The notes beneath the pieces were generated by a model, which was given only the letters and a program-made list of their open reading frames with translations, had not been told where the DNA came from and did not search any database. This document shows positions 1 through 53,266 of a DNA stretch of 53,266 nucleotides, piece by piece. The stretch covers positions 1 to 53,266 of the forward strand of contig CAMCXK010000010.1 of NCBI GenBank assembly GCA_945883435.1, in the 5' to 3' direction. A program made the position numbers and the translations under genes. Positions within the stretch are counted from its first letter, which is position 1, and every line of letters begins with the position of its first letter. The DNA is from Chthoniobacter flavus. Lineage in GTDB: Bacteria > Verrucomicrobiota > Verrucomicrobiia > Chthoniobacterales > Terrimicrobiaceae.

Positions 1-2467
1 ACAACCGCGAACCATCCTCGCTGGTTGTCCGGAAACGATAGATGTCCGTGGTGGGAAGATCGATAAACCCTTCGAAAATGACCGCAAAATTGTCATTGCG
101 GGAGCGGACAGACAAACTTGGCTCCGCGACGGTCCCGGTTTTCGACGGCAGGAGCGTCTGAAAATCCGGCATCGTGCTGAAAGTGCCTTCGTAGTAGCGG
201 TAGTTCCAGCCGGGCAATGTCTGCGCAACCGTGTCAGAAGCGCGTTCGGGGATCGCTCCGACATTCACCCAACAGGAGGCTTGGGAGGTTCGTCCCTTCA
301 TGTCGCTCACGGTGCAGGTCACGAGATAGACCCCGGAGGCGCCCCAAGAGCGGGTTTGTGTGGAACTGTTGAGAATCGAGTAACCGCCATCGCCAAAATC
401 CCAATCATACGCCAGCGTATCGCCGTCAGGGTCGCTGGCATTGACCGCAAGGGTGACCGACTGTCCAACGGCGGCCGGGTAAACCAGGCTCGTGAATTCC
501 ACCGATGGCGCATTTGCCGATGGCGACCCATAATTCACCACCACATCCATCCACTCGTGGTCACGGCCGTCCGCTGTGGTTTTGCCACGCGAGACCGGAG
601 TGATGCTGAAGCCGCCATACGTTTGGTTGCCGTTCACACTGGGGCCCTCGGTGTAGGTGCGGCCGATCTTGATCGAGCTGTCATCCGCATCCGCCGCGAG
701 ATTGGAATAGGGGGTGGTATCGATGCGGTTGCTTCCATCGCTCAGGCCCGTGTGCACGGTAATGGCATTGCGATTCCAATCCGTGCGGGAAGGTCCTCCG
801 TCGGTCCCGCTCAGGTGGCCGAAGCCCAGAAAAATGCGCTTCCAGTCGGTGAAACTGGACATGGGAATAAGCAAGGCGCGGGTGTTGGCCACCGGATTCC
901 TCGAGTAGGGATCGATGTAGTTGTAAAGGCGATAGGTGCCCGAAGCAGTGACATCACGAACCTCACCGCGGGAGCGCTCCAAGAAGCCAAGATCCTCGCG
1001 GAACATGGTATTAAACCCACTCGTCATGCCTCCGCCGCCCATGATGTCCCAACCGTCATTATATTCGACATTCGAGCCAAGAGGGGACCGTGGTTCCGCA
1101 CCGGGGGGCACGCTCCAGGCATTGGCATGGACCACGCCCCAGTTGTGGCCGAATTCATGCTCGGGAACACCGCCTCCGAGGCTTCCGCCAGTCCAGGAAA
1201 CGGTCCCTCCCACATAGGCAAGCCCGCTGGATGAGATAAGCTTCGTATTGCTCATCACGACCCAGCGATCGAAGTTGTCGGGGTCCTTGGATCCATTGTC
1301 CGCCCACTCGGGCCCCATCGATTCCAAGACTTTTTTGGCATCCACAGCCATGGTGTAAATCGCCCCGTGGAGGCTTTCCGCCGTCTTCGAGAGCCGCACC
1401 ACCGGCGCCACCACCAATTTGGGAACCAGCACTTCGGCGCCGTTCGCATTCACGGCGTATTTCGGCCCGAACCATGTCTGCTTGTAGCTGACATTGTAAA
1501 AATTTTGCGAAGCCCCGTTGAGTTGAGCCTCGAGAGTGGCTTGGGAGGGAGGATTGGCCCACGCGGCACCATCACTGGGCTCAATCAAAAACACAAAAAC
1601 CGTTTTCGGGCCCTTTTGGTGGGCGTAGGGGCCGTTGTATTCATTGTAGGCCTCCGTGGGCGGCGCGGGGCCGGTTGGCGGTTGTTCCGGATCAAATGTG
1701 GGCCCGGAAGCGGCCAGTGGAAGCACCGGCGGGGCCAGAGCTTTTTCCACAAACGCATTCAGATCGGCTTGGTTGGCGAGAACACTCGTTTCCCCTTGAA
1801 ATGTGGCTGCATAGCCTCCCTCAGGAACCTCACCGGGCGGCATTTGATCCGCAGAGCGAATGACGACCTCCTCTTCTCGGAGTGCGATTTGCCCGTCCAA
1901 GGCGATGCCGGACAACGACGCATTTTCCTCGGTTTTTCGAACCAACCGCTGCCCGAAGACATGGGCTTGAAACCGCTCTTCACCGATGATCGCCTCGCGC
2001 TCGATGCGGTTCTTCGAGAGGTCTTCCTCGTGACAGATGGCCAACACGCCATAAAACCCGCTGCCGGAGACCTCACGCTCGAGAAGCGGTTGGATGGCCT
2101 CTGGAACGAGCGCCCTCTGGCGGGGAGTCAAAGCACGGGCAAGCGCCTCCTCGGGCTGGGTGCGGATCAATGCCGCCATCGCATCCCGGCGTGTTTTTGC
2201 AAGGGAAACACCCGCTTGGATTTTGTCTTCCCCCAATGGCATCGGCGAGTGCTGCACCATGGCCAACCATTGCTCGAAAGCTGCGCAGTGATCGACCTCA
2301 ACCGGTGCGGCTGCATGCTCCGGCTCCTTGGACTGCTGGGATGTCTTCTCGGAAGCGCCTGGGGATCCAGCAGGTGGATGCGGCCAAAGCGCCAGCAATA
2401 GACAGAACAGGCCAATCGAAGCAAAAAAGAAAAAGCGCTTCCAAATGTTCGGAGGAGGAATGCTCAC
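1..2467 (-). CDS. Secreted metzincin-like metalloprotease with PKD and PA14-like domains (C-terminus off the window)
   Basis: The reading frame is open from a GTG at 2467 to the left edge, giving at least 822 residues. An in-frame TGA lies a short way upstream of the GTG, and AGGA precedes it. A hydrophobic segment near residues 10-27 looks like a signal peptide or anchor. A helical pro-region follows. The zinc-binding motif HEFGHNWGVVH lies at about residues 437-447 and fits HExxHxxGxxH metzincins (seen). A PKD domain spans about 652-735 with the typical DWDFGDG core. A PA14-like segment starts near 745 and is cut by the window edge. Such multidomain proteins are usually extracellular proteases with adhesive domains (family knowledge). 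It is separated by about 90 bp from the glycan genes upstream and may be unrelated to them. The exact peptidase family is not certain. Confidence 0.85.
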   Translation of the reverse strand, partial: MSIPPPNIWKRFFFFASIGLFCLLLALWPHPPAGSPGASEKTSQQSKEPEHAAAPVEVDHCAAFEQWLAMVQHSPMPLGEDKIQAGVSLAKTRRDAMAALIRTQPEEALARALTPRQRALVPEAIQPLLEREVSGSGFYGVLAICHEEDLSKNRIEREAIIGEERFQAHVFGQRLVRKTEENASLSGIALDGQIALREEEVVIRSADQMPPGEVPEGGYAATFQGETSVLANQADLNAFVEKALAPPVLPLAASGPTFDPEQPPTGPAPPTEAYNEYNGPYAHQKGPKTVFVFLIEPSDGAAWANPPSQATLEAQLNGASQNFYNVSYKQTWFGPKYAVNANGAEVLVPKLVVAPVVRLSKTAESLHGAIYTMAVDAKKVLESMGPEWADNGSKDPDNFDRWVVMSNTKLISSSGLAYVGGTVSWTGGSLGGGVPEHEFGHNWGVVHANAWSVPPGAEPRSPLGSNVEYNDGWDIMGGGGMTSGFNTMFREDLGFLERSRGEVRDVTASGTYRLYNYIDPYSRNPVANTRALLIPMSSFTDWKRIFLGFGHLSGTDGGPSRTDWNRNAITVHTGLSDGSNRIDTTPYSNLAADADDSSIKIGRTYTEGPSVNGNQTYGGFSITPVSRGKTTADGRDHEWMDVVVNYGSPSANAPSVEFTSLVYPAAVGQSVTLAVNASDPDGDTLAYDWDFGDGGYSILNSSTQTRSWGASGVYLVTCTVSDMKGRTSQASCWVNVGAIPERASDTVAQTLPGWNYRYYEGTFSTMPDFQTLLPSKTGTVAEPSLSVRSRNDNFAVIFEGFIDLPTTDIYRFRTTSEDGSRL

Positions 2468-2556
2468 CTTGAAAAATTTCCTGTCAGATCAAATTTTCGC
2501 AAGGGGTGAAAGCGAACAGAGATGGTGCGAATTTGCGTCCGCCCCCCCGGGAGCGC

Positions 2557-4239
2557 CTATGACGCGACATTCCAACGAATCGTCAACTCGTGGGTGAATG
2601 GCGTGACAAGGGGAATGGCGACCCGCACAAGGGACTCCACTTTTGGGTAGTCGCGCATTTCCCAAGGCAGATGCCCCGAGTGTCCGGGTCCGATTTCCAG
2701 CCAATCGGTGCCAGAAACCATTCTTCCGAATCCCTCTTTCAAGACGAGGGTTTGGCCCGCGGCCGGTTGGAAAGCGAGTGACCCCGACTCCCAGCGGGGA
2801 CCGGGCTCAAAATCGAAGGTGATTTGAGCCGGTATTCCATCCAACCCCTCCACGGACTCGTAAACGATGCGAAGCCCGTCGCCGGACTCGAGAAGCCCGA
2901 ATTGCAGGCGACTCCGGCAAGGGGGAACGCTTCGCTGTTTGCGACGGGAAAATGATTCACACCACGCGGAGGGCGGAACTTTTTCACCGAGGGCTTGCGA
3001 ATATCCCAGCGGATACTCCGGCAAGTGTCCCCGATACGAGAGTTCCCATCCACCGGAAACAGGCCGAATCTCGTTGCCCAGGAAGCGACCGTGCCCAAAG
3101 TAGGATTGGCCGGCCCGGATGGCAGCCAGTGCGATGCGACCGTGAAGGATGGAAGCCGGGCAGGTATTATCGCCATGCAGGCTGATGCTCGTTCTGGAGC
3201 GACGGATGCGGACCAAGGCATTTGCGGAATGAAAAATCTCAATGTCTCCCGGAGGCGAAGACTCGTTGACGAAGGAATTGCCGCGCAACAACTCTCCAAT
3301 CACCGGGACGATGAGGTGGCGAACATTGGGGATATCTCGCGGGACCTGCTCAAAAATCCATGACGCGCGTTGGGCAGCCAATGGGTTCGCGTCCACCCGG
3401 GCGAGTTGGAGCCAAGCTGTGACAAGGGAAAGCGGGACCGGCCTGGAACCCAAGTCATACCGATGACTCAGACGCGTATCCACCGTTCCGTCGGCGTGAA
3501 AGAGCGTCCAATCGAATTCCATATTCCGCCGCGCCGCTTCCAAGCCCGCTGGCCAACCCACCGACTGGTGAATGTTCAAAAAACTGCGAATGGTGACCGC
3601 GTCGTAAACAGCAACGCTCCGCTCGATGAAGGCACCGTCGGCGTCCAAATCCGGTTCCTCCGCGAGAAATGCCTTGAGAACGGGTTCCAGGCCGACGCGC
3701 ATTTCCGGCCACCGGGTGATCGAAAGCGCAATGGCCGAGGCGACAGCCCAGCGGTGGTTGGGAGTATGAATTCCCGCATCGCCCATGGCACTGGCGGCAT
3801 CCCTTGCGAAGGCGATGGCCGGTTTCAAGGCATTTGCCAGATCGTCATCCGTGGGCGCCAGTAGATCGACAAGCTTGAGAATCGAGTGGATTTGCTCCAG
3901 CAAAAAGGCCGTATCGGGCCCTGAATCCGCATTGCAATTGCGCAAATCGATCCGGCCCGATGGACGACGGGCTCGCAGCAAATAGGTGCCGCAATCGGCA
4001 AGAGCGGCCAGAAGATCGTTTCGTTTGCCGCGCCCCGCAATCAACGCCGTGGCGAGAACCATAAACCACCGCCCTTGGCCGACCTGCGAGGGTTCGTCCA
4101 TTCCGGTCTCTGGAAAAATCCAGGCTCCGTCGACCACGGGCTGCGAGGTATAGAAGGACAACTCGGCGGCGAACATTTCCCACGCTTTCGCGGTGAGGCG
4201 TGCGGAGGTGTCAGGAATAGACGGGCAGGAGGTCTTCAT
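2557..4239 (-). CDS. Putative cytoplasmic (alpha/alpha)-toroid protein, heparinase II/III-like
   Basis: This 560-residue protein has no signal peptide. The N-terminal ~290 residues are predicted helical repeats with aromatic-rich turns, including a TPNHRW segment that resembles the His/Asn/Trp active-site wall of toroid lyases and DUF2264-type proteins. The C-terminal half, with SLHGDNTCPASIL and many beta-strand stretches, resembles the beta-sandwich of heparinase II/III-like enzymes. I infer a polysaccharide-lyase-like or unsaturated-glycan-acting enzyme; no characterised family can be assigned with confidence. Its start overlaps the end of the GH4-like gene by 29 bp, so the two are almost certainly co-transcribed and probably act on the same sugar. 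An internal Met at about residue 23 is an alternative start. Confidence 0.7.
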   Translation of the reverse strand: MKTSCPSIPDTSARLTAKAWEMFAAELSFYTSQPVVDGAWIFPETGMDEPSQVGQGRWFMVLATALIAGRGKRNDLLAALADCGTYLLRARRPSGRIDLRNCNADSGPDTAFLLEQIHSILKLVDLLAPTDDDLANALKPAIAFARDAASAMGDAGIHTPNHRWAVASAIALSITRWPEMRVGLEPVLKAFLAEEPDLDADGAFIERSVAVYDAVTIRSFLNIHQSVGWPAGLEAARRNMEFDWTLFHADGTVDTRLSHRYDLGSRPVPLSLVTAWLQLARVDANPLAAQRASWIFEQVPRDIPNVRHLIVPVIGELLRGNSFVNESSPPGDIEIFHSANALVRIRRSRTSISLHGDNTCPASILHGRIALAAIRAGQSYFGHGRFLGNEIRPVSGGWELSYRGHLPEYPLGYSQALGEKVPPSAWCESFSRRKQRSVPPCRSRLQFGLLESGDGLRIVYESVEGLDGIPAQITFDFEPGPRWESGSLAFQPAAGQTLVLKEGFGRMVSGTDWLEIGPGHSGHLPWEMRDYPKVESLVRVAIPLVTPFTHELTIRWNVAS

Positions 4240-5524
4240 GGACGCGGAGACATTCTTTCAAGGCCGTGAAGGCTTTTTCGGGAGAGCGGACTGTGGGATC
4301 GAGTTCGCAACATCTGCGGAGTCCCGCGAGGGATCGGCTTTGCGCGGCCTCAACGATCGCTTGGGTCGTCTCGGCGGCACGCAAACAGGCCTCCAAGGCC
4401 GGAGGCGGCAAAGGAATGGATTGCGGGCAAAGATTGCCATCGCGAATCTCACAGGGCGTTTCGACAAAGACGGAGGACGGCAATCCTGGAATTTGGCCCC
4501 GGCTGTTTGGAAGGTTGAGGGAATCCAACTCCACGGGCGCGCCAAGAAGCAGACCTGCCGCCACGCGCATGGGCTTTTCCCACGATGGATGCGGAACAGC
4601 CTCTTTGAAGGATATCTCGCCCCGGGCGGCGCGGAGCAAAAGCTCGACCGCCTCGCGCCTCTGAGCGGGCGACCCGTGCATCGGATATTCCCGCCGATGC
4701 GTCCCGCGGGGGGTGGGGAGAAAATCCCTCACATGATGGTCGTTCGGAAGCAACCAGGCTCCGCAACGGACACTTTGGGCCTCACCCAGCGGTTGTCCAC
4801 AGCCAGAGCCCTTCGCGAAGGCGCCGAGCAATTCCGGCAAAACATCCCGACCTGTGCTCCGCTCTTCGACGCGGGTCGCCCAAACGAAATGGTTCAGACC
4901 GCCCGGTTCCAAGCGCCAGCGACGGCGGGCTTCCGTCCAGGGATCATCCTCCGGAGTCCCGCTGAAAAACCGGGAGAGAAACGAAAATCCCTCCAACCAA
5001 GCCGAGCAGAATCCGATGGTGTCCACCCCCATGGCCCTTGCGAACTGGCAAACGCGCGGCAGGGGATTTGCCGTGCAAAACAACCGCGCGGAGGGACACC
5101 GGATTTGCATTTGCCGACAGAGCTTTTCCACGAGGTGGATTTGCCGGAGCGAGTAGCTGATGCCCGCGACCCCGCCGAATTCCAAAATTGCCTCCTCCGG
5201 GCACAGCGACTCCATCACATCGCAGTCCATCCCGTAGCGGCGCGCCAACTCCGGAGCCGCTGAATGCACGACCAGATCGGCTCCGTCCAAAGCTCCGGCA
5301 TCATCCCAAGAAGCATGAGTGTGGAACGACGCATTTCGTCCCGTCCGCTTCGCCAAAGTCCGGCCGAATGCAGCCATCGCTTCCAGAGCCCCGGGATTCG
5401 GGTCGACCAGATGAAATGCCACGGCATCCAATTTCAACTCGACCAGCGCCTCATGAAGCAGACTGGAGCCGAAAACATGACTGCCAGCACCGATGACGCT
5501 GACTTTTAAAGAAGAGGAGGACAT
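4211..5524 (-). CDS. GH4-like NAD-dependent glycosidase, divergent motifs
   Basis: The 437-residue protein begins with a Rossmann NAD-binding motif, VIGAGSHVFG (residues 10-19), as in GH4 enzymes, which cleave glycosides by a transient oxidation needing NAD+ and a divalent metal (family knowledge). Family landmarks are ANPLP (Asn153-Pro154), the metal-ligand Cys173 in GFCSAW, and GGLNHF (His212). In characterised GH4 enzymes the Cys is followed by His or Asn (CH or CN), whereas here it is followed by Ser. The GDTxGxGG-type loop is also poorly conserved. The substrate could be a uronide or galactoside and cannot be read from sequence. There is no signal peptide, so it acts in the cytoplasm. 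It is the first gene of a two-gene unit with the toroid protein ending at 2557. Confidence 0.8.
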   Translation of the reverse strand: MSSSSLKVSVIGAGSHVFGSSLLHEALVELKLDAVAFHLVDPNPGALEAMAAFGRTLAKRTGRNASFHTHASWDDAGALDGADLVVHSAAPELARRYGMDCDVMESLCPEEAILEFGGVAGISYSLRQIHLVEKLCRQMQIRCPSARLFCTANPLPRVCQFARAMGVDTIGFCSAWLEGFSFLSRFFSGTPEDDPWTEARRRWRLEPGGLNHFVWATRVEERSTGRDVLPELLGAFAKGSGCGQPLGEAQSVRCGAWLLPNDHHVRDFLPTPRGTHRREYPMHGSPAQRREAVELLLRAARGEISFKEAVPHPSWEKPMRVAAGLLLGAPVELDSLNLPNSRGQIPGLPSSVFVETPCEIRDGNLCPQSIPLPPPALEACLRAAETTQAIVEAAQSRSLAGLRRCCELDPTVRSPEKAFTALKECLRVHEDLLPVYS

Positions 5525-5546
5525 CGCTTCAGAATTCGCTCACCGT

Positions 5547-5632
5547 GTAGCGGATTTTCGAAGAAAATTCGTAGGCAGGAATCTTCCAACACAAATCTCT
5601 CCATCCTCGAAAATCGTTCCGATTTCCGCTAC
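5547..5632. repeat. REP-like inverted pair, copy 1
   Basis: The left arm starts GTAGCGG and contains the stem-loop ATTTTC-GAA-GAAAAT. The right arm contains AAATCG-TTC-CGATTT and ends CCGCTAC, the reverse complement of the left foot. It lies between two minus-strand genes. The left stem differs from other copies at both paired positions, so pairing is preserved. Confidence 0.8.
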
Positions 5633-5646
5633 TCTGGGAGTCCTGC

Positions 5647-5755
5647 GTAGCGGAATTTTGAAAAAATTTCGGCTTCGGCCGAACCCCAGCCCACCGCGCG
5701 AGGCCCTACGTGAAAAACGCACGCCACCTTCGAAAATCGTTCCCATTTCCGCTAC
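5647..5755. repeat. REP-like inverted pair, copy 2
   Basis: This copy follows the first after 14 bp. The left arm has the foot GTAGCGG and the stem-loop AATTTT-GAA-AAAATT, again with compensatory changes. The right arm has AAATCG-TTC-CCATTT (one mismatch) and ends CCGCTAC. It finishes just beyond the stop of the small coiled-coil protein gene. Confidence 0.78.
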
Positions 5756-5768
5756 AAGGTTGCCCATT

Positions 5769-6263
5769 TCAAGGAGTGTCCTTGGGCGCCCGCTTGGCAT
5801 TTTCGAGGTTGCCGGCTTCGGAGATGAGGTCCGGAGTGGAGGGGTCGAGGCGATCCATGGTTTCGCGAAGGACCGTGCGGGCTTTTGCTTTGGCCTCACG
5901 ATAAGCCTCCAATGCGGACTGAAGATCGGTATCCTGTTCAACTTGGGATTCGAGTTCCTTGAGCTTTGCAACGATTGCAGCCTTGGAATCGTCGTTGGTG
6001 GCATCCGCTTCCTTCTTGGTAGCCTTGATCTCCTCGGTTAGGCCCAATTTGGCTGAAGCAGTTTCACGCGCCGCGTTAAGCTTTTCAGACGCTTGCTTGA
6101 GAGCGGATTGGACTTCCAAATAGTCGGGATCCTGTTGGGCGCGTTTTTCCACCTCCTTGATTTTGGCTTTCAGTTCGGCCAACCGGGAATCATCCGCTTT
6201 TGCCGGGGAAAAAAATAATACCGAGGAGAGAAAAACTGCACAAAGAATGGGGGTTTTTTTCAT
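5769..6263 (-). CDS. Small secreted coiled-coil protein
   Basis: The 164-residue product begins with a clear signal peptide (MKKTPILCAVFL..., probable cleavage after PAKA, near residue 23). The rest is almost wholly helical and rich in Lys, Glu and Ala with heptad-like spacing, consistent with a periplasmic or surface coiled coil. No enzymatic motif is visible and I do not recognise a named family. The gene starts 2 bp after the stop of the large BNR/propeller gene, so it is the last gene of a three-gene secreted operon. A structural or scaffold role for the propeller protein is possible but is only inference. Confidence 0.8.
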   Translation of the reverse strand: MKKTPILCAVFLSSVLFFSPAKADDSRLAELKAKIKEVEKRAQQDPDYLEVQSALKQASEKLNAARETASAKLGLTEEIKATKKEADATNDDSKAAIVAKLKELESQVEQDTDLQSALEAYREAKAKARTVLRETMDRLDPSTPDLISEAGNLENAKRAPKDTP

Positions 6264-6265
6264 AG

Positions 6266-9070
6266 TTACTGCGAATTGTTGCTTTCCACGGAGCCGGAAG
6301 CAGATCCCGTCGGGAAAACACCCACCAGCATCGTTTCACCCGTGGGAGAGGACGCCCCCCATTTCGGAACATTCGCCAGCGGAGGAAGGTTCCCCGAGCC
6401 ATTGTGTTTGCCGACGGCCACGATGACATTGCCGGGCAGCCAGCCGAGTCCGTTGATCTGGGTCGGGTTGTCGCCCTCGCCGGTTTCAGGATTCCAGACT
6501 GCGCCGGTAAATGCGGTGGCGTAGTCCACAGTGGACAAGTCCGGCGAGTGGATTCGAAAAAAGTCATGCCAAGGTGCCTTTCCCACAAGGGGATTCGTCA
6601 TTTGCTGAAATGCATTGACGGTTGTGATGGATGCCCTGGTTGTTCCGGCAAGGGCCACTTGCCCTGTCGGGCTGAGGCGGAGCGAACGGCCTTTGGCTCC
6701 CTTGAGATTGGCATTTCCGGAATCCGGGTTGGGCCAACCATTGAGATTGGGATTTTCAAATGGTTTTCCAAAAGACCCGCTGAAAGGATCGTGACCTGTG
6801 AACCACGTGGCATTCACGAAGGAGCCATCGCTTTCCTTCAAACGCCCGATCCAATGGTAATGCTCATTCCCACGCGTTCCGGTTTGGCGTGGCATGAAGG
6901 ATTTTCCGGGAATGCCGTGCCAATAATTACTCACATTGTTGCCGTGGGATCGGGCAAGCACGACCAGTTCACCCTCGGCAACAGACTTGGCATAATCCAC
7001 CGCAAGTTCATCGACATATTGATCTGGAGCAGAAACGATTCCGGCACCTGCAGTGAAGGCCACAATCGTTCCGGGCGCCGTCGGATCCGGCATCACAGCG
7101 TAAAATGTTCCAGGCGCTTTTTCCAGTCCTTGGGCCTCGCGGAGCGAGGTCCAAGCATTTTTTCCGGAGGGCTCGCGAAGAAAAATCTTACGTTCCCAGC
7201 TTGTTGCGAAGACGGAAGTGCCATTGGGACTTGGCACGCAAGATACAGAGGAAATTTTGGTATTGCCGACTTTCTCCTCCGTCCAAGTGGCCCCTCCGTC
7301 CAAACTGACACGCATTCCCTCGCCTTTTCCCACGCTGGCCAAGTAGAGGGTTTCCGGATTCAAAGGATCCACCGCCAGGGAGGTGAACTTCCGATCCGGG
7401 GCGGAAACGTTGATCGCTTGCCAATTCTCACCTCCATCGGAGGAAATCTGAAGAGCATCGTCGGAAATCACGTAGAAGATTCCCGGCTTGGCAGGGGACT
7501 CATAAATGGTGTGGGGAGCTTTGGTCGGACTGAGAGCCGGTCTCCGCCAAGTGAGCCCCCGGTCGTCGGAGAGGAAGAGCCCTTCCTTTTTCATAAGCAG
7601 AAGCACTCGCTCGGGGCGCCCGGTTTGGAATCGGATATCCAGAACTTGATTTTTTCCGACAGGCAGGTTGCCCTCCGAGGACTTCCAAGTCACTCCCCCG
7701 TCGTCGGAACGGGTGACATTGCCCTTGGGTCCCCCGACGAGAAGCGTTTTGCCATCGGGAGAAGCGAGTGCACTGGGCGGTTGATGGGGAATATCACAGG
7801 CGATTTCACGCCAGGGACCGTTTTTCTCGCTCACTTTAATGCCAGACCCGCGTTCGATAAGAAAAATTTTGCCAACTGTGGCGAAGACCGATTCGGGAGA
7901 TCCGATCAGCATGCCCGCCGGGTGGGGTTGCCATGTGGTGCCGCGGTCGGACGATGTGAATGGTCCGCCATGACCGAGAATCTCGCTGTAAAGCCGACTC
8001 CACCAGCGCAGGCGGCCGTTTTCTTCGAAGGCCATAACCCAAGGCTCGAAATCAGGAGCATTCGGTAGATCATTCCAAGGCGGAAGGATGGATTGCACAT
8101 TGCCTCCGAGAAAAAAGGCATTGGTGCGTTTGTCCACCGCCACAGCGAATGTCGTCCCCACATTGTTGCGCGCGGTGTATCCCGTGTATCCGCGGGACCG
8201 GTTGCCGGAGGATTTCGCTTCGGCAAAAAAGGCATCGTGCGGCATGGATCCTTTTCTCAAGTTGCCGTTTCCATCCGGCATCAAGCGTTCAAAGTCCTCT
8301 TTCGTCTCGGAACGCAGGTCACCGGTGCCCGTTTTGAGAGCCAGAACCTTGGCCTCGGAGCCGTCAGGCTGCTTGTTTTCGTGCGATTTTTTCCATTCCG
8401 GAACAGAGGAAAGCCCGCTGCCATCGGCCTGAAGGCGCGCCACGACCGCCCAGTCCTTGCTTTTGCAATCCAGAAAAACAATACGACCATCACCGCCCAC
8501 ATCCCAGATGGTTCGGAGCGGCAATTTCAGGCCGTTTTTTGTTTGCGCATTGTATCCCCAAATGGTGTCCGGTCCGGGCTTCAACTCGAACCCAGGTGCC
8601 AGTTTCAAAAACCAATATGTCTCCGGAGTGGGTTGACCGGCCAGATAAACACCACCGGGCGCACCGCCGGGAACGGCATCGGTTTTGATGGCATGAATCG
8701 GCCCGCCTTTGCCGGGTGGCGTCAAGAAGACGGCGCGCAAGCTGGAAAAGTCGGGCTCGACATGAAGAAGAATGCCGCGGCGCGGGGATTCGCTGGCAGG
8801 AAATTCCCAGCCGTTGGACGACTTTGGCGACCACTCGACAATTTTTGTTCCGGCGGGAATCCAATTTGTGTGGTCGGTTTCCCCGACGATCAAAACGGAA
8901 CCATCCGGCAGCGCCAAGGCGTCATGCAAAGCTCCCGGTCCACCAAAGAAGGCGCGGGGCGCAACGCTGGACTCGGCCGCGATGGCGGGAGGAAGCGGGA
9001 ATGAAGCGAAAAACAGGGCGAGCAGCGCAAAAGAGCATCTCAATCCCACGCAAAGAATAGCGGGGTTCAT
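6266..9070 (-). CDS. Secreted beta-propeller protein with a BNR/Asp-box insertion
   Basis: I choose the ATG at 9070 because it overlaps the upstream stop as ATGA and starts a good signal peptide (MNPAILCVGL..., cleavage after AIAA, near residue 32). The longer frame adds an unlikely basic stretch. The product is 934 residues. The outer parts (about 35-370 and 690-934) resemble the propeller protein encoded at 23069-24538, including the DGSGL, NAFQ and V-F-P-[TS]-G segments near matching places. Between them lie at least five Asp-box signatures such as SDDGGVTW, SDDRGLTW, SSDGGENW and SLDGGATW, as in sialidase or sortilin-like propellers (family knowledge). No sialidase Arg triad is recognised, so a glycan-binding or sensing role is as likely as catalysis. 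Confidence 0.8.
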   Translation of the reverse strand: MNPAILCVGLRCSFALLALFFASFPLPPAIAAESSVAPRAFFGGPGALHDALALPDGSVLIVGETDHTNWIPAGTKIVEWSPKSSNGWEFPASESPRRGILLHVEPDFSSLRAVFLTPPGKGGPIHAIKTDAVPGGAPGGVYLAGQPTPETYWFLKLAPGFELKPGPDTIWGYNAQTKNGLKLPLRTIWDVGGDGRIVFLDCKSKDWAVVARLQADGSGLSSVPEWKKSHENKQPDGSEAKVLALKTGTGDLRSETKEDFERLMPDGNGNLRKGSMPHDAFFAEAKSSGNRSRGYTGYTARNNVGTTFAVAVDKRTNAFFLGGNVQSILPPWNDLPNAPDFEPWVMAFEENGRLRWWSRLYSEILGHGGPFTSSDRGTTWQPHPAGMLIGSPESVFATVGKIFLIERGSGIKVSEKNGPWREIACDIPHQPPSALASPDGKTLLVGGPKGNVTRSDDGGVTWKSSEGNLPVGKNQVLDIRFQTGRPERVLLLMKKEGLFLSDDRGLTWRRPALSPTKAPHTIYESPAKPGIFYVISDDALQISSDGGENWQAINVSAPDRKFTSLAVDPLNPETLYLASVGKGEGMRVSLDGGATWTEEKVGNTKISSVSCVPSPNGTSVFATSWERKIFLREPSGKNAWTSLREAQGLEKAPGTFYAVMPDPTAPGTIVAFTAGAGIVSAPDQYVDELAVDYAKSVAEGELVVLARSHGNNVSNYWHGIPGKSFMPRQTGTRGNEHYHWIGRLKESDGSFVNATWFTGHDPFSGSFGKPFENPNLNGWPNPDSGNANLKGAKGRSLRLSPTGQVALAGTTRASITTVNAFQQMTNPLVGKAPWHDFFRIHSPDLSTVDYATAFTGAVWNPETGEGDNPTQINGLGWLPGNVIVAVGKHNGSGNLPPLANVPKWGASSPTGETMLVGVFPTGSASGSVESNNSQ

Positions 9071-9621
9071 TGTGCCGGAGTGCCGGGAGCGGGAAGAAGG
9101 GCCAATTGTTCGGGCGTGAGAATCTCGCCGAGCCGGGGACGGCCAATTTCCGCGCAGAGAGCCATCAGATCCTTCCATGCCGGCTTCTCTCCTCCGCCTT
9201 TTTCCTTGAATCGCGCGTCCGCCTCTTTCTGTATCCCGGAAGCAAATGTCTGCAGGTTTTTGATAAGTTCTTTTTGATCGGTTGTGAGTGTGGCATCGAC
9301 CACCTCGAGATATGCCGTCTTGGCGGCATTGCGGGCAGCGTCCCGCTTTGTTTTGGCCGCCTCGTATTCAGGCGTTTCCTTGGACGGTTGGGACTTGAGC
9401 TCCTGTTCTGCTTCGAGGGTGGCGGGATCATTCTTGCGGGCTTCCAATGCCGCATCCAGTTTCGCCTTTTGGTCGGGAGTCAATCCCACCACCACCTCGA
9501 TCCCGGGCTCGATATCATAGGGCCTGTTGTTTTGTTGAAAAAGTTCGTAGCGCGTCTGCGCGGACGCCATTTGGGCGAGGGTCAGCAAACTGCAGAGAAG
9601 GAGGAACACGGATTTCTTCAT
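9067..9621 (-). CDS. Small secreted helical protein with LTxxQ motifs
   Basis: The 184-residue protein has a signal peptide (MKKSVFLLLCSLLTLAQMASA|Q). The mature part is helical and charged and contains three LTxxQ motifs: LTPDQKAKL, LTTDQKELI and LTPEQLALL. LTxxQ motifs are typical of Spy/CpxP-like periplasmic helical proteins (family knowledge), though overall similarity to Spy cannot be claimed from motifs alone. It is the first gene of the secreted trio, and its stop overlaps the start of the propeller gene by 4 bp (ATGA). A chaperone-like or structural function is inferred. Confidence 0.8.
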   Translation of the reverse strand: MKKSVFLLLCSLLTLAQMASAQTRYELFQQNNRPYDIEPGIEVVVGLTPDQKAKLDAALEARKNDPATLEAEQELKSQPSKETPEYEAAKTKRDAARNAAKTAYLEVVDATLTTDQKELIKNLQTFASGIQKEADARFKEKGGGEKPAWKDLMALCAEIGRPRLGEILTPEQLALLPAPGTPAQ

Positions 9622-9926
9622 AAGTGGAGGTGGGTTTTAGTGGATCGAGTCCGCCCGTTTGAGGGGGCGGCTTTTTCGTAACCCATAACGCCCGGCGTGC
9701 AAGTCGCGGCCCCCCAAGCCGAGACGGCAACCGCAGCTCCCGCAATTCATGCCGTCATTCCCCGCGTTCGGGCTATATGATTATCAGTTATTGATTAGCA
9801 GCTGGATTTCCCTGATCGACTTCAGGCGTTCTTTTGTCCAAGGGACGCTTATTCCGAAAAGAACAGCCGCAAATCCCGAGACTTTGAGGATGCCTCGACA
9901 TCGGCCCTCCTGTCATTTGAAGAACA
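9622..9926. promoter_or_regulatory. Divergent intergenic region with a GC-rich hairpin
   Basis: This 305-bp gap separates the leftward secreted trio from the rightward DUF1961 operon and must hold at least two promoters. At 9651-9675 there is an inverted repeat, CCGCCC...GGGCGG, followed by CTTTTTC on the plus strand. It could be a terminator-like or leader hairpin in the 5' region of the leftward transcript. No convincing -35/-10 pair was found and no small gene is visible. Confidence 0.35.
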
Positions 9927-11387
9927 ATGATCGCCGCATCGATTCCCACTCCCGTGTTTTCCTACAATCTCGGCCATCACCCATGCCGAACGCTGGATGT
10001 GCGCAGGGGAAATCTCCGCCACATCCGCCACAAGGGACGCGGCGGCATCCTGCTGGACGATGTTTATGGCGCAGTGGCCTTGGGAAGCCACAATCTCAAT
10101 GAACACGTTGGCTCGTTGGGGTTCTGGGTGCTCCCGATGGAGGACCTGCATACCGCCCAGCGACTGGATCACCACAACCTGAATGTGGCCGATGCCGATG
10201 AATTCACGCTCCTGAGCGATCGCGAGACAGTGAAGGACAGCCGGGCCTCGCACTTTTCGATTGTTTGGAGTTCCTACTGGCATCCCTCGTTTTTCGTGAA
10301 GCGGTTTCCAGGCCATATTTATCAGGCTTACCGGGAGCCACAGAAAGCGGCCGCAACAGCGGGGCATTTTTCGTGGAACGGTGGCCAATGGTATCATATC
10401 GGATACTCTTGGAATCTGCCCGAAAACCGGCACAGGCTCTTTGTGAATGGCATTCTCGTGGGAGTGGAGGACCGGTGGCAAAAGGGCTCCCTGAATGCCT
10501 CTCAAGCCGCCGAAACGCTCTTCTTCGGATCCTCGATGTTCGCGCTTGGCGATGTCACCGGCTTCTCCGGCGAAGTGGAGGACTGGACGCCGCAACTGCT
10601 AACAGAGAACGCCCACTTTGATCCGGCAATTCAGGGCAAACTGCGCGCCACATACCTCGGCGAGGGCATTGCTCCCTTGCATCTGCCGGTGGACAGTGGC
10701 TGGGAAACCGCTCTGGAACTTCCCTTCAAAAGCCCCCGCGATCTGGAGCGCTTTCAAATCCAAGGCTGCGCCCATGCCCCACGGATCGAGGAGCGCGGCT
10801 TGCGCATCACCACAACACCGCAAGATCCCGCCCACGATTTTTCGATCCTCGACCTCAACCATGTCTACCTCTGGTGCCGCGACTGGTTCGAAGGAGATCT
10901 CCACATTTCCTACGAATTTCAAAACCTGAGGCGCGGCGGTCTCAGCCTGCTCATGGCCCAATGCGCCGGCATGCAACGCGAGGATTTTTGGAAATCCCAC
11001 CGACCGCGCTCCAACGGAATCATGAAAACGGTTTGCTGGGAGGATGTCCGAAATTACCATTGGGAATACCTCCGCGAAATGGACGATGTCCGGAATGATG
11101 TCGCCAGCCATGCGCTTCTGAAAAACCCATGGCACCGCGCACTGGGATTCCGAGTGCATGGCCCGCTTTATCCGCTGGAGACTTGGATCAGACTTGATTT
11201 TTTGCAGACTGGCGGTCGGATTCAATGCGCGATCAACGGACAATCCGTCTTGGATGCCGAAGACCGGGCCGACCAAAACAACGGCCCGGTTCTTTCGGCG
11301 GGGCGCTTTGCCATCCGCTGCATGACACGCACCGACATTCTCATCCGCAACCTCTCCGTCCGCACACGCCCGCTTTGGAATGACTGA
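9927..11387 (+). CDS. LamG-like plus DUF1961 (YesU-type) protein
   Basis: The 486-residue protein lacks a signal peptide. Residues ~1-230 look like a concanavalin A/LamG-type jelly roll, for example WYHIGYSWN and HRLFVNGILVG. Residues ~240-480 match the DUF1961 or YesU-type fold, with LWCRDWFEGDLHISYEF, RGGLSLLMAQ and a late NGPVLSAGRFAIR segment. YesU-type proteins occur in rhamnogalacturonan and related glycan loci but have no established reaction (family knowledge). The gene heads a four-gene rightward operon, and its stop overlaps the next start by 8 bp. It may bind or isomerise oligosaccharides in the cytoplasm; this is inference. Confidence 0.75.
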   Translation: MIAASIPTPVFSYNLGHHPCRTLDVRRGNLRHIRHKGRGGILLDDVYGAVALGSHNLNEHVGSLGFWVLPMEDLHTAQRLDHHNLNVADADEFTLLSDRETVKDSRASHFSIVWSSYWHPSFFVKRFPGHIYQAYREPQKAAATAGHFSWNGGQWYHIGYSWNLPENRHRLFVNGILVGVEDRWQKGSLNASQAAETLFFGSSMFALGDVTGFSGEVEDWTPQLLTENAHFDPAIQGKLRATYLGEGIAPLHLPVDSGWETALELPFKSPRDLERFQIQGCAHAPRIEERGLRITTTPQDPAHDFSILDLNHVYLWCRDWFEGDLHISYEFQNLRRGGLSLLMAQCAGMQREDFWKSHRPRSNGIMKTVCWEDVRNYHWEYLREMDDVRNDVASHALLKNPWHRALGFRVHGPLYPLETWIRLDFLQTGGRIQCAINGQSVLDAEDRADQNNGPVLSAGRFAIRCMTRTDILIRNLSVRTRPLWND

Positions 11388-13005
11388 CTGGCGCGGAGAA
11401 TCGATTTTGGAACTGCGCGACTGGTGCCATGCCCTCGGTCGCCACGCATCGCCATCCGGTGCGCTTATCGCCATCGGACCGCCCTGCGGATTTTACGAAC
11501 CCCGCTGGGGCGCCTTGCAGGGGTTTGCCCGTCCGCTGTGGGGAATGGCCGCCTTGGCCGCTTCGGGGGATGGATCCTTGCTGGGAGAGGAACTTTGGGA
11601 TCGCTGGCGAGGGGGATTCGTCGCTGGCACACATCCGGCGCACGTGGAATATTGGGGAGCGACCCACGACAACTGCCAGGCGTTTGTGGAAATGGCTCCG
11701 CTGGCCCTTTCCCTGGTGTGGGCGCGAAGGGAACTGTGGGACTGCTTCCGGCCAACGGAACAAGACCATATCTTCGAATGGCTCTCCCAAATCAACGCGC
11801 ATGAAATCCACCGCAACAACTGGCGGTGCTTTCGCATGCTGGTGAATGCGGTTTTTCTGCAACTTGGCGGCCCCGTGGACTGGAAGCGTCTGGAAGAGGA
11901 CGCGGAGGTCCTCGAAAGCCTGGCCGGCGACGATGGATGGTCGGTGGACGGCAACTCAAATCCCAATGCGCGCACCGTTGACCACTACATACCCAGCGCC
12001 TTCCAAACCTATGGATTGATCCTGGCGGAAATGCTCGGCCCCGCGCGTCCGGACTGGGCCGCGCGTTGGATGGCACGCGCCGCGAAATTCGCCTTGGACT
12101 GGAAGTGGTTTGTGAACTCCGACGGCGCCCAGATCGCCTGGGGCCGCAGCCTATCCTACCGCTGGGCGGCCGGGTGTTTTTGGAGCGCATGCGCTTTTAC
12201 CGGCCAAGAAATCCTCCCGTGGCCGGAAATCGCTTGGCAATGGCGCTCACAGAAACGCTGGTGGGCGGAAAAACCCCTGCTCCGCGACGATGGATGCCTC
12301 TCGATCGGTTACGCGTATCCGCTGAGTAGGATCGGAGAATCCTACATCGCGCCGGAATCTCCTTACTGGCTCTGCAAAATCTGGCTCGCCCTGCGCCAAC
12401 CGGCCTCCCATGCGTTTTGGTCGGGTCCCGAATCGCCGCCTTCGGAATGCCCCGGAGTGCGCGCCTTGCCCACTGCTGGAGGAATCCTCTGCGGTTCGGC
12501 CAGGAATCCCGTTTTGCTTCTGGCGGGGCAATGCGGACCGGACTGGATGGCAGGGCGCGAGGAGCGCTACGGGAAATTCGCCTACGACACCGTTCATGGT
12601 TTCCACCTGTCGGACGGCTCCGGCCCCACACCCGACAATGCCCTTCTTATACGCCCACAGAGCGGAGGCCCATGGTTCGGAAGAACCGAGAGCCGCTCAT
12701 GGTCCGTTGCCAAAGATCACTGCGAAGTCGAGTGGTCTCCATTTTCCGGAGTGCTTGTCACGAGCACCTTGGTCCCGGCTGAAAATGGACACCGTTGCCA
12801 CCACCGGATTTTTTCCTCAGTCCATTTGGAGACACTCGAGGGCGGTTTTCCTGAGAAAGGCATTGTTGATGAAATCGAGCAATCCCGCAGATTCTTCTGG
12901 TTGCAGACCGGCCACAATATCCTGCGGGAACACTCCCGCATTCCCGTCCTGCGGCGCTGGCTTCCGGCGGGCACGCACGAACTGCGATCCTTTATCGCCC
13001 ACTAA
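11380..13005 (+). CDS. DUF2264 family protein
   Basis: The 541-residue cytoplasmic protein is rich in Trp and helical in its N-terminal ~370 residues. Segments such as [14 protein letters not shown] and IGYAYP...[19 protein letters not shown] are typical of DUF2264, a predicted (alpha/alpha)6-toroid family found in uronide and pectin loci (family knowledge). The C-terminal ~150 residues are beta-rich. The exact reaction is unknown; a role on unsaturated or uronic-acid oligosaccharides is inferred. It overlaps the DUF1961 gene by 8 bp and lies 17 bp before the beta-mannosidase gene, so all are probably one transcript. Confidence 0.82.
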
Positions 13006-13022
13006 TTTTTCAGCCCAATCTT

Positions 13023-15500
13023 ATGATGTCATCCCACTCCTTGCCTTTATCACGCGTTTCCTTGGATGGAATCTGGCGTGTGGCCAATGTTGCCGACCAT
13101 GATTTCTTCGACGCCCCGGTTCCGGGTTGTGTGCATGATGCATTGATCGGCGCAAGGCGCATTCCCGATCCCTATTTCGGAGAGAACGAAACCTCCCTCC
13201 AATGGATCGGAGAGGCCGACTGGATTTACGAAAAACGATTCGCAGGTTCCGATGACTTGTTGAGGTTCCAGAATTGTGTCCTCCGCTGCGAGGGGCTGGA
13301 TACTTTGGCTGAGGTGTCTCTCAACGGTGTCCTGCTGGGCCGCACGGACAACATGTTCCGTGTCTGGGAGTGGGATGTCCGCAGCGCCTTGCATCAAGGC
13401 GAAAACCTTCTCTCGATCAGATTTCAATCGGTCATGCCAGTGATCCGGGAGGCGCAGTCGAAGCGTCCCCTGTTCTCTTGGAACGGAGCGGGAGGGTGTG
13501 CCTACGAGGGGGCCGCCCATGTGCGTAAAATGCCCTGCAACTTCGGCTGGGACTGGGGACCCAAAATGGTCAGCGCGGGACCTTGGAAACCGGTATCCCT
13601 GATCGCATGGGATAGCGGCCGCCTCGACGGGATTTTGATTCGGCAGGTTTGGAGCGGTGAATCGGTTCACCTCGAAATCACGCCCGAGGCCGATGGCGCC
13701 GAGGCCGCGGAAATTCGTCTCCATGGACCAAACGGCGAGTTGTTGGAAACCGTTCGAACCACTCCCGGAGAAATGGCCAGCATCGCCATCTCCCGCCCTG
13801 AGAGATGGTGGCCAAATGGTCTCGGCTCCCAGCCCCTTTATCGGGTGACTGCGACAACCCGCTCGCAGGAGGGGATCACCTTGGGTCAGATAACCCGCCG
13901 CATCGGGCTTCGCACAATCGAACTCCAGCGCGAACCGGACCAGTGGGGTGAAAGTTTCCGCTTTGCAGTGAATGGCGAACCGGTTTTCGCCAAGGGGGCG
14001 AATTGGATTCCGACGGACCCGTATCCCACCTCAGCAAATCCCGGGCGCGCAAGGGAACTTCTTGAATCCGCCGTTGCCGCCAACATGAACATGATCCGCG
14101 TGTGGGGAGGCGGCATCTATGCCGACGAGAGCCTTCTCGACGCATGTGACGAGTTGGGCCTTTTGGTGTGGCACGACTTCATGTTCGCCTGTTCGCTTTA
14201 CCCCTCTGACGACCCCTCATTCTTGGCCAGCGTGGAAGCGGAGGCCCGCGAGGCCGTGCGACGCATCCGCCACCATGCCTGTTTGGCCTTGTGGTGCGGA
14301 AATAATGAACTAGAGCAGGGCCTCGTCGCTGAAAAATGGACGGAGAAAACCATGTCTTGGGACGACTACGGCCGCCTCTTCGATAAACTGCTGCCGCGAA
14401 TCGTTGCGGAACTCGATCCCCACACGGCCTACTGGCCTTGCAGCCCGCACAGTCCGACGGAGCGCAAAAACTTTAACAGCCATAGCGAGGGTGATTCCCA
14501 CCTGTGGGATGTGTGGTTCACGGACGCCCCATTCGAGAGTTACCGCTCCAGCGGACACCGCTTCAACAGCGAGTTTGGATTTCAATCGTTCCCGGAACTG
14601 GAAACCGTCCGCTCGTTCTGTCCTCCCGAGGAATGGAACATTTCGGGACCGGTCTTCGAGAACCACCAGAAAAGCGGCCCTGGAAACGCACGGATTTTCC
14701 AAAAGATTCTGGAGTGGTTCCGCGCTCCCAAGGATTTCGAGTCCACTCTTTACCTGAGCCAGATCGTCCAGGCGCTTGCCATCGAGATCGGCGTCGAACA
14801 CTGGAGGCGCTCCATGCCGCGTTGCATGGGCACGCTCTATTGGCAACTGAACGACAACTGGCCCTGCGCCAGTTGGTCGTCCATCGACAGCCACGGACGC
14901 TGGAAAGCCCTCCACTATCACGCCAAACGCTTTTTCGCGCCTGTGGCCCTCAGCATCATCTGTGACACCTCGACCCGGCGGGCCTTTTTTCATGGCGTGA
15001 ACGACCTGCTGGAGGATATCGAAGGCACATTGGATTGGACCGCCACCAACTTGGATGGGGAGGTTTTGCAATCGGGAAAAACAATGATTCGGATTCCCCG
15101 CAATTCCTCCGCGTGCTTGTTGGAACAAGATTTCTCGGGAGTTCTTCAATCCTCGGGTCCCCGCCATGTCTTGCTCTGGGCGGAACTCTCCAGCCGAAAC
15201 CATCGATCACGGGCCTTGGGGTTGTTCGATCGCCCCCGCCGAATGGTTCTTGCGGATCCATGCCTCGAATGCCAAGTGGAACCAGTCAGCGCAAGCAGCG
15301 GACGGATTCGCATCAAAGCCGCCAACCCCGCCCTGTGGGTGCGCCTTGAAATCATCGGCCATCGGGCGGTTTTCTCCGACAATTTCTTCCACTTGCAACC
15401 CGGGCGTGAGGAGCTGATCGGCTATAAAATTCAAGGCGACACGCCATCCGATCCAGACCCGGTGGGAATCCGCGCCTCAAGCTTGTTCCACTCCTTTTAG
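13023..15500 (+). CDS. GH2 beta-mannosidase
   Basis: The 825-residue protein has the beta-mannosidase branch architecture of GH2: sugar-binding jelly roll (about 10-190), Ig-like domain (about 195-290), TIM barrel (about 300-620) and C-terminal beta domains. The acid/base Glu429 sits in [10 protein letters not shown] and the nucleophile Glu517 in [12 protein letters not shown], both typical of beta-mannosidases (seen). It removes non-reducing beta-mannosyl residues (family knowledge). There is no signal peptide, so imported oligosaccharides are the likely substrate. The heparinase-like gene starts 4 bp after its stop. Two adjacent Met codons at the start make the first residue uncertain by one. 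Confidence 0.93.
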
Positions 15501-15504
15501 GGCC

Positions 15505-18171
15505 ATGAAATTGCTCGCCATTTTTTGCCTTGCCGCCACATCGGCCCTTGCCGGGCATCCGCGCCTATTTTTCTCCGCCGATGAAGTCCCGGGCTTGCGG
15601 GAGAAAGTGCGGCACGAACCGTTCGCTTCAATGCTGCAGGAAATCCGCCGCATGGCCGGGGAGAAAAGTTCGCAAAATACCATGTATGCATTTGAGGTGC
15701 GCAACTGGGCCTACATTTACCTGCTCACCGGCGACAAGGATTCCGCAAAAATGGCGGAGAAGGCCGCGCTCCGCCTCATTGAAGACAGCACATTCTGGAA
15801 CAATCCGCAAAGCAAGGGCCTCAGTCGCGCGATGGGGGCCTTGAATGTCGCTGTGGCCTACGATCTTTGCCATGAGGCCTGGAGTCCGGAAACCCGTGAC
15901 CGCGTATCGGCGCAACTGGCCATTGCCTCAAAAAACCTGATGGCTTCGATGGGAGAAGGCGCGAACACGCGGACCGGCAACAACTGGCAGGCCGTGCGCT
16001 ACGCGGCGGCAGGCCTTGCCGCCCTGGCCAGTGACGATCCATCCGCCAAGGACATTCCATCCTTGGCCTATCGGGAACTTTTGAAGCATTTCCGGGCCAA
16101 CCTGGCCGGGGGAATCTGGAATCCCGAGGGCATCGGCTACACGATTTATCCTTGGGCATTCAGCGGGCCCTTCGGAATTGCCGCAACCCGGGCGGGAATC
16201 GGAGACCTGCGGAAGGACCTTCCCAACCTCCGCGAGGCCATCCTCCCCCCCCTGCTGACCACAGTGCCCATCCCGCAAGGACGGCTTTACGGCTTGCATC
16301 CGGATCTAAGCGACGACAACCCGATCTACATCGGTGAGGGCACCGCAGGCCTTGCCTTTTACTATGCCTCCCCGGATCGCATCGCCGGCCTGAAATGGAT
16401 TTATGACCGGCTTCTGGGGGCTTCCGGAGACCGCAGTTGGGACAGCGACCGCGCGGGAACACTCTACAGCATTCTTTACTACCCGTCCTCCACCGAGGCC
16501 GTTCAACCGCAGGGAACGGGCTGGACATTTTTTAACGATCCCAAAGTCGGAGTCGTCATGGATCGCAACCGTTTTCTGGATGCGGATGACATCGTTTTTG
16601 TCACGAATGCAACCTCTCGTCGTGCCGACGGGGGTCACTCCGGGCCAGATGTGAATACGATCCGGTTGATCGGTCTGGGCGCGCCGTTTTTGGTGGGTGG
16701 CGGAAGGACAGGCCACACGGCGGGACAGACGAATCTTTTTGCGGGGCCTCCTGCCGACAAGAGTGATGACACACTTGGCAAAGTCCTCCAAGCGGAGCTC
16801 GGACGGGTTGTTGTTGACGGATCCTGCATGGGCGTCGATTCGCACCGCCGCGCCGTTGCCATCGACTACTCGGGCCAGTCAGGCGCCCCAGGATTGTTTG
16901 TAAATGGAGAAACAAGTCGCAACGGAAGAATTTGGCGGTTGAACACTCCCGAGTTCAACAAAGTGGAATCCGATGGGAATCGTATCACCATTACCTCTCC
17001 GACCGGCAGCTCGCTTGTGGTGACTCTTCTGGAACCCGCAGCGCCTGTCTTTCGAACCGGTGTCATGGAGCGCAGCTCAGGCGATACCAATCTTGGCGTT
17101 CCCTACCACGGCGTGACCTATCTCTCGAACAAGTGGATCGAAACGGATGTTCAAGGCAGGGTCTTCGCCGTGATGACTCTCCAAAAGGGCAAGGCCCCGG
17201 CAATCGAGTCCACTCGCCATCTCCACGGCATCGAGGCGCGCATCGGAGGGCAACCAGCAGCCATGGATTTCGATTCGGGCCAAGTGGTCATAGGAGACGA
17301 TGCAACCAAACTGAATCTTGCAAACCGTCAAAATCCCCTGCGTGTCGCAGAGCTTAGCGCCTCTCCGGTGGAAGGGGGCGGTATTCGCCTGTCTTGGCCG
17401 GTTGAACAACTCGGCGCGGAACGCGTTGAAATCCGCAGGCGCCCGAAGGAGGAATCCGTATCGGTGACACTCAAGACTGTTCCGCTTTCGGATGGCTTTT
17501 GCATCGACCACCCTGGCGAGGGGATGGAATGGGTCTATGAAATCGCCGCAGTGAACGAGCAAGGGCCTTCCGCGACCACCGCCAGCAATCCGGTTCGGGC
17601 GTGGCCACCCGATCTGAAGTATTTCGTCGAGGATTTTGCAACTGCGGGAGAAAGTCCCAACCAACTGGGAGAATGGACGCTGAAAAGCTCCGGCCAACGG
17701 GTGCCGGGGAGGACAAGTGAACCAGGCTCGCCGACGCGTGCCGCCATTACCAACGGGACTCTGTCCACGGGAGTCCAACCGATCCAGACCCGCCACGACT
17801 GGACCTGTGAGTGGAAAGGCGACCTTTCCTCTCCCGCCGCGTGCTTCGAAATCGACATACTCAGCAACGCTGCCATTGGAATCTCACCCCTTCTGAGATT
17901 GGCTGACGGCCAGTGGTTGCTGGGTTCGAACGCGTGGTTTCAATCCAAAAATTCCTGGCGCACATTTTCGGCTTCCTTCGAAGGCATGAAGTGGACCGAT
18001 GTGGATATCGAAACGGGAGCCTCCTCGGGAAACCCCCGCACAATTGAGCCACAAAAGCTTCGCGAAGTGACCGGAGTCGGGTTCCGGATTGCGCATCCGA
18101 TCAACAACCGTTCGGCAAAAATCGACCAGTTTGCTGTTCGCGCACAACCCGCACCATCGCCATCAAAATGA
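15505..18171 (+). CDS. Secreted heparinase II/III-like protein with FN3-like and C-terminal jelly-roll-like domains
   Basis: The 888-residue protein starts with a signal peptide (MKLLAIFCLAATSALA). The helical toroid (about 20-330) carries the heparinase II-type segments GNNWQ and NPEGIGYTIYPWAF. The central beta region has GGHSGPDVNTIRL, which resembles the His-containing H-x-D-x-N segment of heparinase II/III-like proteins. An FN3-like module (about 615-700) and a C-terminal LamG-like module (about 710-885) follow. It is the only exported toroid protein in the window, so it may make the first cut of a uronic-acid-containing polymer (inference). It closes the rightward operon, and its 3' end overlaps the GH4 gene on the other strand by 9 bp. 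Confidence 0.82.
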   Translation: MKLLAIFCLAATSALAGHPRLFFSADEVPGLREKVRHEPFASMLQEIRRMAGEKSSQNTMYAFEVRNWAYIYLLTGDKDSAKMAEKAALRLIEDSTFWNNPQSKGLSRAMGALNVAVAYDLCHEAWSPETRDRVSAQLAIASKNLMASMGEGANTRTGNNWQAVRYAAAGLAALASDDPSAKDIPSLAYRELLKHFRANLAGGIWNPEGIGYTIYPWAFSGPFGIAATRAGIGDLRKDLPNLREAILPPLLTTVPIPQGRLYGLHPDLSDDNPIYIGEGTAGLAFYYASPDRIAGLKWIYDRLLGASGDRSWDSDRAGTLYSILYYPSSTEAVQPQGTGWTFFNDPKVGVVMDRNRFLDADDIVFVTNATSRRADGGHSGPDVNTIRLIGLGAPFLVGGGRTGHTAGQTNLFAGPPADKSDDTLGKVLQAELGRVVVDGSCMGVDSHRRAVAIDYSGQSGAPGLFVNGETSRNGRIWRLNTPEFNKVESDGNRITITSPTGSSLVVTLLEPAAPVFRTGVMERSSGDTNLGVPYHGVTYLSNKWIETDVQGRVFAVMTLQKGKAPAIESTRHLHGIEARIGGQPAAMDFDSGQVVIGDDATKLNLANRQNPLRVAELSASPVEGGGIRLSWPVEQLGAERVEIRRRPKEESVSVTLKTVPLSDGFCIDHPGEGMEWVYEIAAVNEQGPSATTASNPVRAWPPDLKYFVEDFATAGESPNQLGEWTLKSSGQRVPGRTSEPGSPTRAAITNGTLSTGVQPIQTRHDWTCEWKGDLSSPAACFEIDILSNAAIGISPLLRLADGQWLLGSNAWFQSKNSWRTFSASFEGMKWTDVDIETGASSGNPRTIEPQKLREVTGVGFRIAHPINNRSAKIDQFAVRAQPAPSPSK

Positions 18172-19593
18172 AGTTTGCCCCTGATGCAGGCTGTCGACCA
18201 CGCGATCGGGACGCGTTGTTTTGCGTTCCTTTTTGATTCCAACCCATTCCGGCAGGATATCACTCTGGGCTTGGTAGAGGTCGTCCAAGACAGCATCGGC
18301 TGCGGCAATGGAGTTCACAATCGGATCAACCGCCAAAGCCCTCAACAGAAGATTGCGGTCCTTGCGCACATAGGCCTCCACAGTGAGTTCGTGGGTGTCG
18401 AGGATCCTCATCTGAAGTGAACGCAGCCCCAAGGGAAAATCCCCGACCGGCAGCGGGTGGGCACCCGTGTGGTCGCACACGCACTCCAACTCCAGAAGGG
18501 CGTCGTGAGGCAAGTTGGGCACCACGCCCCGGTTGGGAACATTGACGAACAAATGCCGCCCACTGCCTGTCCACAAGGCTTCGACGAGTTCGGTGGCATG
18601 GTCCGAGCCGGTGTGTTCCAGAAAATCCGCAACCGGCTTTCCTTGATCCACCATAGCCCGGACATCGTCCCACATGGCCTCGGTGTGTATCTGCCTCTTA
18701 TCGGCCTCGAAAAGGCTCAACGGAGGCACGATTTCATCATCCACATGGGCTCCCCAGCCTTGAAAGTAGGGCAGGTATTCCTTGGTGTGGGCGGTGCACA
18801 CGGGGACCGCGCCAAAAACATCGGCCAAATGGGCCGAGATTTTTTTGTTGAACAAGGATTTGGCATCATCCGCCGGGTTTTCGCCCTCCCCCAGTGTCCG
18901 CAGGCTTTCCACAATCCGGGGCAGGACATCCCGGCCGCGGTATTCGGCGGAAAGGCAGAAGGTGAAGTGGTTCACACCGGCGATCCGCATGGAAAAGCGA
19001 TTCTCGTCGGCTGGATCAAGGCCGATGGCCCGCATGAAATTGCGGTGGAGATGCGGGAGGTGAAGGCTGTCGCAAAGAGCGAGATTCCGGGTGCAGGTGT
19101 GCTTTTGCAGAAACATCCCGATGACCGCACTGGGATTGATGTAATTGATCAGCCACGCTCGGGGACAGACCTTGGAGACAGCATCGGCGATCTCCTCGAT
19201 TTTTGGCAATTCCCGCAACGCCCGGAAAACCCCGCCAGGGCCAATCGTGTCACCGGAGCACATGCGGATGCCATGCTTGGCGCTGATCGCACAATCGATT
19301 CCGCGAAAATGCGCATTGCGATCGGAAAAGCTGAGGATCACGAAGTCCGCCCCCGGAAGAACATCGCGAAAATCGGTGGAGGCGCTGATTTCAAAAGAAG
19401 CACCGCTTGCGGCTTTGGACTTCTCCGCCAGCCCCCGCATCAAACGCAAATGCTCAGGATCTGTGTCCACCAAAGCCAAGTGTCCGTTTTGAAGGGCCTG
19501 CAGGCGGTTCATCGACCAGATGAGCTTGCGGCCGAAAAACAAACTCCCGGCGCCGATGATGGCGATCTTGGGGCCTTGATTCGAAGGACTCAC
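18163..19593 (-). CDS. GH4 family NAD-dependent glycosidase
   Basis: The start is a GTG that forms a 4-bp GTGA overlap with the GH28 stop. The 476-residue product has the NAD motif IIGAGSLFFG (residues 12-21), the loop SGDTIGPGG (113-121), INYINPSA (Asn153-Pro154), Cys174 in LALCDSLH and His209 in GVNHF, all GH4 landmarks (seen). Characterised GH4 enzymes have CH or CN at the Cys motif and include alpha-galactosidases, alpha-glucuronidases and alpha-galacturonidases (family knowledge); here it reads CD. The substrate is unknown, but pairing with a GH28-like gene favours a uronide. It lacks a signal peptide and is the last gene of the leftward operon. Confidence 0.88.
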   Translation of the reverse strand: MSPSNQGPKIAIIGAGSLFFGRKLIWSMNRLQALQNGHLALVDTDPEHLRLMRGLAEKSKAASGASFEISASTDFRDVLPGADFVILSFSDRNAHFRGIDCAISAKHGIRMCSGDTIGPGGVFRALRELPKIEEIADAVSKVCPRAWLINYINPSAVIGMFLQKHTCTRNLALCDSLHLPHLHRNFMRAIGLDPADENRFSMRIAGVNHFTFCLSAEYRGRDVLPRIVESLRTLGEGENPADDAKSLFNKKISAHLADVFGAVPVCTAHTKEYLPYFQGWGAHVDDEIVPPLSLFEADKRQIHTEAMWDDVRAMVDQGKPVADFLEHTGSDHATELVEALWTGSGRHLFVNVPNRGVVPNLPHDALLELECVCDHTGAHPLPVGDFPLGLRSLQMRILDTHELTVEAYVRKDRNLLLRALAVDPIVNSIAAADAVLDDLYQAQSDILPEWVGIKKERKTTRPDRVVDSLHQGQTSF

Positions 19594-21095
19594 TGATCAC
19601 ATCCTCCGGAGAAACGGATTTTCGAGGCAGGGTCCGCATCGACGGCTGGATGCCCCGGTTCGCTGGCCGCGAGGTTTTTTCCCTCAACGGACATTTCCAC
19701 ATCCCGGGCCCACAGCACATGGTAGGCGACGCGCTTGCGCCCGCTGCGGATTTCCTCGGCACTATCCTTCCAAAAGCTGGAGATCTCTTGATTGTTGGAT
19801 TCGAACATGCGCCACGGTCCGACAGGATAGGTCGGCCAACGGAGTCGAAGCCCCTCCACCTCGATATCACGCGCATGCTGGAGGACAAATGCCGCGTTGG
19901 CGGCGCGGGCATCCGCATAGTCTTCGCCGGGAATGAAGCCGGTGCTTCCTGCATTGCGGAATGGCGTCGCGTCATCCAAAACGGGGAATCGGAGCCTGAC
20001 ATCGGAAAAACGAATCCCCTCGATCGGCTGTTCCGGCTTTCCAATGATATTGATGCGCCCGTCGGTGGTGAGATCGAGGCCCGTGAAGGAAATGTCACGG
20101 ATCACACTCGGTCGGGTGAGTGGACGGTCTTTGCCATAATCGGGGTGCACCGGAGGAAGGAGATCCTTGAAAACATTCGGACGATCCAACTGGATGAGCT
20201 CGATCGTGCGTGTCGCAGGCCATCCTCCATCCGTGGCTCCGACGATATTTTGGAAGCGCACGCGTTCGATGGTGCAGCCCTCCACGGCCCGCAGATCGGC
20301 GATGCGCGTGCATCGGGGGATCACCAGATTGGATACGACAATATCCCGGAAATCCTCGCGCGACTCGTAGCCGATTCGCACGCCCACGCAGGAGGTGCGG
20401 AGAATGCAATCGCTGATGGCGATCCGCTCGCAAGAGCGGCTGTATTCACTGGTCTTGAGCGCGATCGCATCGTCAGCCGTTGAAATATCGCACCCGTGAA
20501 TGATCACATCCTGGCAACCGGTGAGGTCGATGCCGTCGGCATTTGGTCCGAAGTGGGTATTCCGGATCGTAATGCCTTCGATGCGCAAGTGGTCACAGTC
20601 GTGTCCGTGAAGCGTCCATCCGGGGGAATCCTCCAACCGGATGCGCTCCACCAGAACCTCGCGGCAACGCACGATCTCCACCATGGGGCTCGGACGCTCG
20701 CATTTCCGCGGCAGATAGAACGACCATTCGTTTTTTCGCTCGGGTTCCCAAAACGCAAATCCATTTCCGCGAATCGTTCCCGCACCCGTCAAAGCGATGC
20801 GCTCGCAGTCCTCGGCAAGCACAAGATGCCACGGAGTGATGTCGTCGTGGTGTCCCCAGACGCGTGGCAAATAGTGTTTCAGGTCGGGCGATCCCAGAAT
20901 CACCGCCCCCTCGTCCAAGTGCAGGGTGATGCCACTCCGGAGCTGGATCGTTCCGGTCAGAAAGGTGCCGCGCGGAACAACCACTCTTCCCCCGCCGGCG
21001 GCGGCTTGGCGGTCGATCGCTTGTTGAATGGCGGATGTATTGAGGGTTTGGGCGTCGGGAACGGCGCCATGGTCGAGGATTGAGATGTCGTTCAT
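19590..21095 (-). CDS. GH28-like beta-helix glycosidase, copy A
   Basis: I choose the ATG at 21095 because it overlaps the upstream stop as ATGA and gives the usual start of the fold (MNDISILDHGA); a start 30 bp upstream is less natural. The ~501-residue protein has the right-handed beta-helix N-cap (GAVPDAQTLNT...) and the acidic GH28 residues Asp187 in PNADGID and Asp208-Asp209 in TADDAIAL. The canonical polygalacturonase Gly-His is replaced (SCVGVRIG, about 235-242), and no RIK motif is seen at the expected later place. It is cytoplasmic. It is translationally coupled to both neighbours and likely acts on uronide oligomers, but the bond cleaved is uncertain. Confidence 0.85.
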   Translation of the reverse strand: MNDISILDHGAVPDAQTLNTSAIQQAIDRQAAAGGGRVVVPRGTFLTGTIQLRSGITLHLDEGAVILGSPDLKHYLPRVWGHHDDITPWHLVLAEDCERIALTGAGTIRGNGFAFWEPERKNEWSFYLPRKCERPSPMVEIVRCREVLVERIRLEDSPGWTLHGHDCDHLRIEGITIRNTHFGPNADGIDLTGCQDVIIHGCDISTADDAIALKTSEYSRSCERIAISDCILRTSCVGVRIGYESREDFRDIVVSNLVIPRCTRIADLRAVEGCTIERVRFQNIVGATDGGWPATRTIELIQLDRPNVFKDLLPPVHPDYGKDRPLTRPSVIRDISFTGLDLTTDGRINIIGKPEQPIEGIRFSDVRLRFPVLDDATPFRNAGSTGFIPGEDYADARAANAAFVLQHARDIEVEGLRLRWPTYPVGPWRMFESNNQEISSFWKDSAEEIRSGRKRVAYHVLWARDVEMSVEGKNLAASEPGHPAVDADPASKIRFSGGCDQ

Positions 21096-22903
21096 TGGGA
21101 ATTCTGAGCTTCGGGGTATTTGCAAAGGCCGCGCAGGCGTCCTTCAAAAGTGGCTGGAAGGGCAACTCCAAACGGCCTTTTCCAGATGGTTCCATCCGCG
21201 GCGGCCAGATCGAGTGTGCCGGGCGCAGCAAGGCGAGTGGCTGCATCACCGGTTCGGACGGCTTGGATGGAAACAAGGATGTTCAGCGAAGGACCTTCGA
21301 AACGGGCCTTCAAAAACGGCCGCCCGGGATAGGCGCGTCTTTGACCATTGGCAAAGGTTCTCTGGCTGTCCGGCATTTTTTGCAGGTCGATTTCCACAGG
21401 CCGGTCGAGCAGGAAGGTAGCGGTTAAGAGAGAGCCATCGGGTGCGGTAAGAGTGAAATGGTCACCCTGCACCGAAACCCTCATCTCCGGCGAGAATGTG
21501 AGGCACCAGTTCCAAAAGCGGTCTGTGCGATGGTCGTCCACAATGTCCAAAACGGCCATCTGGGCATCCGCCTTCGGATTCAGGGCCACATACCGCTCGC
21601 TGTAGGCAACATGAACGGGACGCAAATCCATGCCAAAAACCCAATCCGAGGCATGCAGGACAAAACCACAGTGCTTTCCCGTTTTTGAGGAATGATCGGA
21701 GGGCACCAACCGGCTTTGCCATTCCGCGTCTCCACGCGCCTGTCCCCCGCCAAGAATCCAATCCCAACCGAGCGCGGAAAACCGGATCGAGCCGGCATCC
21801 TCTTGCCGGTGGCCACCGGGGCGGTATCCGCACGCATACGATCCGGCAACGGCGTCATGGGCGTCTTGAAAGCGGTTGCGGGCGATCCATAGCCCGTGCA
21901 ACGGGTCGAAAACCGATCGGCGTGGTCCTTGATCCCCTCCATCGCAAACCCCGTAAAAAACAAGATGAAAGAAAAGCGCGCACGAAAACTCATCAACCTC
22001 GCCGTCGGTCCTCAGATGACCGGCCAGCCGATCCCAAAAGTCCCTCAGCGGTCGGCGCTCCGCACCGGGGGCCAGAGCAATGGCAAGGAGCGGGGCGCTG
22101 CCTTGAAGAAATCCCAGTCCCGCATCGTTCCACGAGAGGGTGCGACCGGAGCCGGTGCGGACCCCGGTTTCATCCGAGAGGCAGGGTCCTTCGACGGAAG
22201 CGCAGAAAATGAGCGAGGCCATTCGCTCCAGGCCGGGAGTGGATTTGAGAATGCTCGATCCGTTGCGCAGTTGCCAAAGATGAACCGCCGGCAGCAGGTT
22301 GGCACAGGTGTAGCCCATGTAGCCCAAGCCCTCGTGGTAGGCGCCGCCAGGGCCAAAGTGGCCCAGAAAGGGCGTCAGCCGCTCCCATGTCCATTGCTCG
22401 ATTTCCGCCGCCGTGCGACCCGCCGCACCTCCCCCGTCGACTTCCAAACACTGGCGGGCGCAGGAAAGACAATAAAGGGCCGAGTGGGTCACGGCCCACC
22501 AGTTGTTGGCGACCGAATGAGGGTTTCCCGGGCTGGTCTGAAATAAAGACCCCGTCAGACCATCGATCGCGGAAGCCAGTTTTGCGCGTTGGGCCTCGTT
22601 CAGATCGTCCAGCGTGGAATCTACGAGACATGCCCCGGCGAGGGCGATGTGGGCTTTGCCCAAGTCCTCCAAATTGCGGGCTGATTCCGCCAGCAGACAC
22701 CACTCCTCAACCGCCTTTGCGGCGTTGTCCGGGTCACCCCCCAGCAAAGACCGCAGTGCCTCACGCAAAACCGCGTCCGGTGTGCCATCCTCGGAGCTGC
22801 GGAAAACGCGTTCCCCCAAGGGTCGAATCCAATCCTGACGCGCTTGCCACGCCTCGCGCAGCTGCAGGCGAAGGTCGGAATCCAGCCAGAGACGATTGAT
22901 CAT
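21092..22903 (-). CDS. Cytoplasmic heparinase II/III-like protein
   Basis: The 603-residue protein has no signal peptide. The helical part (about 1-330) contains VANNWWAVTHSAL and GGAYHEGLGYMGY, which match the Asn-Trp and Glu-Gly-x-Gly-Tyr segments of heparinase II/III and oligo-alginate lyase toroids (family resemblance). A later HRQEDAGSIRF segment resembles the catalytic H-x-D-x-G-S of the beta-sandwich. A cytoplasmic location suggests it degrades imported uronic-acid oligosaccharides by beta-elimination (inference). It is the first gene of the leftward operon heparinase-like/GH28/GH4, and its promoter must lie in the 165-bp divergent gap shared with the gene at 23069. Confidence 0.82.
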   Translation of the reverse strand: MINRLWLDSDLRLQLREAWQARQDWIRPLGERVFRSSEDGTPDAVLREALRSLLGGDPDNAAKAVEEWCLLAESARNLEDLGKAHIALAGACLVDSTLDDLNEAQRAKLASAIDGLTGSLFQTSPGNPHSVANNWWAVTHSALYCLSCARQCLEVDGGGAAGRTAAEIEQWTWERLTPFLGHFGPGGAYHEGLGYMGYTCANLLPAVHLWQLRNGSSILKSTPGLERMASLIFCASVEGPCLSDETGVRTGSGRTLSWNDAGLGFLQGSAPLLAIALAPGAERRPLRDFWDRLAGHLRTDGEVDEFSCALFFHLVFYGVCDGGDQGPRRSVFDPLHGLWIARNRFQDAHDAVAGSYACGYRPGGHRQEDAGSIRFSALGWDWILGGGQARGDAEWQSRLVPSDHSSKTGKHCGFVLHASDWVFGMDLRPVHVAYSERYVALNPKADAQMAVLDIVDDHRTDRFWNWCLTFSPEMRVSVQGDHFTLTAPDGSLLTATFLLDRPVEIDLQKMPDSQRTFANGQRRAYPGRPFLKARFEGPSLNILVSIQAVRTGDAATRLAAPGTLDLAAADGTIWKRPFGVALPATFEGRLRGLCKYPEAQNSQ

Positions 22904-23068
22904 GAATGCCGAATCATGAGAGGCCGATGATGGAAAACCAACCCGTATTCACGCCTCGCCGGGGAGCCAAATTGCGTCCCGCAGGCCGCGAAGGCGGACG
23001 CAAAAATGGGCATTGGCGTGGCGTTTCCATGGCTTGGCCAGAAATGGCCGGCGTTTACCCTTGTCCGC

Positions 23069-24538
23069 ATGCGACGCATTCTTTTTTTCATCTGTGCCCT
23101 GCTTTCATCGGCGATTGCCGAGGATGTTGACGTGCAAGTGGACATTCCCGGAGTCCGTTCCGGCGGGAAATTCCGTGCGTCGAACATCACCCGCGATGAG
23201 AACAAGGTTGTTCAGGCCGCCTTTGACGGAACGCTTGAGGATTTGATCCCTTTGAGAAACGGGGGATTTTTAATTGCGGGGACTGATTCAGCCCGTCGGC
23301 CTTTCGTTGCCCGGTTGTCGAGGGACGCACGCACTTTGGAACAACGCCTGGAACTGCCGCCAGAGTTTTTGGATGCCGTTTGCATTGCGGAGGGACCGGA
23401 TGAATCCATCGCTGTAACCGGACGGGATCACAATGAGGGAATTCGCGTCGGGTTGATCTCACCAGGCCTCGAGAAGCTGCAGTGGTCGCGCACGGTTACT
23501 GGAGACCGCCCGGCAAGCGTTGCCGTGGCACCCGATGGTTCGCTGGTGGTTTGTCCGGAACAAAAGCCTTTCGTCTCCCGGATCGCAGCCGACGGCTCCG
23601 GACTGATTCCTTTTGGACAAAACGAGACCTTCCGCACCGACGGGGCGAATGCCGATATTTACAAGGCGTGGTGGGAGGATTGCGGCTTCGCAAAAGCGGG
23701 GCACAGCAGTCCGCGCTACCACGCTGGTGGATGCGCCGGAGTGGTTGCCTTGCCCGACGGGGAGTTTGTGCTTTTCACGACCAATTTCCTCAAGCATCCG
23801 GGAGGACTTCCCGATTTCGACCCGATGCTTCTGCGTTTCAACTCCCAGGGAAAAATCATCTGGTGCACCAATCTCTTGGATGGCTTGCCTGCGGAATCCG
23901 ACCACAAGCAACCCCACATGGTTCTCGATCCCGGCACCGGAGACCTCCTGCTCACCGCCATCCAGCACGGCCATTTCCACCACAACCTCATCGCATCACC
24001 CGGGGCATTCCTCACCCCGCACGAATGGCTCACGGGGGATATCATGATCGGTTGGATTGCGCGGGTCGATCCCGCCACCGGACGGCCCAAAGCAGCCACC
24101 TTCTACTTTCCCGAATTGTCCGGACAACTCGTCGGGGGCAAAAAACGCGCCAACTCGCTTTTTCCTGCAAAGCCGGCCTTGGATGCAGAGGGGAATTTTT
24201 ATGTCACCGGCAAATCGGCCTGGAAACTTCCCACGACGCTTCACGCATTCCAAACGGAGCCGCTGGGTGGCAGCGGGTTTCTCTCGGTCTTCAATCCCGA
24301 TCTCACCCGGCTTCTCCACTCGAGCCTCATCACCGCAAAGGGATTCACCATGGCTGGCAAGGCTGTAGCCATCGCTTCCGGCGGGCCTGTGGTTCTGGGA
24401 TCCTACGAGACCGATAAACCTGCGGAAGCTGACTTTGTGTCCTCCAACGCGGACGCCACGAATTTCCTTCTGGAAAAGCCAGCCGCTCCGAAAGGCGGAT
24501 TTTTCGGGATTTATCCGTCCGGAAACTGGTTTGAATAA
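23069..24538 (+). CDS. Secreted beta-propeller-like protein (paralogue of the BNR protein at 6266-9070)
   Basis: I choose the ATG at 23069 since it starts a good signal peptide (MRRILFFICALLSSAIA); the longer frame adds 21 unlikely residues. The 489-residue product consists of repeated beta-strand blades such as GGFLIAGTD, PDESIAVTGRD and PDGSLVVCPEQ, typical of a PQQ-like or SBBP-like beta-propeller. It matches the outer parts of the protein encoded at 6266-9070 but lacks the Asp-box insertion. It is 13 bp upstream of the GH29 gene, so it leads the long rightward operon. It may bind the polymer outside the inner membrane; no catalytic residues are recognised. Confidence 0.75.
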   Translation: MRRILFFICALLSSAIAEDVDVQVDIPGVRSGGKFRASNITRDENKVVQAAFDGTLEDLIPLRNGGFLIAGTDSARRPFVARLSRDARTLEQRLELPPEFLDAVCIAEGPDESIAVTGRDHNEGIRVGLISPGLEKLQWSRTVTGDRPASVAVAPDGSLVVCPEQKPFVSRIAADGSGLIPFGQNETFRTDGANADIYKAWWEDCGFAKAGHSSPRYHAGGCAGVVALPDGEFVLFTTNFLKHPGGLPDFDPMLLRFNSQGKIIWCTNLLDGLPAESDHKQPHMVLDPGTGDLLLTAIQHGHFHHNLIASPGAFLTPHEWLTGDIMIGWIARVDPATGRPKAATFYFPELSGQLVGGKKRANSLFPAKPALDAEGNFYVTGKSAWKLPTTLHAFQTEPLGGSGFLSVFNPDLTRLLHSSLITAKGFTMAGKAVAIASGGPVVLGSYETDKPAEADFVSSNADATNFLLEKPAAPKGGFFGIYPSGNWFE

Positions 24539-24551
24539 CGAAATCCTGATC

Positions 24552-28692
<4,141 letters not shown>

Positions 28693-28693
<1 letters not shown>

Positions 28694-30111
28694 TGAACCA
28701 CCTCATCACCGACCACGGCGCAGTGCCTTCCCGCACCGTAAACAATGCGAACGCAATTCAATCTGCCATCGACGCGGCGTCCGCCCAAGGCGGCGGCACG
28801 GTGGTGGTGCCGGCAGGCCAGAGCTTCATGACGGGTTCCGTCGTTCTCAAATCGCGCGTGCGCTTGCATCTCGAGCACGGCGCAACCCTTCTCGCCTCGC
28901 CGGATATTGCCGACTATGTCAACTACGAGCATCTCGAGCTTTTCCGGAAATCCGACTTCTGCAGGTTCTGGATTTTTGCCCACGAGGCGGCGGATGTCAC
29001 AATCGACGGAACCGGCACGCTGGACGGGAACTCGGAGGCCTTCATCACGGAACGCCTTGAGACCCACACCAAAGCCAGAAACCCGCGCGCCCAGTCGGTT
29101 GTTTTTCTGGGATGCCAGGATGTCGTGATGCGCGATATCCGGATTGTGAACGCTCCCTCATGGGCGGTGCGACCGGCCGGCTGCGACCGTGTTTTGATTG
29201 AGGGAATCACGATTCTGAACGACCTCGGACTGGTCAATTCGGATGGAATCGACATCGATTGCTCCCGCTCGGTCCGCGTGGCAAACTGCCACATCGAATC
29301 GGGAGACGACGCGGTCTCGGTGAAAGGACGGAGGGAAATCGCCGCGCGCTACGGAGCCTGCGAAGACATCGTGATCACGGGCTGCACTTTGGAGTCGCAT
29401 TGTTGCGCCTTCCGCCTCGGTTGCGAATCCTTCGTGGATTTCCGGCGTATTGTTTTTTCGAATTCGACCATCCGCCGTTCCCACCGCGGCATTGCGATCG
29501 ATTGCCGGGACGAGGCGGTGATCGAAGACATCCTGATTTCAAACATTGCCGTTGAGACAATGCACAGCCCGCGCATCTGGTGGCACGAAGGGGAGCCAAT
29601 CTGGATTTGCCAAGTTCCCTATGTGCCCGGCCACTACGGGGATGACAGCCGGGTCGCCCGGTTGCGCAACATTGTCTTTCGCGACATCGCCATTTCCTCC
29701 GAGCAGGGCATCCACATTCAAGGAGCGGACGGTGAAGCCCATCCCTCGGACATTCTTTTTGAAAATGTCTCCCTGCACCTGCGGAAACGAACGGCCCATC
29801 CCGTGGGATTCGCCGACCCCCGCCCGAACAGGCCGGGTTTCATCGTGGCCGGAAACACGGGTGTCGAAGAAGAGACGCCTTGGGGTTCCCTCTTCCGGCA
29901 TCCGGTGTCCGCCTGGCTGCTCGACCGCACCAACGATATCACCCTGCGAAATTGCCGCGTTGTCTGGGCCGAGGGCATGCCTTCCGCCTACGCCCACGCA
30001 CTGGAGGCCCACGATTCGCCGGGCCTTGTTCTTCAAAACTTCCAAGGCGAGGCTGCACATCCGGGAATGCCAGCGATCTCGATAAACGGCCCCGCTCCCG
30101 TGGTGGTCTGA
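28693..30111 (+). CDS. GH28-like beta-helix glycosidase, copy B
   Basis: The ATG at 28693 overlaps the lacZ-like stop as TAATG, which settles the start (MNHLITDHGAV). The 472-residue protein has the GH28 N-cap and the Asp residues of NSDGID (Asp184) and SGDDAVSV (Asp205-Asp206). In place of the usual Gly-His-Gly the segment reads SHCCAFRLG (235-243), and the RIK-type site reads RGIAID. These match the changes in the other two GH28-like proteins here. It is cytoplasmic and probably removes a uronic acid or similar acidic sugar from imported oligosaccharides (inference). The GH20 gene follows after 11 bp. Confidence 0.86.
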
Positions 30112-30122
30112 TTTTTCATTCT

Positions 30123-31751
30123 ATGCCCTGCATTCTTCCCGAACCCCGCCGGATAACTTTCAAAGAAGGAAACTGGCGCAAGAGTCATCTCAGCCACTTT
30201 TCGCGAGATGTGCGCATTGGCATTCATGCCCCAGTGGGATGGCGGGGGCCGGTCTCCTGGTTGCAAAAGGGCTTGGAGCACGAGCAAATGTTCCGCGTGG
30301 AGGATGTGAGCCCGGAAGAGGCTGATATTGTCTTTGAAAAGCGCCTTCCCTCGGGATCGCTGTCAGGTCCGAAAGATGACTTGCTCATGCTGGGATTCCA
30401 AAACGAGGCGTATCGCATCGAAGTCACACCGGACCGCATTTTGATCGCCGCCGCATCCGCGCACGGCGCATCCCGGGCGGTTGCCAGCCTGCGGCAAATG
30501 CTTTCCGGGCAGCGGGCGCGCTTGGAGTTGCCCTGCTTCGTGCTGGAGGATGAACCCTCGTTTGCATGGCGCGGCATGCACTTCGATTGCAGCCGACATT
30601 TTTGGTGTGTGGACGATGTCTTGCGCTTCATCGATCTGGCTGCCTTGCACAAATTCAATGTGTTCCATTGGCACCTCACCGACGACCAGGGCTGGCGGCT
30701 TCCCGTTGAGGGCTATCCGCGCCTGAGCGACTGCGCCGCGTGGCGTGACGGGACGATGGTTGGCCATGATTGCGACCGTGCGACAAATCCCCAGGATGGC
30801 ATCCGGCACGGTGGTTTCTACTCTCACGAAGACATCCGCCGCGTGGTGGCGCATGCGGAAGCAAGGGGCATGCATGTGTTGCCCGAGATCGATGTGCCCG
30901 GCCATGTTCAGGCCCTGCTCACGGCCTATCCGGAGTTTGGCAACACCGGCCTGGCCCCCGGAGTGCGGACCTGCTGGGGCATCAGCCCGCACACGCTGAA
31001 TCTGGAGCCGCAGACATTTGAGTTTCTGGAGCGGGTGGTGGACACCTTGGCCGAGCTCTTTCCGTTTCCCCTTGTCCACCTCGGCGGCGATGAGGCCAAA
31101 ACCGGCGAATGGATGGAATCCCCGCGCATCCCGGAACGAATGGCCGAGCTCGGCATTCCCGATGTTTTGGGCATTCAACCGTTCTTCACGCAGCGCTTGG
31201 TGGAAATGCTCGCCCACCACGGCCGACGGATGGTCGGCTGGGACGAGATTATCGAAGGCAAGGCGCCGGATGCCTCGGCAGTTGTCATGTATTGGCGGGA
31301 TAGTGAAAAAAACGACCACGCTTTGGACCGCAAAGCCCTTGAATGCAGGAACGGGCTTGTTCTGGCGAATTGGTCGAAGACCTACTTCGACCTTTACCAA
31401 GAGGCCGGCCCGGGGCGCGATTTCGAGCCACTGGCGATCTGCGGATGCCTGACACTCGAGGATGTCTATCGCTGGAATCCCCTCGCCCGCTATCCGGAGG
31501 CGCTGGCAACCGGTGTGTGGGGAGCGCAAGCACAGGTCTGGACCGAATACATTCCGAACAGGCCGCACTTGGACTACATGGTCTATCCACGGGCTTGCGC
31601 CCTGTCCCAAGTCCTCTGGCGCGGCGCGGATCGCGAGGATTTTCCGCATTTTTTGAGCCGCTTGGAACGGCATCTTCCCCTGCTCGACCGTCTCGGCGTG
31701 GCCTACCGGCCTTCATTTCCACCCCCTCCGGACAACACTTCCCAACCATGA
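30123..31751 (+). CDS. GH20 beta-N-acetylhexosaminidase
   Basis: I choose the ATG at 30123, after the previous stop; the longer frame lies inside the GH28-like gene. The 542-residue protein has the GH20b-like N-terminal domain (about 5-145) and the catalytic barrel with FHWHLTDDQGWRLP (181-194), LPEIDVPGH and the catalytic Asp323-Glu324 pair in HLGGDEAKTGEW (seen). GH20 enzymes remove terminal beta-GlcNAc or beta-GalNAc by substrate-assisted catalysis (family knowledge). The glycan therefore probably contains N-acetylhexosamine. No signal peptide is visible. Its stop overlaps the esterase start as ATGA. Confidence 0.93.
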   Translation: MPCILPEPRRITFKEGNWRKSHLSHFSRDVRIGIHAPVGWRGPVSWLQKGLEHEQMFRVEDVSPEEADIVFEKRLPSGSLSGPKDDLLMLGFQNEAYRIEVTPDRILIAAASAHGASRAVASLRQMLSGQRARLELPCFVLEDEPSFAWRGMHFDCSRHFWCVDDVLRFIDLAALHKFNVFHWHLTDDQGWRLPVEGYPRLSDCAAWRDGTMVGHDCDRATNPQDGIRHGGFYSHEDIRRVVAHAEARGMHVLPEIDVPGHVQALLTAYPEFGNTGLAPGVRTCWGISPHTLNLEPQTFEFLERVVDTLAELFPFPLVHLGGDEAKTGEWMESPRIPERMAELGIPDVLGIQPFFTQRLVEMLAHHGRRMVGWDEIIEGKAPDASAVVMYWRDSEKNDHALDRKALECRNGLVLANWSKTYFDLYQEAGPGRDFEPLAICGCLTLEDVYRWNPLARYPEALATGVWGAQAQVWTEYIPNRPHLDYMVYPRACALSQVLWRGADREDFPHFLSRLERHLPLLDRLGVAYRPSFPPPPDNTSQP

Positions 31752-32386
31752 TGAAACTTCTCTTTCAAGGCGACAGCATCACCGACTGCGGTCGCGACAA
31801 ATCCTCGGATTTCGAACCGGACCGCTCTCCCGGCGCGCACCTCGGAGCCGGCTATCCGCTTTTAATTGCGTCCAGACTATTGGCCGACCAACCATTCGGC
31901 AGCCTTTCAGTAGCGAATCTCGGCGTCGGCGGCAACCGGATCGTCGATCTCGCGGCGCGCGCCCAAGAGCATGTGTGGAACCTCCAGCCCACCCATCTTT
32001 CCATTCTGATCGGGGTGAACGACACCTGGCACACATTCAAAAGATGCGCAGGGGTTGATTTGGCGCGTTTCGAACGGGTTTATCGAAACCTTCTCATCGA
32101 CACACAGCACCGTGTTGAAGGGGTCCGATTTATCCTTTGCGAACCTTTCGTTCTGCCTTGTGGAGTGGTAACTCCCGATTGGACCGGGGATATCGACCAA
32201 CGCCGTGCGATCGTGCAGAACCTAGCGACCGAGTTCGACGCCGTTTTCGTGGCTTTTCAATCCGTCTTTCACGCGGCACTGGATCGTGCGCCCGCTGAAT
32301 TCTGGGCTCCCGACGGCGTGCATCCCTCACCCGCCGGACACCGTCTCATGGCCGATGAATGGATGCGCCAAGTCTCCCTGCCATGA
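31748..32386 (+). CDS. SGNH/GDSL-type carbohydrate esterase
   Basis: The start at 31748 gives an ATGA overlap with the GH20 stop. The 212-residue protein has all four SGNH blocks: Ser10 in FQGDSITD, Gly in NLGVGGNRI, Asn in GVND, and Asp189/His192 in PDGVHPS (seen). Relatives include rhamnogalacturonan acetylesterase and other carbohydrate O-deacylases (family knowledge). It is cytoplasmic here, so it probably removes acetyl or similar groups from imported oligosaccharides before the glycosidases can act (inference). It is coupled to GH28-like copy C through a 4-bp overlap. Confidence 0.9.
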   Translation: MMKLLFQGDSITDCGRDKSSDFEPDRSPGAHLGAGYPLLIASRLLADQPFGSLSVANLGVGGNRIVDLAARAQEHVWNLQPTHLSILIGVNDTWHTFKRCAGVDLARFERVYRNLLIDTQHRVEGVRFILCEPFVLPCGVVTPDWTGDIDQRRAIVQNLATEFDAVFVAFQSVFHAALDRAPAEFWAPDGVHPSPAGHRLMADEWMRQVSLP

Positions 32387-33672
32387 AAACATTCTCGATT
32401 ATCGATTTCGGCGCAGTGGCGGATGGATTGACGAATGACGCGGGCGCGATCCAACGGGCCATCGACTCCGCGCACGCCTCGGGAGGCGGAAGGGTCTTGG
32501 TGCCGGCGAACACCACGGTGATGGCCGGATCGTTTGAACTCCGCTCGGGCATCGACTTCCACATCGCCGAGGGGGCCGTTCTGCGCAGCGCCACGCGCAT
32601 CGAAGACTTTCCGGGACTAGTCTTCGGTTCCGGCGAAGAAGCCGACAAGCGATTCTGGATCGGGGCGAAACACGGCCACGACATCACGCTTTCTGGAACG
32701 GGAACCATTGACGGGCAGTGCCGTGCGTTCGCGCTCGGCGAGGAGGAACATATTTTCCGACCCACCCTTCCCTGGCGTCCAGCCATGACCTGTTTCGAGG
32801 ACATCAAGCGCATCACCGTGCGGGACCTCACACTCCGCGACTCGGCCAATTGGACCCTGCACTTCACCGGTTGCCGCGATGTTCACGCTCATGATTTGCG
32901 CATTTTCAACAATCTGAAATTTCCGAATGCGGACGGCATTGATCCCGACCACTGCCAGCGTGTGCGGATCGAGCGCTGCCATATCGTGGCGGCGGACGAC
33001 TGCATCGTTTTAAAAAACACCGCCCCCTACTCCCAATACGGCCCCTGCGAGGATGTGGAGGTTTCCGACTGCCGTCTCGAGAGTGTCTCTTCGGCTTTTA
33101 AAATCGGCTCGGAATCGCATGGCGACTTTCGCCGAATCGTCGTGCGCGATTGCGTGGTGGAGCGCAGCAACAGGGGCCTGGCCATCCAACTCCGTGACAC
33201 CGGAACGGTTGAGGATGTTGTTTTCCGCAACATCAAAATCTTCACCCGCCGTTTTGCGCCGGTCTTCTGGGGGGCGGGAGAGCCGATCTATGTGACTGCA
33301 GTCCCCCGCACCCATGAGACGCTTGGGAAGACCATCCGGGACATTCGCTTTGAAAATGTAACCTGCGATTCCGAGAACGGCGTCTTTTTGTATTCCCATC
33401 CGGCCGGGCGCATTTCCGGGCTCGTTTTTGAAAATGTCACCCTGACGCTCCGCGAATCCGCGCGGTGGCAAGACGGCCTTGTGGATATACGCCCCTGCCC
33501 GGGCGATTTGGTGCCGGAGGGTTGCGAAGCCTATGGCGAGCAGACGCCATGGGGGCGCCCGGCGCGGCATCCTGTTCAGCGGGTTTTCCTCCAAGGTGTC
33601 GACTCCTCTTCGGTTGCAGGACTTTCGCTTTTGCAAGGACCCGATAGCGATACCGAACCAGACACTCCATGA
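32383..33672 (+). CDS. GH28-like beta-helix glycosidase, copy C
   Basis: The ATG at 32383 is fixed by its ATGA overlap with the esterase stop and by the fold start (MKTFSIIDFGAV). The 429-residue protein has NADGIDPD and AADDCIVLKN, giving the conserved GH28 Asp residues. The catalytic His is missing (SVSSAFKIGSES), and the RIK site reads RGLAIQL. It therefore shares the altered active-site signature of copies A and B. No signal peptide is seen. Its stop overlaps the start of the MFS gene, so substrate import and this step are co-translated. Confidence 0.86.
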   Translation: MKTFSIIDFGAVADGLTNDAGAIQRAIDSAHASGGGRVLVPANTTVMAGSFELRSGIDFHIAEGAVLRSATRIEDFPGLVFGSGEEADKRFWIGAKHGHDITLSGTGTIDGQCRAFALGEEEHIFRPTLPWRPAMTCFEDIKRITVRDLTLRDSANWTLHFTGCRDVHAHDLRIFNNLKFPNADGIDPDHCQRVRIERCHIVAADDCIVLKNTAPYSQYGPCEDVEVSDCRLESVSSAFKIGSESHGDFRRIVVRDCVVERSNRGLAIQLRDTGTVEDVVFRNIKIFTRRFAPVFWGAGEPIYVTAVPRTHETLGKTIRDIRFENVTCDSENGVFLYSHPAGRISGLVFENVTLTLRESARWQDGLVDIRPCPGDLVPEGCEAYGEQTPWGRPARHPVQRVFLQGVDSSSVAGLSLLQGPDSDTEPDTP

Positions 33673-36632
33673 TCGTTACCGCAAAGTCCTCCATTCCGAC
33701 TCTCTGGCAATGGATCGTTGCGTGCACATGGGGTGCTTTGCGGTTCAAGTTCATGGTGATGGGGGCGGTCTTTGTCTTCTCGCTTCAGAAGTTCATCGAA
33801 AACCCCGCAGCGGTCACATTCATCCTGAGCCTGCCAACAATCCTGTCCTTGGTAATTGGGCCGGTTTGCCGGTTTCTCTCCGACCGGATTTGGACCCGAT
33901 TCGGGCGACGCAAGCCGTTCGCCATCCCCTCCATGCTCGGGATCGGGGTTTCGTTCCTCTTGATGCCGATGGCCCCGAGTTTCTGGTGGCTCGTGGCGGC
34001 GTATTGCCTCTACCACATCGCCAACGATTTCGGGTCCGGGCCGACAGATATTTTGAAGCAAGAAATCGTGCCTCCGCCGCAGCGGGGCAGAGCATCGGCA
34101 CTGGCTTCGTGGATCGGCAACCTCGCCAGCCTTGCCTTTTATGGATTGGCTTTGGGCCGATTCGAGGATGTCGACTTTTTTGCCGGATTTCCCGTGAGCG
34201 GAGAGCAGGCGATCTACTGGGGGATCGCGGCCATGGTTTTTTGTGCCGCGGCATTCGTCGTGCTTGGCGTCAAAGAGTCCCCTCAAGAGAGCCCGCTGCG
34301 AGGCCAGCGCTTGACCTTCAAAACCTTCGTTGGAGGGCTTTCCGACCGGAATCTCTGGCCGGTTTATCTTTTGATCGTCGGATGGACGGTTTCCGGAGCG
34401 GGGCTGGGAGCTCTGACAGCCCTCCTCTACAGCGAGCAATGGGGTTTCAGCAAACAGGAGATGGGAATCAACATCGCCGTGGGTGGCGTTCTTAACATCC
34501 TCTTCATTGCCCTGCTCGGCATCTTTGCGGACCGGTTGCCACGCATGCGCACCTTCAAAATCCTGTTGACCCTGTCGATCGTCATTGAGGCCGCTTTTTT
34601 TTGCTACTGCGAATTCGTCCTCCACGACAAAACGCCCACCCTTCCGGAAATCATCCTGTTTGGAGAAATCACATCGGTGATCGGCATCCTGCTCGGAATG
34701 GTCTATTTCCCGATGGTCTACGATTACATTCCCCGCAACGAGATGGGCACTTTCTCGGCGGGATCCTCGATCGTGGAAAAGATCATCGGCGTGGTGACAC
34801 TCAACGGCGTCGGTCTTTTCGTCTCTCTTTACTCCCAGCTCTTCCTCCCACCCGCAGGCGACATGATACGGATCGGGTTTCCGCAACGGGTGACCGAGGC
34901 GGAGGCCCGGCAATGGCTGGCTGAATTGTCTCCGGCTGGTGTCTCCATCGCAGCCTGGCATTCCAATGGCGCGGCGCTCGACCACGGCCAAGCGTTGGAA
35001 TTCCGGCGGGAGAGTGCCGAGTCGACTGCAGCGAACACGCGTCTCGCCGCCATCGATGCGCGATTGAAATCCCTCCGGGAAGAAGCCTCCGGCGAGGAGG
35101 AAATTCAGAGTCTTGAAACGGAGAAGAAAACCCTGCAAGAGCAAATCAAGTCCTCAGCGCGGGAATTCGCCTCCCTGCTGGCACCGGTCTACCTCCATGC
35201 AATTGCGGAGGGTCATCAAATCCAGGCCGTGCGGTCCGGGAACGCAATGGTGTTCGATATCCCCCTCGCCATGCGACCATCGAATGCCGATGTCGAGGCA
35301 GCCCTCCGATCGTTGCGGCGGGCTCATCCGGAGGTGGTCGATCTGCGCTTGGGGTCCTCCGAAAAGGGATTTTACCTGACCTGCGGGCTGACCGGAGACA
35401 ACCCCGACTCACCGGTCGCCGTCTTCTCCCGTCTGGCAACTATTGCTCCACCTCCCCTTCAGCGCCTTTTGCCGGCATCGCTGCCAGCAGGGTCCGCCAA
35501 ACTTTCCGCATTTGTGGAGATCGATGTGGCCACAGCCGGCGATCCTGTGAATCGCCACCCCTCGCCTGTCACCCGCCTCATCAATCGCATCTGGGCGTTC
35601 TTTGGCGAACCGCCCGCGCCGGATCGCAGGCTGGATGCGGTGGCGAGAGAAATACGGCAAGCCGGCGCCTGGCCCCATGTGCGCGGAACCGACATCTCAA
35701 CTTCCGGCCACCATGCCCTGCGAATCACCGCGCTCCCGGATCGACATGGCATAGCTGCCCAAGATCCCGACCCTCAAATCTTCGCCCGCTGCGCGGAATT
35801 CCCGGGCATCGATCCCGCCCTTGCCGCAGCTCTTTACCAAAGGCTGGAGAGCGTCGGCCCCAACCACCGCATCACACCAGTCCAGCGCACCTTGGCCTCC
35901 GACTACGCGCCGCTGCGCTACGATTACCTGAGCGGTTATCTGTGGATGGTCTTCATGAGTTCCGTCGGACTCGCCATCTGCCTGGCCTTCACCCGCCGGG
36001 AGGAAAGAGGCCTGATTCGCAAACGCGGACTGGAGGAAAACGAACGCCAGTTGGAAGCCGAGGCCCAGGAATCGGAGCGGGAGCGGCAGGGGGCGCGGGA
36101 TGCCCATGAATACTATGTTCCCGGCCATCTTCGCTGGAAAATCACCTTTCTCATCGTGTCTCTGGCAATCCTTGGCGCCGGTCTTTGGATGCTTGTTCCC
36201 AAGCTGGCGGTCGCCACTTCCGGTTCGCTCGTCCAAGCGCGGGTGGAGGCGATTACCTACCAAGATGGGAATGAGATGGTTTTCGAGTCGGCGACCGCCG
36301 TTCGCGAATTCCTCGCAGAGGGCAAAAAAGACGGCATTTTCCGTTTGAGGTGTGTGGCGGAAATGCCGGATGGATCGGTGGTGCGGTTCACACCCTCGAA
36401 TGCCCAAACCCGGAAGCCTCTGGTGGACCTTGTGGACAAGGACGGACTGCCCTCAACGGTTATGGCATACCTTCTGCCTGGGACTCCAACCACAGCCATC
36501 CTTCCGTTCGAAATCGGCACGTGGTTCATGCCGGGGTTGGTCACATTTTTGGGTGCCACCGCCACGATTCTGGCAGCGCTTCTCCTCGGATCCGCGCGGC
36601 GCCCGATTGCGCTGCCTCTGTCGCAGTCCTGA
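33669..36632 (+). CDS. Giant MFS (GPH-like) sugar transporter with large extracytoplasmic insertion and C-terminal membrane module
   Basis: The start overlaps the GH28-like stop as ATGA. The 987-residue protein begins with an MFS/GPH-like core (about 11 helices, residues 13-392), including the loop RFLSDRIWTRFGRRKPF. Residues 393-752 form a long hydrophilic stretch with a coiled coil near 450-500. Helix 12 follows (about 753-775), then a charged linker (776-820), a further helix (823-848), a beta-rich segment (849-950) resembling DUF3592, and a last helix (951-975). Charged residues at 776-820 fit a cytoplasmic linker, so the big insertion is predicted to face outside. Ordinary MFS sugar carriers have about 450 residues (family knowledge). 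It is the only transporter in the window and probably imports the glycan fragments. Confidence 0.85.
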   Translation: MIVTAKSSIPTLWQWIVACTWGALRFKFMVMGAVFVFSLQKFIENPAAVTFILSLPTILSLVIGPVCRFLSDRIWTRFGRRKPFAIPSMLGIGVSFLLMPMAPSFWWLVAAYCLYHIANDFGSGPTDILKQEIVPPPQRGRASALASWIGNLASLAFYGLALGRFEDVDFFAGFPVSGEQAIYWGIAAMVFCAAAFVVLGVKESPQESPLRGQRLTFKTFVGGLSDRNLWPVYLLIVGWTVSGAGLGALTALLYSEQWGFSKQEMGINIAVGGVLNILFIALLGIFADRLPRMRTFKILLTLSIVIEAAFFCYCEFVLHDKTPTLPEIILFGEITSVIGILLGMVYFPMVYDYIPRNEMGTFSAGSSIVEKIIGVVTLNGVGLFVSLYSQLFLPPAGDMIRIGFPQRVTEAEARQWLAELSPAGVSIAAWHSNGAALDHGQALEFRRESAESTAANTRLAAIDARLKSLREEASGEEEIQSLETEKKTLQEQIKSSAREFASLLAPVYLHAIAEGHQIQAVRSGNAMVFDIPLAMRPSNADVEAALRSLRRAHPEVVDLRLGSSEKGFYLTCGLTGDNPDSPVAVFSRLATIAPPPLQRLLPASLPAGSAKLSAFVEIDVATAGDPVNRHPSPVTRLINRIWAFFGEPPAPDRRLDAVAREIRQAGAWPHVRGTDISTSGHHALRITALPDRHGIAAQDPDPQIFARCAEFPGIDPALAAALYQRLESVGPNHRITPVQRTLASDYAPLRYDYLSGYLWMVFMSSVGLAICLAFTRREERGLIRKRGLEENERQLEAEAQESERERQGARDAHEYYVPGHLRWKITFLIVSLAILGAGLWMLVPKLAVATSGSLVQARVEAITYQDGNEMVFESATAVREFLAEGKKDGIFRLRCVAEMPDGSVVRFTPSNAQTRKPLVDLVDKDGLPSTVMAYLLPGTPTTAILPFEIGTWFMPGLVTFLGATATILAALLLGSARRPIALPLSQS

Positions 36633-36655
36633 TCCCAAAGCCACGATCTTCCTGC

Positions 36656-36767
36656 GTAGCGGAATTTCGAAGAAATTTCGAAGCCCATTCGCTCTCTTTT
36701 CTCACCCCCACGCGACACCTTCCAGCGCAAGCCTACCGCCATCGAAAATCGTTCCGATTTCCGCTAC
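36656..36767. repeat. REP-like inverted pair, copy 3
   Basis: The left arm has the foot GTAGCGG and the stem-loop AATTTC-GAA-GAAATT. The right arm has AAATCG-TTC-CGATTT and ends CCGCTAC. It starts 24 bp after the transporter stop and could act as a terminator or mRNA stabiliser. Confidence 0.85.
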
Positions 36768-36777
36768 GGGCTTCTTC

Positions 36778-36887
36778 GTAGCGGAATTTCGAAGAAATTT
36801 CGTTCGCCATACGCCTTCTTTTCCCAGCGCCACACGCCATCTTACAGGACCGCCTACCGCCATCGAAAATCGTTCCGATTTCCGCGA
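36778..36887. repeat. REP-like inverted pair, copy 4
   Basis: This copy is in tandem with copy 3 after 10 bp and has the same left stem-loop and right stem-loop. The distal foot is mutated (CCGCGAC instead of CCGCTAC). Together copies 3 and 4 fill the gap between the transporter and the FAD oxidoreductase. Confidence 0.82.
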
Positions 36888-36988
36888 CGCGGGATATGCG
36901 GATTTTCATTTGGCAGGTTTGCGTTTGTGCACTTGGCAGGCCAGGCGGGAGCCCTTCCGGAGCTTGACCATTCGGCCTAGATCGAGCG

Positions 36989-38578
36989 ATGCGGTGGAGG
37001 ATGAAATCCGATGCCGCGCGCACCATTCCGACACTTTTCCACTACGAGCCACCCACCTGCGTGAAGGAAACAACCCGCGAGGTGGATGTTCTTGTTTATG
37101 GGGGGACATCGGCTGGCGTCACGGCGGCGGTGCACCTGTGCCGGCAGGGGCGGAGCGTGGTGATTGCCAATCCTTCACGGGAAGTCGGCGGCTTGAGCAC
37201 CTCGGGACTGGGTTTCACCGATGTCGGAAACAAGCATGCGATCGGCGGGTTGGCCGCCACATTCTATCAGGCGGTCGGCAAACACTACGGCATCGATTGG
37301 AAGGCCCAATTCGAACCCCATGTGGCCTCCAAAGTTTTCAAACAACTCCTCTCCAACGCCGGGGTGGAGGTGCTCCCGATGGAATTTCTTCTGGGTGTGG
37401 AATCCGAGGATGGTCGTCTCGTCTCGGCCACTTTTGAGTCCGGCCTGACGGTTCGTGCCCGCCAATTCATTGATGCCACCTACGAGGGCGATCTGGCTGC
37501 GATGGCTGGAGTCACGATGCATGTCGGCCGCGAATCCAATGCGGAATTCGGCGAAACGAGAAACGGTGTGCAGTGCGGCCCCCACCACCAGTTTTCGATG
37601 CCAGTCGACCCCTACGTTTTGCCGGGCGTTCCCTCGAGCGGACTTCTTCCTGGAATCGAACCCGGCCCGCTTCCCGCCACCGGCTCCGCTGACCACCGTG
37701 TTCAAGCCTACAACTTCCGCATGTGCATGACGGATTCGGCGTCGAACAGGAGACCGTTTCCCGTTCCCGCCACCTACGATCCCCTGCGCTACGAACTGCT
37801 GGCCCGCGTTCTCGAAAGTGGCTGGCCGGAGTTCTTCAAAAAATTCGACCGCATCCCGAACGGAAAAACCGACACCAACAATCACGGACCGGTCTCAAGC
37901 GATTTCATCGGGGGGAGCCACTTCTGGCCACGGGCCTCCCACGCGCAACGCGAGGCGCTTTTCCAGGCCCATGTGGACTGGCAGGCCGGTCTTTACCATT
38001 TTCTCAACACCAGTCCTCGAATCCCGAAGGAACTGCGCGAGGCATTCGCGGCGTGGGGCCTCGCGGCGGATGAATTCCCGGAAACCGGTGGCTGGCCCCA
38101 CCAACTCTACATCCGCGAGGGACGGCGGATGCGCGGCGCCTTCGTGATGACCGAAAACCACTGCACCAATTCCCATCCTGTGGACGATCCCGCCGGACTA
38201 GGTGCCTACCAGATGGACTCCCACAACTGCCGCCGTTTCGCGAGGGATGGGCGGGTTTTCAATGAAGGCGATGTGCAGGCCCGCCTGGAGGGGCCGTATG
38301 GCATCTCCTATCGGGCTTTGGTTCCCCGGAAAGGAGAGTGTTCCAATTTACTGGTGCCCTGCGCCCTCTCGGCCACGCATATCGCCTTTGGATCGCTGCG
38401 TATGGAGCCGGTCTTCATGGTTCTTGGTCAAAGTTGCGCCATTGCCGCCGATCTCTTGTTGGAAAGCCAGACGCCCGCCTGCGAACTCCCCTACGCCGAT
38501 CTGCGGCCCGCGCTTCTCGAGGCCGGACAAATCCTCCACACCGAGCATCGCGTGAAAAGTTTCCAATTCGGAGAGTAG
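36989..38578 (+). CDS. FAD-dependent oxidoreductase (FAD_oxidored/xanthan lyase-associated type)
   Basis: The 529-residue protein has an N-terminal FAD-binding motif, VLVYGGTSAGVTAAVHLCRQG, near residue 34, then VGGLSTSGLGFTDVG and a FIDATYEGDLAAMAG segment typical of the FAD_oxidored family found in polysaccharide loci (family knowledge). The C-terminal GQSCAIAADL resembles the second FAD-contacting segment. An alternative ATG at 37001 has GGAGG directly before it. There is no signal peptide. The reaction is unknown; it may oxidise a sugar or uronate released by the upstream enzymes. It follows the transporter after two REP pairs and may be in the same transcript or have its own promoter. 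Confidence 0.85.
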   Translation: MRWRMKSDAARTIPTLFHYEPPTCVKETTREVDVLVYGGTSAGVTAAVHLCRQGRSVVIANPSREVGGLSTSGLGFTDVGNKHAIGGLAATFYQAVGKHYGIDWKAQFEPHVASKVFKQLLSNAGVEVLPMEFLLGVESEDGRLVSATFESGLTVRARQFIDATYEGDLAAMAGVTMHVGRESNAEFGETRNGVQCGPHHQFSMPVDPYVLPGVPSSGLLPGIEPGPLPATGSADHRVQAYNFRMCMTDSASNRRPFPVPATYDPLRYELLARVLESGWPEFFKKFDRIPNGKTDTNNHGPVSSDFIGGSHFWPRASHAQREALFQAHVDWQAGLYHFLNTSPRIPKELREAFAAWGLAADEFPETGGWPHQLYIREGRRMRGAFVMTENHCTNSHPVDDPAGLGAYQMDSHNCRRFARDGRVFNEGDVQARLEGPYGISYRALVPRKGECSNLLVPCALSATHIAFGSLRMEPVFMVLGQSCAIAADLLLESQTPACELPYADLRPALLEAGQILHTEHRVKSFQFGE

Positions 38579-38602
38579 TTTTCCAGCGCCCGCCTCCCGC
38601 CG

Positions 38603-38666
38603 TCGAAAATCGTTCCGATTTCCGCTACACGCCTTCTTCCATAGCGGAATTTCGAAGAAATTTCGG
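38603..38666. repeat. REP-like arms in right-left order (copy 5), probable bidirectional terminator
   Basis: The right arm (AAATCG-TTC-CGATTT, ending CCGCTAC) comes first and the left arm (ATAGCGG foot, AATTTC-GAA-GAAATT) follows after 13 bp. The element sits in the 92-bp gap between two convergent genes, as expected for a shared terminator. Confidence 0.8.
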
Positions 38667-38670
38667 GGGA

Positions 38671-39846
38671 CTATGATCTCCGCTCGCGAGTGGGCCCCGG
38701 GGGCTTCACGCTGCGGCGGTAGTCGCTGGGTGACATTCCGACATCACGGGCGAAGATGGAACTGAGCATTTTGGCATCTGTAAATCCGGCCGCCTCGGCG
38801 ACTTCGGGCATCAGCAGAGATGTCTGGGCGAGCAACCGTTTGGCGATGCCGACACGCACTCTCAGAATCTCCTGCTTGGGACTGAGCCCGAGAATACTGT
38901 TGAAACGACGCTCGAGATAGCGGCGCGAAGCCCCACTAGCCTTCACCACATCGCCGACACTGATTGGTTTAACCGCGTTCGTGGCGATAAACCGCATTGC
39001 ACGCGCGATTGTGGGGTCTTGAATGGCAACAATATCCGTCGAGCGGCGAGTCACGATTCCCGAAGGGGCCAAGCGCACCGTGGCAAACTCGGGAGTTTTT
39101 CCTTCCAGAAGCAAATCCACCATCGCCGCCGCCTCAAATCCCAATTGCCGCAGCGGAAAGGACACGCTGGAGATCGGCGTGGGTGAGAACTCGCACTCGA
39201 TCTCGTCGTTGTCGCAGCCCAAAACCGCAATTTCGTCGGGCACCAGGATATTCAGCCTCCGGCATTCGTTCAGCACGCGTCGGGCTTGGTCGTCCCCGTG
39301 GGCAAAAACCGCACAGGGCCGAGGCAAGGATTGCAACCACTCACCGATTTCGGGTAGCGGATCCATCGAATCACGCGGCCATTTGCCATGACCGAAATTC
39401 AGGCTGAAACACTCGTAACCCGCGGTCCGCACCACCTCTTCGAACCCGTGATGACGCAACTTGGAAAACGCAAAATCATCGCACCCCGAATACGCGAAAT
39501 TCGTGAATTTTTTTTGAATAAAATACTCCGCCGCCATGCGACCGGCCGCCACATTGTCCGGAAGGACACGCGCCGTGCCGATCCCCTGCTTTTTTTCCGA
39601 GACATTCACTACGGGAATGTTCCGCCGCATCATATTCCGAACAAATGCTTCGTCCGCAAACATTCCCAGCGCAGCACACGCTTTGGCCTCAACAGGAAAC
39701 TTCCACCCCGCCGACCCAATGCCACCCGTGATGTAGGTCCATGGATGGGACTTGTGCACATACTCGAAAACCCCAAAAAGAACTTCCCGGCTGTAGTGCA
39801 TCTGTGCCGAAAAAGACAATGCTACATAGGGCGGCGGTTTGTTCAT
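38671..39846 (-). CDS. XylR-like transcriptional regulator (LacI-type sensor plus AraC-type HTH)
   Basis: I choose the ATG at 39846, which starts MNKPPPYVALSFS and leads straight into the sensor domain; a longer frame adds 18 unlikely residues. The 391-residue protein has a periplasmic-binding-protein-like sensor (about 8-275), including GCDNDEIECEFSPTPISSVSFP as in LacI-type regulators, and an AraC-type double HTH at the C-terminus (about 285-385) with the typical FARDVGMSPSDYRR ending. Such XylR-type proteins activate sugar genes in response to a bound sugar (family knowledge). It is divergent from the Ig-repeat protein gene at 40081 and probably controls it and perhaps the adjacent operon. 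Confidence 0.9.
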   Translation of the reverse strand: MNKPPPYVALSFSAQMHYSREVLFGVFEYVHKSHPWTYITGGIGSAGWKFPVEAKACAALGMFADEAFVRNMMRRNIPVVNVSEKKQGIGTARVLPDNVAAGRMAAEYFIQKKFTNFAYSGCDDFAFSKLRHHGFEEVVRTAGYECFSLNFGHGKWPRDSMDPLPEIGEWLQSLPRPCAVFAHGDDQARRVLNECRRLNILVPDEIAVLGCDNDEIECEFSPTPISSVSFPLRQLGFEAAAMVDLLLEGKTPEFATVRLAPSGIVTRRSTDIVAIQDPTIARAMRFIATNAVKPISVGDVVKASGASRRYLERRFNSILGLSPKQEILRVRVGIAKRLLAQTSLLMPEVAEAAGFTDAKMLSSIFARDVGMSPSDYRRSVKPPGPTRERRS

Positions 39847-39925
39847 CGAATGAAAAATTAAGACGTAAAAATGGAAATTCAACCCCATTTTTTGCGTCAC
39901 AGAGACTCAAGAATATGCCAGTGGA

Positions 39926-39937
39926 AACCCTTGGGTT
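39926..39937. promoter_or_regulatory. Candidate operator AACCC-TT-GGGTT
   Basis: This short perfect palindrome lies in the divergent gap between the XylR-like gene and the Ig-repeat gene. A similar half (ATGGGTTTA) follows about 15 bp downstream. It may be a regulator site; this is a weak inference from symmetry and location. Confidence 0.25.
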
Positions 39938-39989
39938 CAGGCGCCCCAAACATGGGTTTAGAGGAGTTCCCAGTTATTTTAAAATGGAT

Positions 39990-40005
39990 TTGTTATTATA
40001 AACAA
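39990..40005. promoter_or_regulatory. Candidate operator/promoter: TTGTT-N6-AACAA palindrome over a -10-like box
   Basis: A 16-bp inverted repeat, TTGTT-ATTATA-AACAA, overlaps a TATTAT box about 80 bp upstream of the Ig-repeat protein start. Overlap of a palindrome with a -10-like sequence suggests a regulated promoter. No clear -35 box is seen. Confidence 0.3.
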
Positions 40006-40080
40006 TAGGGTGTAGAAGGGGCACCCGCCGGCAGCAAATGAGACCCGGCTGGGAATTTCACAAGACGATCAAAAGGATTT

Positions 40081-43000
40081 ATGAAAGAAACGAGGAGCTG
40101 GTTTTTCAACGGTTCAAAACTTCAAGACACGGCGATTTCGAGCTCCCGCGGGAGGCCGCGCGTCTTGGGGATCGCACTGACGGCGGTTTGGATGATGGCG
40201 ACGGGCGTGATGGCACAATCGCGTCCGGTGGTGACGAGTTCCGCCACGGCGCAAGGGAAAGTTCACGCTTTTTTCAAACATCAGGTGTCGGCGTCGAACG
40301 CTCCCACCCGTTTCTCCGCCATGGGCCTTCCGGGCGGGCTTTCCATCAACGCCCAATCCGGCTTGATTCAAGGAACCATTCTCGGCAGGGATGGACTCTA
40401 CAACGCCACGGTCACGGCCTCAAACGCCGCAGGAGGCGGAGTTCAAAAATTGGCGCTGACCGTGTTGCCGGAACTCCCGGTCATCAACAGTAAACTCAAA
40501 GCCTCCGGCAGGACGGGGCAGGCGTTCCTTTATCAAACGACCGCCTTGAAATTTCCACGTTCCTTCTCCGCCAGTGGGCTGCCCTCCGGTCTTGGAATGA
40601 ATGCCAGCACGGGATTGATCTCGGGTGTTCCGACCAGCGCGGGCAATGCCACTGTCACGCTTCGTGCGATCAATGGCGCCGGCGCCGCCACCCAATTGCT
40701 CCAGATCTTGATTGCCCCGCCTCCGCCTGTGGTAACAAGCGCCGCCACGGCGCAGGGGAAGGTCCAAACTTCCTTCAGACACCAAATCACAGCCTCGAAC
40801 ACGCCCACGAAATTCACGGCCACCGGCTTGCCCGGCGGGCTTTCCATCAATGCCACGAGCGGGCTCATTCAAGGCACCGTGACCGGCCGGGATGGACTTT
40901 ACAGCGCGTCGATCTCGGCAATAAACGCGGGTGGCAGCGGGGTTCAAAAGCTGGCCATCACCATCACCGCCTCGACTCCCGTGGTTTCAAGCAGCGGATC
41001 GGCGGTCGGGAAAGTCGGTCAATCCTTTCTCTACCGGGCCACGGCCTTGAATTTCCCGCTCTCCTTTGCGGCAAGCGGGCTCCCGGCCGGACTGACAATC
41101 GATACCGCCAGCGGTGTCATCTCAGGCATTCCCACAGCGATCGACGGGATTTACAATGCCACCCTCACAGCGACGAACGCAGGCGGCAGCGGCACCAAAA
41201 ATCTCGCGATCACAATCGCCCCCGCGCTTCCCGTTATCACCAGCGGGGGGGACGCCACAGCATGGACAGGTCAATTTTTCCGCTATCAAATCGCGGCCAC
41301 AAATTTCCCGCGCACATTCACAGCATCCGGTCTTCCCGCCGGCCTCACCCTCAACGCCACGACAGGCCTTCTCTCTGGAATCGCTCAATCATCCGGAAAC
41401 ACCACGATCACTCTCTTGGCACGGAATGGCGCTGGAGCCGCCTCTCTGCCTTTGCGATTGTCGGTTCGACCGCCCGCACTGGCAATCACCACCACTTCAC
41501 TCCCCGCCGGGCAAACGGGAACGCCCTTTGCAAACACGTTTTTCACGGCCACCGGAGGCTCTGGAAACCTTTCATGGAGCCTGAGCGAGGGATTTCTGCC
41601 AAAGGGAATGAATCTGAACGCCACATCGGGGCTGCTTTCGGGAACGCCCGCGCAATCCGGAGTTCACACGTTTGCGGTCAGGGTCGCCGACGCTGTTGGC
41701 CAGCTGGACGAATTGGAGGTGGTGCTGGCGGTCGATGATCCAGCGGCCGGCACGGTGGTCAGCGATGTTTTATCGGCTCTGCCTGCCGGCAGCCCGCTTA
41801 CCCAATCGGCCGGCAATGCTACCTGCAACTTCCAGTATCAATCCAGTGGTTCGACATGGATTGCCGAAGCCAACGAGGAACAGGTCTTTCTCGCCTCGGT
41901 CACAAGTTCCAGCGGGTGGCGTCTCGGCATTGGCAAGGGCGGCCAGATTTATTCGCTCAGAGGACCGTTCGGCGAAACCGTGCCGCCCCAGCGCGCCGAT
42001 GCCCGCTGGGTGGACGAAGCGTGGCAATTTGTGGCCACCAACACGGATTTGGTAACCCCGGTGCACGAATTTCAAAGCACCGGTGCGGCGGCGCGCCGGC
42101 TCGCCTATCCCATCCAATTCTTCATTCACCAATCCGGAATCTACCAAGGGGAACTGACCGGCAACAGTATCGTCGGATCGCCCACGGCTCCACTGTATTC
42201 GCCCGTATTGAAAAAACGCTGGAACCCCGACACCCGGACCCTTTCGGTCGTGAATTGGTCCCAGATGGCGCGCAGCCCGAATGTCTGGAAGTCGGGCCTG
42301 CTTACCTACGCATCCTATCGGGACCTGGGAAACGGGGCGATCGAGGTCACCAACTTCGTCACCAATTTTGGCGATCAAGACCTGAATTTCTTCAACACCC
42401 CGTGGGGCGGCGCACGGCCGTCCACCTTGCCGGAGACAATCCTTTCGAGCAGCAACGGGACTTGGACCATCGCTCCAACCGGGTTGTATGGCTCCAACAC
42501 GCCCCTGCATTTGAGAAACACCGGCGGTTGGCAGGCTTGGGTTCAAAATGCCTCGCAAGAGCAGAGCGGCGCGATGGCGGTGGTTTTTGGAAACCACACA
42601 CTGCCCGGTGTGTCGGCCCAGGAGTGGAGCGGTTTCCGGAGATTCCTGACCTACGGATTGACCCACCCCGGGCGCGACTACGCGGTGTCCTCGATTCAAA
42701 ACTCCATCCGCCTCCAGCCCGGCCAGTCCCTGGCATGTCGCTGGCACTTGGTGTTGGGGCCGTTTGGAGAAACGCGAACCAAAGCCTCCGCACTGGCCGT
42801 TCATGCCGGATTGTGGTTTCCGGAGACCGATGCGGCCGCCCTCGCCACCGTTTGGACGACCGGTGGTATTCCTTCCGGGCTCGGGACAGGAACACCGGAT
42901 TTGCATCTCTTTGCACAACCCCTTCCGGGAGCCGTGCCCGTTTTTTCCATGGAAGACACGCGCACCGGCCGCGTCTTTGCGACTTTTGACCCTTACGAGT

Positions 43001-43227
43001 TGTGCCCGACAGCCCCCTATCCCAATCCCCTGCCGGCATCCCACCCGCAGTATGCCCTGTATCAAAACCGGGTGGTTTACTATCAATACAGCAGCCCCGG
43101 GGTGTTGAAGGAACTGTTAGGCTACGCCTTCCCCACTCAGCCACCGCTGGAAAGACACATCCGGGTCTCCCTGCCGGGCGCCAACGGTTCTCTTTTCCTC
43201 TGGGTCCCGGCCCCAACCGTCCGATGA
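40081..43227 (+). CDS. Large secreted protein with six Ig-like (He_PIG) repeats and an unknown C-terminal domain
   Basis: The 1048-residue protein has a signal peptide whose hydrophobic core is RVLGIALTAVWMMATGVMA, cut near residue 46. Six repeats of about 82 residues follow (from about 48 to 550), each with a GLPxGLxxNxxxGxxxG core as in He_PIG or putative-Ig domains (seen). Repeats 1, 3 and 4 resemble one another, as do 2 and 5. Residues ~560-1048 form a beta-rich domain that I do not recognise; it contains WNPDTRTLSVVNWSQMARS and VEVTNFVTNFGDQDLNFF-like segments. Ig-like repeats usually act as spacers or adhesive stalks (family knowledge). The C-terminal part could bind or cut the glycan. 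It is divergent from the XylR-like regulator. Confidence 0.8.
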   Translation: MKETRSWFFNGSKLQDTAISSSRGRPRVLGIALTAVWMMATGVMAQSRPVVTSSATAQGKVHAFFKHQVSASNAPTRFSAMGLPGGLSINAQSGLIQGTILGRDGLYNATVTASNAAGGGVQKLALTVLPELPVINSKLKASGRTGQAFLYQTTALKFPRSFSASGLPSGLGMNASTGLISGVPTSAGNATVTLRAINGAGAATQLLQILIAPPPPVVTSAATAQGKVQTSFRHQITASNTPTKFTATGLPGGLSINATSGLIQGTVTGRDGLYSASISAINAGGSGVQKLAITITASTPVVSSSGSAVGKVGQSFLYRATALNFPLSFAASGLPAGLTIDTASGVISGIPTAIDGIYNATLTATNAGGSGTKNLAITIAPALPVITSGGDATAWTGQFFRYQIAATNFPRTFTASGLPAGLTLNATTGLLSGIAQSSGNTTITLLARNGAGAASLPLRLSVRPPALAITTTSLPAGQTGTPFANTFFTATGGSGNLSWSLSEGFLPKGMNLNATSGLLSGTPAQSGVHTFAVRVADAVGQLDELEVVLAVDDPAAGTVVSDVLSALPAGSPLTQSAGNATCNFQYQSSGSTWIAEANEEQVFLASVTSSSGWRLGIGKGGQIYSLRGPFGETVPPQRADARWVDEAWQFVATNTDLVTPVHEFQSTGAAARRLAYPIQFFIHQSGIYQGELTGNSIVGSPTAPLYSPVLKKRWNPDTRTLSVVNWSQMARSPNVWKSGLLTYASYRDLGNGAIEVTNFVTNFGDQDLNFFNTPWGGARPSTLPETILSSSNGTWTIAPTGLYGSNTPLHLRNTGGWQAWVQNASQEQSGAMAVVFGNHTLPGVSAQEWSGFRRFLTYGLTHPGRDYAVSSIQNSIRLQPGQSLACRWHLVLGPFGETRTKASALAVHAGLWFPETDAAALATVWTTGGIPSGLGTGTPDLHLFAQPLPGAVPVFSMEDTRTGRVFATFDPYELCPTAPYPNPLPASHPQYALYQNRVVYYQYSSPGVLKELLGYAFPTQPPLERHIRVSLPGANGSLFLWVPAPTVR

Positions 43228-43421
43228 ATCCATATTCTGGCCAGTGTTTTATGGAAAATTCTGACAAAACCGACCGGCCTATCTGCCACGGGCAAAAATC
43301 AAGCCCGCGGAGAAGAGGGATTCATGGACTCTGGACAATGTTTTTGTTACCTTTGAAGTAAATCTCCCGGTTTCGCGGACCTCAAAAAACTTGCTTAACA
43401 GACGATATTCTTTCCAAACGC

Positions 43422-44456
43422 ATGAAAACCCACAAAAAGCCGGCAAATGGTCGGCAAGCCAGCTTGAAGATCATCGCCGAGCAAACCGGCGTCTCCATGA
43501 TGACCGTCTCCCGCACTCTGCGGGGCTTGAACTCCGTGGCTCCTAAGACCGCTGCGAAAATCCGGAAGGTGGCGGAATCCCTCCGCTACCGCCCAAACAA
43601 GCTGGTGGAGGGACTTCGAACCGGCCGCACCGGGATGATTGCCGCTGTATTACCTACGACGCTTGGATTTTACGAGGAGGCATTGCGTTCGATCGAGTCC
43701 TCACTGGACAAACTGAACTGCTCACTGATCCTGAACATGGTGGCCCAGGATTTCGGCCAGGACGCGATGCGGGAGGAACTCCGCCGGTTGCACCGCTGCA
43801 TCGATTTGCGCGTGGATGGTGTGATTCTGAGGCCCGTGAATGACGATGCGAATGCTGTGTATTTCAACGAAGTCATGGAGCGGGGCATGCCGCTGGTGGT
43901 GATCGATCGCAAGTTGCCCGATTTCGAATGCGATTTTGTGGGAACCGATGACCGCAGCGGTGGCGGAGCGGCGGCAAGAAAGCTTCTCTCCGCCGGTTGC
44001 CGTCATCTGGCGCTCCTGCACGCCGGCACGCGGATCAGCACAAGCCGCGAACGCCGGGAAGGATTCCTTGCGGCAACCCAAAACTCCGGGGCCTCCGTGT
44101 GCGAACTTGACTGCGGGAGCTTTTTGGCCGACCCCGCACAACTCGCCGGTTTTTTTGAATCCGGGGCGGCAAAATCCGTGGATGGTATTTTTGCAGTGGG
44201 CGATCTTCTGGCCCGCGACACGATTCAGGTCCTCAAGGGGCTCGGCCGCGAATGCCCGCGGGACTTCAAAGTTTTGGGATTCGGACGCCTTCTGCTCAAT
44301 GATCCGTCATCCGTTCGATTGGCCACATTCGACCAGCATCCCGGTCAAATCGGAGAAGAGGCCGTGCGACTGCTGATGGATCGGCTCGACAACCCCGGCA
44401 AGCCGCCCCGCTCGGTTCATTTGCCTGCCGCTTTTGTGGCCGGCGAGACCCTGTAA
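43422..44456 (+). CDS. LacI-family transcriptional regulator
   Basis: The 344-residue protein has an N-terminal LacI HTH (SLKIIAEQTGVSMMTVSRTLRG, about 14-35) followed by a hinge (RYRPNKLVEGLRTGRTG) and a periplasmic-binding-protein-like ligand domain (about 70-340) ending in a typical PxxFVAGETL segment. LacI regulators usually repress sugar genes until a sugar binds (family knowledge). The GH95-like gene starts 7 bp after its stop, so it probably controls that gene and itself. A separate promoter must lie in the 194-bp gap upstream; no clear operator was identified there. Confidence 0.92.
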   Translation: MKTHKKPANGRQASLKIIAEQTGVSMMTVSRTLRGLNSVAPKTAAKIRKVAESLRYRPNKLVEGLRTGRTGMIAAVLPTTLGFYEEALRSIESSLDKLNCSLILNMVAQDFGQDAMREELRRLHRCIDLRVDGVILRPVNDDANAVYFNEVMERGMPLVVIDRKLPDFECDFVGTDDRSGGGAAARKLLSAGCRHLALLHAGTRISTSRERREGFLAATQNSGASVCELDCGSFLADPAQLAGFFESGAAKSVDGIFAVGDLLARDTIQVLKGLGRECPRDFKVLGFGRLLLNDPSSVRLATFDQHPGQIGEEAVRLLMDRLDNPGKPPRSVHLPAAFVAGETL

Positions 44457-44463
44457 AAGCACC

Positions 44464-46878
44464 ATGTCCTCACCTGCGCCCTGTCTTTCCTCCTTTGCCC
44501 CTGGCATTCACTCCGCATGGATGGAAGCCGCCGCTTTTGACTGGCGGGATGCCACACCGCTCGGCAATGGCACGCTCGGAGCCCTGCACTTCGGCGGTCT
44601 GGCCCATGACCGCATTTTGTTCAATCACGAACGCTACTACGGCGGCGCGGTGACACCTCCATTGCCCGATGTGTCCAACTCGCTTGCGGAAGTCCGCCGC
44701 CTGCTGGACGAGGGGGATTTCACCAAGGCCAACGATCTTTACCGCAACCGCTGGAGCACCTGGGGATACGAGGCGGAAAGTGCGCATTATCTGCCCGGAC
44801 CGGTGCTCAACTGGCGTCAGCACGTGCCCGGCGCGTTTCGATCCTACCGCCGGGAATTGGACTTCGCCACCGGTCTGGGACAACTCCTTTGGGAACTCGA
44901 CGGAGTGGCCTTCCGGCGATCGGCGTTTTGTTCGATGGCCGATGCCTGCTTCGTTTTTCACCCCTGCGAAGCGGGGCCCGCACCAGAGGAGGCTATCGTT
45001 TGGTTCTCTCCCCAGGACCCGGCGGAAAACATCGACCACAACAACCGCCACCAGCAGCTGCAGATTCATCAGGAAACGACATTCGGCCCGGATTGGATGG
45101 CCTCGCTTTTCCATGGTCCCGACAACCCGCCTTGCGCCGTTGTCATGCACTGGGGCGGGCTCCAGTCCTCCCAGGTCGATGCCCACACGGTGCGGTTGCT
45201 GCCCAGGGCCGGCTGCCGCCTGCTGGTCTCGATGCTCGTGGCCCCCTCTCCCGGGGATATTGCCATGGAATCGGAGCGCCTCCGGGCCCTGGCTTCGCAA
45301 AACGGTTTGCAACCCCGGCATGAACAGATTCACAGGGAGCGCTACGGGCGCTGTGTGTTGGATCTTGAAGTGCCGGACGCCGGCCTCTCCAATGACGAGC
45401 TCCTTCTCAAGGCGTATCGAGGCGATGTGCCCGAGGCCCTCCTGGTCCGCTTGGCGAATTTCGGCCGCTACCTGCTGGTCGCCTCGGCCACCACCGGCAC
45501 GCTTCCCCCGAATTTGCAAGGCATCTGGAACGGCAACCACCAACCCCCGTGGTGGTGTGTGTTTTTCTTCAACGAGAATCTTCAGATGGCCCTCTGGCCC
45601 GCTCTTCCGGGAGGGCTCCCGGAGTGCGTGACAGGAACCTTCGATCTCTTGGAGGAACGCCTGGACGACTTCCGCACAAATGCGAAAATGATGTTCGGCT
45701 GCCGTGGCATCCTGCCCCCGCTTTACATGTCTCCCGAGTGCGGCCTTAAAAAAAACCCCCAGGCGCATGTGCAATACTGGACCGGCAGCGGAGCCTGGCT
45801 CGCCCAAGTGTATTTTGACTTCTGGCTTTTCACCGGCAACCGGGAATTCCTGGAACAACGAGCGATTCCTTTCTTGAAGGAGGCGGCCGCCTTCTACATC
45901 GATTTTCTCGTCGAGGGCCCGGATGGACTCCTTCACAACTATCCTGGAAATTCTCCGGAAAACGCTCCTCTCGGCCATCTCGACGCCCATGGAGGTCCCG
46001 CGCGGGTCTGTGTCGATGCCACCATGGACGTCGCCCTCGTGCGCGAACTCTTTGGCAACCTGGTTCAAGCCTTGCGGGTTGTCGAAGGAGAAAGTTGCCC
46101 CGATCTCGCGCGCTACCAATCGATTCTTGAAAAACTTCCCGCCTATCGCATGAATGCGGACGGCGCCATCGCCGAGTGGATCGATTCCCGCCAGCAGGAC
46201 AACTACCACCACCGGCACCTCTCCCACCTTTACCCGCTTTTCCCCGGAATGGAAATCACCCCGGGCAGCGGAGCACTTTTCGATGCCTGTCGCATCGCTG
46301 TTGAAAAACGTCTGGTCGTCGGACTCGCGGATCAAACCGGATGGTCGCTCGCGCACATGTCACACCTTTACTCCCGCCTTGGAAGGCCCGATCGCGCCTT
46401 GGAATCCCTTCGCCTCATGTGCCGATCGATTGTGGGAGTGAACCTTTTCACCGCCCACAACGACCTTCGCGACATGGGCATCACCATGGATTACCGCAAA
46501 GGCCCCCGCCCCCTCGTTCAAACCGAGGCCAACAACGGACTCACCTCCGCCGTTTACGAAATGCTGGCCTATTCCACCCCCGACTCGCTGCATCTTCTTC
46601 CAGCCCTGCCTGCCACGTGGAAGCGCGGACAACTCCGCGGCCTCCGGCTTCGCGGCGGCGGTCAACTCGATCTCGAATGGGATCGCGAAGCCAACCACTG
46701 GACGGCGTGCTACACCGGATCCCCGCGCCGGATCGTTCTTCGAAAACCCGAGGGCCAACCGCTCACCCTTGATTCCTCATCCGATCCAGAGCGCCAGCAT
46801 CACACCGTGTGCGGTTCGTTTTGCCCCTCCGGCACGCCGCTTCCAGCCCGCCACGAAAAATTGCTTGGATCCAATTGA
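44464..46878 (+). CDS. GH95-like alpha-L-fucosidase/alpha-galactosidase family protein
   Basis: The ATG at 44464 lies 7 bp after the LacI stop; a start 30 bp upstream would overlap that gene. The 804-residue protein has GH95 architecture: N-terminal beta domain, (alpha/alpha)6 barrel (about 300-700) and C-terminal beta domain. Conserved features are LQGIWNGN, the Asn370/Asn372 pair, the likely acid Glu499 in YPGNSPEN, HLSHLYPLFPG and GWSLAHMSHLYSRLG. At the site equivalent to Asp766 of Bifidobacterium AfcA (usual IDGNFG), the sequence is TEANNG, so Glu688 replaces Asp. GH95 enzymes are mostly inverting alpha-1,2-fucosidases (family knowledge). The altered site leaves specificity open. No signal peptide is seen. 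Confidence 0.85.
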   Translation: MSSPAPCLSSFAPGIHSAWMEAAAFDWRDATPLGNGTLGALHFGGLAHDRILFNHERYYGGAVTPPLPDVSNSLAEVRRLLDEGDFTKANDLYRNRWSTWGYEAESAHYLPGPVLNWRQHVPGAFRSYRRELDFATGLGQLLWELDGVAFRRSAFCSMADACFVFHPCEAGPAPEEAIVWFSPQDPAENIDHNNRHQQLQIHQETTFGPDWMASLFHGPDNPPCAVVMHWGGLQSSQVDAHTVRLLPRAGCRLLVSMLVAPSPGDIAMESERLRALASQNGLQPRHEQIHRERYGRCVLDLEVPDAGLSNDELLLKAYRGDVPEALLVRLANFGRYLLVASATTGTLPPNLQGIWNGNHQPPWWCVFFFNENLQMALWPALPGGLPECVTGTFDLLEERLDDFRTNAKMMFGCRGILPPLYMSPECGLKKNPQAHVQYWTGSGAWLAQVYFDFWLFTGNREFLEQRAIPFLKEAAAFYIDFLVEGPDGLLHNYPGNSPENAPLGHLDAHGGPARVCVDATMDVALVRELFGNLVQALRVVEGESCPDLARYQSILEKLPAYRMNADGAIAEWIDSRQQDNYHHRHLSHLYPLFPGMEITPGSGALFDACRIAVEKRLVVGLADQTGWSLAHMSHLYSRLGRPDRALESLRLMCRSIVGVNLFTAHNDLRDMGITMDYRKGPRPLVQTEANNGLTSAVYEMLAYSTPDSLHLLPALPATWKRGQLRGLRLRGGGQLDLEWDREANHWTACYTGSPRRIVLRKPEGQPLTLDSSSDPERQHHTVCGSFCPSGTPLPARHEKLLGSN

Positions 46879-46998
46879 TATTAAAAACAAACTAAAAAAC
46901 GAATTTCTCCCTGCTTTTTTCCGGCCGATTTGCATTTCACGCAATTCGAGCCAACGGGTGAGTAATGAACCTGCGGAGGGAGGCTTGGTGACCACACT

Positions 46999-48546
46999 AT
47001 GAAATCCGCTCTTTTTTGGATCTTGACAACGGCATGGATTTTCGGGCCGGGCGCGAGCGCGGCTCCGGAGAAGAGTGGCCGCCCAAATATCATCCTGATC
47101 CTCACGGATGATCAAGGGTATGGCGACTGGGCCTGCACGGGGCATCCCCTGCTCAAGACGCCCCATGTGGACCGCCTCGCCAGAGAAAGCGTTCGCTTCG
47201 AAAGATTCTATGTCAGCTCCTCGTGTTCCCCCACGCGGGCGGCGCTCCTGACCGGCATGCATGAGTTCCGCAACGGGACGACCCACACCCAGCCCCCGCG
47301 AGAGAACCTCTGGAAAGGGGCCACGGTGTTGCCGGAACTTTTGGCCACAGCCGGCTACCGGAGCGCCTGCATCGGAAAATGGCACTTGGGCGACGCCCCG
47401 GGCTACCGCCCGCAGGATCGCGGGTTCGAATGGAATTCCACCAACAAGGGCGGCCCGCGCACGCACTTCGATCCCGTGATGATCCGGAACGGCCACGAGG
47501 AGCAAGCCACCGGCTACCGCGAGGACATTTTTTTCGACGATGCCATGGCCTTCATTTCGGGGACGAATGACCGGCCGTTTTTCTTGTATCTTTCAACCTA
47601 CTCGCCCCACGACCCCCTGGCCGCGCCGGAGGCGTTTGTGGCCCCGTTCCGGGACAAGGTGCCCGAGGAACAGGCACAATACCTGGGCATGGTCGCCAAT
47701 TTGGACCACAACATCGGACGCCTGCTCGAGTTTCTGAAGCAAAAGGGCCTGGATGAAAACACGATCGTTATTCTGATGAACGACAATGGCGCGACATGGG
47801 GGCTGGACATCTTCAATGCGGGCATGCGCGGTTGCAAAGCCACCGTTTGGGAGGGTGGGTCGCGGGCATTTTCCTTCTGGAAGTGGAGTGGGCACTGGCC
47901 CCCGCATACGGTGGAAAACCTCACGGCCCATGTCGATTTACTCCCGACGCTTTGCGAACTCGCAGGCGCCTCGATTCCAGCGGCTCTCCAGCCAGAACTC
48001 GAGGGCTTCAGCCTGCTGCCTTTGCTGGAGTCCCGGAAACCGGTCGTCTGGCACGAGGATCGGAGGATTTTCCACCACGTGGGACGCTGGCCCAGCGGAA
48101 TGGCGGCCGCCCACAAATATGCCATGGCCGGTGTGCGCGAGGGGGATTTCCTCCTCATTCGCAGCCGCCCCTGCGATCTCCCGGATTGCAACAGCACCAA
48201 CCACGGTTATCAGTGCGTGACCCTGCGAAATGTCGAAAAAGGGGCGAAGAATGCCCAATACACGATGGGGCAAGCTTCCATCCATTGGGGAACGACGCCA
48301 CCGGGACATTGGGCGCTTTTCAATGTCAAAAGCGATCCTTCCTGCCGGAACGACCTCTCCACCACCATGCCCGAGCGTGCCGCCGCCTTGGCGACCGCCT
48401 ACGATGCATGGTGGGACGAGACCTATCCCATCATGCTCAAGCGCGGGGGCGATCTGGAACTGCAGTGGAACCACCCGCTCGAGCCTCCGAAAAATGGGGC
48501 CTCGGATCAGCGGTCGGAATCGTCCACGTCCACCGGACCGGGATAA
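46999..48546 (+). CDS. Secreted S1-type sulfatase
   Basis: The 515-residue protein begins with a signal peptide (MKSALFWILTTAWIFGPGASA). The formylglycine motif is CSPTRAALLTG with Cys76, of the CxPxR type that needs an aerobic formylglycine-generating enzyme or anaerobic maturase (family knowledge); neither gene is in the window. Metal ligands are visible in ILTDDQGYGD (Asp37-Asp38) and MNDNGATWG, and GKWHLG carries conserved Lys and His. It removes sulfate esters outside the cytoplasm. It stands alone, with a 120-bp upstream gap holding a purine-rich GGAGGGAGG stretch 17-25 bp before the ATG. It may desulfate the same polymer degraded by the neighbouring operons. Confidence 0.93.
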   Translation: MKSALFWILTTAWIFGPGASAAPEKSGRPNIILILTDDQGYGDWACTGHPLLKTPHVDRLARESVRFERFYVSSSCSPTRAALLTGMHEFRNGTTHTQPPRENLWKGATVLPELLATAGYRSACIGKWHLGDAPGYRPQDRGFEWNSTNKGGPRTHFDPVMIRNGHEEQATGYREDIFFDDAMAFISGTNDRPFFLYLSTYSPHDPLAAPEAFVAPFRDKVPEEQAQYLGMVANLDHNIGRLLEFLKQKGLDENTIVILMNDNGATWGLDIFNAGMRGCKATVWEGGSRAFSFWKWSGHWPPHTVENLTAHVDLLPTLCELAGASIPAALQPELEGFSLLPLLESRKPVVWHEDRRIFHHVGRWPSGMAAAHKYAMAGVREGDFLLIRSRPCDLPDCNSTNHGYQCVTLRNVEKGAKNAQYTMGQASIHWGTTPPGHWALFNVKSDPSCRNDLSTTMPERAAALATAYDAWWDETYPIMLKRGGDLELQWNHPLEPPKNGASDQRSESSTSTGPG

Positions 48547-48900
48547 TCTCTCTTCGCTGGCGCCCCCATGGCCCCCATAGGGCCAGGCTCATGTAGAGAT
48601 TGCAGGGCCACTGAAAGGGCCGATTTTCGAACTGCTGGGACGCAGGCGATTTTTTTAAAGTCATGGCGACCAAGATGGCTTGCCGGACGCTTGGGAGGAA
48701 TGGCAACCCCCGCACCCACACCACCCCCCCGCCAACCGCCTCCCCAATGCCCGCCCTCCGCTTCCCAATTCATGAATCTTTTCCGAAATCCTTCGACTCG
48801 GGCGCGAAGGATTTTAAATCTGAAAAGCTGGTCCCAGTTTTCCCGCAATAAAAAAGCAAATCTTTACTCGGGAAGCGGGTGTGCTATTTTCCCTCCGAAC
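48547..48900. other. Intergenic region with weak promoter candidate
   Basis: This 354-bp stretch holds no convincing gene. A short inverted repeat, GGCCC...GGGCC, at about 48570-48590 may be a weak terminator for the sulfatase. TTTACT (48863-48868), a 16-bp spacer and TATTTT (48885-48890) resemble a sigma70 promoter, but it would leave almost no leader before the ATG at 48901. Confidence 0.3.
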
Positions 48901-49641
48901 ATGAAACCGCGCACCTCCATTTTCCAGCGTCCACACCGTCTTGCCTTAGCGATAGCCACATTCTGCCTGGTGTTAACTTTGGAAAAATCCCAAGCCGTCC
49001 TTGTCCTCTCAAACGTCCCGGCCAATACCGATGGGGGCTCTCCGCTCTCAGCCGCCGACTACAAAGCATTGCTTTTCACAACCGGCCCGGACGCCACGGA
49101 AATCTCCTCCATCGCTCTGGGATTGAATCCGGTGAACTCCTCCAACCTTCCCTCGACCGCAAGAGTGGAAATCTCCCTTTGGTCCACAAGCCTCAACGCC
49201 ACCGCCCTGGAGCCGGATATTCCACTCGCCACCACGGGATTTCAAACAGTCAATATGACCAGTCTGCGAGGACTCTACTCCTTCCAAGATGTGTTCTCTG
49301 GAGGCGGCTTTTCAATGGCAGCCCAGACTTCCTATGCCTTGGTCCTTGCTTCCGATATCAGCGGCATCAAATGGGCCAACAAAAATTTTACCTCGCCTGC
49401 GGGGTCCTCCGGGTTCATCTACAACAACTTCCTCGGAAGCTCAAATGCCGGCGCGGATTGGATCACCGTAGCAACATACAATGCTGTTTCGATGGAAGTG
49501 AACATCATTCCCGAACCTTCTACGGCAACATTGCTCTACGTTACCGGAGGGTTTATAGCCCTGTGCCTTGCGCGAGCGGGAGGACTGTCGCGCTCGCCTC
49601 TCTCTCGCGCGGTCCCGCACAGACGCAATTTTAGGACCTAG
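48901..49641 (+). CDS. PEP-CTERM sorted surface protein
   Basis: The ATG at 48901 starts a signal peptide (MKPRTSIFQRPHRLALAIATFCLVLTLEKSQA); the longer frame upstream is low-complexity and non-coding in character. The 246-residue protein has a beta-rich middle part similar to choice-of-anchor or PEP-CTERM ectodomains. The C-terminus carries IPEPSTA, a hydrophobic helix and an Arg-containing tail (ARAGGLSRS), which is the PEP-CTERM tripartite signal read by exosortase (family knowledge). No exosortase is in the window. The tail after the signal is longer than usual. A cell-surface or biofilm matrix role is likely; a link to glycan use is only suggested by position. Confidence 0.85.
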   Translation: MKPRTSIFQRPHRLALAIATFCLVLTLEKSQAVLVLSNVPANTDGGSPLSAADYKALLFTTGPDATEISSIALGLNPVNSSNLPSTARVEISLWSTSLNATALEPDIPLATTGFQTVNMTSLRGLYSFQDVFSGGGFSMAAQTSYALVLASDISGIKWANKNFTSPAGSSGFIYNNFLGSSNAGADWITVATYNAVSMEVNIIPEPSTATLLYVTGGFIALCLARAGGLSRSPLSRAVPHRRNFRT

Positions 49642-50023
49642 CGTCGCAAAGCGCGATGGGCAATCCCGGCCATAAAAAACATGCACGTGGTGAGTCCATA
49701 CCATACTGAGGCGTGAAACAAGGACTGGTCGATCAATTGTTTGCGGCACGGATTTTTAAGACATTTCCGCCGAGGGTCTCGCCGCCGCAACCCCTTTGGT
49801 AGGCAAGAACAGGAATCAAGTTGAATCGCAAAGAGTGCTAGCCACTGGGCCCCATCGCAAAACCGACGGCTTTTCTCAAGTAGCGGAACAGGGAACCTGT
49901 TTCGTTATTCCACTTCAATATCCACTTAATAAATATATGGCAGAATAAAAAATTCGCTCACCTTTGTTAAATGGAAGAAAATGAACACCGCCCCCCAATT
50001 TCACTGCTCTTTGAGCCTTCGAC
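49642..50023. other. AT-richer intergenic region at the island boundary
   Basis: No gene is supported in this 382-bp stretch. Base composition becomes richer in A+T toward 49900. A short imperfect hairpin, GGAACAGG-GAA-CCTGTTTC, lies near 49886-49904. It marks the change from the glycan locus to the toxin-antitoxin cluster. Confidence 0.4.
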
Positions 50024-50302
50024 TCAAAGACGCCGCACTTGGTCATGGTTCATGACATCAAATAGAACAATCTCCTCCTCAGTGACTTTGAAAATCAAGC
50101 GCCATCGCAAATCCAAACGAGCCTCATAGAAATGAGTCCCGTGAAGTTGCCGAAGTCCATACCCTGTGTGGAGATGCGGGTCGGCACGCAATTCTGGCAA
50201 ATTAATCAAAATCTCTCCGATTCTTTGCTTTTGAGAACCAGAAAGACTCCGCCAAGTTTTTAAGAAACGCCGAGCCGCCCAGATTGGGATATGCTTGGGC
50301 AT
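50024..50302 (-). CDS. RelE/ParE-superfamily toxin
   Basis: The 92-residue protein has the small alpha/beta RelE/ParE pattern: two N-terminal helices, then LHTGYGLRQLHGTHFYEARLD, LRWRLIFKV and a C-terminal IVLFDVMNHDQVRRL strand-helix. RelE-like members are ribosome-dependent mRNA nucleases and ParE-like members act on gyrase (family knowledge); the sequence alone does not settle which. Its ATG overlaps the antitoxin stop as TGATG, so the pair is coupled. It probably forms a type II module with the Phd/YefM-type gene upstream. Confidence 0.85.
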   Translation of the reverse strand: MPKHIPIWAARRFLKTWRSLSGSQKQRIGEILINLPELRADPHLHTGYGLRQLHGTHFYEARLDLRWRLIFKVTEEEIVLFDVMNHDQVRRL

Positions 50303-50574
50303 CAGTCGCGCTTGAGAGCATCCACAGCTTGCGATCCAGAATCACCAAGAAAAAGTAAATCTCCTTCTCTCCGATCCCTTTCGATTTCTGAATCGAATTC
50401 CTCCAACGCCTTCATCGAGATTTCCGGATTAAAATGCAAATCGGCTTCCGTGACTTTCAGTAATGTCACGGCCGGGCGTGAACCGCGAAGGATCATCACC
50501 TCTTCGCCCTGCTCCGCCGCCTCAATGAGAGAACTCAAATGTGTTTTCGCTTGTGATATATTGACCAGTTTCAT
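50302..50574 (-). CDS. Phd/YefM-type antitoxin
   Basis: The 90-residue protein begins MKLVNISQAKTHLSSLIEAAEQGEEVMI, the usual Phd/YefM start, which forms the DNA-binding dimer fold. The acidic C-terminal half (about 50-90) would wrap and inactivate the toxin (family knowledge). It precedes the RelE/ParE-like gene and overlaps it. Repression of its own promoter upstream of 50574 is expected. Confidence 0.9.
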   Translation of the reverse strand: MKLVNISQAKTHLSSLIEAAEQGEEVMILRGSRPAVTLLKVTEADLHFNPEISMKALEEFDSEIERDRREGDLLFLGDSGSQAVDALKRD

Positions 50575-50682
50575 AGACCAAATATGAGGTTGGGTTTTAC
50601 TCTGTCAAGTTTCTATTCCCATGATATTATTCATCCACACGCAAGATCGCTACAGCACCCGTTTTATTGTGTAACCACTTGA

Positions 50683-51009
50683 ATAGCAGTAATTAATGAC
50701 CGACCTTTCCAGCAGCTCGATTCCGGCCAAGGCTCGGAGATCAAGAAAACCAGGCCCTGCGTTGTCCTAACAAATGACACACTGAACCATTTGCGTAAAA
50801 CGGTTGTCGTTGTTCCTCTTTCCACAGCCGCCAAACTACATCCCCCAATCACCGTTCCCGTCAATTGCCAAGGCAGACCAGCAGTAGCCGTGATCGATCA
50901 GGTTCGAGCCGTCGCAAAGCATCGCCTCCAGTTCAGAATAGAAACTCTTGATTCCAAAGATTTGGGTGCAATCACCAGGGCACTCTCAACGATTCTCGAA
51001 ATCCGATAA
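50683..51009 (+). pseudogene. MazF-like toxin remnant lacking a normal start
   Basis: Translating from the stop codon at 50680-50682, the frame contains LDSGQGSEIKKTRPCVV, VVVVPLSTAAK and DQVRAVAKHRL, which are the three conserved blocks of PemK/MazF toxins (family knowledge). The first ~10 residues expected before LDSG (the RGDIWLVD-type strand) are missing or changed, and no ATG, GTG or TTG lies ahead of the first block in this frame. An ATG at 50791 would give only the last 72 residues. No antitoxin is visible upstream. I read it as a decayed toxin gene; a non-standard start is an alternative. Confidence 0.6.
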
Positions 51010-51043
51010 TCCAAGATCGACATTGTTTCTACAAAAGTTGTTT

Positions 51044-51135
51044 GTGAGTGCCGGGATTTTCCCTCGCATGGGAACGCTGAAGTCCTCCTCGGCAGGAGTT
51101 GGTTCAACGATGCCAACGGGGGCGTTGGCGCTCCT
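51044..51135. repeat. Structured intergenic repeat, copy 1
   Basis: The copy begins GTGAGTGCCGG. A core from 51071 follows, with GGAACGC, the hairpin CTCCT-CGGC-AGGAG and the hairpin GCCAACG-GGGG-CGTTGGC, and it ends GCGCTCC(T). The outer GGAACGC and GCGCTCC are near reverse complements. It lies between the mazF remnant and the PIN module. Confidence 0.8.
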
Positions 51136-51240
51136 AACGATTCAAGACGGATGCAGCAAGGGTGGTTAAGAAATCAAAATGCAGCACAAGATACGCTTGC
51201 GAATATGTCAACGCGCGGGGCCCTTTCGCTGACATTGTAG

Positions 51241-51340
51241 AGGCTGTCTATGACTGCCGATCTTCGCGCCTTTCTTCAGGTTTTGGCTGCACAAATAACT
51301 CCCACTCCGGCAAAGCCAACGAGGACGTTGGCGCTCCTGC
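51241..51340. repeat. Degenerate copy of the structured repeat
   Basis: The right half is clear: GCCAACG-AGGA-CGTTGGC followed by GCTCCT at about 51315-51337. The left end (CTGTCTATGACTGCCGA) resembles the start of copy 2. The middle hairpin is lost. The rest of the 51010-51434 gap holds no gene. Confidence 0.6.
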
Positions 51341-51434
51341 CGCACTTGGTCATCCCTCCTCAAATTGACAAAAAGTCAAAAATTAATGCCAGCCCCCTTT
51401 TAATCCACTCCCTTTGACTTGGATTTAAATTACT

Positions 51435-51617
51435 TCAGCAGGAGGCAGCGGTTGCCAGTCGAGGCTTGGGTCGTAGTTCGGCGCGGACCTTCTCGCCGAG
51501 TGCATTGAGGTGGGCAATTCGTGCGTCCCTGCTCATGGCATTGAGGCGGAGACTTGTTGCCTCTCTCCACTTGCGGGACTCTTCAACAGCATCAAAGGTT
51601 TTGGTCTTGGTTTCCAT
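51435..51617 (-). CDS. Small probable partner protein of the PIN toxin
   Basis: The 60-residue, highly charged helical protein begins METKTKTFDAVEESRKWRE. Its start overlaps the end of the PIN-domain gene by 26 bp, so the two are co-transcribed. Short FDAV...SR-type proteins are often found beside PIN toxins (recalled, not verified), so I infer an antitoxin or accessory role. It lies downstream of the toxin, which is the reverse of the usual order. Confidence 0.65.
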   Translation of the reverse strand: METKTKTFDAVEESRKWREATSLRLNAMSRDARIAHLNALGEKVRAELRPKPRLATAASC

Positions 51618-52077
51618 AGATAATCTCCAACGGGTTTACGATACGGATAGCTCTATAGCCATTCAACAAGTTGACCCCATTGAATGCGGTTTCACGCTGC
51701 ATGTTAACCATGTGGCGGAAGTTCCAACTCACAAGGAAATCAATGCGGTTTACCGTGCAGGCGGCCACATGCCGGGCATCGTCCTCGTATTTTGGCGTAA
51801 CAACACCCTGAGCAACATAGGTTGTCGCGAGATGGTCTATTTCCTCGGTGATGTTTAGCAGGTCGGCTGCTTCAAATGTGCTGTTGAACAATTCTCGGAC
51901 TCGCTCAGGAGCTTCGATAAGTTCCTCGGCTGCTACCAAAGAAGTCACGAAGCGCCACAGACCGTTTTCCATCTGCCGCCAAAGCTCTTGGGTGGGCTGC
52001 TTCCACTCATCGTCGAAGTAGCCGCCCAAAACCGAGTTGTCGAGATAGAGCGTTGGTATTCGCATCCGCATATTCAC
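51592..52077 (-). CDS. PIN-domain protein (probable VapC-like toxin)
   Basis: The 161-residue protein starts with a PIN-type strand and first acidic residue (IPTLYLDNSVLGGYF). It also has a middle Glu (VAAEELIE) and a C-terminal acidic pair, DDARHVAACTVNRIDFLVSWNFRHM, as in PIN nucleases. PIN toxins cleave RNA using these acidic residues and metal ions (family knowledge). ATG codons at residues 1, 3 and 5 leave the start uncertain by a few residues. It forms a two-gene unit with the small helical protein and is bracketed by repeat copies on both sides. Confidence 0.8.
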   Translation of the reverse strand: MNMRMRIPTLYLDNSVLGGYFDDEWKQPTQELWRQMENGLWRFVTSLVAAEELIEAPERVRELFNSTFEAADLLNITEEIDHLATTYVAQGVVTPKYEDDARHVAACTVNRIDFLVSWNFRHMVNMQRETAFNGVNLLNGYRAIRIVNPLEIIYGNQDQNL

Positions 52078-52136
52078 TACACTAATTGAGTTTCAGCTCA
52101 AAAGAATATTTTTACTGGCCTTTGTAATGGCTGTCT

Positions 52137-52225
52137 GTGAGTGCCGGTATCGTTGCACTGGGAACGCCGAGGTCCTCCTCGGCAGGAGTTTAATCATAGT
52201 TGCCAACGAGGGCTTTGGCGCTCCC
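52137..52225. repeat. Structured intergenic repeat, copy 2
   Basis: The copy begins GTGAGTGCCGG. From 52161 it has GGAACGC, the CTCCT-CGGC-AGGAG hairpin and GCCAA...TTGGCGCTCC. The last stem is shortened by changes inside it. It lies between the PIN module and the MazF module in the same orientation as copy 1. Confidence 0.78.
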
Positions 52226-52317
52226 ACCGCTCTGGGGGCATTTATGACTGCAGCGGGAAAATGAGGGAAAAATTCAGATTCAGGGCGAAATATGTGAATG
52301 TGAGGGCCTACTTCTTT

Positions 52318-52653
52318 TCATGGCAAAACAAACAAGCCCACCACTCTTTGCAGAATTTGTGATATTTTCTCTTCAGCAAGTTGCCCAGCAATCGAAAGAA
52401 AGATTCCTCCGCTGGCGGTGAACAACTTTGAAGGTCTTGCGTAGCTCACCAACCGGAGTCCTCCAGACTCAAAATCTGAATCTCTCAACTCCACTGCAGC
52501 CGAATCAGCGTATGATTTGCTTGTAATTTGGCACAAAATCCAATCTCCTTTTCCAGCACTTGCCAAGATCACGGCAGGACGGATTTTTGACTTCGAGAGA
52601 TCAGAGAAAGGGAAGGGTAGCAGGACTATTGATCCAACTGAAGGTGAATCCAT
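52318..52653 (-). CDS. mazF: MazF/PemK-type toxin
   Basis: The 111-residue protein has the MazF start GSIVLLPFPFSDLS and KIRPAVIL block, the WILCQITSK strand and a C-terminal RVVGLF segment, as in PemK/MazF endoribonucleases that cut mRNA at short motifs (family knowledge). The length is usual for the family and no frameshift is seen. Its start overlaps the end of the small upstream gene by 28 bp, so the two form a coupled module. The cut site cannot be told from sequence. Confidence 0.87.
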   Translation of the reverse strand: MDSPSVGSIVLLPFPFSDLSKSKIRPAVILASAGKGDWILCQITSKSYADSAAVELRDSDFESGGLRLVSYARPSKLFTASGGIFLSIAGQLAEEKISQILQRVVGLFVLP

Positions 52654-52823
52654 GCCTCCTCCTCTTCGGGTTTATTCCAGTCCACTGCAAGTGACTCTTG
52701 GCTCAAAATCGCGCACTCACCTGCTAAATGCTCCTTGCGCTTATCCATCCATGCCGCAAGGATGCGAAATTCCGGAGCAGGCAAATTATCAATTGCTTTT
52801 TCAATTTCCATCACAGTGCTCAT
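52626..52823 (-). CDS. Small antitoxin-like partner of MazF
   Basis: The 65-residue protein is acidic, with an N-terminal helix (MSTVMEIEKAIDNLP) and an acidic tail (NKPEEEEAWIHLQL). It lies directly upstream of, and overlaps, the MazF-type gene, the usual antitoxin place. The sequence is unlike classic MazE and resembles short helical antitoxins of other MazF/PIN modules. Function is inferred mainly from position. Confidence 0.7.
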   Translation of the reverse strand: MSTVMEIEKAIDNLPAPEFRILAAWMDKRKEHLAGECAILSQESLAVDWNKPEEEEAWIHLQLDQ

Positions 52824-52876
52824 AGATTTTGTATCGACTTTTTTTGGACAACAAACAACTCATTTTTTCGTAAATA

Positions 52877-52941
52877 GGAACGCTGAAGTCCTCCTCGGCA
52901 GGAGTTGAATAAATGATGCCAACGGGGGCGTTGGCGCTCCT
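52877..52941. repeat. Structured intergenic repeat, copy 3
   Basis: The core only is present: GGAACGC, the CTCCT-CGGC-AGGAG hairpin, GCCAACG-GGGG-CGTTGGC and GCTCCT. The leading GTGAGTGCCGG is absent. The rest of the 52824-53137 gap holds nothing recognisable. Confidence 0.78.
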
Positions 52942-53137
52942 GGCGTTCATCGTGAATTTGTGAAAACGAAGAGAAATTGGGGGCAAAATCTTCAAATTCC
53001 AAACTGATTATCTTACAGAATGTGTAGAAATGATCTTTCCTGCGGGACCAATTTGACCACAAACACTTTAGATCACATAATCGCCAAGTTGAACAGGAAA
53101 ATAGGAGAAAATGAACCCTGACCCGAATGGCGCTAAG

Positions 53138-53266
53138 TTAAGACCCTTTTGGGATGATTTTGCGGCTTGATTTTTTACGGGTTCCGGGAGCGGAGTTGAG
53201 AAGGATTTCTTGGCTAATGGAACGCATTTCGTTGAGGATGGACTCGACATTCCTGTTGGCGGCGAT
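53138..53266 (-). CDS. C-terminal fragment of an unrecognised protein, possibly a transposase (N-terminus off the window)
   Basis: A minus-strand frame runs from the right edge to a TAA at 53138. It gives 42 residues that include NVESILNEMRSISQEILL and a basic tail (RKKSSRKIIPKGS). The amphipathic helix and basic tail would fit the end of a transposase or other DNA-binding protein, and the surrounding toxin cluster would suit a mobile element. No catalytic motif is visible and I cannot name a family. Confidence 0.4.
   Translation of the reverse strand: MAANRNVESILNEMRSISQEILLNSAPGTRKKSSRKIIPKGS

Follow-up and report, generated by a model that had tools for sequence, protein, structure and literature searches.

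A Major Facilitator Superfamily Carrier with a Folded Insert between Helices 11 and 12 and a Fused or Separately Encoded Accessory Membrane Module Recurs in Verrucomicrobiota and Planctomycetota

Results

Gene neighborhood of the carrier

The DNA analyzed here (the window) is a 53,266-nucleotide stretch of a Chthoniobacter flavus assembly. It carries a glycan cluster with genes for GH2, two GH28, GH20, GDSL, GH95, and sulfatase proteins and for sugar-type regulators. On the forward strand, one GH28 gene (28777..30111), a GH20 gene (29943..31751), a GDSL/SGNH hydrolase gene (31733..32386), and the other GH28 gene (32359..33672) precede an ORF (33669..36632, forward strand) that encodes a putative carrier of 987 amino acids. 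The stop of the adjoining GH28 gene overlaps the carrier start by ATGA (33669–33672), making translational coupling likely and agreeing with the first-pass annotation, in which the carrier was coupled to a glycosidase gene. Downstream of the carrier lie an FAD-dependent oxidoreductase gene (36989..38578, forward strand) and a gene for a regulator with a sugar-binding domain and an AraC-type domain (38671..39900, reverse strand). No hydrophobic signal-like N terminus was found in the GH28 protein encoded next to the carrier, suggesting that this enzyme is probably cytoplasmic and that the carrier probably imports its substrate.

Several other features of the window were observed. A 1048-amino acid protein with six putative Ig (He_PIG) domains is encoded beside the glycan cluster (40081–43227, forward strand), and three long ORFs within the cluster (15505–18171, forward; 21092–22903, reverse; 23006–24538, forward), which are putative genes, had no Pfam match at an E value of 1e-5. 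A 25-base intergenic repeat, GTAGCGGAATTTCGAAGAAATTTCG, occurs in five copies (at 5547, 5647, 36656, 36778, and 38641, forward strand) versus 0 expected. A 20-base core of this repeat was counted 11 times in the genome, solely on contigs C8 and C10, and was absent from 15 congeneric genomes. Such confinement could mean that these contigs are mis-binned or that they belong to a plasmid or a genomic island. A foreign composition of the contig was not supported, since its tetranucleotide distance, checked on stretches, was within the range of the other contigs.

Reading frame, MFS core, and topology

The carrier frame is uninterrupted from the ATG at 33669 to the stop codon at 36632, as had been proposed. 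The same layout recurs in many independent assemblies, and an assembly or frameshift artifact was therefore rejected. In a Pfam search of the whole ORF, MFS_1 (E 7.3e-20; 71.6 bits against a gathering cut-off of 33.4) and MFS_2 (E 5.1e-17; 62 bits against 27) matched across residues 30 to 386, and no significant match was found past residue 386. The AlphaFold model of the whole carrier, built from a 38-row alignment of carriers and separate partner genes, had a mean pLDDT of 89.9 and a pTM of 0.87 and contained the 12 core helices. Helices 1 to 11 of this GPH-like core correspond to residues 1 to 392 (33669..34844), and helix 12, which aligned with helix 12 of insert-less relatives, corresponds to residues 753 to 779 (35925..36005). 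The 360 residues between them (393–752; 34845..35924) form the insert. Helix 12 is followed by a charged, mostly helical cytoplasmic linker (residues 780–820, helical at 786–806; 36006..36128) and by an added membrane module. The layout of core, insert, and module described in the first-pass annotation was thus borne out by Pfam and AlphaFold.

In standard MFS topology, the RxGRR motif marks the loop between helices 2 and 3 as cytoplasmic, and the loop between helices 11 and 12 is then periplasmic. This motif is present at residues 77 to 81, and among 34 carriers, R80 and R81 were invariant and R77 was present in 30. Both the insert and the beta domain of the C-terminal module are thereby assigned to the periplasm.

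The best PDB fold for the full model was that of the melibiose carrier MelB (7l16; Foldseek E 5.8e-8), and the best sequence-profile match was the plant sucrose carrier SUC1 (E 1.8e-6). MelB, SUC1, and SLC45 (the GPH/MFS_2 group) share with the window carrier the 12-helix core, the RxGRR motif in loop 2–3, and a glycan context, but they lack both a fused TM-beta-TM module and a large periplasmic domain in loop 11–12. An extension at the same position is found in mycobacterial Rv1410, in which extensions of helices 11 and 12 protrude about 20 Å into the periplasm and guide lipids, and which hands triacylglycerol to the lipoprotein LprG (PMC10576003). The two systems resemble each other in this periplasmic extension and in having an operon partner, and by this precedent the window carrier might move a lipid or export a product instead of importing sugar. 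However, the Rv1410 extension is helical, reaches only about 20 Å, and serves a lipid substrate (PMC10576003), whereas the window core is closest to MelB and SUC1 and the carriers sit in glycosidase clusters, making lipid transport or export very unlikely.

Structure and divergence of the insert

The insert was modeled as a folded alpha/beta domain within the carrier, and when modeled alone, it gave a pLDDT of 93.2 and a pTM of 0.89. This confident fold, together with the MFS topology, indicates that the insert is neither disordered nor cytoplasmic, in agreement with the earlier proposal that it faces outside. When the insert was searched alone against profile databases, as had been suggested, no Pfam family scored above its cut-off, and the few matches among the inserts of 25 relatives were scattered and weak. 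A PDB sequence search with the insert returned coiled-coil-type noise only. Foldseek gave weak matches to aspartokinases, at their tandem ACT domains (best E 7.6e-5, TM about 0.2), and VIA-align gave single ferredoxin-like domains, the best with a Z of 8.2 over 78 residues that covered insert residues 132–222 only. No other fold was prominent in these lists, in which the insert outside residues 132 to 222 was barely covered. We read the insert as a tandem series of ferredoxin/ACT-like plaits, the first of which carries a coiled-coil hairpin (residues 450–503, with model helices at 450–472 and 476–503; 35016..35177, forward strand). An origin of the three plait-like units by internal repetition was unsupported by profile-profile comparison. 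Planctomycete inserts are shorter (289 amino acids) and have no coiled-coil hairpin.

Furthermore, the insert and the core differ in conservation. The core contains about 40 residues that are nearly invariant across the family, and in the insert few positions are conserved, some of them at the junction with the core. In seven close pairs, dN in the insert was about 3.7 to 20 times that in the core, and dN was lower than dS throughout. In the L002/L046 pair, for which both carriers adjoin a GH130-like gene, dN was 0.101 in the insert versus 0.005 in the core. These values indicate that the insert is under purifying selection yet changes fast.

The first-pass annotation had held that such a carrier could catch a large oligosaccharide directly. 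The insert would then be a tethered receptor that binds the glycan in the periplasm and passes it to the core. Its periplasmic orientation, good folding, and location in a glycan cluster fit such a role, and ACT-like plaits often bind small ligands. However, no solute-binding or carbohydrate-binding module fold appeared in the Foldseek and VIA-align lists, absence from which is not decisive; hardly any insert residue is conserved among members; and the seven close pairs show the fast divergence described above. We therefore consider direct capture unlikely, and the claim was left unsupported. Sharing a fold with ferredoxin/ACT domains does not by itself show function.

The C-terminal module is a fused accessory subunit

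The module (36129..36590, forward strand) was modeled as TM13 (residues 821–851; 36129–36221), a periplasmic beta domain (853–935 in the model; 36222–36512), and TM14 (949–974 in the model; 36513–36590). In most relatives, the carrier ends past helix 12 and is followed by a separate gene of about 175 to 230 amino acids, often with a 4-base overlap, which is homologous to the module of the window carrier. A module profile search found the TM-beta-TM module with 27 of the 28 insert-bearing carriers, fused in five (the window carrier, L003, L031, L041, and L042) and directly downstream in 22; the remaining carrier, L061, is truncated by the end of its contig. Since the partner accompanies nearly all insert-bearing carriers, mostly as its own gene, the added membrane module is best described as a fused accessory subunit. 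No second copy of it was found in the window genome.

In the tree, the fused carriers fall into two branches that are separated by unfused members, as expected for interacting subunits; this arrangement requires either two or more fusions or a single fusion that was later split. The distances of insert and partner correlated after the core's were removed (partial r 0.48; 0 of 2000 permutations), a value that shared history and saturation can inflate. DUF3592 proteins (PF12158), which are of unknown function, have a similar TM-beta-TM layout. The DUF3592-like character noted in the first pass was retained in part: six of 22 homologous modules matched PF12158 weakly (best E 1.9e-4), and the window's own module had no match. 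By sequence, the accessory module may thus be called DUF3592-like only weakly.

Distribution of the family and an insert-less sister clade

To date, 28 distinct insert-bearing carriers have been found in Verrucomicrobiota and Planctomycetota. Among 58 related genomes searched, three from the same family had full-length relatives and the same order yielded an insert-less one, and the carrier was found in 0 of 15 other genomes of the genus. At the order level, insert-bearing carriers were present in 6 of 213 genomes. At the class level, 24 of 384 genomes matched, 14 at full length and 10 by short and weak matches mostly to the coiled-coil part; the full-length matches all fell within frames of 801 to 1068 amino acids, and no free-standing insert was found. 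When about 85,000 species genomes were scanned, 34 loci emerged, all from Verrucomicrobiota or Planctomycetota where the record names a phylum. The distribution is patchy.

The insert-less relatives (L005, L048–L050, and L052) form a well supported clade, in which a few residues join helix 11 to helix 12. Their downstream gene encodes 334 to 408 amino acids with the same TM-beta-TM plan, enlarged by roughly 150 residues in the region separating the two TMs; it looks as though extracytoplasmic mass had been shifted from the carrier to the partner. The tree is compatible with either gain or loss of the insert.

With regard to gene context, the carriers of relatives adjoin genes for GH130, GH29, GH2, and esterases, and this variety suggests that the presence of the insert does not depend on one particular sugar. 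Apart from the accessory module, no constant periplasmic partner was seen among these neighbors.

Discussion

No published description of this carrier family was found in the open-access literature, and it is apparently an undescribed, recurring family of PVC-group carriers. The first-pass annotation had known of no described example, which stands for published characterization; within its clade, the layout is common.

The closest precedents each share part of the architecture. The ectodomain of the carriers PepT1 and PepT2 lies between helices 9 and 10. It consists of two Ig-like folds and binds trypsin (PMC4597091). These POT-family MFS carriers resemble the window carrier in that the late part of the core is interrupted by a large, folded domain outside the cytoplasm, but the folds are Ig-like and occupy another loop, unlike the ferredoxin/ACT-like plaits at loop 11–12. 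MFSD1 forms a tight complex with the accessory subunit GLMP (PMC11252000), and here, too, the partner of the MFS carrier is a membrane protein with an extracytoplasmic domain; MFSD1 is, however, a eukaryotic lysosomal dipeptide uniporter with a separate partner gene and no insert. None of PepT1/PepT2, Rv1410, and MFSD1 combines the domain, position, and partner of the window carrier.

The PepT1/PepT2 precedent raises the idea that a periplasmic enzyme or an envelope component docks onto the insert, with the coiled-coil hairpin reaching outward. The hairpin of verrucomicrobial inserts and the fast evolution of the insert, which fits species-specific partners, are consistent with this idea. However, the hairpin is missing from planctomycete inserts, and the neighbors reveal no constant periplasmic partner except the accessory module, making a docking platform of this kind fairly unlikely.

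We give a slight preference, at little better than even, to a two-part sugar importer in which the ectodomain, together with the accessory subunit, would build a cap or docking assembly on the periplasmic side. The importer reading is favored because the nearest folds and profiles of the core are sugar carriers, the gene lies in a glycan cluster, the adjoining GH28 is signal-less, and the neighboring enzymes of relatives vary. The architecture, confident fold, family, constant partner, fusion, and glycan-gene context are computed observations. From these, the carrier would be an inner-membrane importer with a GPH-like MFS core, presumably cation-driven, that supplies the cytoplasmic glycosidases of its own cluster; we infer its sugar or oligosaccharide substrate from the gene neighbors only. 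It would belong to a PVC-group family whose members work with an accessory subunit made of two TMs flanking a periplasmic beta domain; in the window carrier, this subunit is fused to the C terminus. The insert and the accessory beta domain may contact each other to form a cap that stabilizes, gates, or docks something onto the carrier, and the insert itself would not define the sugar. A sensing or binding role for the insert may also be considered. In its fullest form, which we regard as fairly improbable, the ACT-like ectodomain and its dedicated subunit would sense or capture glycan and control the carrier, so that receptor-like parts would be integrated into a secondary carrier.

How complex sugars pass the inner membrane of PVC-group bacteria is poorly known, and a clade is now defined in which a folded periplasmic domain is built into the MFS carrier and an accessory subunit is dedicated to it, in some cases as part of the same chain. 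The natural fusions are ready single-chain constructs for structural and transport work, and the insert-less sister clade provides a natural comparison for the role of the ectodomain.
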